A stretch of 64,000 bases of DNA from Gammaproteobacteria bacterium AqS3 (lineage in GTDB: Bacteria > Pseudomonadota > Gammaproteobacteria > MEIF01 > AqS3). Where the stretch lies: assembly GCA_001750645.1 (NCBI GenBank), contig MEIF01000002.1:1-64000 (forward strand), written 5' to 3'. Numbering within the stretch: position 1 is the first letter of the stretch; each line of letters starts with the position of its first letter. Below are positions 1-64,000 of this stretch, one piece after another. The position numbers were made by a program, and so were the translations under genes. The notes beneath the pieces were generated by a model. That model had not been told where the DNA came from, made no database searches, and worked only from the letters and a program-made list of their open reading frames with translations.

Positions 1-2246
1 TCCGCCGCACTCACCGTCACCGTCTGCGCCGTTCCCCAGTCGGTCGTGGTGAAGGTCAGCTGGTTCTGATTGTCGTCTTCGCCCGTGTCGGTGTCGACGG
101 TGACATCGGTGTTGGTCGGCTGCCGCAGGGTCACCGTCACGTCCTCGCTCGGCTGGGTCTTCAGCTTCACCGTGAAGGTGGCGGTCGAACCCTCGGTCAC
201 CGCCAGCGGATCCGTGCCCGGGACGAACACCAGAGCCGCAGTGTCGTTGTCCGTCACCCTCACCGTCACCGCTGCCGACTCGTCCGTGTAGTCCCCGCCG
301 GTGGCCGTCACGTTGATCGTCGCCGTGTCCTGGGCCGTGTCGTCGTCCTGCCCCGCCGTCACCGTCACGATCTGCGCCCCGCCCCAGTTCGAGTTCGTAA
401 ACGTCAGCGAGGTGTGGTCCAGGGTCAGGTCGGTTCCGGTCGTCCCGCCCAGGTTCACCGTCACGTTTGACGGAGGCTGTGCCGCCAGCTGAACCGTGAA
501 TGTGCCGTTCGCACCTTCACGGATATCCAGGGAGGTGGCCGAGACCGTCAACCCCCGGTCGTCGTCGTTGACATCCACCTGCACAGTTGCACCGTCAGTG
601 ATGCCATCACCGGCGAGCGTGATCGTCGCACTGTCATCAGCCCCATCGCTGTCAGAGGCCGCAGTGACCGCAACGGTCTGGGGCGTGTTCCAATTGCCGT
701 CGCTGCCGCCGGTAAACGTCAGCGAGGTCGGATTGGGCGTGACGTCGGTGTTGTCGGATGTCAGCGTGACCGTCCTGCCCTCGCTGGAAGGCTGCGCGGA
801 CAGCTTGACGGTGAAGGTCGCCCCGGTGGCGTCCTGCTCATCCACGGTCAGCGAAGTCGCCGACAGGGTCAGCCCGACATCGTCTTCGGTCACCGAGACC
901 GACACCGAACCGGCCAGGACGCTGGTGCCGCCCAGGCTGATGGTCGCACTGTCGTCGTCGCCATCGCCGTCGTGACCCGCTGTGACCGTCACAGTCTGAT
1001 CGGCGCTCCAATTGCTGCCGGTAAACGTCAGCGAGGCCGGGCTGAGCGTGACATCGGGGTTGCTGGATGTCAGCGTGACCACCCTGTTTCCGCTCGGCGG
1101 CTGCTCGGCCAGCTTGACTGAAAAAGTGTCCGAATCTCCCTCCATCACTGTGAGCGAGTTCGGCGAAATCACCAGCCCGACCTCGTCGTCGGTCACCGAG
1201 ACAGACAGCGAGCTGGACACGACGCCGGTTCCGGTCAGGTTGATGGTGGCGCTGCCGTCGTCCTGGTCGTCATCTTGCACGGCTTCGACCGTCACGGTCT
1301 GGGCGGCGCTCCAGTCGGAGCCTTTGAAGGTCAGCGAGGCCGGGGTCACGGCGGCTTCGTCATCGGTGGATGCCAGCCTGACCGTCCGCGCCACCTGCAC
1401 TGCGGAGGCCAGGCGAACCGTGAAGGTGCTTGTATCGCCCTCATTCATCGGCAGCGATGTCTCCGACGAGACCATTGTGATGTCGTCGTCGATGACATTC
1501 ACAGCGGCGAATTCACTTCTGCTGCCGGCCAACGTGATATCAAACTGAAAGGTCTCATCGATGACATTGGCGTCATCGGCCGCCGTCACCGTCACCGTCC
1601 GAGCCTCCTCCCACTGCGCCGGCGTGAAGGTCAGGGTGTCGTCTTGAGCCAAAGTGCCCGCATCGGTGGAAAAGGTCACATCGGGGGCGTTGCCGGTCCG
1701 CGTAAAACGCAGGACCACATCATCGACGGGCTCCACTGTCAGCCTGATCGTGAAGGTTGTCGAGCTTCCCTCTGTGACGTAGAGCGCATAATTTGTCACC
1801 GACAGCTCAAAGAAGTCCGGATCTGAAACTGTGACCGTGAAGCTGCCGGTCGCCGAGTCGTAGCCGCCGCCCGCCGCCGTCAGCGAGAGAATCGCCCTGT
1901 CGTTGCTGTAATTATCGTCAACCTGTGTTTCGATATAGATGTGCTGGCTGGTTTCCCAATTCGATGACGTGAAGGTCAGGGTGAGCTGACTGGACTTGTC
2001 ACCCTCCTGGCTGGCGCCCACCGTCACATCCGTGTTGTCCGACCGCACGGTGACGGTCACATCTGCGCTCGGCTGCTGCGACAGCTTGACGTGGAAAGAG
2101 GTCGACAAGCCCTCGCGAATCTCTATCGATGTTGACGACAGAACCAGCTCCTGACCCCACGCCGGCGCCGAGAGCGCCAGCCCCGCCAGCAGCACACCGG
2201 CAAGCGCCACCGGAAGCCGACAAAGATGGAGGATGCTGCCCTTCAA
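1..2246 (-). CDS. Giant surface/secreted protein with Calx-beta-like repeats (5' end of gene; continues past the left window edge)
   Basis: Minus strand reads LKGSILHLCRLPVALAGVLLAGLALSAPAWGQELVLSSTSIEIREGLST (signal peptide, TTG start at 2246), followed by about 100-aa repeats of the type 'LTVSATSLDIREG..GTFTVQLAAQPSSNVTV...LTFTNSNWGGAQIVTVTAGQDDD'. No closed ORF is listed because it runs off the window. Confidence 0.8.
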   Translation of the reverse strand, partial: MKGSILHLCRLPVALAGVLLAGLALSAPAWGQELVLSSTSIEIREGLSTSFHVKLSQQPSADVTVTVRSDNTDVTVGASQEGDKSSQLTLTFTSSNWETSQHIYIETQVDDNYSNDRAILSLTAAGGGYDSATGSFTVTVSDPDFFELSVTNYALYVTEGSSTTFTIRLTVEPVDDVVLRFTRTGNAPDVTFSTDAGTLAQDDTLTFTPAQWEEARTVTVTAADDANVIDETFQFDITLAGSRSEFAAVNVIDDDITMVSSETSLPMNEGDTSTFTVRLASAVQVARTVRLASTDDEAAVTPASLTFKGSDWSAAQTVTVEAVQDDDQDDGSATINLTGTGVVSSSLSVSVTDDEVGLVISPNSLTVMEGDSDTFSVKLAEQPPSGNRVVTLTSSNPDVTLSPASLTFTGSNWSADQTVTVTAGHDGDGDDDSATISLGGTSVLAGSVSVSVTEDDVGLTLSATSLTVDEQDATGATFTVKLSAQPSSEGRTVTLTSDNTDVTPNPTSLTFTGGSDGNWNTPQTVAVTAASDSDGADDSATITLAGDGITDGATVQVDVNDDDRGLTVSATSLDIREGANGTFTVQLAAQPPSNVTVNLGGTTGTDLTLDHTSLTFTNSNWGGAQIVTVTAGQDDDTAQDTATINVTATGGDYTDESAAVTVRVTDNDTAALVFVPGTDPLAVTEGSTATFTVKLKTQPSEDVTVTLRQPTNTDVTVDTDTGEDDNQNQLTFTTTDWGTAQTVTVSAA

Positions 2247-2314
2247 ACCAGTGCCCGAATCGATTTCTAAGCGCGCTTAATCAGCGCGATTCGAGCGGGC
2301 GAAAGGGGCTGTGA

Positions 2315-2326
2315 GGGGGGGGGGGG
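2315..2326. repeat. 12-bp poly-G homopolymer (poly-C on the coding strand) upstream of the giant repeat protein
   Basis: gtga-GGGGGGGGGGGG-cgct read directly. Confidence 0.9.
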
Positions 2327-2335
2327 CGCTGGCAG

Positions 2336-2364
2336 TGACAGGGGTTCGCCTGGAACCCCTGTCA
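2336..2364. promoter_or_regulatory. Perfect 12-bp inverted repeat, TGACAGGGGTTC-gcctg-GAACCCCTGTCA
   Basis: Direct reading; not immediately followed by a T-run, so an operator or 5' UTR hairpin is as likely as a terminator. Confidence 0.7.
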
Positions 2365-2687
2365 ACGATAAATCTGTTTTTCTTGTTGAAGTTGGTTTCT
2401 GGTGCCGAGGCCGGAAATGGATGATGCATATTTTCTCTCCACTGTCTTGTCCTCCGCCCCAGCGCAAGGGCAGGGATTGTATAGCAAAAAGGACTGCGCA
2501 ACCTTTTGATATGACTGGCTTTTTAGATTTATCGAGACGGCAGTCCTAATTGGGGGCGGTCTGCATCCACATCATTTGCAGCGAGTTGGGAGGCTGCCGG
2601 CGAATTCAAGGCTGCCAGCTGTCAGGGGGTTTTTGGCGACCGGCAATCCCGCCCGTCGCCTGCAAATACATATTGGAGGAACATGAA

Positions 2688-3011
2688 ATGGACGCAAACA
2701 AAGTTGCAGGTGCGCTGATTGCCAAGCAGCACAAGGCGGAACAGGAGCGGGAAGAGCTGCTGGCGCTGCTGCCGATCGTCGAGGGAATGAGCTGGGACTC
2801 AAACCGGAATCAAGGCGATGACATCGTCCTGCTCCGCTACGGCAGAGAGGTTCTCGGTCGCCTGAGACGCCACTCGGACTGCTGGGTGATATTCACGCAC
2901 AGGTTGACCGGCCGCGATGACCTGGTTGAGGGCCGCTATAAAACCGGGCTGGAGGCCGGAGAGGTGCTGCTCGCACTCACGCGCCAGCTGGATGCAGATG
3001 CGGCCGGCTGA
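2688..3011 (+). CDS. Small hypothetical protein (107 aa)
   Basis: ATG at 2688 with GGAGGA about 8 nt upstream; MDANKVAGALIAKQHKAEQEREELLALLPIVEGMSW... Confidence 0.65.
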   Translation: MDANKVAGALIAKQHKAEQEREELLALLPIVEGMSWDSNRNQGDDIVLLRYGREVLGRLRRHSDCWVIFTHRLTGRDDLVEGRYKTGLEAGEVLLALTRQLDADAAG

Positions 3012-3120
3012 TCCCGATCATCATCGCCCTTCCCAGCCAACGCCCCTGAATCATCAGGGCGGGGAAAGGTGATACATTGCATTTTCACTCACCTTTAACC
3101 GGGCTGGAGGCTCATTTGAC

Positions 3121-4080
3121 ATGAATGTGGAAAACGAGATCAAGGATCTCAGGGCAACCCTGGAAGCGCACGAGCACAGTTGCAGCGAGGAGCGTCAAAC
3201 AGTTGCGGAGCGTTTTGAAGAGCTTGAATTCGAGATCAAGCAATTCAAGGTCAATGTTGGAGGAAACACCAGTGGCATCACGGGGCAAGCGGATGGCCTG
3301 AAAGAGAGTTTCAAAGCCGAAATCAACCTCGCCAAGAATGAAATCCAGAGCGAGATCAGGTTTGAAATCATCGGGGTCAGAGAGGAGCTCAAGGGCGAGA
3401 TCCAAGGGGTCAGAGAAGAGCTCAAGGGCGAGGTCCAAGGGGTCAGAGAAGAGCTCAAGGGCGAGATCCAGGGGGTCAGAGAGGAGCTCAAAGGTGACAT
3501 CAAAGAGGCCAGAGAAAAATTGGAGAACAAGATCGATGGCTCCAGGCAGGAACTGGAAGGCAAGATCAATGGGGTCAGAGAAGAGCTCAAAGGTGACATC
3601 AAAGAGGTCAGAGAAAATCTGGAGGGCAAGATCGATGGCTCCAGGCAGGAACTGGAAGGCAAGATCGATGGGGTCAGAGAAGAGCTCAAAGGTGACATCA
3701 AAGAGGTCAGAGAAAATCTGGAGGGCAAGATCGATGGGGTCAGAGATGAACTCAAGGGCGAGATCCAAGGGGTCAGAGAAGAGCTCAAAGGTGACATCAA
3801 AGAGGCCAGAGAAAATCTGGAGGGCAAGATCGATGGCTCCAGGCAGGAACTGGAAGGCAAGATCAATGGGGTCAGAGAAGAGCTCAAAGGTGACATCAAA
3901 GAGGCCAGAGAAAATCTGGAGGGCAAGATCGACGGCCTCAGAGAAGAGATGCGAAACTCCCTGGACGCCATTAACGCCAATGTCACCAAAGCCATCAGCA
4001 ATTTCAAAATCCTCTGGATCGCGGCATCTGCGGGGCCGCTAACCATCATTGCCCTGTTTGTGGAGCGCTGGCTGGGCTAG
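3121..4080 (+). CDS. Coiled-coil protein with 18 tandem 11-aa repeats and a C-terminal transmembrane helix
   Basis: ORF 319 aa; (GVREELKGEIQ/GVREELKGDIK/EARENLEGKID/GSRQELEGKIN)n; C-terminal ISNFKILWIAASAGPLTIIALFVERWLG. Confidence 0.85.
   Translation: MNVENEIKDLRATLEAHEHSCSEERQTVAERFEELEFEIKQFKVNVGGNTSGITGQADGLKESFKAEINLAKNEIQSEIRFEIIGVREELKGEIQGVREELKGEVQGVREELKGEIQGVREELKGDIKEAREKLENKIDGSRQELEGKINGVREELKGDIKEVRENLEGKIDGSRQELEGKIDGVREELKGDIKEVRENLEGKIDGVRDELKGEIQGVREELKGDIKEARENLEGKIDGSRQELEGKINGVREELKGDIKEARENLEGKIDGLREEMRNSLDAINANVTKAISNFKILWIAASAGPLTIIALFVERWLG
3373..3966 (+). repeat. 18 x 33-bp in-frame tandem repeats (hendecads)
   Basis: Contiguous 33-bp units from ggggtcagagaggagctcaagggcgagatccaa to ...aactccctggac. 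Confidence 0.9.
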
Positions 4081-4090
4081 GGGCGGACGT

Positions 4091-5329
4091 TCAGCCGGCT
4101 GCGGCGGCGGTCAGCTGATCCAGATAATCGTTGCCGTCCTCGGCCAGTGCGCTCGGATCCTCCACTCGGGGGAAGCGGTGCAGGGCGCGGCGCAGGGCGA
4201 GAAATTCGCGCGGCCGGTTGACCGCCTCGACCGCCCGCACGCGCCGCTCGGCGTCCAGATAGAAGTAGAGGAATTCGCCGGCATCGACATCGCCCCTGAG
4301 CACCCCGTCGTACTCGGGCCGAACCAGCCCGGCCAGCTGCAGCTTGACGTCGTATTGATCCGACCAGAACCAGGGGATCTGGCTGTAGGCCGCCGGACTG
4401 CCGGCGATGTCGGCGGCGACCGTGCGGGCCTGCTCCAGCGCATTGGGCACCGACTCGAGCCGCAGCCGGGCACCGAGCAGCGCATTGGGATGGCTGCTGC
4501 AGTCGCCGCAGGCGTAGACCCCGGCGACCGGCGTGCGGGCAAATTCGTCGACGCAGATGCCGTTGTCGCAGGGCAGTCCGGCGGCCTCGGCCAGCTCGAC
4601 CCTGGGGCGAACGCCGACCCCGATGACTGCGGCGTCGGCCGGCAGCGTCTGACCCGAGGACGTCACCACTCCGGTGATGCGCCCGGCCTCGCCGATCAGC
4701 CGCTCAACCCCGGTGCCGGTGTGGATGACCGCACCGCGCCCGCTGTGCAGCCGGGTGTAGAACTCCGATATGAAGGGCGAGGTGACGCGCTGCAGGATGC
4801 GCTCGGCGAGCTCGACCAGCTCAACCCTGAGACCGGCCTCAACCGCAACGGCGGCGACCTCCAATCCGATGTAGCCGCCGCCGATGACGACGAGCCGACC
4901 GCCGCCGCCGAGCGCCTCCCTGAGCCGGTCCGAGTCATGGCGCGTGCGCAGGTAGTGAACGCCCTCCAGGTCGGCACCCTCGATCGGCAGGCGCACGGGC
5001 TCAACCCCGGTGGCCAGAACCAGATGACTCCAGGACACCCAGCCGGCCCCGTCCAGCTGGACGCGCCGTCCGTCCAGGTCGAGCGCCAGGGCCCGTGAAT
5101 CGGTGTGCACCGTGACGTTGTTCTCGCCCCACCACTCGGCCGGCTTGACGCGCAGGCGCGCCTCGTTGAACTGCCCCTGCAGGTACTGCTTGGAGAGCGG
5201 CGGGCGCTGGTAGGGCAGCTCGGGCTCCTCGGCGATGATGTGGATCGGCGCCGGGTGTCCGAGCCGGCGCAATTCAACCGCAACCTGGGCGCCCGACTGC
5301 CCGCCCCCAACAATGACCACCTGCTGCAT
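4091..5329 (-). CDS. FAD-dependent pyridine nucleotide-disulfide oxidoreductase (ferredoxin/rubredoxin reductase type)
   Basis: MQQVVIVGGGQSGAQVAVELRRLG...; second GxGxxG 'LVVIGGGYIGLEVAAVA'; 'GVYACGDCSSHPN'; GGAGAGG upstream of ATG. Confidence 0.85.
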   Translation of the reverse strand: MQQVVIVGGGQSGAQVAVELRRLGHPAPIHIIAEEPELPYQRPPLSKQYLQGQFNEARLRVKPAEWWGENNVTVHTDSRALALDLDGRRVQLDGAGWVSWSHLVLATGVEPVRLPIEGADLEGVHYLRTRHDSDRLREALGGGGRLVVIGGGYIGLEVAAVAVEAGLRVELVELAERILQRVTSPFISEFYTRLHSGRGAVIHTGTGVERLIGEAGRITGVVTSSGQTLPADAAVIGVGVRPRVELAEAAGLPCDNGICVDEFARTPVAGVYACGDCSSHPNALLGARLRLESVPNALEQARTVAADIAGSPAAYSQIPWFWSDQYDVKLQLAGLVRPEYDGVLRGDVDAGEFLYFYLDAERRVRAVEAVNRPREFLALRRALHRFPRVEDPSALAEDGNDYLDQLTAAAAG

Positions 5330-5348
5330 TGCTCCTCTCCTCAGTCGC

Positions 5349-8012
5349 TCAACCGCCGGCCTGCCGCACTTGGGCGGCCGAGCCGACACGGCTTTCCAGC
5401 ATAGCGCAGAACTTCCGGCGAAAATTCTCGTCGTTGAGCTCCGGCGTGCTGAGCACCCCGTCGAGGGTGAACAGGTCCTCGACGCGCTCGCCGAGGGTGA
5501 TGATGCGGGCGTCGGAGAGGTGCAGGTCGGCCTCCATCAGCACCTGCCCGATCCGCGCCAGCACCCCGGGGGCGTCGGGGCAGTCGACCCTCAGCGTCCA
5601 GAAGCCGCTGGCCTCCGGGTGCAGGCTGACGCTGCTGGACTGCGGAAAATGCTCCAGGTGCCGGGGGGTGCGGAGGTTGGGCGGCTGCGGCCGCTCGCTC
5701 TGCATCAGCGCCGCCTCGAGGTGCCCGGCAATCTCGGCAAAGCGCGCCTCGTCAACCGGCGAGCCGTCGGCGTCCTGGACCACGTAGGTGTGCAGGATGC
5801 GGTCCCCGCCGGCATCGGTGATCAGGGTGGCGTCGAGGGCGCTCAGCCCCAGCTCGGTGAGCGCGCAGACCACCTGGGAGAAGCGCCAGCGGTGCCTGGA
5901 GGCGTAGATCAGGATGCGGCAGATGCGGTTGGGTGCGCGCCCCATCGTGCAGAGCCGCACCAGCGGTCGGCCGCCGCCGACATCGCCCAGCAGCTCGGTG
6001 GCGTGCCAGGCCGCCACCTCGGGCGGGGTGCGGCGCAGGTAGTTGCCGCCCAGCTGGGTCCAAAGCCCGAGCAGGCGATCACGGGGCAGCGCATCGCCGA
6101 TGAGTCCGAAGACCGCCTCGGAGACATCCTCGGCGGGTGCACCGGCGCCCGGCAGGAACGCCGAGGACGCCCGCAGGTGGCTGCGCGCCTTGAAGTAGAG
6201 CTCGTTCAGCAGCGTCGCGCGCCAGCTGTTCCAGAGCGACGGGTTGGTCGCCAGAATGTCGGTGACGGTGAGCACATAGAGGTAGTCCAGCGCCCGCAGC
6301 GACGGGATCTGGGCGCAGAAGTTCTCGATGACCTCGGGACTGGAGAGGTTCTCCCGCTGGGCGACCAGGGACATCAGCAGGTGCCGGCGCACCAGAAATT
6401 CAAGCAGATCCCGGGCGCGCGCATCGAGCCGCATGCGCTCGGCAAACCGGCGCGCGTCCACGGCTCCGAGCTCGCTGTGGTCGCCGCCCCGGCCCTTGCC
6501 GATGTCGTGAAACATCCCGGCGATGTAGAGCAGCCGGCGGTCGAGTCCGGCGAGCCGGGCGTGGGCATCCGGCAGCTCCGCAACGGCCTCGGGCAGCTGC
6601 AGCGCCTCCATGTGCTCGATCACGCGCAGCGTGTGGGCGTCGATGGTGTAGATGTGATAGAGATCAAACTGGCTGACGCCCTCAATGGCGGCAAACTCGG
6701 GGATGTAGGCCTGCAGCACGCCGTAGCGCCGCATGCGCCTGAGCTGCAGGCCGACCCCCTGCCCCTGGTGCAGCAGCTTCAGAAAGGCGCGCCGGGCCGA
6801 CGCATCGCTGCCGGCCTGATTCAGCCTGTCCCGGTGGCGGCGCAGCAGCCGGATGGTGCGGGACGACAGGTCGCTGATGTCGCTGCGACCCGCCAGCAGC
6901 GCAAAGGCCTCGATCATCGCCGCCGGCCGCTCGGCGAACAGCGCCTCATCGGTGACATCCAGGTCGGTGCCGATGCGCCCGAAGCGGGCGTTGATGCGCC
7001 TGCGGGTCTTCTGCCCGGCGCCCCGCAGCAGCCGCTCGTCAAAGTACTGCATGAGGAAGTGCGACATCTCCGAGGCGCGCAGCACCGTGCGGAAGTAGTG
7101 CCGCATGAAACTCTCGACCGCGCGCGCGGCGCCGTCGCCGGTGTAGCCGAACAGCTCGGCCAGCTGCAGCTGGTACTCAAACATCAGCCGCTCCTGCGGT
7201 TTGCCGGCGACGCAGTGCAGCCCGTAGCGGATCTGCCACAGATCCCGCATGGCGGTGACGACCTCGCGATACTCCGCGCGCGTGATCTCGCCGACATCGG
7301 CCAGGCCGGCCAGACCGCGCCGCACCTTGAGCGAGCGCATGGCAATCCACTCCAGATTCTGCAGGTCGCGCAGCGCCCCGAGACCGTTCTTGACGTCCGG
7401 CTGCAGGCGGTACTCGGTGTTGTCGTGATTCTGGTGGCGCTCGTGCTGCTCGCGCCGCTTGGCGAGGTAGTAGCGCTCCAGCGGCTCAAACGCACCCTGC
7501 AGCCTTCTGCGAAAGGCGTTGTAGGTCTGGCGCGACCCCGCCAGCAGGCGGCTCTCGCTCATGCCGGTCAGCGCGCTGATGTCCTCGCGGGCGAGGGCAA
7601 TGCTCTGACCCACGGAGCCGATGCTGTGGCCGACCTTCAGCCCGGCGTCCCATATCGTGCGGATCAGCGCGGCGGCCTCCTCCCGGTGGCCGGGGCCGCC
7701 CTCGAGCAGCAGCAGGTCGATGTCCGAGTGCGGGAACAGCTCGCGGCGCCCGTAGCCGCCGACCGGCAGCAGCGCCCAGCTGCTGCCCGCGAGCCCGCTC
7801 TGGCGCCAGCTCTGGCGCAGCAGCGAGTCGATCGCGGCGGCGCGCTCGCCGAGCAGCGGGGCGACGCGCGCCTCGGGCCGGGCCAGAAAGCGGTCGCAGA
7901 GCGTGGCGGTATGCACCTGGAGCAGCTGCCTCGCCCGCTGCACGCCGTCGGCGCCCGACAGATCCAAATGCCCCAGCTCCCGCTCAAAGCGGTCGAGACC
8001 GGGCGACTTCAA
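5349..8012 (-). CDS. glnD: Bifunctional [protein-PII] uridylyltransferase/uridylyl-removing enzyme
   Basis: GGYGRRELFPHSDIDLLLL nucleotidyltransferase motif, HD domain 'GMFHDIGKGRGGDHSELG', C-terminal ACT-like region; TTG start overlaps the map stop (TTGA) after GAGGAG. Confidence 0.9.
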   Translation of the reverse strand: MKSPGLDRFERELGHLDLSGADGVQRARQLLQVHTATLCDRFLARPEARVAPLLGERAAAIDSLLRQSWRQSGLAGSSWALLPVGGYGRRELFPHSDIDLLLLEGGPGHREEAAALIRTIWDAGLKVGHSIGSVGQSIALAREDISALTGMSESRLLAGSRQTYNAFRRRLQGAFEPLERYYLAKRREQHERHQNHDNTEYRLQPDVKNGLGALRDLQNLEWIAMRSLKVRRGLAGLADVGEITRAEYREVVTAMRDLWQIRYGLHCVAGKPQERLMFEYQLQLAELFGYTGDGAARAVESFMRHYFRTVLRASEMSHFLMQYFDERLLRGAGQKTRRRINARFGRIGTDLDVTDEALFAERPAAMIEAFALLAGRSDISDLSSRTIRLLRRHRDRLNQAGSDASARRAFLKLLHQGQGVGLQLRRMRRYGVLQAYIPEFAAIEGVSQFDLYHIYTIDAHTLRVIEHMEALQLPEAVAELPDAHARLAGLDRRLLYIAGMFHDIGKGRGGDHSELGAVDARRFAERMRLDARARDLLEFLVRRHLLMSLVAQRENLSSPEVIENFCAQIPSLRALDYLYVLTVTDILATNPSLWNSWRATLLNELYFKARSHLRASSAFLPGAGAPAEDVSEAVFGLIGDALPRDRLLGLWTQLGGNYLRRTPPEVAAWHATELLGDVGGGRPLVRLCTMGRAPNRICRILIYASRHRWRFSQVVCALTELGLSALDATLITDAGGDRILHTYVVQDADGSPVDEARFAEIAGHLEAALMQSERPQPPNLRTPRHLEHFPQSSSVSLHPEASGFWTLRVDCPDAPGVLARIGQVLMEADLHLSDARIITLGERVEDLFTLDGVLSTPELNDENFRRKFCAMLESRVGSAAQVRQAGG

Positions 8013-8770
8013 AAGGACTCCTCGCTGCGCGCGGTCAGCACCTCGCAGCCCCCGGACGTGACCATCAGCGTGTGCTCCCACTGCGCCGAGGCCTTGCCGT
8101 CGGCGGTCTTGGCGGTCCAGTTGTCGGACATCAGCTTGGTGCGCCAGGTGCCCAGGTTGATCATGGGCTCGATGGTGAAGCACAGCCCCTCTTTGAGCAC
8201 CTCGCCGGTTCCGGCCCTGCCGGTGTGCAGCACCTGCGGCTCATCGTGGAATGCGGTGCCGATGCCGTGCCCGCAGAACTCGCGCACCACCGAGTAGTGG
8301 CTGGCCTCGGCGTGCTCCTGGATCGCCCAGCCGATGTCGCCCAGGCGCGCCCCGGGGCGCACGCAGTCGATGCCCCGGTAGAGGCACTCCCGGGTCACCC
8401 GCACCAGCCGCTCAAGGTGGGCCGGCACGCGCCCGACGCAGAACATCTTGCTGGTGTCGCCGTGGTGCCCGTCCTTGATGACGGTGACATCGATGTTGAG
8501 GATGTCGCCCGAGCGCAGCGCCCGCTCGGAGGGAATGCCGTGGCACACCACCTCGTTGATCGAGGTGCAGATCGATTTCGGAAAGCCGCGGTAGTTCAGC
8601 GGCGCCGGTATCGCCTTCTGCTCCAGGGTGATGTAGTCGTGGCATATCCGGTTCAGCTCATCGGTCGTGACCCCGGGCTGGACGTGCTCGGTGATCATCT
8701 CAAGCACAGCGGCCGCCAGGCGGCCGGCCGTGCGCATTTTCTGTCTCTGTTCCTCGGTGCGGGCGATCAC
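8009..8770 (-). CDS. map: Type I methionine aminopeptidase
   Basis: MIARTEEQRQKMRTAGRLAAAVLEMI...NYRGFPKSICTSINEVVCHGIP...GHGIGTAFHDEPQVLH...FTIEPMIN. Confidence 0.95.
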   Translation of the reverse strand: MIARTEEQRQKMRTAGRLAAAVLEMITEHVQPGVTTDELNRICHDYITLEQKAIPAPLNYRGFPKSICTSINEVVCHGIPSERALRSGDILNIDVTVIKDGHHGDTSKMFCVGRVPAHLERLVRVTRECLYRGIDCVRPGARLGDIGWAIQEHAEASHYSVVREFCGHGIGTAFHDEPQVLHTGRAGTGEVLKEGLCFTIEPMINLGTWRTKLMSDNWTAKTADGKASAQWEHTLMVTSGGCEVLTARSEESF

Positions 8771-8878
8771 GGTGCGGGCGCAGCGGCGGCGGCGAAATTC
8801 TACACGCCCCGCAGCGGGTGTTCGGCACTTTGGCGGCGGCTATACTTTTGACCCTTGCGGCACCCGAGCGGTGAGGCC

Positions 8879-9817
8879 ATGCTGCAGCGCACCCTGCACA
8901 ATCCGATCAAGATCCGGGGCACCGGACTGCACAGCGGCAAACAGATCCTGGTGCAGCTGATGCCCGCCCCGCCCGACACCGGGATCATCTTCAGGCGCTC
9001 GGACCTGCCCGACTCATCGCCGATCCCGGCCAAGGCCGCCAACGTCATCGACACCACGCTTTCGACCACGCTCGGCAACCGCGACGAGGACACCCGCATC
9101 GGCACCGTCGAGCACCTGCTGTCGGCCTGCGCCGGGCTGGGCATGGACAACCTCTTCATCGATGTCGACGGGCCCGAGCTGCCGATCATGGACGGCAGCG
9201 CCTCGCCCTTCATCTTCCACATGCAGTCGGCCGGCATCGCCCTGCAGGGGCGGGAGAAAAAATTCATCCGCATCAACAAGACCATCGAGGTTCGCTCGGG
9301 CGACATCTGGGCGCGCATCTCGCCGCACGAGGGCTTCCGGGTCTGCTACACCCTGCTCTACGACCACCCGGTGCTGCAGCGCTACGCCTCGACCGTCGAG
9401 GTCGACTTCTCGACCACGACCTTCGTCAAGGAGATCAGCCGCGCGCGCACGTTCGGATTCGCCCAGGACCTGCAGCGGCTGACCCAGCAGAACCTCGCCC
9501 TCGGCGCCAGCGAGCGCAACGCCATCGCCGTCGGCGACACCGGCATCAACAACCCCGAGGGGCTGCGCTCGGATCGCGAGTTCGCCATGCACAAGATCCT
9601 CGACTGCATCGGCGATCTCTACCTGCTGGGGCACAACATGATCGGCCAGTTCGAGGGCTACAAGTCGGGCCACACCATCAACAACGCCCTGCTGCTGAAG
9701 CTGGTCGAAGAGGACGCCTTTGAGATCATCAGCTTCGAAGACGAGCGGGGCTGCCCGATATCGCTCTCGCGCGGCTTCGGCGGCGAGACGCGGGCGAACG
9801 CGGCCCTCGCCATCTGA
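8879..9817 (+). CDS. lpxC: UDP-3-O-acyl-N-acetylglucosamine deacetylase
   Basis: MLQRTLHNPIKIRGTGLHSGKQ...VEHLLSACAGLGMDNLFIDVDGPELPIMDGSASPFIF... Confidence 0.95.
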   Translation: MLQRTLHNPIKIRGTGLHSGKQILVQLMPAPPDTGIIFRRSDLPDSSPIPAKAANVIDTTLSTTLGNRDEDTRIGTVEHLLSACAGLGMDNLFIDVDGPELPIMDGSASPFIFHMQSAGIALQGREKKFIRINKTIEVRSGDIWARISPHEGFRVCYTLLYDHPVLQRYASTVEVDFSTTTFVKEISRARTFGFAQDLQRLTQQNLALGASERNAIAVGDTGINNPEGLRSDREFAMHKILDCIGDLYLLGHNMIGQFEGYKSGHTINNALLLKLVEEDAFEIISFEDERGCPISLSRGFGGETRANAALAI

Positions 9818-9909
9818 GGCGGCGGCGCGCGGGTTTCGGCGCCCCGACGACTCCCGCCGCAAAAATGGCATAAACTTGCCGCCGGCTTTCCGTCGTCCAA
9901 ACCAGCGAC

Positions 9910-10854
9910 TTGAAAATCATCTTCATCCGTGACGGTCTTACGGCGCGCTCGATTTCAAGCGGGCAGTTTCGCTACATCGCAATCGCCGCCGCAGTGGGCG
10001 TGCTGCTGCTGGGGGCGGCGGCGGGATGGGCCGCCTACCTCGTCACCAGCCAGACGCAGGAGCAGCAGTGGCTCTCCCTGGCGCGCCAGGACCTCAGCAC
10101 CCAGAGACAGAAAACCGCCGAAACCCTCGACTCGGCCAGACTGCAGCTCAACTCCCTCTACTCGCGCATGGCGCGCCTGAACGCCCAGGTCAAGCGCTTT
10201 GACGCCATCAGCAACTCCCTGATCAGCCGCGCCGGGCTGCCGCGCGACGCCGAGTTCACCCCGGCCGGTGCGACCCACCACGACGCCAGCGGCATCGGCG
10301 GGCCGGGCAACATCCTCGGCGAGGCCTACGACGAACCCGGCTTTGCCAGGGATCTCGAGCTGATGATCCAGGAGCTCGCCCAGAGAGAGAACCGCCTGCG
10401 CTTTCTGTCGGCCTACCTGCCCGACCAGCTCAGCGACCCGCTCTACGTCACCGACATGTCCAACTGGCCGATCGCCCGCGGCTGGCTGTCCTCGCAGTAC
10501 GGCCGGCGCATCGATCCGTTCCACGGCAGGGTCAGCTGGCACCGCGGCATCGACTTCGCCGGCATGCTCGGCGACAAGATCCACGCAGTCGCAGCCGGGG
10601 TGGTCTCGCAGGTGGTGCGCGAAAAGGGCTACGGGGTCATGATTGAAATCGACCACGGCGGCGGGCTGAAGACCCGCTATGCGCACTGCCAGCGCTCGCT
10701 CGTGCGCCTGTCCGAGCGCATCGCCAAGGGCCAGGCGATCGCGCTGATGGGCAGCACCGGTCGCTCAACCGGCCCACACGTCCACTTTGAGGTCATCAAG
10801 AATGACCGCCGCGTCAACCCCAACCCCTACATCAAAGGCGGCAGGTTCAAATAG
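9910..10854 (+). CDS. M23 family metallopeptidase with N-terminal TM anchor
   Basis: TTG start; TM segment; C-terminal 'WHRGIDFAGMLGDKIHAVAAGVV...HGGGLKTRYAHC...TGRSTGPHVHFEV' (LytM). Confidence 0.9.
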   Translation: MKIIFIRDGLTARSISSGQFRYIAIAAAVGVLLLGAAAGWAAYLVTSQTQEQQWLSLARQDLSTQRQKTAETLDSARLQLNSLYSRMARLNAQVKRFDAISNSLISRAGLPRDAEFTPAGATHHDASGIGGPGNILGEAYDEPGFARDLELMIQELAQRENRLRFLSAYLPDQLSDPLYVTDMSNWPIARGWLSSQYGRRIDPFHGRVSWHRGIDFAGMLGDKIHAVAAGVVSQVVREKGYGVMIEIDHGGGLKTRYAHCQRSLVRLSERIAKGQAIALMGSTGRSTGPHVHFEVIKNDRRVNPNPYIKGGRFK

Positions 10855-10892
10855 CCGGCCATCCCAGCCTTCCAGCCCCACAAAATGCCCCG

Positions 10893-13499
10893 ATGAGTCT
10901 CCTGCAGAATATTTTTGGCAGCAGCAACAGCCGATGGCTGCGCCGCCACCGCCGCACGGTTGAGCGCATCAACGCCCTGGAGCCCGACCTGCTCAGTCTC
11001 TCCGACGAGGAATTGCAGGGCTCCGCCGAGCGCTTTCGGGAGCGCCTCCAGGCCGGAGAGAAGCTCGACGACCTGCTTCCGGAGGTGTTTGCCCGGGTGC
11101 GGGAGAGCGCCCGCCGACACCTCAACATGCGCCACTTTGACTGCCAGCTGCTCGGCGGCATCGCCCTGCACGAGGGCTGCATCGCCGAGATGCGCACCGG
11201 CGAGGGCAAGACCCTGGTGGCGACGCTGGCGGCCTCGCTGAACGCCCTGGCCGGCTCCGGCGTCCACCTGATCACCGTCAACGACTACCTCGCCGAGCGC
11301 GACTCGGGCTGGATGCGGCCGGTCTACGAGGGCGTCGGGCTGACGGTCTCGGTGGTGCTGCCCAGCCTCGATATCGAGGCCAAAAAGGCCGCCTACGCCT
11401 GCGACATCGCCTATGCGACCAACTCTGAGATCGGCTTTGACTACCTGCGCGACAACATGGCGCTGCAGCCCAGGGCGCAGCTGCAGAACGGCCACTCCTT
11501 CGCCATCATCGACGAGGTCGACTCCATCCTGATCGACGAGGCGCGCACGCCGCTGATCATCTCCGGGGCCGATGAGGACCGCACCGACCTCTACAAGGCC
11601 ATGAACATCATCGTCAAGCAGCTCAAGGCCGGCCCGGAGCGCATCGACGACCCCAAGAACCGCTTTGAGCGGATGACCCAAGCCGAGGACGAGTCCGAAG
11701 AGGATGAGGGCGACTACGTCGTCGTCCCCAAGACGCGCTCGGTCGAGCTGACCGAGCGGGGGCACGAGCGCGTCGAGCGCATCCTCACCGAGCAGGGCGT
11801 GCTGTCCGAGGACGCCTCGCTCTACGACGTCCGCAACATCGCCCTGCTGCGCTGCCTGCAGGCGACCCTGCGGGCGCACGCCATCCTGCAGCGTGACGTC
11901 GACTACATCGTGCGCTCGGGGCAGGTGATGCTGATCGACGAGCACACCGGCCGCACCCTCGAGGGGCGCCGCATGTCCGAGGGCACGCACCAGGCGCTCG
12001 AGTGCAAGGAGCGCGTCAAGATCCAGTCCGAGAGCCGCACGCTGGCCTCGACCACCTACCAGAACTTCTTCCGCCTCTACGACAAGCTCTCCGGCATGAC
12101 CGGGACCGCCGAGACCGAGGCCGTGGAGTTTCTCGAGATCTACGGCCTCAAGGTCGTGGTGGTGCCCACCAACGAGCCGACCCGGCGCCGGGACCAGAAC
12201 GACCTGGTGTACCCGACCGCCGGGGCCAAGATGCGCGCCATCATCGCCGACATCCGCGACTGCCGGGAGCGCGGCCAGCCGGTGCTGGTCGGCACCACCT
12301 CGGTCGAGGCCTCCGAGGTGCTGTCGAGGGAGCTCAAGAACGCCGGGCTCAAGCACGCCGTGCTGAACGCCAAGCGCCACCGGGAGGAGGCCCAGATCAT
12401 CGCCCAGGCCGGCAAGCCCGGGGCCATCACCATCGCCACCAACATGGCCGGGCGCGGCACCGACATCGTGCTGGGGGGCAACTGGCAGGTCGCCGCCGAG
12501 AAGCTGAAGAAATCCAAGTCCGCCGCCGGGCGCCTCGAGACGCTGCACCGGCAGTGGCAGGCCGATCACCAGGCCGTGCTGGACGCCGGCGGGCTGCGGG
12601 TGCTGGGCACCGAGCGGCACGAGTCGCGCCGCATCGACAACCAGCTGCGCGGGCGCTCGGGGCGGCAGGGCGACCCCGGCTCCTCGCGGTTCTACCTGTC
12701 GATGGACGACACCCTGCTGCGGCTGTTCATCTCCGAGCGCATGAAATCCCTGATCCAGAACACCGGGCGCGGCAAGGAGGGCGAGGAGGATCTGGCGCTC
12801 GAGTCGCGCATGCTGACCTCCAACATCGAGCGCGCCCAGCGGCGCATCGAGGGGCAGTACTTCGAGCAGCGCAAGCGCCTGCTGGAGTACGACGACATCG
12901 CCAACGAGCAGCGCCAGGTGATCTACCAGCAGCGCGACATGATCATGCACACCAAGGATCTGGAGCAGGTCATCCGCGATATCCGCGCCGAAGTGCTGCA
13001 GCGCCTGATCGACGATCACATCCCGCCGCAGAGCGTGCATCACCAGTGGGACATCGAGGGGCTGCAGCGCTCGGTCGAGCAGAACGCCGGCGTGCCCATG
13101 CCGATCTCGGACTGGCTCAATTCCGAGGACGAGCTCAGCGAGGACGACCTGCGCGACCGCATGGACGCCACCCTGTCGCAGCACTTCAGCGACCGGCGCG
13201 AGCTGCTCGGGGCGGCGGCCGAACAGATCGTCGAGATCGAGCGCCAGGTGCTGCTGCGCGTCATCGACCTGGCCTGGTGCGACCACCTGTCGTCGATGGA
13301 CTACCTGCGCCAGAGCATCGGCCTGCGCGCCTACGGCCAGCGCGACCCGAGGCAGGAATACCGGCGCGAGGCCTTCGAGCTGTTTCAGACGCTGCTGAAT
13401 CGCATCCGCAGGGAGGCCGTGCACATGCTCTCGATGATCCACGTCCAGGAAATCGACCCCGACGAGCTGCCCGAGGAAGCTCAGCGGGTCGTGGTCTAG
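10893..13499 (+). CDS. secA: Preprotein translocase subunit SecA (no C-terminal SEC-C zinc motif)
   Basis: 868 aa; EMRTGEGKTLVATLAASLNAL, VNDYLAERD, DEVDSILIDEARTPLIISG; ends ...IHVQEIDPDELPEEAQRVVV. Confidence 0.95.
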   Translation: MSLLQNIFGSSNSRWLRRHRRTVERINALEPDLLSLSDEELQGSAERFRERLQAGEKLDDLLPEVFARVRESARRHLNMRHFDCQLLGGIALHEGCIAEMRTGEGKTLVATLAASLNALAGSGVHLITVNDYLAERDSGWMRPVYEGVGLTVSVVLPSLDIEAKKAAYACDIAYATNSEIGFDYLRDNMALQPRAQLQNGHSFAIIDEVDSILIDEARTPLIISGADEDRTDLYKAMNIIVKQLKAGPERIDDPKNRFERMTQAEDESEEDEGDYVVVPKTRSVELTERGHERVERILTEQGVLSEDASLYDVRNIALLRCLQATLRAHAILQRDVDYIVRSGQVMLIDEHTGRTLEGRRMSEGTHQALECKERVKIQSESRTLASTTYQNFFRLYDKLSGMTGTAETEAVEFLEIYGLKVVVVPTNEPTRRRDQNDLVYPTAGAKMRAIIADIRDCRERGQPVLVGTTSVEASEVLSRELKNAGLKHAVLNAKRHREEAQIIAQAGKPGAITIATNMAGRGTDIVLGGNWQVAAEKLKKSKSAAGRLETLHRQWQADHQAVLDAGGLRVLGTERHESRRIDNQLRGRSGRQGDPGSSRFYLSMDDTLLRLFISERMKSLIQNTGRGKEGEEDLALESRMLTSNIERAQRRIEGQYFEQRKRLLEYDDIANEQRQVIYQQRDMIMHTKDLEQVIRDIRAEVLQRLIDDHIPPQSVHHQWDIEGLQRSVEQNAGVPMPISDWLNSEDELSEDDLRDRMDATLSQHFSDRRELLGAAAEQIVEIERQVLLRVIDLAWCDHLSSMDYLRQSIGLRAYGQRDPRQEYRREAFELFQTLLNRIRREAVHMLSMIHVQEIDPDELPEEAQRVVV

Positions 13500-13501
13500 C
13501 C

Positions 13502-14719
13502 GTGGCCGTCGGAGCGGCCATTTCGGACCCCCCGCTGCCGGTTGCGGGCATCTCCCTGGCGGCGGTCGCCGCCGAAATCCGCTACCGCGATCGACTGGAC
13601 CTGGGGCTGCTGTGCGCCCGCGGCCCCTGCACGCTGGCGGCGACCTTCACGCAGAATCGCTTTGCGGCGGCGCCGGTGCGGCGCTGCCGGGAACTGCTCA
13701 TCGACGCCGCCCCGGGGGACTGGGCGCTGCTGGTCAACGCCGGCAATGCCAATGCCGCCACGGGGCCATCCGGGGCGAGCGCCGCACTGCAGACCTGTCG
13801 CATCGCCGCTGCGGCACTGGGACTGCCGCCCGAGCGCGTCCTGCCGTTCTCGACCGGGGTGATCGGCGAGGCGCTGCCGGTCGAACCCTTCGCCGAGCAT
13901 CTGGGGCCGTTAAGTGCAGGTTTGGGCGAGCACGGCTGGGAGGATTTTTCGCGCTGCATTCTGACCACGGACACGCGCCCCAAGGTGGCCTCGCGCCGGC
14001 TTGAATTCGGCGCCGGCGCCGTCACCGTCACGGCGGTGGCCAAGGGCGCGGCCATGATGCAGCCCGACATGGCCACCATGCTGGCCTTTGCCGGGACTGA
14101 TGCGCGCATCGAGCAGCGGCTGCTGCTGCGGCTGCACCGGGAGGCCGTCGCCGGCAGCTTCAACCGCATCAGCATTGACGGGGACACCTCGACCAACGAC
14201 GCCGCCGTGCTGATCGCAACCGGCGCCGGCGGGGTCGAAATCGCCGAGGGTTCGCCCGAACACTCCGCCCTCGCCGGGGCGCTGGGCGAGGTCTACGCCC
14301 AGCTGGCGCGCGAGATGGTGCGCGACGCCGAGGGGGCGGAGCACTGCGTCACGCTGATCGTCCAGGGCGGGCGGGATGCCGCCCAGTGCGCGCTGGTCGG
14401 CTATGCCGTCGCCAACTCGCCGCTGTTCAAGACCGCCGTGTTCGCCGCCGACCCCAACTGGGGGCGGCTGGCCATGGCCATCGGCCGCAGCGGCGCCGAC
14501 TTCGACCCCGATCAGGTCCGCATCGACTTTGAGGATGTCCCGGTGATGCTCGGCGGCGTCGTTGCACCGGACTACTCCGAGGCCGCCGCGACCGCGGTCA
14601 TGGCCCGACCGGAGTACACCCTGCGCATCGACCTGGGCTGCGGTGCGGCCGCCGAGCGCTTCTGGTTCAGCGATCTGTCGCACGACTACATTCGCATCAA
14701 TGCCGACTACCGCACCTGA
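13502..14719 (+). CDS. argJ: Bifunctional glutamate N-acetyltransferase/ornithine acetyltransferase
   Basis: KGAAMMQPDMATMLAFAGTDA (ATML autocleavage region), SINRISIDGDTSTND-type motif 'FNRISIDGDTSTNDAAV'; GTG start after the secA stop. Confidence 0.9.
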   Translation: MAVGAAISDPPLPVAGISLAAVAAEIRYRDRLDLGLLCARGPCTLAATFTQNRFAAAPVRRCRELLIDAAPGDWALLVNAGNANAATGPSGASAALQTCRIAAAALGLPPERVLPFSTGVIGEALPVEPFAEHLGPLSAGLGEHGWEDFSRCILTTDTRPKVASRRLEFGAGAVTVTAVAKGAAMMQPDMATMLAFAGTDARIEQRLLLRLHREAVAGSFNRISIDGDTSTNDAAVLIATGAGGVEIAEGSPEHSALAGALGEVYAQLAREMVRDAEGAEHCVTLIVQGGRDAAQCALVGYAVANSPLFKTAVFAADPNWGRLAMAIGRSGADFDPDQVRIDFEDVPVMLGGVVAPDYSEAAATAVMARPEYTLRIDLGCGAAAERFWFSDLSHDYIRINADYRT

Positions 14720-15107
14720 GACGATCCCCGTGGCCGCCGGCATCGTGCGCGATGCCCAAGACCGCATCCTGATCTGCAGGCGGCCGGCCGGCAAGCCGCT
14801 GGCCGGCTACTGGGAATTTCCCGGCGGCAAACTCAAGCCCCGGGAGCAGCCCGCCGACGCCCTCGCGCGCGAACTGCTCGAGGAGGTCGGGATTCAGATC
14901 GCCCGGTCGCAGCCCTGGCGCTTGCTGCACCACCGCTACCCCGACTTCTCCGTCGAGCTGCACGTCCTGAGGGTGCTGGACTGGAGCGGGACGATGTCGC
15001 CGCGCGAGGGGCAGCGCTGCGAGTGGGCATCGCCGGCGGATCTGCCCGGCTATGAGTTTCTGCCGGCCGATGCGGATCTGGTGGCCGAGCTGGCGCTGCC
15101 GGACTAG
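14700..15107 (+). CDS. mutT: 8-oxo-dGTP diphosphatase (Nudix)
   Basis: Nudix box GGKLKPREQPADALARELLEEVGIQI; overlaps the end of argJ. Confidence 0.85.
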   Translation: MPTTAPETIPVAAGIVRDAQDRILICRRPAGKPLAGYWEFPGGKLKPREQPADALARELLEEVGIQIARSQPWRLLHHRYPDFSVELHVLRVLDWSGTMSPREGQRCEWASPADLPGYEFLPADADLVAELALPD

Positions 15108-16267
15108 TCGGCCCCGGCAGCCCCCGAGCGGCGGTAGGGCAGCGCCTGGGCGAGCGCCCCGCAGTGGGCCTTGACATGCCGAGCCTCCCGCTGGATGAAC
15201 TCGCCGACGGCGCGGGCGAATTCCGGGTGCGCAAACCAGTGCACCGAGTGCGCCAAGTGCGGGGCAAATCCGCGCGGGACCTTGGTGTGCTCGCCCTGAA
15301 CGCCCGAGTCAAACCGCACCAGCCCCTCGGCGATGCAGTACTCGACCGTGGCGTAGTAGCAGACCTCAAAGTGCAGGCAGTCGACCTCGCGCAGGCAGCC
15401 CCAGTAGCGACCGTAGAGCTGCTCGCCGTCGCGCAGGCACAGCGAGGCCGCCAGACACTCGCCGGGGCGCTCGGCGTCGTCCACGCGGAACAGCACCACG
15501 CTCTCGGGCATGGCCTCGGCCATCTCCTCAAAGAATTGCAGCGGCAGGTAGGGGTACATGCCGCGCTTGAGGTAGCTGCTCTGGTACATCGCGTAGAACT
15601 CCCGCCACTGCCACGGGGTGACGTCCCCGCCCGGGAGCGCCTCGACGCGCAGGCCGGCGTCCCGCACGATGCGCCGCTCGCGCCGAACCGACTTGCGCTT
15701 GCGCGCCTGCATCTCGCCGAGCCAGTCGTCAAACGAGCCATAGCCGCGGTTGTCCCAGGCAAAGCGGCACTGCGGGCGCAGCGCAAATCCGCCGGCGGTG
15801 CGCAGCTCACCGAGCGCCCGCTCCGGCGGATAGAGGATGTGCCAGGACGAATAGCCGCCGTCGGCGGCGCGCTCGGCGATGGCGCGGCGCGACAGCTCCA
15901 GCAGCGCCTGGACATCCGCCCCCGGCGCCGCCCCCCAGCGCGGCGATTCGATCGGCGAGAACGGCACTGCGCTGATCAGCTTGGGGTAGTAGGGCAGGCC
16001 GGCGCGGTGATAGGCGTTGGCCCAGAGGTAGTCAAACACGTACTCGCCGAAGGAGTCCTCGCGGGCGTAGAGCGGCATCACCCAGACCGTCTCGCCGTCG
16101 GCGTCCGAGATGCTCAGCGGCATCGAGCGCCAGCTGTGCGATTCCCCGGCGTGGCGCTCCATCAGCAGCAGAAAGGCGTGGCGCGTGAACGGGCACTCGC
16201 TGTCGATCAGCCGATCCCAGACCGACGGGTCGATGTCGGCATAACTGTTGTGAAAACGCACCCGCAT
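15104..16267 (-). CDS. GNAT/FemAB-like N-acyltransferase (peptidoglycan biosynthesis/recognition family, DUF482-like)
   Basis: MRVRFHNSYADIDPSVWDRLIDSECPFTRHAFLLLMERHAGESH... Confidence 0.75.
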   Translation of the reverse strand: MRVRFHNSYADIDPSVWDRLIDSECPFTRHAFLLLMERHAGESHSWRSMPLSISDADGETVWVMPLYAREDSFGEYVFDYLWANAYHRAGLPYYPKLISAVPFSPIESPRWGAAPGADVQALLELSRRAIAERAADGGYSSWHILYPPERALGELRTAGGFALRPQCRFAWDNRGYGSFDDWLGEMQARKRKSVRRERRIVRDAGLRVEALPGGDVTPWQWREFYAMYQSSYLKRGMYPYLPLQFFEEMAEAMPESVVLFRVDDAERPGECLAASLCLRDGEQLYGRYWGCLREVDCLHFEVCYYATVEYCIAEGLVRFDSGVQGEHTKVPRGFAPHLAHSVHWFAHPEFARAVGEFIQREARHVKAHCGALAQALPYRRSGAAGAD

Positions 16268-16277
16268 CGCCTGGCTC

Positions 16278-17612
16278 CTAATCGGACCGGAATGCGGTCG
16301 TCTCGGTGCGCTCGAGCGGCCGGCCCGCCCCGACCGCCTCAACCGACTCAGCCGGCGGCGGAAAACGGCAGGCGAATGTGCTCCCGGCGCCGACCTCGCT
16401 GTCGATTTCCAGCTGCGCCCCGTACTGCTTCAGGATGCGGTCGACGATGGCCAGCCCCAGACCCATGCCGCTGCGCGGGCCGCTGCGGTAGAAGCGCTCG
16501 GTCAGGTGCGGGATGTCGCGCCGCTCAATGCCCCTGCCGGTGTCGTGCACCTCGACGCGCACCGAACCGCCGGCCTCGGTCTCGGCGCTGATGCGAATGC
16601 TGCCGTCCTTCTGCGTGTACTTCACCGCATTGCCGATCAGGTTGCCGAGAACCGTGTAAAGGGCGTCGCTGGTGCAGGGGATCTGCAGGTCCTCGTCCAC
16701 GTCGACCTGGATCTGCACCTTGACCTGACTGCCGAGGTCGGCAATGCACTGGCGCACGATCTCGGCCGCCTGGGCGCTGTGCTCCTCGTCGGGGTTGAGC
16801 TCGGGCGGCGGCCCCAGCAGCTCGGGCAGCGCCCCTGAGAGCAGCCGCAGGCGCTCGCACTGGCGCAGCATGCTCCTGTACATTTTTCTCGCATCGCTGC
16901 CCTTCGGGGCCTCGTCCAGCAGCGGCTCCAGATAGCCGCGCAGCACCGTCAGCGGCGTGTTGAGTTCGTGCGCCATGTCGGCGATCAGCCGGCGGCGCTC
17001 CTGCTCCTGGGCGGCCGCCTCGCTGCAGTCCACCGCCTCGAGGACGGTCTCGCCGCTGCCCTCGATCTGCGGCGAACGGCGCAGCATGATCTCGACCCCG
17101 TCGGGCGAGGTGAACTGGTGCGAGCCGGCCTCGCCCGAGCGCAGCCATTCGAATGTCGAGGGCTGGCGCAGCAGCATGTAGAGCGGCCGGCCGAGGTCGA
17201 GCCGCTGCAGATTCAGCAGCCGCTTGGCCGAGGCGTTGTAGGTCACCACGCGGGCCTCCGGTCCCAATATCATCAGACCGGTCGAAATCGTGCGCAGCGC
17301 CTGGTTGAACTGCTCCAGGCGCGCATCCAGCTGCTCCAGACTGTCGGCCTGCCGGGTGCGCTCGGCGGACAGCTGGCGGACAATCTGGCCGAGCTCCGAA
17401 CCCGAGATTTTCAGCCCCTCGGGGGCGTCGATCTGATGGGCGACATAGCGGCGCAGCTGCCGCAGACGCCAGAGCGTCAGCGCCGCCAGAACGCCCCAGC
17501 CGAGCCCCGCCCCGGTCGGCGCCCCCCAGCCGATCAGCAGACCCGCACCCGCCCCCAGCAGACCCGCGAGCAGGAAACTGATCAGACTGTGCAGGCTGCC
17601 TGAAAAACTCAC
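16278..17612 (-). CDS. phoR: Phosphate regulon sensor histidine kinase
   Basis: PAS plus HisKA 'MAHELNTPLTVLRGYL', HATPase 'GRGIERRDIPHLTERFYR', 'GMGLGLAIVDRI'; GTG start overlaps the phoB stop (GTGA). Confidence 0.85.
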   Translation of the reverse strand: MSFSGSLHSLISFLLAGLLGAGAGLLIGWGAPTGAGLGWGVLAALTLWRLRQLRRYVAHQIDAPEGLKISGSELGQIVRQLSAERTRQADSLEQLDARLEQFNQALRTISTGLMILGPEARVVTYNASAKRLLNLQRLDLGRPLYMLLRQPSTFEWLRSGEAGSHQFTSPDGVEIMLRRSPQIEGSGETVLEAVDCSEAAAQEQERRRLIADMAHELNTPLTVLRGYLEPLLDEAPKGSDARKMYRSMLRQCERLRLLSGALPELLGPPPELNPDEEHSAQAAEIVRQCIADLGSQVKVQIQVDVDEDLQIPCTSDALYTVLGNLIGNAVKYTQKDGSIRISAETEAGGSVRVEVHDTGRGIERRDIPHLTERFYRSGPRSGMGLGLAIVDRILKQYGAQLEIDSEVGAGSTFACRFPPPAESVEAVGAGRPLERTETTAFRSD

Positions 17613-18343
17613 GGATCCAGACGGTATCCGCTGTTGCGCACGGTGACGAGCTGGCGCGCGCGCGCCCCGAGCGCCTTGCGCAGCCTGGAGACGTAGACAT
17701 TGAGGTTGCACTCGTTGAATTCCAGACCTCGCTGGCGCATGCGAGCCGCCAGCTTCTGGCGCTGGACGGTCCTGCCGAGATTGTTCAGCAGCGCCGTCAT
17801 GATCAGCACTTCGGGCCCGCCGATGCTGACCGGGTTCTCCCCCCCGATCTGCAGGGTGCGGTCGGCCGGATTGAGCGTGAATATCCCCTGCCGCACCGGG
17901 TCGCCCTCGTCGACCTCCGGCTCGCCGCCTGCCGCCGCATCGACCGGACGCCGGCTGCGCCTGAGCAGCGCCTGGATGCGCGATCTGAGCTCGCGCATCG
18001 AGTAGGGCTTGGCCAGGTAGTCATCGCTGCCGGCGTCGAGCCCGTATATGCGGTCATCGACCTGGGCGCGCGCCGTCAGCATCAGCACGGGGATGTGCGC
18101 CCAGTCCCTGCTCCCGCGGATTTTCTTGAGCAGATCGATCCCGCTCCTGCCCCCGGGAAGCCCCCAGTCGAGCAGCACCAGCTGCGGGGTGCGGCGGTGC
18201 ATCATCTGGAGCGCCTCGACCACGCTGCCGGCGCACTCGGGCTGATAGCCCCAGCGGGTCAGGTGCTCTTTCAGCATCTCGGAGATGTCGAGACTGTCCT
18301 CCACCACGAGCACCGAGGCGGCCGATCCGGGGGGCTTACTCAT
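17609..18343 (-). CDS. phoB: Two-component response regulator, PhoB-like
   Basis: Receiver domain 'VLVVEDSLDISEML...LVLLDWGLPG...LMLTARAQVDDRIYGLDAGSDDYLAKPY' and winged helix; adjacent to phoR. Confidence 0.85.
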   Translation of the reverse strand: MSKPPGSAASVLVVEDSLDISEMLKEHLTRWGYQPECAGSVVEALQMMHRRTPQLVLLDWGLPGGRSGIDLLKKIRGSRDWAHIPVLMLTARAQVDDRIYGLDAGSDDYLAKPYSMRELRSRIQALLRRSRRPVDAAAGGEPEVDEGDPVRQGIFTLNPADRTLQIGGENPVSIGGPEVLIMTALLNNLGRTVQRQKLAARMRQRGLEFNECNLNVYVSRLRKALGARARQLVTVRNSGYRLDP

Positions 18344-19206
18344 ACGAACCACACATAGTTGAGCACGGTGCCGGCAAACAGAATCGCCCCGCCCCAGGCA
18401 TTGCTGCCGAACGCGCGCATCGGGTCGGGCCGCTCGCCCCGGATCAGCCGCTGCTGATAGACGAACAGGAAGTACAGGGACGTCACCGCCAGGTAGTAGG
18501 GCAGGTTGAGCATGTTGTCGATGCCGTAGAACACCAGCAGCACGATGGTCAGCGTCTGAAAGACCGCTATCGCGGACGGGGTGCGCCTGCCGAACAGCAG
18601 CGCGGTCGAGTGGATGCCGCCGTGGGAGGCGTCGTCTTGGGCGTCCGCCATGGCGTAGATCGTGTCGTAGGCCATGATCCAGGCGGCATTGGCCGCGAAC
18701 AGCCACCACAGCACCGGGTTGAGCCAGTCCAGCACGATGGCGTAGGTGATCGGAATGCCCATCGAGAACGTCACCGCCAGCACCAGCTGCGGCGCCCGCA
18801 GGAAGCGCTTGGCCAGCGGATACAGGCCGATCAGCGCCGCCGCCAGCGCCGCCACCGCTGCGGTCAGCTGGTTGGTCCAGAGCAGCAGCGTCAGCGCCGC
18901 CAGGATGAGCGCCGCCGCCAGGATGAGCGCCTGCCTGAGCGACAGCGCCCCGCTGGGCAGCGGACGCTCCCGGGTGCGCGCGACGTGCCCGTCCAGATCG
19001 CGGTCGAGGATGTCGTTGAGGGTGCAGCCCAGCGAGCGGGTGATCAGCGCACCGACGACGATCAGCCCGATCAGCCAGGGGTCTGGGGCGCTGCGGTAGA
19101 ACTCCTGATGCGCCACCCACAGCCCCAGCAGAGCCGGCCACATCAGCAGCCATAGACCGGTTGGCTGGTGCAGACGCATCAGTTGCAGATAGGGGCGGAT
19201 CACCAC
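18340..19206 (-). CDS. ubiA: 4-hydroxybenzoate polyprenyltransferase
   Basis: MRLHQPTGLWLLMWPALLGLW...RSLGCTLNDILDRDLDGHVARTRERPLPSG...YPLAKRF. Confidence 0.9.
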   Translation of the reverse strand: MVIRPYLQLMRLHQPTGLWLLMWPALLGLWVAHQEFYRSAPDPWLIGLIVVGALITRSLGCTLNDILDRDLDGHVARTRERPLPSGALSLRQALILAAALILAALTLLLWTNQLTAAVAALAAALIGLYPLAKRFLRAPQLVLAVTFSMGIPITYAIVLDWLNPVLWWLFAANAAWIMAYDTIYAMADAQDDASHGGIHSTALLFGRRTPSAIAVFQTLTIVLLVFYGIDNMLNLPYYLAVTSLYFLFVYQQRLIRGERPDPMRAFGSNAWGGAILFAGTVLNYVWFV

Positions 19207-19342
19207 GGCGAAGACGCCCGCTTGCGTAGGGGAAATATTTTAACGCCGCCGACCGGACTCGGTGCGTTTTTTATAATGCGCCCGCTCAAAACTGAAGCCG
19301 CCCGGGACTGACGCCGGACGGCGACGACGGAGACAAGAGCGC

Positions 19343-19525
19343 ATGAGCGAGAGCGGTGAATTCAAAAAATGGGAGTGCATCGTCTGCGGCTTCATCTACG
19401 ACGAAGCTGTGGGCTGGCCCGAGGACGGCATCAAGGCGGGCACCCGCTGGGCCGACGTCCCCGAGGACTGGATCTGCCCCGAGTGCTCCGTCGGCAAGGA
19501 AGACTTCGTGATGCTGGAGGTTTGA
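19343..19525 (+). CDS. Rubredoxin
   Basis: [46 protein letters not shown]. Confidence 0.95.
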
Positions 19526-19553
19526 GGGTCGGGGTTCTTCCCTCCAGCTTTGA

Positions 19554-20855
19554 TTATTGGATGACCGGATCGGGGAGCGGTCTGTCATCGGAGGGGAACA
19601 GGGCGGCAAAATCCTCCTTGAGCTTCTGTTTTTCCTCATCGGGCAGCACTCCGCCCGCGAGATGCATTATTAACAGTGTCGTAAGAATGCGGTTTTTCGT
19701 GATGATTCTTCCACTTTCAGCTGTTCCCGACCACAAAACATTTTCCCAGTAACCGGAAATGTTTTCATCATTAATTAGCCAAGGCAATTGATTGAGACGT
19801 TTTGCCGCCTCTTTCCAAGAAAAGCCGCCTGAACCATTTGTCAACTTTAAGAAAGCCTTAAATAAACATTCTTGCCCTACCGGTTTGCCCAGCAAGTTAC
19901 TTTGGCGAATCTGACACCGTAATTCATCTCCGTCCGATTCCAAATCACTCAGCATCAGTTGAAATGTCTCAATATTCTTCAATAAAAATGCCCAGATCTT
20001 CTTGCACTGTTCCTCATATTCATCAGCTTTTTCGGAGTCAGGCAGTCTGGTAATATCCGGAGGAGGAAAATACGCCTTAATAATGGCTTCATTGATGTTA
20101 TAAATAATTGCCAGCGTGGTGAAGTAAGGGTCTTGCTTCCTAAGTGTGTTGTCCTTGAATTTGACAAGATCAGCACCGATCCTAACTCCCTTTTCAATCT
20201 CATTGCTGGCGATATCTCTAGCCAGCACTGCGATAATGTCGTCATCGTTAGTGACGATATTCTCACCTGTCGTCGGCCTTCGTGCCGTCAAATTGATACG
20301 GGTAAAAATGCGCCTGATTTTCTCAGTCTTATTCTTAATTGGATCCACCAATATCAAAACAATATCCTCTGATGCCAACTCGATACATGGTTTTCTAATT
20401 CCAGGTATGGGGTTTCCCTGATTATCCAGCCCGGTAATAGCAAATTCCAATGCTTTAAGACGATGCTGACCATCCAGCGGGACAATTACCTCTCGGCCCT
20501 GAAAGGTCAAAAAACCTATGTTGTCCGAAGCACTTTGATAATCTGAGCGGAGCTCGCCAGCGAACGCATCATCATTAAGAGCCCTAAAATTTAAAGGGCC
20601 ATTACTGTTCATTACAGTAACAATTAAAGCACCAAAAAACCTGGAGGGATTGCTCGCCAAATACGGAGCAATATGATCTCTAACACGCCTATAATTAATA
20701 TCGCGCTGATACTTTTCATCGATGGTTAAATTATCCCAACCAGGCATATCCTTGGGAATCTTCAGAGTCTGAATAACTTCTCCAGCCTTCATTGATATCA
20801 CATAGTAGTTGATATCGCCCATCTTGCCTTTCATCGCAGGTACAGTTGTTGGCAT
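19554..20855 (-). CDS. dndB: DGQHR-domain protein, DndB-like
   Basis: 'REVIVPLDGQHRLKALEFAI' and 'IFTRINLTARRPTTGEN'; co-oriented with a DndC-like gene. Confidence 0.7.
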   Translation of the reverse strand: MPTTVPAMKGKMGDINYYVISMKAGEVIQTLKIPKDMPGWDNLTIDEKYQRDINYRRVRDHIAPYLASNPSRFFGALIVTVMNSNGPLNFRALNDDAFAGELRSDYQSASDNIGFLTFQGREVIVPLDGQHRLKALEFAITGLDNQGNPIPGIRKPCIELASEDIVLILVDPIKNKTEKIRRIFTRINLTARRPTTGENIVTNDDDIIAVLARDIASNEIEKGVRIGADLVKFKDNTLRKQDPYFTTLAIIYNINEAIIKAYFPPPDITRLPDSEKADEYEEQCKKIWAFLLKNIETFQLMLSDLESDGDELRCQIRQSNLLGKPVGQECLFKAFLKLTNGSGGFSWKEAAKRLNQLPWLINDENISGYWENVLWSGTAESGRIITKNRILTTLLIMHLAGGVLPDEEKQKLKEDFAALFPSDDRPLPDPVIQ

Positions 20856-20869
20856 TTGAATTTCTCCTG

Positions 20870-21223
20870 TTACTGGTAATTGGGATTGTGATCGCGATTT
20901 GCGAGCGGTTTAAATACTTTAATCAGGTGCTTTTCAACTTCATTCAGCTGGCCTTTTTCAACTTGTGTGAATTGAATTTCCAAAGATTGGCCGAAATATT
21001 TAATGCGTTTTTTCAATTTGGGGTTGAATGTATTTTTTGGATTCAAATGTTGCTTTAATCTCTTCTTAATTGAACTAGAGGTTTGACCAATATAAATATA
21101 TCGTTTGGCCTCTTTGCACCAAAAAGCATAAACTCCAGACTTGATATCCGGCATTCCCTCTACATCCAAGTAATTCGGACGAATCCTCTGAACCGGAGGC
21201 AGCTCCAACCCGCATTGGCTCAT
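20870..21223 (-). CDS. Small GIY-YIG nuclease-domain protein
   Basis: 'SGVYAFWCKEAKRYIYIGQTSSSIKKRLKQHL...EKHLIKVFKPLANRD'; ATGA overlap with the upstream DUF262 gene. Confidence 0.75.
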   Translation of the reverse strand: MSQCGLELPPVQRIRPNYLDVEGMPDIKSGVYAFWCKEAKRYIYIGQTSSSIKKRLKQHLNPKNTFNPKLKKRIKYFGQSLEIQFTQVEKGQLNEVEKHLIKVFKPLANRDHNPNYQ

Positions 21224-23061
21224 TTCGGAAACCTCCAAACCTGGGTCGCCATTTTGGCCAGCTTTTCCTGTCGCTCATTGATATTTGCAGGGCCCCAGTC
21301 GTGTTTGCGGGATAAGTCGCGGTTGAGGCTGATGGGATTGCTTCTAAAGGTTTCCTTCTTGTTCGAAAAACTCCGGTTATAGTCCCCGGCGGTGTTGTGC
21401 GGGCCGGCCAGCAAGGTCATATTTCCATAGCGGTCGACATATTCCTGGTGGGCATTGCCAAAGCGGGGCCAGCCTGCATGGAACCTTTCAGATCTGGGCA
21501 GGATGTGCTCCAGCGTCAATTCTTTCTGAAAATGGGGCTGGGGGTGCAGTTCAAGATCCTGCGCGCCAGCAATCGCCGACAAAAACAATTTGATCTTGTT
21601 TGAGTTTTTCTCCGTCACCCACTTCATTCTGCTGATGAATTGGGCATCGTTTATCACTTGATAGTCAGAATGCTCCGATTCGAATTTTTTGAGGAAGGCC
21701 ATCATGTTCAAAGAGCGGGTATTCCTGCTGCGAAAAATTTTGCTGGCCAGTCTTGAAAAGGGCTCCTCAAAGCGAGAGGTTTCAAACTTTGCAACGATAA
21801 AGGACACCCTCATGACGTAAGCATTGAACTGAATGATCATCTTGCGCAGATGCCTGACCGCGACCCTGTGCTTCTGGCTGTCGGACTGGGGCAGCCGGCA
21901 GTAATGAAAAAGCAGCGCAAACAGAACCGGAAACGTGACTTTTTTGTATCTCGCCAGCTCGTGCAGCAAGACGGGCAAATCTCGACCGGAGCGCAATTCC
22001 CCGGCGTCTCTCGTAAATGCCTGGCACAGGGCGCCCTCCTCCGGAAAAGCGATGCTTTTATAGACCTCGGTGCAGATCGGGTCGGTTAAATCGTCGATCA
22101 AATCGCGGGCGCGCTGAATCTCGGCATCCTCGCCGCTGTCATCGAAGATGTCCTCCTCAATTTTCTCGCGGACTTTTTCATACAGCTGCTCCTTGTGAAT
22201 GAACCCGTAGCGGCACTGAAAATAGCAGCGCGCATATTCATCAAAACGGCCCGCATATCTGGAATTATTGTCAATGACATTTCTGCGCATGTTTTCAATC
22301 TTTCTGTGCACATCCTGGCGCTCCTCCTCGGAGTGATTGAAATACGAATAAAGGTAATTTCTGATGAGATCGATGGCTGCAAGCGGCTTCCCCCGGGAGT
22401 TGATGGTTTCAAATATTTTGTTGGGGTTCATTTCTTCCGGAATGGTCAGGCAGGATATTTCCACGCAGTTGGTAATGAAGTGAAAATATCTCTCAAGATC
22501 CGAATCGGTTCTTCTGCCTTCATGAAAAAATTGATCAATCGTCTTGTTGGCGTCCAGCAGTTTTGTCTTCTCTTTTAATTCCTGGCCAATGACTATGTTT
22601 TTATAGTGCAGCCTGTACTCCTCCGGGGCGTGTATTCTCAGCATCGAGCTGAACCTGCCGGAAGATGCGTCGGAAAATTGATGGGAATGGTTGTCTTTTA
22701 GGTCATAGAGCAGACGCAGCGCCCGCCTCTCCACCAAATCCCGCTCTACCCCCCCCCTACAAATATTGTCACCGGAGAAATACCGGCCCAGCACGCTCAG
22801 AATGATGGACAGGGTAATCAGGCGCTGCTGCCCGTCAATAATTTCAATCCTTCCGGAAGTATCGCCCGCCCTTTTGGTGAGCATCACCGACCCGAGGAAA
22901 TAACACGGCTCGCCGTCCTGCACCGCAGTCCAGGTGTCCTCCAGCAGTCGGGTGGCGTGTTTTTTCTCCCAGTCGTAGTAGCGCTGATACCAGGGAATCT
23001 CAAAAACCCCCAGAGTCAGAAGCTCGTGAATCGAGCGCGTCTTGGAAACAACCATGGTCAC
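21220..23061 (-). CDS. DUF262 + DUF1524 (HNH) protein, SspE/GmrSD-like
   Basis: 'IEIIDGQQRLITLSIIL', 'IFETINSRGKPLAAIDLIRNYL', C-terminal 'LTLEHILPRSERFH...DRYGNMTLLAGPHNTAGDYNRSFSNKK'. Confidence 0.8.
   Translation of the reverse strand: MTMVVSKTRSIHELLTLGVFEIPWYQRYYDWEKKHATRLLEDTWTAVQDGEPCYFLGSVMLTKRAGDTSGRIEIIDGQQRLITLSIILSVLGRYFSGDNICRGGVERDLVERRALRLLYDLKDNHSHQFSDASSGRFSSMLRIHAPEEYRLHYKNIVIGQELKEKTKLLDANKTIDQFFHEGRRTDSDLERYFHFITNCVEISCLTIPEEMNPNKIFETINSRGKPLAAIDLIRNYLYSYFNHSEEERQDVHRKIENMRRNVIDNNSRYAGRFDEYARCYFQCRYGFIHKEQLYEKVREKIEEDIFDDSGEDAEIQRARDLIDDLTDPICTEVYKSIAFPEEGALCQAFTRDAGELRSGRDLPVLLHELARYKKVTFPVLFALLFHYCRLPQSDSQKHRVAVRHLRKMIIQFNAYVMRVSFIVAKFETSRFEEPFSRLASKIFRSRNTRSLNMMAFLKKFESEHSDYQVINDAQFISRMKWVTEKNSNKIKLFLSAIAGAQDLELHPQPHFQKELTLEHILPRSERFHAGWPRFGNAHQEYVDRYGNMTLLAGPHNTAGDYNRSFSNKKETFRSNPISLNRDLSRKHDWGPANINERQEKLAKMATQVWRFPK
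22749..22757. repeat. 9-bp poly-C (poly-G on the coding strand) inside the SspE-like gene
   Basis: ctctaCCCCCCCCCtacaaat read directly. Confidence 0.85.
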
Positions 23062-24287
23062 GCTTCGATCTCAATCTTAAGCAGCTTCTTGAGCGAGTTG
23101 CGGGCGTCCTCGCCGACCTGATCGCGCCTCCAGATCTCCTCGATGTATTCCTTCTCCCCCTCGGAGATCAGCGCCTCGCCGATCTCCTCGCCCAGCGCCT
23201 CGAGCCGCCGCAGAATCTCCCGGCGGGTTTCGAGGCGGAACGGCCCCAGGGTCGGGGTGCCATCGGCGCGCAGCTTGATGCGGCCATTGCGGCGAACCGT
23301 GCTGCGCTTGCTGTCGTCCTCCCTCAGGGCGATCAGCCACTCGCGAAAGTCGGCCAGCAGCTCAAGCTTTTCCTGCTCCCGGTCATCGGAGGCGCCGGAG
23401 GCGATCAGCCCGCGCATGCTGCGATCCTTCTGCACCACGGTGCAGGTCCAGCAGCCGAAGCGGGGCGAGGTCGTCCCGCACGAGGGCGCATCCTCCTTGG
23501 TCAGAACCAGCGGACACTCGCCCCCGCCGGCATTGCGGTAGAGCGTGATCAGCTGCCGGTGCGAGCCGCCCCAGGGCGCCGCCCGCTGCATCAGGATCAG
23601 CCAGACGTCCTCGTCGGTGAGGTCGGCCAGCGGGGCGAAGACCCGGCAGCCCCTGATGCTGCTGTGCGGGTTGGTCCCGTCGGCCTGGACGCCGTGCTTG
23701 GCCATGTTCCGCCGCCGGCTGGTCGATTCGCTGCGGCGCGTGCCGATCAGCAGCACGGCCTTTTTGTGCCGCCGCACCAGCCGGTTGATCAGCTCATCGG
23801 TCGGCTGGATTTTCATGCGGTCGGTACACCAGCGGAAATTGCGCGTCGGCGGGATGTAGCCCCGGCCGATCAGATTCACCCAGAAGGTCTGGTTGATGTA
23901 GGGCTGCGTCAGCTTGATCGACACGGGAAACCCGGCCTCCTGTGCGGCGCCGCCGATGATTTCCAGCGACCGCTTCAGATGCCCGATGACCAGCGGCGAT
24001 TCAACCAGCGTGTCGTTGGAGACGATGAAAATCGGTCGGCGCCGCTGCTCGGCCGGCAATTCGCCGAGCACCTCCCAGACCAGCTGCAGCAGCAGGGTCG
24101 AGTCCTTGCCGCCGGAATAGGCGACGATCCACGGCTCGTCGCCCTCCCGCAGATAGGTGCGCGCAACCACCTCCCGCACGGCCTGGTAGCGCTCGGCGAT
24201 GTCCTCGATTGTGGAGGCGACGGGCTGCTCCATGTACTCAACCGCAGGCAGCGGCGGGCGATCCTGTTCCTCTGCGGATGGCTGCAT
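23058..24287 (-). CDS. dndC: DndC-like DNA phosphorothioation sulfurtransferase (PAPS reductase/ATP-pyrophosphatase family)
   Basis: 'PWIVAYSGGKDSTLLLQLVWE' PP-loop, 'RWCTDRMKIQPTDELI', 'GCWTCTVVQKDRSMRGLI'. Confidence 0.85.
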   Translation of the reverse strand: MQPSAEEQDRPPLPAVEYMEQPVASTIEDIAERYQAVREVVARTYLREGDEPWIVAYSGGKDSTLLLQLVWEVLGELPAEQRRRPIFIVSNDTLVESPLVIGHLKRSLEIIGGAAQEAGFPVSIKLTQPYINQTFWVNLIGRGYIPPTRNFRWCTDRMKIQPTDELINRLVRRHKKAVLLIGTRRSESTSRRRNMAKHGVQADGTNPHSSIRGCRVFAPLADLTDEDVWLILMQRAAPWGGSHRQLITLYRNAGGGECPLVLTKEDAPSCGTTSPRFGCWTCTVVQKDRSMRGLIASGASDDREQEKLELLADFREWLIALREDDSKRSTVRRNGRIKLRADGTPTLGPFRLETRREILRRLEALGEEIGEALISEGEKEYIEEIWRRDQVGEDARNSLKKLLKIEIEA

Positions 24288-24377
24288 TTTTCAGGAGTGC
24301 CCAACGCATGAGTGTTCAGAGATTAGCAGAAAGTCATTTTCCAGCGCAGAAACGACAAGTTCAGAATCGCCGGCCGC

Positions 24378-25529
24378 TCACGCAGTCCTGACGAGGGCCT
24401 CGCCCGCCGATCGCGCGACCGCCTCGGCCAGCCTGACCGGAACGGCATTGCCGAGCTGCCGCATGGCCTCCGTCCAGACGCCGGCGAATTCAAAGCCATC
24501 CGGAAATGTCTGAACGCGCGCGGCTTCCCTGATCGTCAGATAGCGGACGCGGCCATCGTGAAAGCGGATCATGTTCTCCCCGCCGGGGACGCCGTGATCC
24601 CCGGCTTTCAGCGCCTTGCCGGGCTCATCCAGCGGGCTGCCGGTATGCCCGGGATAGGGCCTGGCCCCCTGACGCAGCTGGTGCCCCGAGATATCGGCGT
24701 CGCCATCGGCCCAAGGCTCCGGCAAACCTTTCAGAGCCTGTCGAATGGTCTTCCACGGATGCTCATCCGGAGGCAGCATGCCGAAATCATTTGTCAATCG
24801 CCTGCGGCAGGTCCCGTCGGCAATCACCTCCTGCTCCTGCGGGCTGGGCGTCGCACCGGTTTCATCCCAGTACGCCCCGGTGACAAACTTGGCATAGTCC
24901 AGGCTCTTCCTGCTGTGCGTCTGCTTTGGAAATGCCCACTCCACATTCAGTCCCTTTCGAAAACCGACGAAAAACACCCGCTCCCGCTTCTGGGGAACTC
25001 CGTAGTCCGCTGCGTTCAGACATTGAAAGAGCACGCTGTATTCAAGATCAACAGGCCTGCCCGCAGACTTAACCCGCTCGAGGCGGATCAAATGATCGGC
25101 CCACGCCTCGCCGGCCTTTTTGGGCAGCGAGGGATAGGTCAGGCACAGGGTGATGTATTCAAAATACGAGGCGAAGGACGGGCGCATCAGCCCTTTGACG
25201 TTCTCAAAAATAAACGCCCGGGGGCGGAGCGCCCTGATTGCCCGAACCGCCTCGGGAAACATATCGCGCGCATCGGCCTGGCCCCTGGCCTTTCCGCCGA
25301 TGGAGAATGGCTGGCACGGCGGCCCGCCGGCGATGATGTCGACTTGGCCCTGCAAGGCCGCATAGTCAAACTCGGCAATGTCGACCTCAAACACCCGGGA
25401 GGAGAAGTTGGCGCGCAGCGTGCCGCAGGCGTTCTTATCCCGCTCGAGCAGCCCCTCGCATTCGAAGCCGCCATTTTTGACGCCGAGCGCCAGCCCGCCG
25501 GCGCCCGAAAACAACTCCAAGGCTTTCAT
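24378..25529 (-). CDS. DNA (cytosine-5-)-methyltransferase
   Basis: 'MKALELFSGAGGLALG', 'IIAGGPPCQPFSIGGKARGQADARDMF', 'FENVKGL', 'TIREAARVQTFPDGF...QLGNAVPVRLAEAVA'. Confidence 0.9.
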   Translation of the reverse strand: MKALELFSGAGGLALGVKNGGFECEGLLERDKNACGTLRANFSSRVFEVDIAEFDYAALQGQVDIIAGGPPCQPFSIGGKARGQADARDMFPEAVRAIRALRPRAFIFENVKGLMRPSFASYFEYITLCLTYPSLPKKAGEAWADHLIRLERVKSAGRPVDLEYSVLFQCLNAADYGVPQKRERVFFVGFRKGLNVEWAFPKQTHSRKSLDYAKFVTGAYWDETGATPSPQEQEVIADGTCRRRLTNDFGMLPPDEHPWKTIRQALKGLPEPWADGDADISGHQLRQGARPYPGHTGSPLDEPGKALKAGDHGVPGGENMIRFHDGRVRYLTIREAARVQTFPDGFEFAGVWTEAMRQLGNAVPVRLAEAVARSAGEALVRTA

Positions 25530-25533
25530 CATT

Positions 25534-26145
25534 TCACCGTCTCGCATGAAGATGCCGCCTCACTCTTGAAAGTATGGCCTCCTCGCTGTCTCGGTGGACT
25601 TTCAAGTGCGCCGCCCAAGAACGCCCTGGATGAATGGTATCCCACTCGGATCGGGACTGCGCATACCGCCCTCTTCCGGGATCGTGGTTGCCGAAACCGT
25701 CGATACACGAATTCCACAGGGGACGATATTTTTTGATCAACTCTGATTCAAGTGCCCCTATCAGGCTAGATATGGAGCCTTCCAGAACAATCATGCGCAC
25801 GATGAAATCGGCTACTGACAAGTGTGCCCCTTGGTCTATCGAATGGGCATGCTCCCTTAGCCTCTGGTGAAGCGATGCCTGTTTTTTGCTTTCTTCACGG
25901 CCCTGTCTCCAGCCAAGCGGGACAGCTTTTCCGACGTATATGGGAACTTCTCTAAGCGATTCCATTTGGCATAGCCGCTGATAAGTCGGATACCTTCCCC
26001 TGTAATAAAGGCCGTATACACCTGCCCCTTCAAAAGGCTCAAGATCTGAAAGTTCAAACATCTGCGTTTTTTCAAAAAAGGCGGTGGCGGATGCGATCAC
26101 TTCCGGCCAGCGGGCATCCTGAAAGCGATAGGACTCTATGTCCAC
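25534..26145 (-). CDS. Eco29kI-family type II restriction endonuclease (GIY-YIG superfamily)
   Basis: 'FEGAGVYGLYYRGRYPTYQRL...VPIYVGKAVPLGWRQGRE...HQRLREHAHSI...LWNSCIDGFGNHDPGRGRYAQSRSEWDTIHPGRSWAAHL'. Confidence 0.85.
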   Translation of the reverse strand: MDIESYRFQDARWPEVIASATAFFEKTQMFELSDLEPFEGAGVYGLYYRGRYPTYQRLCQMESLREVPIYVGKAVPLGWRQGREESKKQASLHQRLREHAHSIDQGAHLSVADFIVRMIVLEGSISSLIGALESELIKKYRPLWNSCIDGFGNHDPGRGRYAQSRSEWDTIHPGRSWAAHLKVHRDSEEAILSRVRRHLHARR

Positions 26146-26148
26146 CGC

Positions 26149-27342
26149 TCAGCCCCCCTGAACAAACTCCCCGACGACTTGGGACAGCCGGTCCAGGCCC
26201 TGCCCGAGTTCATCGTCGGAGATGTTCAGGGCCGGGGCGAAGCGGAGCACGTCGGCGCCGGCGGGCAGGGTCAGCAGGCCGTGACGCCAGCCCAGCCTGA
26301 CCAGGTCCATGGCGCGTCCGGCCCAGTCGGGTCCCAGCTCGGCGCCGATCAGCAGGCCGGTGCGGCGCACCTGGGAGAACAGCCTGCGGTTGCCGCCCAG
26401 CTCGGTCAGAAACTCGGTGATCCGCTGTGCGCGGGGCTCGACCCCGGCCAGCACTTCGTCATCGAGCAGCTCGAGCGTGCGCAGGGCGACCGCACACGCC
26501 AGGGGGTTGCCGCCAAAGGTGCTGCCGTGGGTTCCGGGCTGCATGCAGTCGCCGATTGCGGCACGGGTCAGGGTCGCCCCGATCGGAAAGCCCGACCCCA
26601 GCGCCTTGGCCGAGGTCAGGATGTCGGGCTCGACGCCCAGCTGCTGGTACATGAACAGGGCGCCGCTGCGGCCCATGCCGCTCTGGACTTCGTCAAAGAT
26701 CAGCAGGGCGCCGTGGGCGTCGCACAGGCGGCGCACCTCGGCGATGAACCCGGGATCAACCGGCACCACCCCGCCCTCGCCCAGAACCGGCTCGATGATG
26801 ACGGCGGCGGTCGGGGCCGCGCGCAGCTGCCGCTCCAGCGCCGGGGCGTCGTTGAACGGGACGTGGGCAATGCCGCCGGGCAGCGGGCCGAACCCCTCGG
26901 TGTACTTGCCACCGGCGGTGACGGTCAGCAGCGTGCGCCCGTGGAACGCCCCCTCAAAGGCGATGATCTGAACGCGCTCGGCGTCGCCCCGGTCGTGGTG
27001 ATGGCGCCTGGCCATCTTCAGGGCGGCCTCGTTGGCCTCGGCCCCGCTGTTGCTGAAAAAAACCTGCTCGGCAAAGGTGCGCGCACACAGCAGTCCGGCC
27101 AGCCTGGGGGCGAATTCGTTGGGCAGCCAGTTGGAGAGGTGCCAGAGCCGGTCGCTCTGGCGCCGCACGACCTCGACCAGCTCGGGGTGGGAGTGCCCCA
27201 GCGCCGTCACGGCAATGCCGCCGCCGAGGTCGATGTAGTCGCGCCCGTCCTGATCCCACAGGGTCGAGCCGGCGCCCCGCACCGCAACAAAATCGGCGGG
27301 CGTGTAGGTCGGCAGCAGGTGCGTGTCGGCCGGTTGCGTCAA
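26149..27342 (-). CDS. argD: Acetylornithine aminotransferase
   Basis: 'YIDLGGGIAVTALGHSHPELVEVV', 'FFSNSGAEANEAALKMAR', 'LLIFDEVQSGMGRSG', 'DILTSAKALGSGFPIGA'; likely TTG start. Confidence 0.88.
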   Translation of the reverse strand: MTQPADTHLLPTYTPADFVAVRGAGSTLWDQDGRDYIDLGGGIAVTALGHSHPELVEVVRRQSDRLWHLSNWLPNEFAPRLAGLLCARTFAEQVFFSNSGAEANEAALKMARRHHHDRGDAERVQIIAFEGAFHGRTLLTVTAGGKYTEGFGPLPGGIAHVPFNDAPALERQLRAAPTAAVIIEPVLGEGGVVPVDPGFIAEVRRLCDAHGALLIFDEVQSGMGRSGALFMYQQLGVEPDILTSAKALGSGFPIGATLTRAAIGDCMQPGTHGSTFGGNPLACAVALRTLELLDDEVLAGVEPRAQRITEFLTELGGNRRLFSQVRRTGLLIGAELGPDWAGRAMDLVRLGWRHGLLTLPAGADVLRFAPALNISDDELGQGLDRLSQVVGEFVQGG

Positions 27343-27830
27343 GACGGATCCCCCTTTGCAGGGCGCTCGTGCAGGGCGGGCGATTTTAGCGGGTGGGTCA
27401 TCTGGATATGCAGGATGCCGGCGTCCATGTAGGGGTCGCCGGTCGGGGTGAAGCCGCGCCGGGCGTAGGTGTCCCTGAGATACAGCTGCGCCGAGATGCG
27501 CATGCCGAAATCGCCGTAGAGCCGGCGCGCCCGCAGCAGGCAGAGGTGCATCAGCAGCGCCCCGATGCGCTCGCCCCGCCGGGCCTCGGGGGTCACCAGC
27601 CGGCCAAAGGAGCACTCGCTGTAGGCCACCCCGGGCGGCAGCAGGCGCATGTAGCCGGCCAGCTCGCCGCAGGCGTCGTGCGCGAGCAGGTGCTCGGCCG
27701 GCTGATCCCAGCCGTCGCAGTCGAGGTAGAAGCACTCCTGCTCGAGGATGAACACCTGCTGGCGCAGGGCGAGGATGCGATACCACGTCCGGGCGCCAAT
27801 CTCATCAAAGCCGAGCCAGGAAAAGCGCAC
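27339..27830 (-). CDS. GNAT N-acetyltransferase, ElaA-like
   Basis: 'YRILALRQQVFILEQECFYLDCDGWDQPAEHLLAHD...FGRLVTPEARRGERIGALLMHLCL'; GTG start assumed. Confidence 0.7.
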   Translation of the reverse strand: MRFSWLGFDEIGARTWYRILALRQQVFILEQECFYLDCDGWDQPAEHLLAHDACGELAGYMRLLPPGVAYSECSFGRLVTPEARRGERIGALLMHLCLLRARRLYGDFGMRISAQLYLRDTYARRGFTPTGDPYMDAGILHIQMTHPLKSPALHERPAKGDPS

Positions 27831-27900
27831 CAGGTCAGCGCCTATTGAAGCCGGGGGCGGGGCATTATGATTGGCCGCCCCGAATGCGGCGAGAACCACC

Positions 27901-29547
27901 ATGAAACCCTTCAGGCGCAGAAGTTTTCTGCAGGGCGGGGCGGCCGGGGCCGCATTGATCGGCATCGGAGCGGGGGCGACCAGCTGCTCGCCGCCGCCGC
28001 CGACAGCGTTCAACCACGGCGTCGCCAGCGGCGATCCGACCGACTCGGCATTCATCATCTGGACCCGCGTCAGCGTCGCCGAACCGGGCGACATGCCGGT
28101 GCAGTGGGTTGTCTCCCGCGACCCCGAGCTGCGCGATGTGGTCGCCTCGGGCAAGGCCGTGGCGCGCCCGCTGCACGACTACTGCGTCAAGGTCGACGTC
28201 GCCCTGCCCGCCGGCGAGACCCCGGGCAGCAGCTACCACTACGGGTTCGTCACGCACGATCAGCGCTCGCCGATCGGCCGCACCCGCACCTTCCCCTCCA
28301 GCGGCCTGGCCGACGCCAAGCTGGCGGTGGTCTCGTGCTCCAACTACATGGCCGGATTCTTCCACGTCTACCGCGAGCTGGCCAAGCGCGACGACATCCA
28401 GGCCGTGCTGCACCTGGGCGACTACATCTACGAGTACGGCGCCGACGGCTACGGTGCCGAGATCGGCGAGAAGATCGGCCGGCTGGTCGCCGACCCGGGG
28501 CATGAGATCCTCTCGCTGCGGGACTACCGCGGCCGCTACGCCCAGTACCGCAGCGATCCGGATCTGCAGGCAGCACACGCGCGGCACCCCTTCATCGCGG
28601 TCTGGGACGACCACGAGAGCGCCAACAACTCCTGGCGCGAGGGGGCGCAGAACCACGACGAGGAGACCGAGGGCAGCTGGAGCGAGCGCCGGGCGGCGGC
28701 GCTGCAGGTCTACAGCGAGTGGATGCCGATCCGGCTGCCTCAGCCGGACAGCCTGCTGCGCATCTACCGCGACTTCCGCATCGGCGACCTGGTGCATCTG
28801 CACATGCTCGACACGCGCCTGATCGGGCGCGACCGGCAGCTGGAGTACAGCGACTTCATGGGCGATGCGGGCTTTGATCAGACCGGCTTCCGCAAGGCCC
28901 TTTCGGATCCCGACCGGCAGCTGCTGGGACCCAAGCAGTACGCCTGGCTCGAGGACAACGTCGCACAGTCCGAGGCCACCTGGCAGGTGCTGGGCCAGCA
29001 GGTGCTGATGGGGCGCATCGGGATCCCCAAGCTCAGCGACCTGACCGGCGAGGGCGTCCCCGAGACCTTCCTGAGGTTCCTCAAGTCGATCGAGGGCCGG
29101 CAGCTGCCCTCCAATCTGGATGCCTGGGACGGCTATCCGGTGCAGCGGGAGGCGCTGCTCAGCCTGGCGCAGCAGCAGGGCAAGAGCCTGATCTCGCTGG
29201 CCGGCGACACCCACAACGCCTGGGCCAGCAACCTCTACAACAACCGCCGCCAGCAGGCCGGCGTCGAGTTCGCCGTCAGCTCGGTGACGTCGCCCGGCAT
29301 CTCCGACTACCTGAGGCTGCGCCGGCCCAAGCTCGCCGAGAGGCGCTCGCGCGATTTCAACCCGGGGCTGAGATACATCAACAGCCGCTCGCGCGGGTAT
29401 CTGGTGCTGAGCCTCAGCCAGGACAGCGCCGAGGCCGAGTACATCTTCCTCGACAGCGTGCTGGATCGGGAGAGCTATCAGGTGCTCGAAAAGGACACCC
29501 AGCGGCTGGCGGTCGACGCCGCTCCGGGGTCGGCGCTGCGCAGCTGA
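27901..29547 (+). CDS. phoD: PhoD-family alkaline phosphatase/phosphodiesterase with Tat signal
   Basis: 'MKPFRRRSFLQGGAAGAALIGIGAG', 'FNHGVASGDPTDSAFIIWTRV', 'VLHLGDYIYEYG', 'AVWDDHESANNSWREGAQNH'. Confidence 0.9.
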   Translation: MKPFRRRSFLQGGAAGAALIGIGAGATSCSPPPPTAFNHGVASGDPTDSAFIIWTRVSVAEPGDMPVQWVVSRDPELRDVVASGKAVARPLHDYCVKVDVALPAGETPGSSYHYGFVTHDQRSPIGRTRTFPSSGLADAKLAVVSCSNYMAGFFHVYRELAKRDDIQAVLHLGDYIYEYGADGYGAEIGEKIGRLVADPGHEILSLRDYRGRYAQYRSDPDLQAAHARHPFIAVWDDHESANNSWREGAQNHDEETEGSWSERRAAALQVYSEWMPIRLPQPDSLLRIYRDFRIGDLVHLHMLDTRLIGRDRQLEYSDFMGDAGFDQTGFRKALSDPDRQLLGPKQYAWLEDNVAQSEATWQVLGQQVLMGRIGIPKLSDLTGEGVPETFLRFLKSIEGRQLPSNLDAWDGYPVQREALLSLAQQQGKSLISLAGDTHNAWASNLYNNRRQQAGVEFAVSSVTSPGISDYLRLRRPKLAERRSRDFNPGLRYINSRSRGYLVLSLSQDSAEAEYIFLDSVLDRESYQVLEKDTQRLAVDAAPGSALRS

Positions 29548-29641
29548 ACACGGTCGCACCCGAGCCGGCCGGTCGGTCGATCTGAGCATTGAGCGCGGCA
29601 AATCGGCATAATCCGAAATTCTGCGCGCACGAGGCGACCCC

Positions 29642-31297
29642 ATGAGCCAAGAACCGTCCGGCAGCGAGAGCGCCGAATCCATGCAGAGCACCCCGGAACA
29701 GGGCACCGCCGTCGACACCAAGGGGCGGCCGATCTCCAAGCTCTATTCGATCTACGCCCTGGGGATATTGATCCTCGTCTACGTCTTCAACTTCCTCGAC
29801 CGCACCATCCTGTCGATCCTCGCCGAGGACCTCAAGCGCGACCTCGGCCTGACCGACAGCCAGCTGGGCTTCCTCTACGGCACCGCCTTCGCCGTGTTCT
29901 ACGCCATCTTCGGGATACCGCTGGCGCGCCTGGCCGACTTCTGGATGCGCGGCCGGCTGATCGCCCTGGGGCTGGGCACCTGGAGCCTGATGACGGCGCT
30001 GTCGGCGAGCGCCGGCAACCTGATCAGCCTGTCGATCTACCGCTTCGGCGTCGGCATCGGCGAGTCCAGCGCCAGCCCGGCGGCCTTTTCGCTGCTGTCC
30101 GACTACTTCTCGCCCAGGGTGCGCGCCACCGTCATGTCGCTCTACTCCAGCGGCATCTATATCGGCGCCGGGATCGGGCTGGTCATCGGCGGCCTGGTGG
30201 TCGACAACTGGAACACCGCCTATCCGGACACCTCGGCCGCCCCGCTGGGGATGGCCGGCTGGCAGGCGGCGTTTCTGGTGGTCGGCCTGCCCGGGCTGAT
30301 CCTGGCCGTCGCCGTCTGGCTGCTGCGCGAGCCGCAGCGCGGCACCTTTGACCCGGACTACCGCGCCCCCGAGCAGCAGGAGTCCCCGGTCAGCCTGCTC
30401 TCCAAGGAGCTCTCGACCATCCTGCCGCCCTTCCACTTCGGGCAGATGTTCCGCTTCGGCGGAACCCCGGCGCTGCTCGGCAACCTGGGCGTCCTCGGCC
30501 TGGTCACGGCGGTCTGCACCGGGCTGTGGTACGTCAGCGGCGACCTGCTGCAGTGGGCCGCCCTGGGCATCGGCGCCTATGCGGCGATTTCGTGGGTGCA
30601 GTCGCTGAAGCACCGCGACCGGGCGACCTTCCGCACCGTCTTCGGCAGCCGCGCCCTCATGACCGGCATCCTGGCGTTTTCCTGCATGTCGTTCGTCGGC
30701 TACGGCGCCGGGTTCTGGGGGGCGCCCTACTTCATCCGCAACTTCGGCATGTCCGAGACCGAGGTCGGCCTGTACCTGGGCACCTTTTCGGCCGTCGGCG
30801 GGTTCGCCGGGATCACCATGGGCGGGTGGATTTCCGACCTGCTGCGCCAGCGCATCGCCGGGGCGCGCCCGCTGACCGTCATGCTGGCGGCGCCGCTGAC
30901 CGCCATCGGCCTCTACGTCATGATCGGCACCGACAACGTCGCCATTGCCCTGAGCGCCAACCTGGCCGTGAGCTTCTTCTCGACCATCTGGGTCGGCAAT
31001 GCCCCCTCGGCCGCCAGCGAGCTGGTGGTGCCCAACATGCGCGCCACCGCCGGGGCGGTCTACATCCTGATCAACACCTTCATCGGGCTGGCGCTGGGGC
31101 CGTACTGCATCGGCAAACTGAGCGACCTGTTCGAGGCCTCGGGCATGGATTCGGCCTCGGCGCTGGGCAATGCCATCGGCTGGAGCACCGCCATCCTGAC
31201 CGTCACCGTCATCGCCGCAGCGATATCGATGCGCCACTACAAGAGCGACGAGGAGGGCAGCGCCGAGCGCGCCGGAATCGCCACCTCGGAGAGCTAG
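29642..31297 (+). CDS. MFS transporter (Spinster-like)
   Basis: Multiple TM segments; 'VFNFLDRTILSILAEDLKRDLGLTDSQLGFLYGTAFAVFYAIFGIPLARLAD'. Confidence 0.85.
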   Translation: MSQEPSGSESAESMQSTPEQGTAVDTKGRPISKLYSIYALGILILVYVFNFLDRTILSILAEDLKRDLGLTDSQLGFLYGTAFAVFYAIFGIPLARLADFWMRGRLIALGLGTWSLMTALSASAGNLISLSIYRFGVGIGESSASPAAFSLLSDYFSPRVRATVMSLYSSGIYIGAGIGLVIGGLVVDNWNTAYPDTSAAPLGMAGWQAAFLVVGLPGLILAVAVWLLREPQRGTFDPDYRAPEQQESPVSLLSKELSTILPPFHFGQMFRFGGTPALLGNLGVLGLVTAVCTGLWYVSGDLLQWAALGIGAYAAISWVQSLKHRDRATFRTVFGSRALMTGILAFSCMSFVGYGAGFWGAPYFIRNFGMSETEVGLYLGTFSAVGGFAGITMGGWISDLLRQRIAGARPLTVMLAAPLTAIGLYVMIGTDNVAIALSANLAVSFFSTIWVGNAPSAASELVVPNMRATAGAVYILINTFIGLALGPYCIGKLSDLFEASGMDSASALGNAIGWSTAILTVTVIAAAISMRHYKSDEEGSAERAGIATSES

Positions 31298-31376
31298 AGA
31301 GACAGAGGGGCAGATCAGCCCCGCCGGCGGGCCTGCACCTGCACCGGCGCACCGGCACTCGGCGCTCAGTTGGGAG

Positions 31377-32249
31377 CTAGGAGGCCGCTGCCGGATAAAG
31401 CGGATGGGCTGTGGCGTCGAGGATCTCGTCCATGCCCTGGATGGTCATTGGCGCCTGGCTGGGCACCGCCAGCACGCTCGCCAGGGTCACCACCGTGCCC
31501 TTTTCGTCGATCAGAAAGTTCTCGGAGTCCGAGTTGAAGTTATCCGGGTTGAACAGCTGGTAGACGCTCCAGTAGCAGCGGTAGCTGCGCTCCCAGAGCG
31601 ACTCGATGAGCGCCTTGGAGGCGACCGGGCTGTTGACGTCGACATACAGCACCGGATTGAATTTTTTCAGGAGCTCGGTCGCCCCCCGCACCACCTGTGC
31701 CTCCATGTTGGCCGCGCTGATCTTGATCAGATTCAGATGCGGGACATCGACCACATCGTCCAGCGCCACGACGCGCACCGGCTGGCCGCCGCTGCTTGCA
31801 TCCAGGTCGCGCCAGTGCTCGACGTTGAACCAGGCCAGGTTCTGCAGCGACTCGGCGTTCATCACCGGATCCAGCATGAACTGATGACCGGCCGCCTCCC
31901 CGACGATGGCGTGAACCGTGTGGGTGTTGGAGATGCCGTTGAGCGCCAGCGTGCCGCACAGCTGCTGGAAGAAGGTGTGGCAGGCCTCGTAGGCGATCAC
32001 GCGCCCCTGCTCGCCCGCTGACTTGGCGAGCGCCAGCGTAATCGCCCCGTTGAAGGCGCCGACATCGACCGCCACCGCCCCGGGCTGGCAGATCTGCCTG
32101 AGCAGATCCAGTTTGGCCCGGGCGTATTCGCCGTATTTTTCAAGCGACCGGCCCACCAGAAGATCGTTGGTGCTGTAGACCATGCGCCCGTCCCGGGTCT
32201 CGCACACCGCCGAGCAGGTGTCCTTGAGTTCAGAGAGGATTTTGGGCAT
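31377..32249 (-). CDS. FkbM-family methyltransferase
   Basis: 'AVDVGAFNGAITLALAKSAGEQGRVIAYEA...VVALDDVVDVPHLNLIKISAANMEAQVVRGATELLKKFNPVLYVD'. Confidence 0.75.
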   Translation of the reverse strand: MPKILSELKDTCSAVCETRDGRMVYSTNDLLVGRSLEKYGEYARAKLDLLRQICQPGAVAVDVGAFNGAITLALAKSAGEQGRVIAYEACHTFFQQLCGTLALNGISNTHTVHAIVGEAAGHQFMLDPVMNAESLQNLAWFNVEHWRDLDASSGGQPVRVVALDDVVDVPHLNLIKISAANMEAQVVRGATELLKKFNPVLYVDVNSPVASKALIESLWERSYRCYWSVYQLFNPDNFNSDSENFLIDEKGTVVTLASVLAVPSQAPMTIQGMDEILDATAHPLYPAAAS

Positions 32250-32254
32250 CTGGA

Positions 32255-32365
32255 CTATATCCTCTGGGTGTCAAGCTCGGCCACGAGCCTGTCGTATTGA
32301 GGGGGAGTGAGTTTCTTGATCAAGCCCAGCCTTTCCACATCCAAGCCTAATTGGAATTTTTGCAT
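32255..32365 (-). CDS. Possible 36-aa micro-ORF overlapping the 3' end of the transposase-MTase fusion
   Basis: MQKFQLGLDVERLGLIKKLTPPQYDRLVAELDTQRI*; overlaps the end of the 32347-33462 gene by 19 bp. Confidence 0.35.
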   Translation of the reverse strand: MQKFQLGLDVERLGLIKKLTPPQYDRLVAELDTQRI

Positions 32366-33462
32366 CGTTCAAATATCGTGACAACCCGAAACCTGTGGTT
32401 GGTGCTCTTCACCATCCCGATCAGGCCCGTGATGCTCCATTCGTCTTTCCTATACATGGGCAAAACCTGATCGAGCCAGACCACATGGGTGCCTATTTTA
32501 GCCCGCTTGCCCAGGGTCTTCATCACTTTATTGCGCTTCACCATCGTCGGCTGATAGTGATCCGCATCCTCGACAGAATACGGCGGGTCAGCCAGTATCA
32601 GGTCATAGTTCTCAATGGGCACGTTCTTCAGCGTCTGGGCATCATCCAAAAATGTGGGCTCCGCTTCAGGATCCAAATCCACCGTATCCCCAGGCATGAC
32701 AGACAAGTCCACCCGACCGGAAAACAGATGCAGGACTCGGCCTTTGTCGGGGAATAGGGCCTTGATGCGCTTGAGATAACCCGCCGGATACCCGCCGTAA
32801 TAGCCCGACCGCACCCGGTAATCGTTGCCCATCACCCAGATCCCCAGAATGCGACCGTCCTCCCCAACATGCAGGCATTCCGGAAACTTGGTTTTCTCGA
32901 CATAGCTGGCAATGCGCTGGCTCGGCGTATAGGTCATTCGATATCTCAGGATATTCCGCACGGTGCGATCAAATTCTCGGATCAGTTTTTTATTGACAGG
33001 ACTGGCGATATTTTTCTTTTCTTTTTTTTCTGCATGAATTTCGTCCTTTTTTGCAATGCCGGCTAATCTGATATTTTCAGCTGCGCAGGCCTCCCGTATG
33101 CGCCGCAGCATCAGCCAGGCGGATTTCTGCGTAATGCCAATTTCACTGCCCAATTGCGGGCTGGATAAATTCTGACGGGCAGTCTGAAGCAGGTAAATCG
33201 CATAAAGCCATTTATGCAGCTTAATGTTGGAGCGCTCAAAGATCGTCTCCGTGCGAACGGAAAAATCTTTGCGGCAGAACTTGCATCGATACTTGCCCGA
33301 GGTCCGGCTCTTTACGGGGGAGGCATTATTCCTGCTGTCGCAATAGGGACAATCGACCCCTGTTTTCCACCGAATAAGCGCCAAATATTCCGCCGCTGAT
33401 TTTTCGTCGGAAAATTTCGCAGAAAAATCAGAGACGTCGGCGGGGTTTTCCAGTTTTTTCAT
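32347..33462 (-). CDS. Fusion protein: IS1595-type transposase N-terminus (zinc ribbon + HTH) with C-terminal DPPY DNA methyltransferase
   Basis: N-term 'CPYCDSRNNASPVKSRTSGKYRCKFCRKDFSVRTETIFERSNIKLHKWLYAIYLLQTARQNLSSPQLGSEIGITQKSAWLMLRRIREA'; C-term 'GRVLHLFSGRVDLS...VDLDPEAEPTFLDDAQTL...YDLILADPPYSVEDADHY'. Confidence 0.8.
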   Translation of the reverse strand: MKKLENPADVSDFSAKFSDEKSAAEYLALIRWKTGVDCPYCDSRNNASPVKSRTSGKYRCKFCRKDFSVRTETIFERSNIKLHKWLYAIYLLQTARQNLSSPQLGSEIGITQKSAWLMLRRIREACAAENIRLAGIAKKDEIHAEKKEKKNIASPVNKKLIREFDRTVRNILRYRMTYTPSQRIASYVEKTKFPECLHVGEDGRILGIWVMGNDYRVRSGYYGGYPAGYLKRIKALFPDKGRVLHLFSGRVDLSVMPGDTVDLDPEAEPTFLDDAQTLKNVPIENYDLILADPPYSVEDADHYQPTMVKRNKVMKTLGKRAKIGTHVVWLDQVLPMYRKDEWSITGLIGMVKSTNHRFRVVTIFERCKNSN

Positions 33463-33553
33463 GAAAAAACCCGGATTTTTCGTGAAAACCGGCGCGCATT
33501 ATAGCCGTGCATCTGGTGCTCAAGGTATATAGATCCTCCGGTTTGGATGGGGT

Positions 33554-35374
33554 CTAGAAACCCGCCTGCTCGTCCTGGATGACCCGATGGTAGGCCTCGT
33601 CCAGGCGCTCATAAACGCCGCTCTTTGGCTTGCGGACGAAGATCTCGTCATCGCCGATGCGATCCAGGTGGTAGGCCTGCTCCCGCAGCTCGCCCTTGAG
33701 CAGCTTGAAGGTGCCGGTGGTCGCCATCGAGCGCTGCACCCGCAGGAACACCGGGCGGGCGTAAGCCGGCAGCTCGGCGTCCACCAGACGGGCGAGGGCC
33801 TCGGCGTCAAACTCGACGCCGGCATCCAGTGCGAATGCCGCCATGCCGGCCCGCCCCTCAGCGCCGGGCACCTCGACGCCGTAGACGTTGGCCATGTCGA
33901 TCTGCGGGTGCGCATTGAGCACCTCGGCGACCTCATTGGTCGAGACGTTCTCGGCGCGCCAGCGGAACGTGTCCCCGGTGCGATCGACAAACTGGAAGTG
34001 CTTGAGCTTCATGGCAAAGCCGACGTCAATCTGGCGCACCAGATCGCCGGTGTTGAACCAGCTGTCCCCCGGCTTCAGTGCGTCTCGGACGATTTTCTTC
34101 TCGCTCGCATCCTTGTCGGTATAGCCGTCGAACCGGTATTTGTCGGTGATCTCGGCCAGCAGCAGCCCCGGCTCGCCGAAGGGCACCTCAATGCAGCGCC
34201 CCGCCGCATCGCGCAGGATGACGTCGTTTTCATTGTCGTATTGCACCAGCGCCACCTTGGACACCGCCGCACCGATGGTGCGATCCTTGTTCAGGACATT
34301 GATGAAGCCGACATTGGCCTCGCTGGCGCCGTAGATTTCGCAGATCCGCTCGACCTGAAAGCGGCTCTTGAACTCGTCCCAGATATCCGGGCGCAGGCCA
34401 TTGCCCAGCATCTTCTGCAGCGGATTGTCCCTCTCCTCCGGGCAGACCGGCTGCGTGATGAGGTAGCGGCACAGCTCGCCGACATAGACAAAGCAGTTGG
34501 CCCGGTGCTTCTGTACCTCCGGCCAGAAATTCGAGGCCGAAAAATGCCGGCGCAGCACGATGGACGCCCCGACCGTGATGAAGGCGCACAGCCCCGGCCC
34601 GAGGCCGGTGATGTGATAGATGGGCAGGCACAGATACAGCCGGTCGGCGGGCTTGAGCTTGAAGCCGAGCCGTCCCATGCCGTGCCCGGCGGCGACGATC
34701 TTCCGGTGCGTCACCAGCGCCGCCTTGGGCAGGCCGGTCGTCCCGGAGGTGAAGATGTAGAGCGCGTTCTCGCCCGCCGTGACCTGCCTGGTGCTGGCCG
34801 GGTTTTCGGTCGGCTTGCCGGCCATCTCGGCCCGGGCGTCCGCCGCCCACTCCGGCTTGGCATCGCCGGCTGCATCGGCAAACCACAGCAGGATCTGCTC
34901 GCCGCCGTCCCCGCCCAGCTCGGGGCGCACCTGGTCAAAGACATCGGCGCGCTCGGCCCCGACGATGCACCCCCTGGCGTCGGTCGAGCGGATGCAGTGC
35001 ACCAGCCCGGCGCCGCTCAGGCTGGTGTTGATCAGGCTGGCGCTGGCGCCCAACTTGACCAGCGCCAGCATCGACAGGACGAATTCCGGGCGGTTCTCCA
35101 TAAAGAGGGCGATCGTGTCGCCCCGGGAGACGCCCTTCTGCACGAGCACTGCCGCCAGCCGGTTGACCTCGCCGTTGAACTCGCCGTAGCTCCACTCGCG
35201 ATCCCCAAAGATCAGCATGGGGCTGTCCGGCGCCCCCTCGACCGTCTCCTCAAAGACGCGCCCCAGCGACACCGGCTCGTCCTCCTCCGCCAGCTTGTAG
35301 GTCAGGGCGGGAATGATGTTCGGCACCTCCCCCAGCACCCGAAACACTTCGCGAACTTTCTCAAACAGCGCCAT
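33554..35374 (-). CDS. Long/very-long-chain acyl-CoA synthetase (AMP-binding)
   Basis: 'YIFTSGTTGLPKAALVTHRK', 'ICEIYGASEANVGFIN', 'GDSWFNTGDLV', 'FVDRTGDTFRWRAENVSTNEVAE'. Confidence 0.85.
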   Translation of the reverse strand: MALFEKVREVFRVLGEVPNIIPALTYKLAEEDEPVSLGRVFEETVEGAPDSPMLIFGDREWSYGEFNGEVNRLAAVLVQKGVSRGDTIALFMENRPEFVLSMLALVKLGASASLINTSLSGAGLVHCIRSTDARGCIVGAERADVFDQVRPELGGDGGEQILLWFADAAGDAKPEWAADARAEMAGKPTENPASTRQVTAGENALYIFTSGTTGLPKAALVTHRKIVAAGHGMGRLGFKLKPADRLYLCLPIYHITGLGPGLCAFITVGASIVLRRHFSASNFWPEVQKHRANCFVYVGELCRYLITQPVCPEERDNPLQKMLGNGLRPDIWDEFKSRFQVERICEIYGASEANVGFINVLNKDRTIGAAVSKVALVQYDNENDVILRDAAGRCIEVPFGEPGLLLAEITDKYRFDGYTDKDASEKKIVRDALKPGDSWFNTGDLVRQIDVGFAMKLKHFQFVDRTGDTFRWRAENVSTNEVAEVLNAHPQIDMANVYGVEVPGAEGRAGMAAFALDAGVEFDAEALARLVDAELPAYARPVFLRVQRSMATTGTFKLLKGELREQAYHLDRIGDDEIFVRKPKSGVYERLDEAYHRVIQDEQAGF

Positions 35375-35417
35375 TGCTCTACCTCCCGCCGATGCGATCC
35401 ATCCGCCCCCGCCCGCC

Positions 35418-36458
35418 CTATTGGGCGGACAGCATGGCCTCCACGCCCGTGCCCGCCAGCAGCCCATCCACCCGCGCACGGTCGCCTGGGCTCAGCGCCC
35501 GGTACTGCTCGTTGCTCCACCTCAGGCACTTGGCCTGATACGGAAACGTCGGCTGGGTCCAGGTGGCCCCGTCGATCTGCTCGGACCACTCCGGCTCGCC
35601 GGCGGCGACGGCGCGGGCATTGGCCAGCTGCGCCGGTGCGTAGACCCTGCCGATCTCGGCAAGGAGTCCCCGCAGGCTGTCGGGCTGATCCTCGATGGCG
35701 ACCCAGTCGGACTCTGCCGGCTGCAGCCCGGTCAGATCGCGCACGTGCTCAATCCACGCCACGCTGCGGGGCGAGAGTTCATGGGCGATGGCGCGCGGTG
35801 TGGGGTCAAATGCGATGAGCTGGGTCAGCTGCCCGTAGAGACCGAAATCACCGGCGCCGGGACGAGCGCCCAGCATGTATTTCTGACGGGTCAGGTGGCC
35901 TTCCATGGCGCCGAGAAACCGGCGGTAGCTGGCGTCGATGATGGGCGCCGTGGTGTCGTTCGACCCGACCACGTAGAGGCGGCTGACCTGGCGCTCCCTG
36001 ATGAAGCCCTTGAGGTTCTCGTGCTGCTCCGGAGGCTGGTTGACCCCCATGCCCAGCGGCAGCAGGGTTGCGGCATTCCCGGCATCGGCATCCAGGTGCC
36101 AGCGGTAGTGGAACATGTACTTGGTGCCCCACTCGTCGGCGAAGTCCTCGATCAGGTAGTCGATGAAGGCCAGCGCCGGATCCGTCGGCAGGACGGATCG
36201 CCCTGAGAAATCCGCCTCCAGCCGGCGGATGATGGGGGTCGAGTCGCAGACGGCCCGGGTCTGCCCGTCGTCCTCGAAGAAGAAGGTCGGCATGAGCACG
36301 GGCTTGGGCTTCTCCACCCCCAGTGCCTCGCAGAGCACCGCCGGCTGCCCCCAGGTGAGCTCGTAGGGGATGCGGCGATAGCGCAGCAGCGCCGCCATCT
36401 TCTGCGTATAGGGCGAACCCGTGCCCCCGACCAGTCTGACCCTTTCGGCTGATGACAT
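35418..36458 (-). CDS. Glutathione S-transferase-like protein
   Basis: 'VRLVGGTGSPYTQKMAALLRYRRIPYELTWGQ...CDSTPIIRRLEADF'. Confidence 0.75.
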   Translation of the reverse strand: MSSAERVRLVGGTGSPYTQKMAALLRYRRIPYELTWGQPAVLCEALGVEKPKPVLMPTFFFEDDGQTRAVCDSTPIIRRLEADFSGRSVLPTDPALAFIDYLIEDFADEWGTKYMFHYRWHLDADAGNAATLLPLGMGVNQPPEQHENLKGFIRERQVSRLYVVGSNDTTAPIIDASYRRFLGAMEGHLTRQKYMLGARPGAGDFGLYGQLTQLIAFDPTPRAIAHELSPRSVAWIEHVRDLTGLQPAESDWVAIEDQPDSLRGLLAEIGRVYAPAQLANARAVAAGEPEWSEQIDGATWTQPTFPYQAKCLRWSNEQYRALSPGDRARVDGLLAGTGVEAMLSAQ

Positions 36459-36529
36459 GGCATCCCTCCCTGTTGATTGCCGCACTGGGCGGGGGCTATG
36501 TTAATCCACGAGGCGGGGCGGGGCGGGCG

Positions 36530-38368
36530 TCAGGCTTTAACACCCCAGATCCGCATGCCCATGTCGGCGAGGACTTGCTGGCGGCGGGCGATCTCATCCG
36601 GACCCCAGCTGGAATAGGGCTGCAGCGGCTCGGGGTCAACTTCCGGCTTGAAGTGGTTGCCCTGTCCCGAGACGATGGCGCGCGTCATCAGCAGCGTTGC
36701 GGTCTTGTACTCGGGAATTTTCTGCTCGAAACTCATGCCGCGGACTCTCCTGGCCTTGTCCCTGGTCACCAGGGTCAAGTTACCCAGTGAATTGAGCTGT
36801 TCCTGACTGGCCCAAATCGCCCCATCGGCTCCGACGGCATCAATGACCTGCTCAATTTCATAAGTCGAACCCCTGCAGAATTTCTGCAGTTCCGGCTCGG
36901 ACTGGTTGGTGTGTTTTTGAATGTGCTGGGCCAGCTTGGCGAGAACGTATTTGGTGCGGTATTTCTGCTTGATCGGATCCTCGCCCTGGGCCAGCTTATC
37001 CAGGACATCCTGGACTTCTTCCTGCTTGGAGTTCATATAGGAGACAAAGTGATTTTCGATAAATTGCTCGAAGGACTCCCTGTCGTTGCGCTGAATGCTG
37101 CGCAGTTCATTGGCCCACTTCGGAAACTGCGTCTCCAGAAAATTGGTCTGCTGCTTGGTGATCAATACATGAAAAATAAAGTTTTCGGCATAGTGCGCCA
37201 GGTCGCTGAACAATTTGTCGTTCAAGTGTCGCGCACCCATGAACAGAAAATTCTGCTGCTTCATGCTGGTGCCGCCGAGGTAGGGAATATTCTGCATGCT
37301 GGGGACAGCATTTCCCGAGGGACTCTTGAATCTGAGGAATTTTGCGTAAAACTCGGCGGCCTTGATCAGTGTGCCCACCGTATCCTTCATTTCGCTGCTG
37401 TTGGCGATCAGGCTGATGTTCTCGCGCCCGCGGGTGCTGCCCTTGAACCACTCATAGAGCTTGGCCTCGCTCATCTGCGCCCCGGTAAATTCCGAGGCGA
37501 CGAAATAGCGAAAAAATACCATGGGATTCTTTTCATCGCGCAGCAGATCCCGGGTCAGATATTTCCATTTCTTGATCACTTGGGACTTGCTCCTGTCCGA
37601 TGCACGGCCAAACACCTGGTTTTTGATCAGGTCAATGGCCGTCAGATCGACGCCGCGCGCATTGATGCGCTCAAAAATGGTGATTGCTGTCGAGGTGTCC
37701 TCCGTGATGATGCGCGCGAACGTGACGCCCTTGCCGACAATCTGGGCAAATTCACGCAGATTGTCAGCCCGGCTGAAATGATTGTTCAAAAATTGCATGA
37801 AAAATTCATACACATCCCGCATATTTTTGTGCGAGCCCTGCATATTTTCTGAAAGCTCTTCAGGCACGGCGCCCTCGCTGTAGATTCCATGCAGCACCTT
37901 TTCATCGTCGGCATATTGCGGCTTGAGTTTGAAGCTTTCAACCTCTCTGCCATTCATCAGGGTGCGGGTCTCAAGCAGCAGTGTCTCGACCAGACTGGGA
38001 ACGTTTTCCTCCTGTTCTATCAGCGTGCCGCGGATGGCGCAGAACAGCAGAAACAGGGTCGTGACGCGCTGCTGGGCGTCGATCAATAAAAAGGATTCAT
38101 TGCTGTCCTGATCGGTCTGCTTGCAGGCCACCATCAGCCCGAGAAAATATGACCGCTTGAGCGCCTGCGCCACCGACGGCTCAGTGCCCGGGTCAGCGCC
38201 CGGCGGCGGCTTGAGGAGATTGTTCTCGTCGTAAAAGCACTCGCGAATATCTTCGACCAATTCCCCCGCGTTCTTCTTGGTCCAACGATATTCGCGCTGA
38301 AAATCCGGGATTTCGTAATAATCCTTGAAAACCCCCTGGATTGAAATCATGTCCGCATTTTCTGGCAT
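36530..38368 (-). CDS. DUF262/DUF1524-like protein with altered motifs (paralog 1)
   Basis: 'YYEIPDFQREYRW', 'LLIDAQQRVTTLFLLFCAIR', 'IFERINARGVDLTAIDLIKN', C-term 'STYEIEQVIDAV...LGNLTLVTRDK'. Confidence 0.8.
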   Translation of the reverse strand: MPENADMISIQGVFKDYYEIPDFQREYRWTKKNAGELVEDIRECFYDENNLLKPPPGADPGTEPSVAQALKRSYFLGLMVACKQTDQDSNESFLLIDAQQRVTTLFLLFCAIRGTLIEQEENVPSLVETLLLETRTLMNGREVESFKLKPQYADDEKVLHGIYSEGAVPEELSENMQGSHKNMRDVYEFFMQFLNNHFSRADNLREFAQIVGKGVTFARIITEDTSTAITIFERINARGVDLTAIDLIKNQVFGRASDRSKSQVIKKWKYLTRDLLRDEKNPMVFFRYFVASEFTGAQMSEAKLYEWFKGSTRGRENISLIANSSEMKDTVGTLIKAAEFYAKFLRFKSPSGNAVPSMQNIPYLGGTSMKQQNFLFMGARHLNDKLFSDLAHYAENFIFHVLITKQQTNFLETQFPKWANELRSIQRNDRESFEQFIENHFVSYMNSKQEEVQDVLDKLAQGEDPIKQKYRTKYVLAKLAQHIQKHTNQSEPELQKFCRGSTYEIEQVIDAVGADGAIWASQEQLNSLGNLTLVTRDKARRVRGMSFEQKIPEYKTATLLMTRAIVSGQGNHFKPEVDPEPLQPYSSWGPDEIARRQQVLADMGMRIWGVKA

Positions 38369-38420
38369 TTGCTGTCATTCCCCTAAAAAGCCGGGCGGAG
38401 TATACACAGGCCAGATCCGG

Positions 38421-38458
38421 CAAGATCTCCCAAGATCTGCAAGATCCAATGCAAGATC
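38421..38458. promoter_or_regulatory. 4x CAAGATC direct-repeat array upstream of DUF262 paralog 1
   Basis: CAAGATC at 38421, 38431, 38440, 38452 (spacing 10/9/12). Confidence 0.75.
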
Positions 38459-38595
38459 AGCCAATGATCCGGTTGTTCAAGGTTTGAACAGGCTTCTGAG
38501 TCGGGTTTGATCCCCATCTCCGGTGCAGCCCCGCACCGTCGAGACACCACACCACCGCCCGCTCACGGCATCTGCACCCTGCCCGTCGATGCGGC

Positions 38596-40569
38596 TTAAG
38601 AAGTTGCAGGCTGCTGCCCGCCACCCCAGATCCGCATGCCCATGTCGGCGAGGACTTGCTGGCGGCGGGCGATTTCATCCGGACCCCAGGCTCCGCCTTT
38701 TTCCAAACCGGCAACAATAGAGCGCGTCATCGACAGCTGCGCGTTTTCGTATACAGGAATTCTTTTATCAAAAGGCAGGTCCTGAACCCGCTCCGCCTCG
38801 GATTTGGTCAGCAATGTCAGGTTGCCCAGCACATCAAGCTGCTCTTCGCTGGCCCAGTCTTCAGCCTTGGCTCCCCTGACATCAATGATCTGGGCGATCT
38901 CATAAGCCGTTCCTTTGCAAAGTCTCCTCATTTTCAAGACGGGCTCTATATGTTGGGCCAGTTTTGCAAGAACATATTTTGCGCGAGCCTTCTGCTTAAT
39001 CGGCGCCTCGTTCCGGGCCAATGCACCCAATAATCCGTGAACGTCCTCCCACTTGGGGCTCATGTAAGAGACAAAGTGCCTGTCAATAAATTGTTTGAAC
39101 ACCTGCCTATCATCGTGCTCGATTTCTCGCAATTCCAATGCCCATTTGGGAAACTCCCTCTCCAAAAGGTTGGTCTGGTGCCTGGTGATCAGCACATGAA
39201 AAATATATTTTTCAGTGCAGTCCGCCAATTCGCCAAACAGGTCTTTATCCAGGTGACGGGCGCCCATGAACAAATAATTCTGCTGCTTCATTCTGGCGCC
39301 GCCAAGAAAGGAAATATTCTCCATGCTCTCAACATAGTTTCCCGAAGGATTGCAAAATTGGCGGAATTTTGCGTATGGCTTCGCAGCCTCGGTCAATGCC
39401 CTCACCGCATCCACCATATTGGAGGAGTTTTTTACTATCCTCTCCCTCCTTCTGGTTCTTTCCCTGTTCCAATACCAGCTGTCGGCAATCAGATCTATAT
39501 TGTCACGCCAGACTGACTGAACCGTGTCTTTCCTCTCCATTTCCACCTGCATTTCCACCCTGGTTTTATCCTTGAACCAGCTGAGAAGCTTGTCCGCACT
39601 TGTCTGCATGCCGGTAAATTCCGAGGAAATGAAATAGCGAAGAAATTCCGTGGGATCTTCCTCATCGCGCAATACTGTTTGAGTCAAGTGCCTCCATTTT
39701 TCGATTACATCCTCTTTTTCCCTCCTTGGCGTGCGGCTGAATATCAGGTTTTTAATCATTTCAAATGGAGTCAAAGGGACGCCGCGCGCATTGATCCTCT
39801 CAAAAATGGTGTTCGCAGTTGTGTCATCTTCCGTGATGATTCGTGTGAGCTTCACCCCTCTGCGAACAATTCGAGCCAATTTGAGCAGGTTTTTCAGATC
39901 TTTGTCTTCATCCCCGATAAAGTGCTCTCTAAAAAATTTCATAAAGAATTGATGCACGTCATACATATTCTTGTGGGAAGTCAGCGGATTCTCAGCAAAT
40001 TCCTCAGGGAGAGCCCCCTCTCCATAGATTTCATGAAGTACTTTTTCATCGTTTTCATACTGAGGCTTGAGTTTGAAGCCATTTCCCGAACTGCTGTCTT
40101 CCAGAGTGCGCTCCTCGTACAAAAGCGTTTCATATACGTTAGACGGTTTTTTTCCGTATTCCCTCAATGTTCTGCGAATGGCACAGAACAGCAGAAAAAG
40201 GGTTGTGATGCGCTGCTGGGAGTCGATCAGCAAATAAGTCTCATTGTCGTCCTGATCCCTCTCTATGCAGGCCACCATCAGCCCGAGAAAATATGGCCGA
40301 TTCTTGAATTGACCGTTCAACCACTTTGACTGTTCCTCTTCCAGGCCCGGATCCGAAAGCTGCAGCCTGAATTTTTTGCTGTCTTTGTCATTTTCCTGGT
40401 CTTTGCCCTTTTCATACTCATATTCATAAAACCAATCGCAGATATCCTCCACCAATTCCCTGGCTTCCTTCTCGGTCCAGCGGTACTCACGCTGAAAGTC
40501 CGGTATTTCGTAATAGCTCTTGGAGTTGAAAACCTCCTCAACCGAAATCATTGGCGCTTCTGCTGACAT
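38596..40569 (-). CDS. DUF262/DUF1524-like protein with altered motifs (paralog 2)
   Basis: 'YYEIPDFQREYRWTEKEARELVEDI', 'LLIDSQQRITTLFLLFCAIR', 'TAYEIAQIIDV...LGNLTLLTKSE', ends WGPDEIARRQQVLADMGMRIWG like paralog 1. Start chosen by alignment to paralog 1. Confidence 0.8.
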   Translation of the reverse strand: MSAEAPMISVEEVFNSKSYYEIPDFQREYRWTEKEARELVEDICDWFYEYEYEKGKDQENDKDSKKFRLQLSDPGLEEEQSKWLNGQFKNRPYFLGLMVACIERDQDDNETYLLIDSQQRITTLFLLFCAIRRTLREYGKKPSNVYETLLYEERTLEDSSSGNGFKLKPQYENDEKVLHEIYGEGALPEEFAENPLTSHKNMYDVHQFFMKFFREHFIGDEDKDLKNLLKLARIVRRGVKLTRIITEDDTTANTIFERINARGVPLTPFEMIKNLIFSRTPRREKEDVIEKWRHLTQTVLRDEEDPTEFLRYFISSEFTGMQTSADKLLSWFKDKTRVEMQVEMERKDTVQSVWRDNIDLIADSWYWNRERTRRRERIVKNSSNMVDAVRALTEAAKPYAKFRQFCNPSGNYVESMENISFLGGARMKQQNYLFMGARHLDKDLFGELADCTEKYIFHVLITRHQTNLLEREFPKWALELREIEHDDRQVFKQFIDRHFVSYMSPKWEDVHGLLGALARNEAPIKQKARAKYVLAKLAQHIEPVLKMRRLCKGTAYEIAQIIDVRGAKAEDWASEEQLDVLGNLTLLTKSEAERVQDLPFDKRIPVYENAQLSMTRSIVAGLEKGGAWGPDEIARRQQVLADMGMRIWGGGQQPATS

Positions 40570-40618
40570 TGCTGTCATCCCCCAAAAAGCCGGCGGAGTA
40601 TACACAGGCCAAATCCGC

Positions 40619-40656
40619 CAAGATCACCCAAGATCTGCAAGATCCAACTCAAGATC
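40619..40656. promoter_or_regulatory. 4x CAAGATC direct-repeat array upstream of DUF262 paralog 2
   Basis: CAAGATC at 40619, 40629, 40638, 40650 (spacing 10/9/12, identical to the first array). Confidence 0.75.
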
Positions 40657-40863
40657 GGGCAACGATCCGAGGTCTCCGGCTGCCGCAAGGTTTCTGAGTC
40701 GGGCTTATGCTGCATCTCTGACACAGCCTCAGACCGCCGAGACACCGCCTCACCGCCCGCTCTCGGCATCCGCCCGCACCTGCAAAAAGCTCCCAGGCAC
40801 CGAAAAACTTTGCCATACAATCGGCGATTTCCTGCCGGAAAGACTTGGAATGGCGAGTGAGTA

Positions 40864-41514
40864 ATGGGCGATTCACCGGGTAAATTTCCCAAGCGGGAAA
40901 AGAAAAAAGCCGAGACACGTCAAAAAATAATCGATGCGTCCATCGAGCTGTTCTTCCAGATGGGCGCCGGCGACGTGACGATGGAGGCCGTGGCCAAGGC
41001 TGCGGGCATCCACGTCCAGACGCTCTACTCACACTTCCCCAACAAACTCAGCCTCATGCTCGCCGGAGATCAGCACTGGTTCGATCAATTCACAGCCTAT
41101 ATGAGCGACCCTGCCAAAACCGGCGACACATTCTCTCGCTGGAGGGACTGGCTCAAAACCGCCTACAGGCGCTTTGTCGAGGACGAGAAAAAATACAAGC
41201 ATCTGGTGCAGCGCAAGTCCTCCTCGCTGATCGGTTTTGCCGGTCTGTCGGCGATCCAGATACAGTATGAAAACGTGCTCTGCGAGCACCTGGCGAGCGA
41301 CTTTGACATGAGCGCGGATGATGTCGGAATCCCTCGACTGGTCGCGGGCATGCTGGTTTCGGGCAATGCGGCCGTGATCCGACGTTTTCTGAGCGAAGAC
41401 ATCCAATTATTGGATGAGTCGGTCAAGGCGGCGGAGCTGGTCGAGAGCCTGTTCGGGCATCTGATCGTCCATCGCGTGCGGGCGAACTACACCCGCAAAA
41501 AGGTGGCGGAGTAA
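40864..41514 (+). CDS. TetR-family transcriptional regulator
   Basis: 'TRQKIIDASIELFFQMGAGDVTMEAVAKAAGIHVQTLYSHFPNKLSLM'. Confidence 0.85.
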   Translation: MGDSPGKFPKREKKKAETRQKIIDASIELFFQMGAGDVTMEAVAKAAGIHVQTLYSHFPNKLSLMLAGDQHWFDQFTAYMSDPAKTGDTFSRWRDWLKTAYRRFVEDEKKYKHLVQRKSSSLIGFAGLSAIQIQYENVLCEHLASDFDMSADDVGIPRLVAGMLVSGNAAVIRRFLSEDIQLLDESVKAAELVESLFGHLIVHRVRANYTRKKVAE

Positions 41515-41585
41515 CGTCCGCCCAGTCCGCCAAAAACGCTCCTGGCAATCAGTCCCCAAGAAAACAGCAGGGGAGTGAGGCCGGT

Positions 41586-44102
41586 TTAGAAGCGCTTTTG
41601 CACCTCGAAAAAGAACGTCATCTGATCGTTGACCCACTCCAGCCGGGAAAAACCCGAGGACGGATCGGAGACGCTCACCGAATCCGGCGAATGGTCATCG
41701 AGCAGGTTGCTGATGGAGCCGATGAGGGTCCAGTCTCTGCCGGCGCTGTTCCAGATGCCGCGAAGGTTGAGGCGGTCATTGGCGTCAATGGTGTAGATCG
41801 GATCGTCAAACAGCGTGTTGTGCTGTTCGGACTCGTGCGACCAGTCCGCCATCACGGTCATTTCCGCCCCGCCGCTCAGCTCGAGCGCATAGCCCCAGAA
41901 CACGGTCAGCTGGTGCTCGGGCGAGCGGGGCAGGGTGTTGCCCTCAAACGACTCCGACTTCCCCGTTGGATTGTTGTGCCACAGCCTGTCGTACTTTGTC
42001 ACCTCGGTATTCAGATATCCATAGCTGAGGCCGAGCTGCACGGCATCCGAGGCAAACCAGAGCATTTCGACCTCAATGCCGATGCTGCGCGATTCGGGGA
42101 CGTTGACAATATATTGCTGGACGATGCCGCCGGCGTTGAGGAAGTTCACCGGCGCCTGCAGGTTCTGATAGTCGTAATTGAAGATGCTGCCGGCAAACTG
42201 CAGCGTATCGTCCGCCGCAAGGCGCTTGATGCCCAGCTCGACGGCATCGACCAGCTCCCTGTCGACGAAGCGCTCGTCCTCCGGCGTCGAGGGCACATCG
42301 AGCGTGAGCTGGCCGAGGCGCATCCCGCCGGATTTGTAGCCCCGGGTGTACTGCATGTAGAACAGGCCGCCGTCGGCCAATCTGCGGCTCAGCCCGACCG
42401 TGCCGGTCACGGCGTCCCACTCATTGGCAAGCGAGCGCTGGTTGTTGTTGGGCGTCAGCTGAATCCACGCAATGGGCCTGGCGATTAAGGTGCCCGCACC
42501 GTAGGCGCCGAACGGGTTGAACACATAGATATTCTGCACCTCAAAGCCGTCCTTCTCGTCCTTCGTGTAGCGCAGCCCGAGTTTGGCGGACCAGCCCGAA
42601 TCCATTTCCCAATCCATTTGGCCGTAGACTGCCGTGGCCGTCCCCTCGACGAGGCCGCTCTGGTAGTAGTAGTTGTTGTTGGGGTTGGGCTCCCCCGAGA
42701 CACCGCCAATTCCGCAGAGGTAGTCGACATAAGCCGTTCCAAAGAGAGAACAGACGCCGGTGTTTTCCGCCAGTTCAAAGTATTGGGGAGTCCCGGCAGC
42801 GGGCGCCTCGGGCAGTGCCAGACCGAATGGCTGCTCCTGCTCCTCGGCGTAGTAGTAGAGGCCGGCAATCCAGTTAACCCCGCTCTCCTGATTTGAGAGG
42901 AACTGCAGCTCGTGGCTCTGCAGCTTCAGGTCGTCGCCGATCTCGTTGATGTGGTAGGTCGTCGTCACCGTGTCACTCGGATCCTTCACCTTGGGATCCG
43001 CGGCGCTCAGGGTGTGGGAGCGGCGGGCGGTGGAGTCCGCATCGCCGAGAATCTCGGAATCCCGCTGGGTATTGCTGCCGATGTACTTCACGTCAAAGGC
43101 ATCGCCCTTCCACTCAAACTCCCAGGTGAATTCGCGGATATTCGCAAAGCGGGTGCGCCCGGGGTAGTCGAGCCTCTGGGTCAGCGGATCCTTCACGCCC
43201 GGGTTCTCCTCCTCCAGTCCGTAGAGCGGGTTGGGCGTGAGGCTGGCGAAATATTCGAGATCGGGCGCTGCGGGGCCGCGATAGTCGTAGGGTTCGGTCC
43301 TGCGGCTGCTGGTGAAGGTCCCGTCGACGAATTCGGTGCGGTAGCGAAACCACACCGACGCGGCGTCAGAAAAATCATGGGAAATCTGCAGGTCGATGGA
43401 GTGCTGCTCATCGTCGGCGGCGATGTCGTCCCCCGCAGGAAAGGTGTTGTCGTAGCGCCCCTTGCCGTTGAAGGTCCCGGCGATGTTGACCCGGTAGGCG
43501 GTATTGCCCGAGCTGGAGAGCGCACCGGTGGTGGTGAAGGCCACGTCGATCAATTCCATGCTGCCGATGCGCTGGCGAATCTCGGTTTCGCGCTCTTTTT
43601 TGGGTCGCTTGGAAATGATGTTGACCAGCCCGCCGATGGCGTTGCGTCCAAACAGCGTGCCCTGCGGCCCCCGCAGGACCTCAATGCGCTCGACAAAAAG
43701 CGGCGAGCGGTCAAGGGTCAGGGCATCGGGCGTGTACGACCCGTCGATGTAGGTCGCGACCCCTGGATCGGTGCCCAGGGCGTTGTCCAGACGGCCAATG
43801 CCGCGGATGGATATTCTGTTGGGGCTCCACTGGTAAGTCAGGCCGGGGGTGAAGTCGGCGATGTCGCTGGGGTCGAGAATGCCCAGCCGGTCGCGCGCTT
43901 CTGAATCGTATGCAGAGATGGATATGGGGGTGTCCAGCAGAGAAGATTCCCGGCGCTCGCCCGTGACGATGATCTCGTCGATGCGCATGGAGTCGTCATC
44001 CCCCCCCTCCGATCCCTCCTGTGCGCAAACCGAATGCGAACAGAATGCCAAAGCCCCAGCCAGCAACCCGATGCGGAAATGGGTTTGATTGATGACAAAC
44101 AT
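41586..44102 (-). CDS. TonB-dependent outer-membrane receptor
   Basis: 'IDEIIVTGERRESSLLDTPISISAY', 'VERIEVLRGPQGTLFGRNAIGGLVNIISKRP', C-terminal barrel ending ...FFFEVQKRF. Confidence 0.9.
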   Translation of the reverse strand: MFVINQTHFRIGLLAGALAFCSHSVCAQEGSEGGDDDSMRIDEIIVTGERRESSLLDTPISISAYDSEARDRLGILDPSDIADFTPGLTYQWSPNRISIRGIGRLDNALGTDPGVATYIDGSYTPDALTLDRSPLFVERIEVLRGPQGTLFGRNAIGGLVNIISKRPKKERETEIRQRIGSMELIDVAFTTTGALSSSGNTAYRVNIAGTFNGKGRYDNTFPAGDDIAADDEQHSIDLQISHDFSDAASVWFRYRTEFVDGTFTSSRRTEPYDYRGPAAPDLEYFASLTPNPLYGLEEENPGVKDPLTQRLDYPGRTRFANIREFTWEFEWKGDAFDVKYIGSNTQRDSEILGDADSTARRSHTLSAADPKVKDPSDTVTTTYHINEIGDDLKLQSHELQFLSNQESGVNWIAGLYYYAEEQEQPFGLALPEAPAAGTPQYFELAENTGVCSLFGTAYVDYLCGIGGVSGEPNPNNNYYYQSGLVEGTATAVYGQMDWEMDSGWSAKLGLRYTKDEKDGFEVQNIYVFNPFGAYGAGTLIARPIAWIQLTPNNNQRSLANEWDAVTGTVGLSRRLADGGLFYMQYTRGYKSGGMRLGQLTLDVPSTPEDERFVDRELVDAVELGIKRLAADDTLQFAGSIFNYDYQNLQAPVNFLNAGGIVQQYIVNVPESRSIGIEVEMLWFASDAVQLGLSYGYLNTEVTKYDRLWHNNPTGKSESFEGNTLPRSPEHQLTVFWGYALELSGGAEMTVMADWSHESEQHNTLFDDPIYTIDANDRLNLRGIWNSAGRDWTLIGSISNLLDDHSPDSVSVSDPSSGFSRLEWVNDQMTFFFEVQKRF

Positions 44103-44146
44103 GGCAGTCCCCTGGCCAAGCCCTTTCCGATATTACTGATATTTAT

Positions 44147-44166
44147 TGTAGTTGTCTATATCCAAC
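44147..44166. promoter_or_regulatory. Shared intergenic motif, copy 1: TGTAGTTGTCTATATCCAAC
   Basis: Similar to 44270 and 47414 copies. Confidence 0.5.
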
Positions 44167-44269
44167 TATGCCGCCGGGGCGGGCGGGGCGATTGCATTTT
44201 TGTCCTCAGCGGGGGGCGCATTGAAGTCCAACACCTTGAACGCCGGCACCGATCAAACAGTAATATGGC

Positions 44270-44289
44270 TGTAGCCGGCTATACATAAA
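44270..44289. promoter_or_regulatory. Shared intergenic motif, copy 2: TGTAGCCGGCTATACATAAA
   Basis: 11-30 bp upstream of the esterase ATG at 44301. Confidence 0.5.
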
Positions 44290-44300
44290 AGCAGGACACC

Positions 44301-45764
44301 ATGACGCAGACCCAAAACATCGTCCAAGCCCCTTGCGGTCGTTTCCAAGGTTTTTCAGATCAGGGCGTCGAGCAATTTCTCGGCATGCGCTATGCCCAGC
44401 CCCCGGTCGGCGAGGGCAGGTTCAGGCCGCCCCGACCCATCGCCGCCCACGGCGACTTGATTGACGCGACGCAGTTCGGCGACCGGAATTACCAGGTCGG
44501 CCAGCCGGAAATGTTCAATGACCTGTTCGACCTGCCCGGCGGCGAAAGCGAGGACTGCCTGTTTCTCAATATCTTCCGGCCCGAGTCAGTCCAAGCCCCC
44601 CTCCCGGTCCTGATCTGGATCCACGGCGGCGCCTTCATCGGCGGCTCCGGCAACCAGTACAACCCAGCCAACCTGGTGCGGCAGAACGATGTGATCGTGG
44701 TCACCTTCAACTACCGGCTCGGGATTTTCGGCTTCATCAATCTGGCGCCGCTGGGTGCGGACCGTGCCGGCAGCGCCAACCTCGGCCTGCAGGATCAGAT
44801 CGCCGCCCTGACCTGGGTGCGGGAGAACATTGCGGCCTTCGGCGGCGATGCCTCAAACATCACCGTCTTCGGCGAAAGCGCCGGAGCCGCCTCGGTGCTG
44901 GCGCTGCTGGCATCGGAGACTGCCGGCGGACTGTTCCAGCGGGCGATGGCCTTCAGCGGGGCGGAGACGCTGGCACCGCCCATGCCGCACCTCGAGCTCC
45001 TCAAACCCCGCCTGGGCGTCGACTCCGACCGGCAGGTCCTGGACCGCCTGATGGGGCTGTCCGGGCAGGAGCTGACCGAGCTTCAGCAGACCCTTCGGAT
45101 GTACCACGGCCCCGCTCTCGACGGCGCCGTGCTGACCCGGCGCACCTGCGATGCGATGCAAACCGGCTGGGCATCCGAAGTCCCCATCATCATCGGCAGC
45201 ACAAGGGACGAGGGCACCCTGCTCGCCCCCGGTTTCACCGAGTTTGAGCACGAGGGTTTGGCGCTGCTGCTCGGGCTCTCCGCATCGATAGGGCTTGACG
45301 ACGGTTCAGAGTACGGCGCGTTTCTGGATGAGCGCTTCGCACCATCCGATCTGACGGGGCGCGTCTCCCAGGCCTGGGTGGACACCTTTCGATCCAGCGC
45401 CCTGCGGGTGGCTTCAACGGCCTCGCAGCACGGCGCCGGCGGCTGGGTGTACAGCTTCGACGTCGAAACCGAGCACGAACTCGGGACAACGCACGGCTCG
45501 GATGTCCCGTTCATATTCAACCTGACCCGAGAAGGCCGGCCTGTTTTTCTGGTGCATCCGCCGACGGAATCGAACATCCGCCTTGCCGGGCAGTGGTCGC
45601 AGACCCTGGTCGAGTTTGCCCGCACCGGCGACCCGAATGGCAAGGGCCTGCCGCAGTGGCTCCCGTACGAGGCTCCCGATTTTCACTGCCTCAGGCTGAG
45701 CCGCACACCCGAACTGGTGTCCAACCCCGACGGCGACATGCTGAAGATCTACAGGGTTTCCTGA
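44301..45764 (+). CDS. Carboxylesterase type B (paralog 1)
   Basis: 'EQFLGMRYAQPPVGEGRFRPP', 'EDCLFLNIFRP', 'VLIWIHGGAFIGGSG', 'ITVFGESAGAAS'. Confidence 0.9.
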   Translation: MTQTQNIVQAPCGRFQGFSDQGVEQFLGMRYAQPPVGEGRFRPPRPIAAHGDLIDATQFGDRNYQVGQPEMFNDLFDLPGGESEDCLFLNIFRPESVQAPLPVLIWIHGGAFIGGSGNQYNPANLVRQNDVIVVTFNYRLGIFGFINLAPLGADRAGSANLGLQDQIAALTWVRENIAAFGGDASNITVFGESAGAASVLALLASETAGGLFQRAMAFSGAETLAPPMPHLELLKPRLGVDSDRQVLDRLMGLSGQELTELQQTLRMYHGPALDGAVLTRRTCDAMQTGWASEVPIIIGSTRDEGTLLAPGFTEFEHEGLALLLGLSASIGLDDGSEYGAFLDERFAPSDLTGRVSQAWVDTFRSSALRVASTASQHGAGGWVYSFDVETEHELGTTHGSDVPFIFNLTREGRPVFLVHPPTESNIRLAGQWSQTLVEFARTGDPNGKGLPQWLPYEAPDFHCLRLSRTPELVSNPDGDMLKIYRVS

Positions 45765-45801
45765 AAAAAGCCGCCCGCGGAAGCGGCGAGCGGAGCACGC
45801 G

Positions 45802-47295
45802 CTATCGGGAGCCGGAAGCGGGACTGCGCATTTCGTAGACGAGCGCGTCCTCGTCCAGGGCGTAGTGCGGCATCTGCTCCCGCTCAACGTAGTAATCCGG
45901 TGAAAAATTCCACGGCTCTCGATCGCCGCTGCGGGGCAGGCGCTCGACATTGCGCCGGATGTAGCCGGGGTTGAACTCCTCCTCGGAGATCCAGGGGTGC
46001 GACTGCATGCCCCCATCCTGGGGGCGCAGGCGGGGTCTGACCGACGATGCCCCGATGGCGTCGATGTGCTTGAGCAGCCGGCAGAAATAGTCGGCGACCA
46101 GGTCGACGCGCATCGTCCAGCTGGTCCTGAAATAGCCGAACATCAGCATGTAGTTGGGCACCTCGGACAGCATGAGACCGCGATAGGTGAATGTGTCCGA
46201 AAGCCGCACCCTCTTGCCGTCCACCTCCCAGGCGATGTTCCCCGAGAACAGCATGTTGAATCCCGTCGCCGTGATCACGACATCGGCGTCGAGCGCCCGC
46301 CCGGAGCGCAGCTCGATGCCCGTCTGCGTGAAACGCTCGATGTGATCGGTGACCACAGACACATCGCCCCGATTGATCGCCTTGAAGAGATCGGCATCGG
46401 GTGCAAAGGCCAGGCGCTGCTGCCACGGGCGATAGCTCGGCGTGAAGTGCTCGCGGAGCATTTCCGGCCCAATGAGCTTCTCCAGTTCGGCGAGCAGACC
46501 CTGCCTGGTCTCCTCCGGGTAGAGCGCGGCCACCTGCTGGGTTTCCCTCTGGGTTTTCAGCAGATCGCGGCGCACGATTTCGTGAATCCAGCTCTCGGGA
46601 ATGTCCAGCGGCCTGAGACGGTCCGCCAGCTCGTTGCGGTTCTCGCTGGTCCAGAAATAAGTCGGCGAGCGCTGCAGCATGGTCAGGTGTCTGCACTCGC
46701 CGGCGATGTTCGGAATCAGCGTGGCGGCCGTCGCCCCCGAGCCGATGACGATGACATTTTTGCCGGCCAGGTCGACATCCTCGGGCCACGTCTGCGGGTG
46801 GATGACCTCGCCCCGATAGTCTGAAAAACCCGGCCAGTCGGGGGTGTATCCCCTTGAGTGCTCGTAATACCCGCCCGTCCAGACGAAGAAATTGCAGGTG
46901 ATCCGCAGCCGGCTTCCCGATCCCGGCCGCTCGACATCCAATGTCCAGACCTGCCGCTGCGAACTCCATTTCGCGGCGACGATTTTGTGCCGGTAGCGAA
47001 TGTTTTCAGCGAGGTTGCTCTCCTCGATCACCTCGCCGAGATAGTTGAGAATCAGATGCCCCTCGGCGATCGGATCGCCGGTCCAGGGCTTGAACCGATA
47101 GCCGAATGTGTAGAGATCGCTGTCGGAGCGGATGCCCGGGTATTGATGCGTGGTCCAGGTGCCGCCGAAGGTCTCCATCGCCTCGAGAATCACGAAGCGC
47201 TTTGACGGGCACTGCTCCCTGAGGTGATGCCCAAACCCCAGCCCTGAAATTCCAGCCCCGACCAGCACGACGTCAAAATGTTCGGTTGCGTCCAC
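45802..47295 (-). CDS. Flavin-dependent monooxygenase, Baeyer-Villiger-like
   Basis: 'DVVLVGAGISGLGFGHHLR', 'YRGEVIHPQTWP' (FxGxxxHxxxWP-like), 'NVIVIGSGATAATLI'. Confidence 0.85.
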   Translation of the reverse strand: MDATEHFDVVLVGAGISGLGFGHHLREQCPSKRFVILEAMETFGGTWTTHQYPGIRSDSDLYTFGYRFKPWTGDPIAEGHLILNYLGEVIEESNLAENIRYRHKIVAAKWSSQRQVWTLDVERPGSGSRLRITCNFFVWTGGYYEHSRGYTPDWPGFSDYRGEVIHPQTWPEDVDLAGKNVIVIGSGATAATLIPNIAGECRHLTMLQRSPTYFWTSENRNELADRLRPLDIPESWIHEIVRRDLLKTQRETQQVAALYPEETRQGLLAELEKLIGPEMLREHFTPSYRPWQQRLAFAPDADLFKAINRGDVSVVTDHIERFTQTGIELRSGRALDADVVITATGFNMLFSGNIAWEVDGKRVRLSDTFTYRGLMLSEVPNYMLMFGYFRTSWTMRVDLVADYFCRLLKHIDAIGASSVRPRLRPQDGGMQSHPWISEEEFNPGYIRRNVERLPRSGDREPWNFSPDYYVEREQMPHYALDEDALVYEMRSPASGSR

Positions 47296-47413
47296 GTTCG
47301 CCCTCCTGTTCCCGCCGCCGCCGGCTTATATTTTCTGCTCGCGGACGCCGTCTCCGGTCCGATGGATTCACCCCGACCCAACCCCGACAAGCACCACCGG
47401 CAGCTCACTTGCA

Positions 47414-47433
47414 TGTAGTAGTCTATACTCAAA
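47414..47433. promoter_or_regulatory. Shared intergenic motif, copy 3: TGTAGTAGTCTATACTCAAA
   Basis: Located between the divergent BVMO-like and esterase-2 genes. Confidence 0.5.
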
Positions 47434-47473
47434 AAGGCGCCTGAAAAACACACGGTGCAGCAAGGGAGGGAGA

Positions 47474-48949
47474 TTGATGCAGACCGGTCCCGTTACCGTC
47501 AATGCCCCTGCGGGGGTCATCCAGGGATTCGCAGACAGCGGCGCCCGCAAATTTCTGGGCATCCGCTATGCCCAGCCGCCCACCGGCGGGGCCCGCTTCA
47601 GGCCGCCGAAACCCCGACCGCCCAGCGCCGATCCGATTGACGCGACATCCTTTGGAAATCCGAATTACCAGGCCGGGGTTCTCGACATTCCGGAAATCAA
47701 GCCATTTATTTCGCAGCTCGAGCAGAGCGAGGACTGCCTGTTTCTCAACGTATATGCCCCCCAGGGCAGCGGCGCCAAAAAACCGGTCATGGTCTGGATT
47801 CACGGCGGCGCCTTTACCAGCGGGTCGGGGGATGTCTACGACGCCGCAGGGCTGGTGCGGGAAAATGACGTGGTGGTCGTGACCCTCAATTACCGGCTCG
47901 GGATTTTCGGGTTTGTCGATTTTCGCAGCGGCGGGGACGGGTTTGCCGACAGCGTCAACCTGGGAATTCAGGATCAGGTCTGCGCGCTCGCCTGGGTCAG
48001 GGAAAACATTTCCGCCTTCGGCGGCGACCCCGACAACGTCACAATCTGGGGCGAGAGCGCCGGCGGCACTTCGGTCATGGCGCTGCTCGGTGTGCCGGCA
48101 GCCCAAGGCCTGTTCCACAAGGTCATTGCCCTCAGCGGCGCCGAGGTGCTCGCCCCGCCGCTCTCCCCCTTTGACGCGCTGAAATTGCATTTCAAGACCG
48201 AGAGCGATGCGGACTGCATGTCCCGGCTGATGGACTTGTCGGCGGGCGAACTCTCCGACCTGCAGACCCGGCTGCAGCTGTTTGCCACGGCGACACTGGA
48301 CGGTGCGGTCATCGCCCTGCCCTCCTGCGAAGCCATCGAATCGGGCATGGCATCCGGCATTCCCGTCATCGCCGGGACGGTGAGGGACGAGGGCACGCTG
48401 CTGGCGCCCGCCTACGCCATCAGCGATGACATCACCCATATAGTGATTGCCGGACTCTCCGCCGCCATCGGCCGTGACACGGGCGAGGGCTACGGCGCCT
48501 ATCTTGAGCGCTCGCACAAAAATGCCAGCCCTGAGGATCGACTCTGCCGGGCCTGGTTTGATCTGTTCCGCTCCAGTGCGCTGAGGGTTGCGGCCACGGC
48601 CACCCAACACGGCGCCGGCGGCTGGGTCTACGACTTCGAAGTCGAGACCGATCACGCCCTCGGTGCGACCCACTTCTCCGACGTGCCCTTCGCCTTTGAC
48701 TGGCTGAATGACGAGGAGCCCTGCACATTCGTCCACCCCGCCTCGGCCGACAATCTCCGACTGTCCGCCGCCTGGTCGAGGACGATGACGGCCTTTGCGA
48801 AAACCGCAAACCCCAACGGAGCCGGCCTGCCGGAATGGCCCCGCTACGGCTCTGAGCCATTGCAATGCCTGCGATTGCACAGACAACCCGAGGTCGTCTC
48901 CAACCCCGACGGCGACATCATCAAAATCTACAGGGTGCCGGCGTCCTAG
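47474..48949 (+). CDS. Carboxylesterase type B (paralog 2)
   Basis: 'ARKFLGIRYAQPPTGGARFRPP', 'EDCLFLNVYAPQ', 'VMVWIHGGAFTSGSG', 'VTIWGESAGGTS'. Confidence 0.9.
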   Translation: MMQTGPVTVNAPAGVIQGFADSGARKFLGIRYAQPPTGGARFRPPKPRPPSADPIDATSFGNPNYQAGVLDIPEIKPFISQLEQSEDCLFLNVYAPQGSGAKKPVMVWIHGGAFTSGSGDVYDAAGLVRENDVVVVTLNYRLGIFGFVDFRSGGDGFADSVNLGIQDQVCALAWVRENISAFGGDPDNVTIWGESAGGTSVMALLGVPAAQGLFHKVIALSGAEVLAPPLSPFDALKLHFKTESDADCMSRLMDLSAGELSDLQTRLQLFATATLDGAVIALPSCEAIESGMASGIPVIAGTVRDEGTLLAPAYAISDDITHIVIAGLSAAIGRDTGEGYGAYLERSHKNASPEDRLCRAWFDLFRSSALRVAATATQHGAGGWVYDFEVETDHALGATHFSDVPFAFDWLNDEEPCTFVHPASADNLRLSAAWSRTMTAFAKTANPNGAGLPEWPRYGSEPLQCLRLHRQPEVVSNPDGDIIKIYRVPAS

Positions 48950-49025
48950 CGTCAATGCCTGCACCCAGAACCCGCCCACAAACCCGCCCGGATCCGAATC
49001 CATTTCCAGCAGCCCCGCACAGCCC

Positions 49026-50468
49026 ATGCCCAACGAACCCAAAATCTCATTCCTGACCAAGCTGTCCTACGGCGCCGGTGCGGTCGGGACGGGGGTCAAG
49101 GAAACCGCCTTCAATGTCTTTCTATTGTTTTTCTACACCCAGGTTGCCGGCCTCCCCGGTTCCCTGGCCGGAGCCGCCATTTTTGCCGCCCTGATGATCG
49201 ACGCCGTCAGCGATCCGCTGGTGGGTTACTGGTCGGATCGCTTCAAATCGGCCTGGGGGCGGCGCCACCCCTTCATGTATTTCGCCGCCATCCCCATGGG
49301 GATCTGCTTCTACCTGCTGTTCCATCCGCCATTGGGTGCGGGGCAGTGGCATCTGTTTGGCTGGATGGCGGGTTTTGCCGTGCTGGTCAGGCTGTTCATG
49401 ACGTTTTATGCGGTCCCGTCATTCGCGATGATCGCGGAGATGACCCCGGACTACGACACCCGAACCGGCCTCGCCGGCTACCGCATCCTGCTGGGATGGC
49501 TCGGCGGCCTGACCTTTGCGGTCACCGCCTATCTCGTCTTCCTCGCCGCAACCGAGGACTTCGGCGACGACCGGCTCAACCCGAGCGGCTACCACGACTT
49601 TTCGCTGGCCGGCGCCATCGTCATTGCCGCCGCCATCCTGCTCTGTGCAGCCGGAACGCACCACCTCATACCGCGACTGCAGAGCGTCTCAAGCCTGTCC
49701 GGGGAGTCCCGGGGACTTTGGGACGACCTCACCAACATGTTCTCCAGCCGGCCGTTCCGGATCCTGTTTCTCGTGCTGCTCGTGTCCGCCACCGCCACCG
49801 GCTTCAACGAAGTCATGGGCCTGCATCTGTTCACCTACTTCTGGGGGATGTCGACGGAATCCCTCGCCGTGCTGACGCTGACCGCCTTCCTGGGAACGAT
49901 CCTCGGCTTTGTCGCCGTGCCGGCGCTGACCAAGCGCTACGACCGAAAACCCGTCGGCGTCGGGGCCATGACCCTGGTCGCCCTGACCCTGCCCGGGCTG
50001 GTCACCCTGAAGCAGCTCGGCCTGCTGCCCGAGAATGGCTCCGCGGAGTTGCTGGGCGTGCTCTGTTTCAGCTACACGGTCTCGGTGTTCGCCGCCGTCG
50101 CCATGGGCATCATCTTCACATCGATGATTGCCGACACCGTCGACAAAAACGAGCTCGACACCGGACGCCGCCAGGAGGCGGTGTTCTCGTCCGCCTACAC
50201 CTTCTCGCTCAAGGCCACCTCCGGCCTCGGCGGGCTGCTGGCGGGCGTGTCGCTGGATCTGATCCGGTTTCCGACAGCCGCCGCAGTCGGCGACGTGCCA
50301 CAGGAGACAATTGACGCCCTCGGCATGCTGGTCGGTGCAATGATCCTGACGTTCTGGACGAGCGCGGCTCTGATCCTGCGGGCCTATCCGCTGTCGCGGG
50401 CAGAGCACGGCAGGATCCTGTCCGAACTGGAAACGCGAAGGCAGCAGCTGGAGACCCCGAACCCATAA
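49026..50468 (+). CDS. MFS transporter, GPH/MelB-like
   Basis: 'KLSYGAGAVGTGVKETAFNVFLLFFYTQVAGLP...DAVSDPLVGYWSDRFKSAWGRRHPFMYFAAIPMG'. Confidence 0.88.
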   Translation: MPNEPKISFLTKLSYGAGAVGTGVKETAFNVFLLFFYTQVAGLPGSLAGAAIFAALMIDAVSDPLVGYWSDRFKSAWGRRHPFMYFAAIPMGICFYLLFHPPLGAGQWHLFGWMAGFAVLVRLFMTFYAVPSFAMIAEMTPDYDTRTGLAGYRILLGWLGGLTFAVTAYLVFLAATEDFGDDRLNPSGYHDFSLAGAIVIAAAILLCAAGTHHLIPRLQSVSSLSGESRGLWDDLTNMFSSRPFRILFLVLLVSATATGFNEVMGLHLFTYFWGMSTESLAVLTLTAFLGTILGFVAVPALTKRYDRKPVGVGAMTLVALTLPGLVTLKQLGLLPENGSAELLGVLCFSYTVSVFAAVAMGIIFTSMIADTVDKNELDTGRRQEAVFSSAYTFSLKATSGLGGLLAGVSLDLIRFPTAAAVGDVPQETIDALGMLVGAMILTFWTSAALILRAYPLSRAEHGRILSELETRRQQLETPNP

Positions 50469-50537
50469 GCACCGCCGGCCGAACCCGCCGCCACCCGAGA
50501 CAATCCATCCACCCACCCACAAAAGGAGTTGACGACC

Positions 50538-51740
50538 ATGACAACCACAGTGCCGAACATCACCAAGCCGCTCGCCGGAACCCAGATCGTCGAGCTCTCG
50601 ACCATGGTGTCGGTCTCGCTGGGCACCATGCTGCTGGCCGCCCAGGGAGCCGACGTCATCAAGATCGAGCCGACCGGCGACGGCGACCCCATGCGGCAGC
50701 TGGGCACGCAGAAAGAGGGCATTGCCGCGCTGTTCGCCAACTGCAACCGGGGCAAGCGCAGCCTCTGTGTCGACCTCAAATCGCCCCAGGGCGTTGAACT
50801 GGTCAGGCGCATTGCCGGCGATGCCGACGTCATCGTCAACAACTACCGCCCCGGCGTCATGGAAAAACTCTCGCTCGGCAGCGAGGCGCTGCGCGCTGAA
50901 AACCCCGGCCTGATCTTCGTCGGCGTCACCGGCTTTGGGACCATGGGGCCGATGTCGAACGACCCGGCCTATGACCACATCGTCCAGGCGCTCGCCGGCT
51001 TCACGCTGGTGCAGGCCGACGGCGACGAGCCCAAGTTCATCAGGAATATCGTCACCGACAAGGTCACCGCCTTGACCACCGCACAGGCCATCACCGCCGC
51101 CCTGCTGGTGCGCGCCGGCACCGGGAGGGGGCAGCACATCGACGTGTCGATGCTGCACGCCGGCCTGTTTTTCCTGTTCCCGGACGGCATGATGAATGAG
51201 ACCTACCAGTCGGACGGGGTGAGCAAGTTCCCCCCGCTTGCCGATTCATTGACCGCCATCCCCACCGCCGACGGCCATCTGGCGATCGCACCGGTCACGG
51301 ACGCGCACTGGACCGGCCTCGCCCGCGCCGTCGGCAAGCCCGAAATACTCGACGATGCGCGGTTCAGCACGAATGCCGGGCGCAATGAGCACTACCTCGA
51401 ACTGGCCGGCATCCTCCTCGAAGCCCTGGGACAGCTGCCGACCGAGCCCGTCCTGCGGCGCCTGAGAGAGAACGATGTTCCGAGCGCGCCCTGCCTGTCG
51501 CCGGGCGAGGCTCTGTCCCATGAGCAGGTTCAGGCCATCGGCGCGGTCTCGCACCAGACCCACCCGATTCTCGGCGACCTGCTCGCCGTCGAGTCGCCCA
51601 TTCGCTTCGGCGGCGAACTCGGCGAGATCGAGCGCCCCTGCCCGTCCCTCGGCCAGCACTCCCGGGAAATCGCGCTCGAGGTCGGGTTCGGCGAGGCCGA
51701 GATTTCGGAAATGTCCCAGGCCGGTGCGCTCGTCGGCTGA
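50538..51740 (+). CDS. CaiB/BaiF-family CoA-transferase
   Basis: 'PLAGTQIVELSTMVSVSLGTMLLAAQGADVIKIEP...GKRSLCVDLKSPQGVELVRRI...ADVIVNNYRPGVMEKL'. Confidence 0.88.
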   Translation: MTTTVPNITKPLAGTQIVELSTMVSVSLGTMLLAAQGADVIKIEPTGDGDPMRQLGTQKEGIAALFANCNRGKRSLCVDLKSPQGVELVRRIAGDADVIVNNYRPGVMEKLSLGSEALRAENPGLIFVGVTGFGTMGPMSNDPAYDHIVQALAGFTLVQADGDEPKFIRNIVTDKVTALTTAQAITAALLVRAGTGRGQHIDVSMLHAGLFFLFPDGMMNETYQSDGVSKFPPLADSLTAIPTADGHLAIAPVTDAHWTGLARAVGKPEILDDARFSTNAGRNEHYLELAGILLEALGQLPTEPVLRRLRENDVPSAPCLSPGEALSHEQVQAIGAVSHQTHPILGDLLAVESPIRFGGELGEIERPCPSLGQHSREIALEVGFGEAEISEMSQAGALVG

Positions 51741-51797
51741 GGCAGAGCGCCGCCCGAAGCGCGGGCGAAAGCTCGGACGAAAGCTCGGGCGTTGAGT

Positions 51798-52262
51798 TCA
51801 GGCGCTCCTCACCAAAACGCCCGTCATCGAGGCGACCGGCTTGCCGGCATCGTCCTGCCACAGGCGGCAGAACACCGTGCTGGAGCGGCGCCCCGATTTG
51901 AGCACCTCGGCGCGCAGGTGGACATCGGCGTCCCGGGCGCTGCGCAGGTACTGCACCGTCACATTCACGGGCACCGGCAGCTGTGCGGCCAGCGCCGCCC
52001 AGTCGACCTCGACCGGTGCATCGCCCGCCTCCTTGAGAAAGCTGAGCTGCCGCCGCACCGCCTCCAGCGTGACGGCGACCTCCATCGCACTGGCCAGCGC
52101 CCCGCCGTGCAGGGCGGGCAGCTGCGTGTTGCCGATGTGGTCGGCGTCGAAGGGCAGACGGCAGATCAGCGCATCGGGCTCAAAGCGGGCGATTTCGAGT
52201 CCCATAGTCTCGGCGTAGGGGATTTGCTGCATGACCGTGCGGGTGAATTCCTCCTCGGTCAT
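51798..52262 (-). CDS. PaaI-like hotdog thioesterase
   Basis: 'LPALHGGALASAMEVAVTLEAVRR...VNVTVQYLRSARDADVHLRAEVLKSGRR'. Confidence 0.75.
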   Translation of the reverse strand: MTEEEFTRTVMQQIPYAETMGLEIARFEPDALICRLPFDADHIGNTQLPALHGGALASAMEVAVTLEAVRRQLSFLKEAGDAPVEVDWAALAAQLPVPVNVTVQYLRSARDADVHLRAEVLKSGRRSSTVFCRLWQDDAGKPVASMTGVLVRSA

Positions 52263-52747
52263 GACCGCGAGACCTCCTCCATCCCCCAGATCATGCCGGG
52301 GCTGGTTTGGTTGGCGCCCAGCATGAACGTCCCGGTGCCGACCGCGATCGGCCTGCTGGGGGTGTGGAACGCCTCGGCGCGAAAAAATGCGATCCGCCGC
52401 GTGGCGAGATGACAGTGCGCCAGACAGAACAGCGGGCGCTCGGGCCTGGCCGGACGCATGTAATCGACCCGCAGATCCAGCGTCGCCACCGAATAGGCCG
52501 ACTTGGTTCGCTGCACCACCGCCGCCCCCGCCGTCTCGTCGATCAGCGCCGTCACGACACCGCCGTGAACCACGCCCGTGTGCCGATTGCCCACCAGCTT
52601 GGCGGCGTATATGAGACCCGAGCCGATGTGCTCGGGGCCGGCGGCAAGAAATTGCAGGCCGATCTTCCGGCCCATGGGCGTGTGCGTCGGATGCGACATC
52701 GGCGTCAGCGCCACGCCCCTGATTTTGGGGAATATCAGATCTTGCAT
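52259..52747 (-). CDS. PaaI-like hotdog thioesterase
   Basis: 'GNRHTGVVHGGVVTALIDETAGAAVVQRT...LDLRVDYMRPARPERPLF'; ATGA overlap with the downstream gene. Confidence 0.78.
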   Translation of the reverse strand: MQDLIFPKIRGVALTPMSHPTHTPMGRKIGLQFLAAGPEHIGSGLIYAAKLVGNRHTGVVHGGVVTALIDETAGAAVVQRTKSAYSVATLDLRVDYMRPARPERPLFCLAHCHLATRRIAFFRAEAFHTPSRPIAVGTGTFMLGANQTSPGMIWGMEEVSRS

Positions 52748-53040
52748 GGTCCTCTCCCAGGCTGCCCCCTGTTCCGCTGGTGCGCATCGTGCAACGCCGG
52801 ACAGCAGAGACGGGGGTGGCGGTGTGCTGCGGGGCGTAGGTTAACCAAAAGGGCTGATTGCCGCTGTCGCCGGCTTTCTCGGGGGGCGGGATTGGCCGGT
52901 AAACCTCTGGAATTGCTATCAAAATCATTTTTATGGGGCTTATATCCCAATTAACGCACATATAGAGAATTCAAAATGTGTTCGCATAAATACACCGGCG
53001 GCAACCGCCTGTGCGTTCACTTTCAAGAGAGGTAAATAAG

Positions 53041-53184
53041 ATGGGCAAGAGGAAACAGCACAAACCGAAGCCGCCGATGCGACAGCCGCATAAGCCAAAG
53101 CCGCATAAGCCAGCGGCTCCAAGCCATAAGCCGCAGCACAGACCGGGCGGTGGCGGCAGGAGATCAAACGGGAGGGCCAAATGA
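53041..53184 (+). CDS. Small, highly basic Lys/Pro/His-rich peptide (47 aa)
   Basis: MGKRKQHKPKPPMRQPHKPKPHKPAAPSHKPQHRPGGGGRRSNGRAK*; AGAGAGGT upstream of ATG. Confidence 0.45.
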   Translation: MGKRKQHKPKPPMRQPHKPKPHKPAAPSHKPQHRPGGGGRRSNGRAK

Positions 53185-53244
53185 TGGGTGACATTAAGCG
53201 GAGAAGGTCAGCGTTGCAGCACGACCAGCCTCCCAAGCATGTGA

Positions 53245-53646
53245 TTGAGGGATGGGCAGGAGAAAACCCGCCCGCCGGGCAAATCGGATAAAGCAGCAAA
53301 GTGGCTCCCGTTGACGCCAATGCAGATGGGTTCAATGTCACGAGATTTGCTGCAACACCTGGCCGATAGAGTCAGCAAACTGGACGCTCGCCTGTGGGGA
53401 TTGGTGGCGGTGATCGTTTTGTCAGAAGTCGGCGGAGAAATTTTCACCTATCTCACCCGCCCCGAATTTCCGCCTGTTCAGGCTGTTCAGGCTGTTCAGG
53501 TGCTACTTGCATCAGTGCAGCCGATCATCATCCAAATTCCAGCCGAATTCGTCGTCTCACCATCCCAGCGGCAGACGACAGAAATCTCTGAGTCATTGGC
53601 GAGCGACCAATCGCCTACGAGTCAGCCTCAAGCCGAGAAGCCCTGA
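53245..53646 (+). CDS. Possible small single-TM protein
   Basis: 'LDARLWGLVAVIVLSEVGGEIFTYL'; true start unclear (ATG at 53320 also possible). Confidence 0.3.
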   Translation: MRDGQEKTRPPGKSDKAAKWLPLTPMQMGSMSRDLLQHLADRVSKLDARLWGLVAVIVLSEVGGEIFTYLTRPEFPPVQAVQAVQVLLASVQPIIIQIPAEFVVSPSQRQTTEISESLASDQSPTSQPQAEKP

Positions 53647-53740
53647 GGCGATATTTCCTGTCTTGAACCGAGCGGGCTGGTGGCGCCGGTCTCGGGGGGT
53701 CGATTTGTAGCACCCATCCACCAAGCGGCGGCCTTCTAGA

Positions 53741-53985
53741 TACAACCGCATTTTCCGAGGTTTGCGGAGAACCTAATGGGTGGGGGTGCGGCACTTAGCG
53801 CGAGCTGCTCGTATCAGCCGATGCGCCGCGGCTTTTTCCATACGCCTCGGCGCGGAGCGGCTCGATCAGCGCAGCGGTCGACCGCTGGCCGGTGCGCCGT
53901 TTAATGCCTTTGGTATTGGTATTTTCTAAGGTCTGAAAAGATGGCGCGACAGCTTGCAGAGCGGATTTCTGACTGATGCGGGCAG
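53741..53985 (+). pseudogene. Decayed copy of the small membrane-protein unit
   Basis: 53743ff 'aaccgcattttccgagg...gagaacctaatgggtggggg' resembles 57921ff and 58604ff; 'gaaaagatggcgcgacagcttgcagagcgg...gactgatgc' matches the conserved C-terminus EKMARQLAEQ..DD*. Confidence 0.5.
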
Positions 53986-53988
53986 CCC

Positions 53989-55011
53989 TCACCGCCTGGC
54001 ATCCCGCACCCTGGAAGCGGCGATCAGGCCAGAGGCGATGCCCCAGACCTTCACCCGATGCCTGCCCCACCAAGTGCCCTGCTCCGATTCTGTGCTCTCT
54101 GAATCATCCGCCAGCAGATCATCCCGTCTCGGCCTATGCCTAACGAACACGCCGAACGATGCCCCGCCGCCGGCGCTGGCGAATGTCGATCCGCTGATGT
54201 AGACCGTAGTCCTGTCCCGCAGCGACAGGCTCACGCCGATGCCGGCGGTCACGACGGTTCGGCGGTAGCTGTATCTGTCCTGCCTGTCCAGCGTGTCGCT
54301 GAACGTCACCTGAATGTCCGAGGTTGCGCTGATGCTGACGATATTGTTGACGGCGAACAGCACCGACGGGCTGATCGAGATCGTGTCGCCCCTGTCAAAT
54401 CTGCCGGCATTGCGTATATGCTCCGGCGGTATGTGGGCATAGCCGAACGCGATCCTGAGCACGATGGGATCGTAAGTCCGATACAGCGACAGCCCCGCAT
54501 TGAACGCACCCCGCCCCCGCCTGAAGTCCTCGCCCTCCGCCGACCGGTTTTCCAGCAGATCAAAACCGACCCAGCCGAACGCTCCCGGAGTCTCGTTCTC
54601 CGGCGACAGACCGCGGCTGATCTGCGCGCGCAGTGTGCCGAGCCGTGTCGTGGTGTCTTTTTCGTCTCTGCATCTGGGACCAAGATAGCGGCCAAGTGTC
54701 GGTGCATAAATGCACTCGCCGCCCCTTCTGGGGTCCGCGTTGCGGTCGTCCGTGTGGGAAGCGTCCAGGCTCAGACCGACCTCGATGTCCTCGGTCAGGC
54801 CGTAGCTGTATCCCAGCTCTGCACTGAGGCGGTCGGCAGTTTCATTGCCGAATGCTATGTGCCTGATGCTGTAGCTGATCTCGGAGCCGCCCGACGGGGC
54901 GAGCAGGTTCTCAATACTCAGCGGCAGCCCGCTGTCTCCCTGGGCGGCTGCGCGTGTCACGGCACAAAAAACGAGCAGCAGAGCAAGGCGAAAACTGCGG
55001 GACGGACTCAC
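53989..55011 (-). CDS. Outer-membrane beta-barrel protein of cassette A (FapF/transporter-like role inferred)
   Basis: GTG start overlapping the C39 stop (GTGA); signal peptide SFRLALLLVFCAVTRAAAQ; alternating beta pattern with 'YGLTEDIEVGLSLDASH...YISGSTFASAGGGASFGVFVRHRP'; paralog of 59466-60527. Confidence 0.65.
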   Translation of the reverse strand: MSPSRSFRLALLLVFCAVTRAAAQGDSGLPLSIENLLAPSGGSEISYSIRHIAFGNETADRLSAELGYSYGLTEDIEVGLSLDASHTDDRNADPRRGGECIYAPTLGRYLGPRCRDEKDTTTRLGTLRAQISRGLSPENETPGAFGWVGFDLLENRSAEGEDFRRGRGAFNAGLSLYRTYDPIVLRIAFGYAHIPPEHIRNAGRFDRGDTISISPSVLFAVNNIVSISATSDIQVTFSDTLDRQDRYSYRRTVVTAGIGVSLSLRDRTTVYISGSTFASAGGGASFGVFVRHRPRRDDLLADDSESTESEQGTWWGRHRVKVWGIASGLIAASRVRDARR

Positions 55012-55634
55012 TGAAATGCGGCCTCTCGCGTAAACCGCAGAGCTTGGTATGCCGAAGCCGCGCCCTCCGGCGTATGGAAAAAGTCGCGGCGCATCGGCTG
55101 CCCTTTGAGCTTGGGGACGATCAGCAGCACCCTGCCCTCGCCCGTGCCATCGGCATCCCACAGCTCAGCGAACTGATGCCGGAGCAGCTGGCGGTTGCCC
55201 CAGGATGGATCGGCCAGGGCGATCAGGCCGTCCGCCCGGACACCGCGGACAACCGAGAAATGCTCCTCTCCCCTGTGGACGAGATGCACGATCACGGGGA
55301 TTTTCAGCCTCAGCAGGTCGGCGAGCGATATTCGGAGACCAGCCGCCCTAAACCCGTAGGTGCCAGCCGCAGCCGCCAAGTCTGCGAACGAGGCGGCCTC
55401 GGATATCTCCATTCTTTGCAGCACTCCGGCCTCGTTCGTCTCCACGCCGTAGAACTCCCTCAGAAGCGTCGCCAGAGCCGCAGCACCGCAGGAGTAGTCC
55501 AGATCCTGCATCTCCACACGCTCCCGCTGAATTTCTTGCCAAGTTTGGGAAGGCGCCGGAAGCCATTGGAGTTTCGCCGCCTGACCGGAATGCTGCCCCG
55601 AAGCCAATATTGAAATCAGCAAGACAGAAGCCAA
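55008..55634 (-). CDS. Periplasmic C39-family peptidase (cassette A)
   Basis: 'MQDLDYSCGAAALATLLREFYGVETNEAGVL...IPVIVHLVHRGEEHFSVVRGVRADGLIALADPSWGN'; N-terminal signal sequence. Confidence 0.85.
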   Translation of the reverse strand: MASVLLISILASGQHSGQAAKLQWLPAPSQTWQEIQRERVEMQDLDYSCGAAALATLLREFYGVETNEAGVLQRMEISEAASFADLAAAAGTYGFRAAGLRISLADLLRLKIPVIVHLVHRGEEHFSVVRGVRADGLIALADPSWGNRQLLRHQFAELWDADGTGEGRVLLIVPKLKGQPMRRDFFHTPEGAASAYQALRFTREAAFQ

Positions 55635-55662
55635 GGTGATGACTGTTATGGCTCCGGCTGTA

Positions 55663-56724
55663 TTAAAAAAGGCTCACATTGGTGGGTTGGCGGCTCACAC
55701 TGGAGGTTGGGCGGCTCGCACGGGGAGTTGGGCGGCGCACACTGGGAGTTTGGCTGCCCCGGGATGGTGAGCGGTGCAAAGTTAGCGTGCAGGTGTTTCC
55801 CGCGCAAGAGAACGTCTGATAGCTATAGCTCCTGTTCCCATAAGAAGATCCCGTCTGAACGCCCACGCCACCAAAGTTGTACCCATAAAGAGAATAAATG
55901 TGTCCGTCTGACAGGGGCAAATACAGCTGGCTAAGCACTGACTGGTCGTATTCCTCGCCTTCTTCCTCCAATAGCCAGCCGCCGTTCGGGAGGGACGACT
56001 GGTTCTGCGTGGTCGTGCTGGTCGAGGTGGAATTGCCAGAATCGGTTTCCTCCTCGTCTGGCGTTTCCTCGTCCTTCTTGTATTCCTCTATAAATTTTTC
56101 CAGACTATCGGGTTCATTTTTGGATTGGTCGATGAGTTCTTTGTTCTCTTCAGCAAACTTTTTCATCGCCTCGTCTATTTTCTTGTTGACATATGCTTCC
56201 ACCTCTGCCCTTTGTTCTGGGGTCAATGATGATAAGTCAGGATCCATCCCATTTTTAAGGCTGTGTATATATTTCTTAATTGCTTCCGCAAGGTGTCCGC
56301 CCGTAAAAAAATCACCCAAAGTCACCAAGGTACCAGCAAGGATGGTAATAGAGCCAACCTTTTTAGTTTTTGGGTGCGTGACAAATATCTTAATATTCTT
56401 GCCAGCCGCCTTGAAGCCATTCTTGACATTCGTCTTTCTTGCCTGCCAAGCCACTTTCGCCGCCCTGATGACATGCGGGGCGAGAGCGACCCCTACCCGT
56501 GCCGCCAAGATGAGAATCAGAGGCAAAGCCCTGCCCTGCGTCTCCGCCATCTCTGCATCATTCATAAACTGAGCCCGAAGCGGGACATCTCCGTGAAATG
56601 CGAAGGCGAGATCATCATTGACGAGTGACGGTCGCTCATTAGCGAGCGCAGGATGTTCCCCTCCCAACGCAAACGATGCCGGAAACAGGAACACGGCGAT
56701 TAAAACGGCAGTTAGTTTTTTCAT
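55663..56724 (-). CDS. Candidate secreted substrate/precursor of cassette A
   Basis: Sec signal MKKLTAVLIAVFLFPASFALG, leader-like 'QFMNDAEMAETQGRALPLILILAARVG', acidic linker, Ser/Arg/Pro-rich tail. Confidence 0.6.
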   Translation of the reverse strand: MKKLTAVLIAVFLFPASFALGGEHPALANERPSLVNDDLAFAFHGDVPLRAQFMNDAEMAETQGRALPLILILAARVGVALAPHVIRAAKVAWQARKTNVKNGFKAAGKNIKIFVTHPKTKKVGSITILAGTLVTLGDFFTGGHLAEAIKKYIHSLKNGMDPDLSSLTPEQRAEVEAYVNKKIDEAMKKFAEENKELIDQSKNEPDSLEKFIEEYKKDEETPDEEETDSGNSTSTSTTTQNQSSLPNGGWLLEEEGEEYDQSVLSQLYLPLSDGHIYSLYGYNFGGVGVQTGSSYGNRSYSYQTFSCAGNTCTLTLHRSPSRGSQTPSVRRPTPRASRPTSSVSRQPTNVSLF

Positions 56725-56783
56725 GATGTCTACCCTCCCTGGGTGTGAACAAAATCAACCTGACCTTTTCAAGGTATCAGAGT

Positions 56784-56797
56784 GGGGGGGTTGTCAA
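56784..56797 (-). promoter_or_regulatory. Upstream region of the cassette A precursor: TTGACA followed by a C7 tract (minus strand)
   Basis: Minus-strand cttgacaaCCCCCCCactctgataccttg; near-identical block upstream of the 61667 precursor has C8. Confidence 0.5.
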
Positions 56798-57155
56798 GCC
56801 CTTTCAATTAGGCGGCTTACAGCCCTGTTTTTCTGCGGTTTCAGCGCCAGCGTCAGGCGGTATGTCGGCAAATTCATGCGACATGCACAGTCGTAAAGCT
56901 GTCTTTTTTGCGAGGCGTTCAGGCATCGCCGAACCGCTCCGCTTGGATCTATGGAGCGCATTTCATAGGCCAGGGGATTGCCTCGCCCAGCTGAATTCGA
57001 GTCACCGTCACGATGAGCATTCCGACCTCGCCGTGCTGCCGATGCCTAGGGCGACCTCCTCAGCTCAGGCTGTCCGCTGCAATGCTGTCGCTCGGCGGCG
57101 ATCTCGTTTTTGGGCTAGAATTGCGATGATCGCGTTAGTGATTACGGGAGAGGCG

Positions 57156-57671
57156 ATGAAAGTTCAGGAACAGAACCAGCAGGAAAAAGAGCGCGAGCGG
57201 CAACTTGAGAAACTTCGAAAGCAGGTCAATATGTCTACACCACAATTATATTTCTGGCTGACAATCTCAGGTATTGGAGCTGTCGGTGCTGTTTTATCTC
57301 TGGTCAAGGGCACAATAAATATTCTTAATATTGCGTTATTACTCTTCTTTATGATCCATGCAATTAGCTGGCTATTCAGAATCACGGACGACTCAGAGGA
57401 AAAAGAAACAGCGCAAATGAGTGCTGGCGAACTCGCTTTGAAGTTTGAGGAAAAGAAAAAATTTAGCGTCCAATTATTCACCTTTATTAGTGTTGGTTTT
57501 CTATGCTATGGGGTCAGCACCCTGATCGGAGCATTTGATTTTTCCAGCGATCTGGGCGTTCTGTTTGTTGCCTTTTGTATCATCGCTCCTCCTGCAACGG
57601 TTTATGACTATTGGAAAAACCAAAAGAACGAAAAAATGGCACGGCAGCTTGCCGAGCAGAACGACGATTGA
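57156..57671 (+). CDS. Small membrane protein, array member 1
   Basis: MKVQEQNQQEKERERQLEKLRKQVN...ETAQMSAGELALKFEEKKKF...YDYWKNQKNEKMARQLAEQNDD; about 4 TM segments. Confidence 0.75.
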   Translation: MKVQEQNQQEKERERQLEKLRKQVNMSTPQLYFWLTISGIGAVGAVLSLVKGTINILNIALLLFFMIHAISWLFRITDDSEEKETAQMSAGELALKFEEKKKFSVQLFTFISVGFLCYGVSTLIGAFDFSSDLGVLFVAFCIIAPPATVYDYWKNQKNEKMARQLAEQNDD

Positions 57672-57932
57672 TGCAGGTGCCTTTTACTGCCTAGCATCCC
57701 GCCCCCTAGCAGCGGCGGCCAAGCCGAACGCAATGCCCCAAACCTTCGCTCGATGCCTGCTCCCACTATCTGACCCCTCCCCCCACTCTGCCTCTGCGCT
57801 GTTCTCTGCCGGTCGTTCGTCTTCTCCGGTCAAGTCTGCCAGCAAATTGCGCCGTTGCAGCCTGTGCTGGACGAACACGCCGAATGATGCTCCGCCCCTG
57901 CTGCCGGTGTCGGAGCAAAAATGTAACCGCAT
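57672..57932 (-). pseudogene. Fragment of the 3' end of the cassette OM barrel gene
   Basis: Minus-strand 'GGASFGVFVQHRLQRRNLLADLTGEDERPA...RHRAKVWGIAFGLAAAARGRDARQ' versus the intact gene 'GGASFGVFVRHRPRRDDLLADDSESTE...RHRVKVWGIASGLIAASRVRDARR'. Confidence 0.75.
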
Positions 57933-58019
57933 TGCCGGTGGCTGGACAGAACCTAGACGGGGAGGGTGTGCTGCTGGGCTAGAATTGCGGCGGTCGCGTT
58001 GATGATTAAGGGAGAGACG

Positions 58020-58532
58020 ATGAAAGAGCAGGAACAGAGCCAGCAGGAACGCGAGCGGCAGATTATGGGTCTGCGAAAGCGGGTTAACAGTCTGTCTATG
58101 CCGGAATTATGTTTTTACCTGACAATTTCAGGGGTCGGAAGTGTCTTGGCCATTGAGTCACAGATCAACGGAACACCAGGCATTCGTGCCACTATCTTTC
58201 AGATTGTGGTGGCACTTTGGTTCCTGCTCTTAACATTCAATCTGCTGTCTAGAATCGGAGGATTAAAAATAGACGAGGAAACGATGCAAATGGGTGCTGG
58301 CGAACTTGCGTTGAAGTTTAAGAAAATGAAAAAATTTTGCGCCAAAGTATTCGCCTTTTTTAGCGCCGGCATTCTATGCCAGGGAGTCAGCATTCTGATC
58401 GGAGTGTTTGAGCTTTCCCAAACTTTGCTTGTCGGTTGTTGCGTCGCCCTTGCCGTATCGGTTTATGACTATTGGAAATACCAAAAGAGCGAAAAAATAG
58501 CTCGGCGGCTTGCGGAGCAGAGCAACGATTGA
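58020..58532 (+). CDS. Small membrane protein, array member 2
   Basis: MKEQEQSQQERERQIMGLRKRVNSLSMPELCFYLTISG...TMQMGAGELALKFKKMKKF...YDYWKYQKSEKIARRLAEQSND. Confidence 0.75.
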   Translation: MKEQEQSQQERERQIMGLRKRVNSLSMPELCFYLTISGVGSVLAIESQINGTPGIRATIFQIVVALWFLLLTFNLLSRIGGLKIDEETMQMGAGELALKFKKMKKFCAKVFAFFSAGILCQGVSILIGVFELSQTLLVGCCVALAVSVYDYWKYQKSEKIARRLAEQSND

Positions 58533-58539
58533 TGCAGGA

Positions 58540-58600
58540 GGATTTCACCGCCCGGCATCCCATACCCCAGCAGCGACGGCCTGTGCCGGTGTCGGAGTGA
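58540..58600 (-). pseudogene. Very short fragment of the OM barrel gene 3' end
   Basis: 'ttcaccgcccggcatcccataccccagcagcgacggcctgtgccggtgtcgg' resembles 57681ff with an internal deletion. Confidence 0.45.
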
Positions 58601-58696
58601 AAATGTAACCGCGTTGCCGATGGCTGGAGAGAACCTAGATGGTGGTGCTGTTGGGCTAGAATTGCGGCGGCTGCACTACTGATCACGAGAGAGACG

Positions 58697-59209
58697 ATGA
58701 AAACGCAGGAACAGAGCCAACAGGAACAAGAGATTGAGCGGCTGCTTGTAAAGCTTCGAAAGCAGGCCGGCAATGAATCTATGGCAGAAGTATATTTCTG
58801 GCTGATAATTTCTGGGCTCGCGGTTATCGTGTCTATTGAAGCTCTGGTTAACGGTAAGGCAACCAGTCTGAACATTTTGGCAATTCCCTGTTTTCTGATA
58901 TTCGTACTAAATTGGCTGTTCAGAATCACGGGCAACTCAGAAAAGGAAACGACGCAAATGAGTGCCGGCGAGCTCGCCTTGGAGTTTGAGGAAAGGAAAA
59001 AATCCACCGGCCGATCATTCGCCTTTGTTGGCATCGGAATTCTATGCGGGGGGATCAGCATCCTGATCGGAGCATTTGAGTTGTCCGAGTTTTTCATCAC
59101 TTTGTCTGGCCTCGGCTGCTTGTTCCTCGTTTCAGAAGCTTATGATTATTGGAAATACCAAAAGAACGAAAAAATGGCACGGCAGCTTGCGGAACAGAGC
59201 GACGACTGA
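58697..59209 (+). CDS. Small membrane protein, array member 3
   Basis: MKTQEQSQQEQEIERLLVKLRKQAGNESMAEVYFWLIISG...TTQMSAGELALEFEERKKS...YDYWKYQKNEKMARQLAEQSDD. Confidence 0.75.
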   Translation: MKTQEQSQQEQEIERLLVKLRKQAGNESMAEVYFWLIISGLAVIVSIEALVNGKATSLNILAIPCFLIFVLNWLFRITGNSEKETTQMSAGELALEFEERKKSTGRSFAFVGIGILCGGISILIGAFELSEFFITLSGLGCLFLVSEAYDYWKYQKNEKMARQLAEQSDD

Positions 59210-59214
59210 CGCAG

Positions 59215-59378
59215 GGGCATTTCATCGCCTGGCATTCCTGACCTTCGCAGCGGCGGCCAAGCCGGACGAATGCGCCAAAAGATGCCCCGCCGCCGGTACC
59301 GGCGAATGTCGATCCGCTGATGTAGACCCTCGTTCCACCCCTCAGTAACAGGTCGCAAGGTCGATTTGGCAAACGCAT
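59215..59378 (-). pseudogene. Fragment of the OM barrel gene 3' end
   Basis: Minus-strand 'LLLRGGTRVYISGSTFAGTGGGASFGAFVRLGRR' versus the intact gene 'LSLRDRTTVYISGSTFASAGGGASFGVFVRHRPRR'. Confidence 0.7.
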
Positions 59379-59465
59379 TCACATGGCGTTGCAGATCATC
59401 GTGACCCATCAAGCGAGTAGATGCTGCTGGTTCTAACCCCCTCTAATAATCAAGCAGTTCAACTT

Positions 59466-60527
59466 CTACTCAGACTCTGACAAAGGTTCAGTTCCAGGTT
59501 CGGGGGCAGTATCAGGGGCGGTCGGCTTCTCTGAAGATTCCTGCTCCGAAGCCCGCTCCAAATGCCGGCGCAATTTCTCAACTTGTTCACGTTTTAGCTT
59601 GCCCCCGAAATTACGTCGCACACTGATGCTCATAGACGCCTCACTCGGGCCAGTTGCAGCAAAATCACCGCCAATATGAATACTGGTGAACTGGCTGGAG
59701 GTGAATCCAAACCCGCCTCCAAAGCGCATCGCTGATTGTCGTGGGCGAATTAACTGCCCATCAAGTCTGTCGCCCTGTCTGACGGTGAGATCAGCATCTA
59801 CAGATAAGCTCACCCAGCTATTGACTGCGAAAACAATTGAGGGAACCACATAAAACACGTCGCCAGAGTCATACCGTCTATCGCTGGACAGCAGTCGGTA
59901 TTCCGGTGTGAAACGACTGCCAACGGTCAAGCTGATCACAACCGGATCAAGCGTGCGATAGGCGGTCAGACTCAGGCTTCCGCTGCCGGGCAGTTTCTCA
60001 AATTTCTCACCCTCTGCCACTCGATTTTGCAGCAAATCCACTGCCAAGCGGCCATATACTCCGGGCTTGTCCTTCTCCGGAGAAAGCGTGTGACTCACGC
60101 TGGCAGTGAGCGAATTCAGACTCAGAGAAGTTTCCCTCCGAATGCTTGAACCGAAATTAGCGCGCTCATCAATTTGCGTGGCTCCCATGCGCACCCCGAT
60201 CTCCGTGTCTTGGGTGAGGCCATAGCGCCAGTTGATATCTGCTGTCAGATAGTCTGTGTTATTCCGCGAGTATTCCTGGCTGTGCGGGACCTCTATAACA
60301 TCATCGTTCCCCAAACGCAGCAGCTGTGTGTAATAGCTCAAGTAGTTCGCATCAACACTGGCGTGCGAAAAACTGAACTGAAGGCTGGACTGCTTCTCCG
60401 GAGCTTGAAGTATTGAGAATAGAAATGCCCTGCCGTCCTCATCCAATTGCGCATAAACGATGGGAGTGAATAGCGCAAAAACAAGGGCAGCCAAAGCGCG
60501 ATAGACCCTCAAGCCCATCATCGCCAC
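59466..60527 (-). CDS. Outer-membrane beta-barrel protein of cassette B
   Basis: Signal peptide 'VYRALAALVFALFTPIVYAQ'; 'YGLTQDTEIGVRMGATQ', 'TASVSHTLSPEKDKPGVYGRLAVDLLQNRVAEGEKFEKLPGSGSLSLTAYRTLDPVVISL' aligns to the cassette A barrel. Confidence 0.65.
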   Translation of the reverse strand: MAMMGLRVYRALAALVFALFTPIVYAQLDEDGRAFLFSILQAPEKQSSLQFSFSHASVDANYLSYYTQLLRLGNDDVIEVPHSQEYSRNNTDYLTADINWRYGLTQDTEIGVRMGATQIDERANFGSSIRRETSLSLNSLTASVSHTLSPEKDKPGVYGRLAVDLLQNRVAEGEKFEKLPGSGSLSLTAYRTLDPVVISLTVGSRFTPEYRLLSSDRRYDSGDVFYVVPSIVFAVNSWVSLSVDADLTVRQGDRLDGQLIRPRQSAMRFGGGFGFTSSQFTSIHIGGDFAATGPSEASMSISVRRNFGGKLKREQVEKLRRHLERASEQESSEKPTAPDTAPEPGTEPLSESE

Positions 60528-61216
60528 CTTCCGCTGTCGTCAACGAGGAAACGCAGCGTCTCATACGCCGAGGCCGGCTCCTCCGGTCTTTGCACAAAGC
60601 CGGGCAGAACTGGCCATCTGCGGTCAGGCGGAACAATTATCAGAACCCTGCCCCAGCCCTTTCCCTCCACATCCCACATGCGCATGAGCTGATGCGGCAG
60701 CAGACGCAAATTGCCCCATGAAGGATCGGCCAGTGCGATCAACCCGTCCGAGGGGCGCACACCTCGCACCACCGAAAAATGCCCTCTGCCGAAATGATGC
60801 AGATGAACGATGGCTGGAATTTTCAGCTTCAAAAGATCGCTCAACGGCATACGGTAACCAAATGCCTTGAAGCCGTATGTTTCAGCTGCATGAACCAGGT
60901 CGGCGTAAGTTGCAGCAAACGGCTTGCCTATTCGATCCAATATTTCGGTCTCGCTGGTCTGCACCCCATAAAACTCCCGCAGGACCGTAGCGACTGCCGC
61001 TGAACCACAGGAATAATCATGCTGCTGTAATTCAACCCGATCACTGCGCAAATCATTCCAAGTGCGGATTTTCTGCGGTTGTTCATGCTGGGGAAGATCA
61101 CGCTTGTACGAGTGCAGATCACCTAAATGTTGTGCGATAAGAGGGGAGCAATACGCTCCTCCCAACATAACCAAATGACTAAACCACCGCCAGCAGGATC
61201 GACCGTGAAGCGTCAT
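60518..61216 (-). CDS. Periplasmic C39-family peptidase (cassette B)
   Basis: 'VELQQHDYSCGSAAVATVLREFYGVQTSETEIL...IPAIVHLHHFGRGHFSVVRGVRPSDGLIALADPSWGNLRLL'. Confidence 0.85.
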   Translation of the reverse strand: MTLHGRSCWRWFSHLVMLGGAYCSPLIAQHLGDLHSYKRDLPQHEQPQKIRTWNDLRSDRVELQQHDYSCGSAAVATVLREFYGVQTSETEILDRIGKPFAATYADLVHAAETYGFKAFGYRMPLSDLLKLKIPAIVHLHHFGRGHFSVVRGVRPSDGLIALADPSWGNLRLLPHQLMRMWDVEGKGWGRVLIIVPPDRRWPVLPGFVQRPEEPASAYETLRFLVDDSGRWR

Positions 61217-61238
61217 TCAGGTTGAAACTTAACCCTTA

Positions 61239-61667
61239 TCAAAAATCGCTTTTTCTTTTCACATTAGAGCTGTCCTGATCTGCACCAGAACAATAAAGAG
61301 GACGAACAGCACACTGTTTTCTCCTCTTCTTTTTCTTTCCAAACAACCGATACGCTACATAAGCAGCGGCCACAGAGGGAATTGCCACGGTCGCTAACGA
61401 AGCTAATGGCGGTGCATAGGTAGAGTAATACACATATATTCCATTAGGTCCCAATCCATAGGTAAATCCATAACCTTCAACCTGAGCGAATTCCTCGTCA
61501 CTCATGAGAACCGCATCCGTCAGCTGTCCGTCAAAAGCGTATTGAGCAGCGGATACCTCATTAAAAATAAAGCCGTCAGATTCTGACGGCTCAGAAGCAT
61601 GCGCTCGAAGCGAGAAAGATACCGAAAACAGGAACGCGGCGATTAAAACAACAGTTAGTTTTTTCAT
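61239..61667 (-). CDS. Candidate secreted substrate/precursor of cassette B
   Basis: Sec signal MKKLTVVLIAAFLFSVSFSLRAHA, leader-like 'VLMSDEEFAQVEGYGFTYG', hydrophobic segment, basic 'GKKKKRRK' tail. Confidence 0.6.
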   Translation of the reverse strand: MKKLTVVLIAAFLFSVSFSLRAHASEPSESDGFIFNEVSAAQYAFDGQLTDAVLMSDEEFAQVEGYGFTYGLGPNGIYVYYSTYAPPLASLATVAIPSVAAAYVAYRLFGKKKKRRKQCAVRPLYCSGADQDSSNVKRKSDF

Positions 61668-61701
61668 GATGTCTACCCTCCCTGGGTGTGAATAAAATCA
61701 A

Positions 61702-61741
61702 CTTGACTTTGTCAAGGTAGCAGAGTGGGGGGGGTTGTCAA
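61702..61741 (-). promoter_or_regulatory. Upstream region of the cassette B precursor: TTGACA, C8 tract and CTTGACtttGTCAAG palindrome
   Basis: Minus-strand cttgacaaCCCCCCCCactctgctaccttgacaaagtcaag; near-duplicate of the region upstream of the 56724 precursor. Confidence 0.5.
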
Positions 61742-62072
61742 GCATCCCCAGTTGAGCGGCTTTCAGCCCTGTTTTTCTGCGGTTTCAGGACTGGCGTCAG
61801 GCGGTGTGTCGGCAAATTAAAGGCCCGGGTGTGTAGTCGAAAATTAACCGGGCTTAAGGCAATTCGGCAGCCGCATTCAATATCAATAGAAGTTCATTTG
61901 ATCGGCTTTCGCGATCGCCGCATCCCTACTGTTGATAAGTTCAATGTGCCACAGGCGGCACATAGCGCTGCAAATTATCTCGGCTCATCAGGCGACAGGT
62001 GCCGTCTGTTCTAATCCCCCTCCCTCTAAAAAAATCAAGCTAATTAAGTTCTATTCAAAATCTGGCGAGGGT

Positions 62073-62648
62073 TCAGGGCGAGGGAGTATTCTCGAATTGT
62101 TTTGAGTCGGTCTCTGACTCCCCCTCAGCCTCCCCCGCCTGTTTTTCGGCCTCCATTTCGGCCAGGACTTCGGGCAGGTCGGCGAGTTTGGCGGGCAGGC
62201 GTTCGGGCAGGGGCTTTGAGCGTCCGTGTACCGCAATGTGAATCAGCAGCCGCTCGGTCAGCAGCTTTTGATCCTGCGGGAAGCGCTCGACCAGTTCGTC
62301 CAGATGCACCAGGGCGGCGGGCAGGTCGTTGGCGTTGAGCAGCTCCCTCAGCAGCCAGAGGCGAAAGCCGCTGCGCTCGGGCTGGTCGGCCACCAGCGCC
62401 GCAATGTAGTCGCGCAGGTCGGCATCGGCCGTGCCGACATCGTTGAGCGCCCCGGCCTCGCTGAGCCGGTCGTAGGCCGCCTGCTGCCGCCAGGAGTCTC
62501 CGGCCAGGTAAAGCCCCGCCCCGAGGGCGGGCACGGCCAGCAGCGCCGAGGCGGCAATGATGCGCCCCCGCTGGTGCATGTCCCGGTAGTTCAGCATCAG
62601 CGGGACGGCCAGAACCGCAGCGCAGATGAGCAGGATGAGGGCAGTCAC
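62073..62648 (-). CDS. ccmI: CcmI-like cytochrome c biogenesis TPR protein (start approximate)
   Basis: 'VTALILLICAAVLAVPLM...DRLSEAGALNDVGTADADLRDYIAALVADQPERSGFRLWLLRELLNANDLPAALVHLDELVERFPQD'; downstream of CcmH. Confidence 0.65.
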   Translation of the reverse strand: MTALILLICAAVLAVPLMLNYRDMHQRGRIIAASALLAVPALGAGLYLAGDSWRQQAAYDRLSEAGALNDVGTADADLRDYIAALVADQPERSGFRLWLLRELLNANDLPAALVHLDELVERFPQDQKLLTERLLIHIAVHGRSKPLPERLPAKLADLPEVLAEMEAEKQAGEAEGESETDSKQFENTPSP

Positions 62649-63337
62649 CGCCGGCGATGGCGCCGCTGAATGGTGGTGACGCGCCGACCGATCATCAGGC
62701 CGATCATCAGCAGCATGATGATGGGCACGCCCGCCCAGAGCAGAAAGGTGACGGGGTTGACCGGCGGGTTGAGCAGCACCTCCTCGCCGTAGCGCTCGGT
62801 CATCCACGAGAACACCTGCAGGTCGGTCGCCCCCTCCTTCAGCATGTAGCGGATCTGAAAGCGCATGTCGACCGCCAGGTCGGCCTCGGAATCGCCGAGG
62901 CTCTGGCCGGCGCACTGCGGGCAGCGCAGCTGGCGGATCAGGCTGTAGTAGCGCTCGCGCAGGGCTTCGTCCTCAAGCCCGCTGGCGTCGGGCGGCTCTG
63001 CCGTGCCCGTGTCTGCCGCACCCGTGGCGGCCTGGGCATCTTGGATATCTTGGGCATCGGCGGCGGCATCCTGCTGGGTGCCGCCCTCTTCTGTCTGTTC
63101 GGTCTGCTGTCCAGCCTGCCCGCCCTCTTCAGCCTGCTTCGCCTGTTCAGCTTCCTCGGCCTTCTTGGCCTCCTCGGCCTCCCGCGCCTCCTCGGCCTGC
63201 TTCGCCTCGAGTTCCTCCGAGCTGATGATGGCGAGGTTGACGACCTCCCCGCCGCCCTGCCCGCCGGCCGCTGCATTCAGGGACAGCGTCAGCAGGACCA
63301 GCAGCGCCGCCAAGACCGATGCACCGGCGAGCCTCAC
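62645..63337 (-). CDS. ccmH: Cytochrome c-type biogenesis protein CcmH with long Ala/Glu/Gln-rich N-terminal insertion
   Basis: 'IRQLRCPQCAGQSLGDSEADLAVDMRFQIRYMLKEGATDLQVFSWMTERYGEEVLLNPP'. Confidence 0.88.
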   Translation of the reverse strand: MRLAGASVLAALLVLLTLSLNAAAGGQGGGEVVNLAIISSEELEAKQAEEAREAEEAKKAEEAEQAKQAEEGGQAGQQTEQTEEGGTQQDAAADAQDIQDAQAATGAADTGTAEPPDASGLEDEALRERYYSLIRQLRCPQCAGQSLGDSEADLAVDMRFQIRYMLKEGATDLQVFSWMTERYGEEVLLNPPVNPVTFLLWAGVPIIMLLMIGLMIGRRVTTIQRRHRRR

Positions 63338-63882
63338 GGCGAGACGGCCGCCTGTGACGAGGCGGCCTGCTGCAGTCTGGGTGCGATCTGCTCGGCCCAG
63401 ACGGTCTCATCGACGACGCCGATGCGCCGGTAGCGCACGACGTTGTCGACCACCAGATAGGTCTCGGGCACGCCGGTCAGACCCAGCTCCAGCACCAGCG
63501 CACCGGTCTGGTCGGAAACGATGGTCTCGTAGGGGTTGCCGTGCTCCTCCAGCCAGGCGAGGGCGTCGCCGGCCTGGTCCCTGTAGTTGACCCCGACGAT
63601 GCGCACCCCGTCCCTCTGGGCGCGCACGAACTGCGGGTGCTCGACGGTGCAGGCAAAGCACCAGCTGGCCCAGACGTTGATCAGATAGGCGCCCTCCTGG
63701 GGCAGGTCCCGGCTGGTGATGACGGCCTCATCGAGCAGCCCGGGCAGCTCGAACTGCGGCATGGCGCTGCCGACCACGGGGACGTCCTCGGGCATGCCCG
63801 GCGGCGGATTGAGGCTGTGGTAGAACATCCAGCCGATCACCAGAGCGGTGCCGATCGGAACCGCCGCAACAAAAATCCTCAT
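63334..63882 (-). CDS. ccmG: Thiol:disulfide interchange protein CcmG/DsbE
   Basis: 'LINVWASWCFACTVEHPQFVRAQRDGVRIVGVNYRDQAGDALAWLEEHGNPYETIVSDQTGALVLELGLTGVPETYLVV'. Confidence 0.9.
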   Translation of the reverse strand: MRIFVAAVPIGTALVIGWMFYHSLNPPPGMPEDVPVVGSAMPQFELPGLLDEAVITSRDLPQEGAYLINVWASWCFACTVEHPQFVRAQRDGVRIVGVNYRDQAGDALAWLEEHGNPYETIVSDQTGALVLELGLTGVPETYLVVDNVVRYRRIGVVDETVWAEQIAPRLQQAASSQAAVSP

Positions 63883-63911
63883 GCCCGAGCAACCCTGATT
63901 CGGCGGGCAAT

Positions 63912-63947
63912 GATACCGATGCAGATACCGATGCAGATACCGATGCA
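63912..63947. repeat. 3 x 12-bp tandem repeat (gataccgatgca)
   Basis: Direct reading: gataccgatgca x3, upstream of ccmG. Confidence 0.85.
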
Positions 63948-64000
63948 GCGGGCGCCCACGACCGGCGGGGTTGACTGCCGGCGCCGAACACATACGATAC

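Follow-up and report, generated by a model that had tools for sequence, protein, structure and literature searches.

What does the open reading frame at positions 32347–33462 (minus strand) encode, and how did it arise? This is the question raised by the window, a stretch of 64,000 nucleotides from contig MEIF01000002.1 of Gammaproteobacteria bacterium AqS3. The frame runs unbroken over 371 codons, and its 371-aa product would join the N-terminal half of an IS1595 transposase, via a linker, to a methyltransferase. According to the preliminary description, this is a domesticated transposase whose target-binding module now directs a methyltransferase. Our analysis gives no support to that proposal: among the loci and genomes searched the fusion is a singleton, and its neighbourhood points to a decayed mobile restriction–modification element. 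We put at about 55% the probability that the locus is a decayed IS1595 transposon that once carried a type II restriction–modification pair, of which an orphan methyltransferase is left.

Two halves of different ancestry

Both halves gave profile matches far beyond chance, to IS1595 and DNA methyltransferase families respectively, in agreement with the preliminary description; neither of the two outcomes named there as refuting was seen. The transposase half (residues 1–160; 32983–33462, minus strand) was delimited by alignment, Pfam and NCBIfam profiles, AF2 modelling and comparison of conserved sites. Its residues 19–65 match the Pfam profile Zn_ribbon_IS1595 (E = 1.6e-9), exceeding the curated cut-off, while residues 77–155 match the NCBIfam IS1595 transposase profile NF033547 (E = 1.1e-12), with a score of 48 bits that falls under the cut-off of 75 because profile positions 1–81 of 215 alone are present. 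Over residues 17–160, the product is 44–58% identical to a set of 35 viral-contig IS1595 transposases. The four cysteines of the zinc ribbon (C38, C41, C60 and C63) are all retained, and the zinc ribbon is followed by an HTH and by the start of the DDE domain. The IS1595 character of the N-terminus had thus been recognized correctly, but the half does not end at about residue 135, as had been proposed; the homology includes D140, the first catalytic Asp, and continues up to about residue 160. Likewise, the DDE domain had been considered absent, and most of it is indeed lost, but its start with D140 remains. D140 is the sole catalytic residue, the other two being missing together with the rest of the domain, and the fusion product cannot transpose. 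The GG motif after D140 is also gone (G145E, G146K), and the K-rich stretch 141–160 may derive from the junction and not from a decayed DDE domain.

At near-invariant DNA-binding positions the fusion differs at 9 of 53, as compared with 6–32 in intact diverged transposases. At the start of the DDE domain, 3 of 6 near-invariant positions are lost, among them G145, which is lost in none of 28 intact transposases. Judged from the sequence, this contrast is suggestive of a contribution by the N-half, although it is not significant (Fisher p = 0.09). In the AF2 model of residues 1–180, which is of moderate confidence (mean pLDDT 70.5), the strands of the zinc ribbon and the helices of the HTH can be seen, and a fold search of the PDB with this model returned no significant match; nor did a single-sequence query with residues 1–180 find viral relatives. 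The structure prediction that had been suggested was confident for the methyltransferase and less so for the N-half. Elsewhere in the host genome, IS1595 transposases are present as fragments only. One such truncated N-half (contig C188, about 5760–6360) carries a lysine-rich AAKNKK-repeat tail instead of the DDE domain, and two IS1595 N-halves with truncated DDE on viral contigs (L200 and L244) have similar lysine-rich C-terminal tails (DKVLAYRPK...AKKRAKARK-like).

The linker (residues 161–175; 32938–32982, minus strand) has no homologue and is predicted to form a helix. It leads into a small, complete methyltransferase (residues 176–371; 32347–32937, minus strand), delimited by alignments, near-invariant positions and AF2. 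As had been proposed, this half bears VLHLFSG (motif I, residues 243–249) and a DPPY motif (motif IV, DPPYS, residues 292–296). Residues 188–366 match PHROG 3816, annotated 'DNA methyltransferase', with E = 8.8e-47, and the PADLOC type II methyltransferase profile also matches (E = 1.1e-5). Identity to 50 stand-alone methyltransferases is 47–78%, and M176 sits where free-standing relatives have their start codons. The enzyme is probably active, since none of its 67 near-invariant positions is changed. In the full-length AF2 model its pLDDT is mostly 85–97, while the N-half, for which this run provided no alignment depth, is of low confidence. By family the half belongs with DNA methyltransferases; by fold alone RNA and small-molecule methyltransferases match equally well, indeed rank first, with no DNA methyltransferase among the best 50, and the modelled fold taken by itself is that of a generic Rossmann methyltransferase. 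The family annotation, together with the overlapping endonuclease gene of the related L056 locus described below, suggests that the substrate is DNA.

No second instance of this fusion came to light. None of 148 related methyltransferase loci, from viral contigs and bacterial or archaeal genomes, has an in-frame transposase half; 149 genomes of the same class and 399 at phylum level (a set in which the order is not otherwise represented) yielded no fusion, nor did the plasmid and phage matches listed; and none of 79 viral-contig loci with IS1595 N-halves runs on into a methyltransferase. Accordingly, the fusion is a singleton within the genomes and loci searched, and among these genomes it is not conserved across lineages as a single-copy gene. 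Three loci that appeared to be further fusions (L037, L167 and L168; tblastn, query 97/120–366) were rejected because the matches cross stop codons. Some other methyltransferase loci have in-frame upstream stretches, but these do not match the transposase half, and the idea of N-terminal extensions at other loci was rejected. Truncated IS1595 transposases, on the other hand, are common, since in 9 of the 79 N-half loci fewer than 100 residues follow the homologous part (one of them ended by the contig edge).

Remnants at the locus and an intact transposon elsewhere

Directly downstream of the fusion, a 36-codon frame (32255–32365, minus strand) overlaps its stop codon. Residues 6–32 of this frame align without gaps to residues 126–152 of the L056 endonuclease with a score of 57, the highest score among 2000 shuffles being 43. 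We regard the frame as what remains of an RsaI-like restriction endonuclease gene, about the last 27 codons at its 3′ end; next to the methyltransferase there is only this remnant and no intact cognate gene. Another copy of the endonuclease was not found in the host genome, in a search without a responding positive control, and relatives were found neither in plasmids and viral contigs nor, in searches run without a positive control, in genomes of the class (protein query) and the phylum (PADLOC family).

On the other side of the fusion lies a site resembling an IS1595 terminal inverted repeat, GGATCTATATACCTTGAGCACCA (33514–33536, minus strand). It is situated 52–74 nt upstream of the start codon, a spacing equal to that in intact elements. 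Scored against a consensus built from observed IS1595 repeats alone, it is equalled by 4 of 3000 shuffles and by 2 of 2556 window tiles of 100 bp. The opposite terminal repeat and a target duplication were not found at the window locus; a left candidate is matched by 362 of 12792 tiles.

How these pieces may once have been arranged is illustrated by L056, a locus on the gammaproteobacterial MAG contig JAJEHQ010000019.1. Here, positions 5907–8330 are occupied by an intact IS1595 transposon, present in one copy in its genome, with 33-nt inverted repeats at its ends (91%) and a perfect 8-bp direct repeat, GAATTTTA, on both sides as target duplication. Its transposase has a complete DDE domain. 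The methyltransferase gene (5977–6558), of the same clade as that of the window, is overlapped by an endonuclease gene encoding 156 aa (PADLOC REase_II, E = 4.6e-15), a homologue of which, distant at 24%, is annotated as R.RsaI in Synechococcus phage Syn19. A PHROG 3816-type methyltransferase can thus ride, with an endonuclease, as the cargo of an IS1595 element. In the tree, the window methyltransferase groups with four gammaproteobacterial methyltransferases (support 96/86), and next to join are the L056 methyltransferase and one archaeal MAG sequence (support 99/91).

The two loci have in common a methyltransferase of the same clade, endonuclease sequence directly downstream of it and IS1595 transposase sequence, with terminal repeats in L056 and one terminal-repeat-like site in the window. 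L056 retains complete transposase and endonuclease genes and an additional 83-aa coiled-coil ORF, whereas the window has remnants. The window and L056 do not represent one and the same element, since their transposases belong to different subgroups (about 35% identity) and the gene order and orientation differ: the L056 transposase gene is downstream of and convergent to the methyltransferase gene, that of the window upstream and co-directional. Moreover, L056 could be an independent capture, given that the arrangement bounded by terminal repeats was seen in just 1 of 148 methyltransferase loci. At a further locus, L064, an IS1595 transposase lies near the methyltransferase, but it is of another subgroup and no repeats bracket both.

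Elsewhere in the window, positions 3121–4080 (plus strand) encode a protein of near-identical coiled-coil repeats (GVREELKGDIKEARENLEGKIDG) that resemble the coiled-coil ORF3 of 83 aa in L056 (GVREGVQEDMKVLEEGLKEEI). Positions 19554–25547 (minus strand) hold in a row genes for a DndB-like DGQHR protein, a DUF262/GmrSD-type protein, a DndC-like PAPS reductase (PADLOC DndC, 1.6e-114) and a C5 DNA methyltransferase, with low GC at one end; this is a candidate defence island, possibly a phosphorothioation-type or related system with a C5 methyltransferase. Near the fusion, positions 36530–40605 (minus strand) encode two adjoining paralogous GmrSD/DUF262 proteins (612 and 669 aa; PADLOC HEC-06/Orf5-like). 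A pair of genes for a C39-peptidase-like and a beta-barrel-like outer-membrane protein is duplicated at 53989–55634 and 59466–61216 (minus strand).

Origin and possible function of the fusion

Several observations argue for descent from a decayed element. The transposase homology stops at about residue 160 and the methyltransferase starts at M176 like its free-standing relatives; the endonuclease remnant follows immediately after the methyltransferase, as the endonuclease gene does in L056; the terminal-repeat-like site is in the right upstream place; and the methyltransferase clusters with that of an intact IS1595 transposon carrying this very cargo. The presence of mere IS1595 transposase fragments in the rest of the host genome points in the same direction, as does base composition, the flanks having 64–66% GC as compared with 47–54% in the fusion (47.5% in the transposase half, 54% in the methyltransferase half), which stands alone between genes for an FkbM-type methyltransferase and an acyl-CoA synthetase. 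We infer that the ancestral cargo would have been a compact type II pair, in which an RsaI-like endonuclease gene came after that of the methyltransferase. One deletion would have taken out the stretch between a point shortly after the first catalytic Asp and a point shortly ahead of the methyltransferase start codon, so that the zinc-ribbon/HTH half and the methyltransferase came to share one reading frame; another may have begun where the methyltransferase gene ends and extended to within the last ~30 codons of the endonuclease gene. The past of the window element as such a transposon and the order of the deletions are likewise reconstructed from these remains. Loss of an endonuclease while its methyltransferase is kept leaves an orphan methyltransferase, which is harmless. 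The present product would be either the full 371 aa, in which the DNA-binding part is a passive extension, or a short form from M176. Against such an origin stand the mismatch in subgroup and orientation with L056, the failure to find the other repeat and the duplication, and the occurrence of the arrangement in 1 of 148 loci.

Alternatively, IS1595 may have inserted independently beside a virus-derived methyltransferase, with a subsequent deletion, so that the two never travelled together. We consider this rather doubtful. It would accord with the finding that 146 of 148 methyltransferase loci, many of them on uncultivated viral contigs where this methyltransferase is common, are without any IS1595 transposase, with the frequency of truncated N-halves and with the distinct subgroup of the window transposase; yet an endonuclease remnant, a methyltransferase and an IS1595 end occur together both here and in the same-clade L056. 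An assembly or binning chimera of two unrelated reads is most improbable. The host genome assembly is of metagenome type and comprises 234 contigs, but the junction is in frame, the locus lies well inside a contig of 104950 bp and the endonuclease remnant carries the cargo on past the far side.

A different question is whether a fusion protein is made at all. Since M176 preserves the native start, the transposase half may not be co-translated, and translation from M176 would turn the N-half into a silent in-frame relic. In keeping with this, there is no strong Shine–Dalgarno sequence at either start, and near the 5′ end of the fusion there are only weak sigma-70-like sites, at chance frequency. 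We would nevertheless rate this reading as rather doubtful, because 175 codons of the N-half have stayed open and the zinc cysteines intact, and silent sequence tends to lose both unless the event is recent. The same features, the frame open throughout and the four cysteines retained, could be taken to favour a domesticated methyltransferase whose zinc-ribbon/HTH half binds terminal-repeat-like DNA, including the site at its own gene, and steers methylation as an autoregulated or site-directed epigenetic switch. Such a function would fit with the conservation of DNA-binding positions within the range of intact transposases while the start of the DDE domain has decayed, with the candidate cognate site upstream of the start codon and with the apparent lack of a separate target-recognition domain in the ~190-residue methyltransferase. 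However, the gene is a single copy without orthologues among the genomes and loci searched, the contrast between the two sets of positions falls short of significance and may be blurred by a K-rich junction, and DNA binding by the N-half is an assumption from family knowledge. The methyltransferase family works free-standing and therefore does not need a targeting half, and production of the enzyme is explained more simply by the internal start. All in all, we regard targeting as unlikely, and slightly more so the specific proposal of a working enzyme in which a module binding IS1595 terminal repeats recruits a recognition-less methyltransferase to transposon ends, its own promoter included, so as to silence or mark IS1595 relics.

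If the decayed-transposon origin is right, restriction–modification genes have a concrete route for travelling on simple IS1595 transposons, of which L056 is an intact example, and through the decay of such transposons a methyltransferase can acquire a foreign DNA-binding domain and become chimeric. Since the fusion is one gene without orthologues, the main value lies in the transposon with restriction–modification cargo. Should the fusion also prove active and redirected, nature would have produced a parallel to the engineered zinc-finger or transposase methyltransferase fusions.

Comparison with known systems

With typical IS1595 transposases (PF12760 and PF12762; NF033547) the fusion shares the zinc ribbon, the HTH, the first catalytic Asp and an upstream terminal-repeat-like site. 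Unlike them, it is without nearly all of the DDE domain and scores under the family cut-off. With PHROG 3816 methyltransferases (~190 aa, mostly from IMG/VR viral contigs) it shares the whole domain and all near-invariant positions, at 57–78% identity to most members; these relatives are free-standing, whereas the window enzyme is preceded by 175 in-frame residues of transposase and linker.

In the open-access literature searched we found no description of an IS1595 element with restriction–modification or methyltransferase cargo, although an earlier one may exist. The principle of an IS1595 element with passenger genes is established for transporter insertion sequences (tIS), for example MTnSag1 and the lincomycin resistance element tISCpe8 (PMC5704250), whose cargo is other than restriction–modification. 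The RsaI restriction–modification system acts on GTAC and involves m4C (PMC6256690). GTAC counts were mildly low everywhere and hence uninformative. The endonuclease carried by L056 is distantly related to RsaI (24% to the R.RsaI homologue of Syn19), and the methyltransferase encoded next to R.RsaI in Syn19 shows no recognisable relationship to that of the window.
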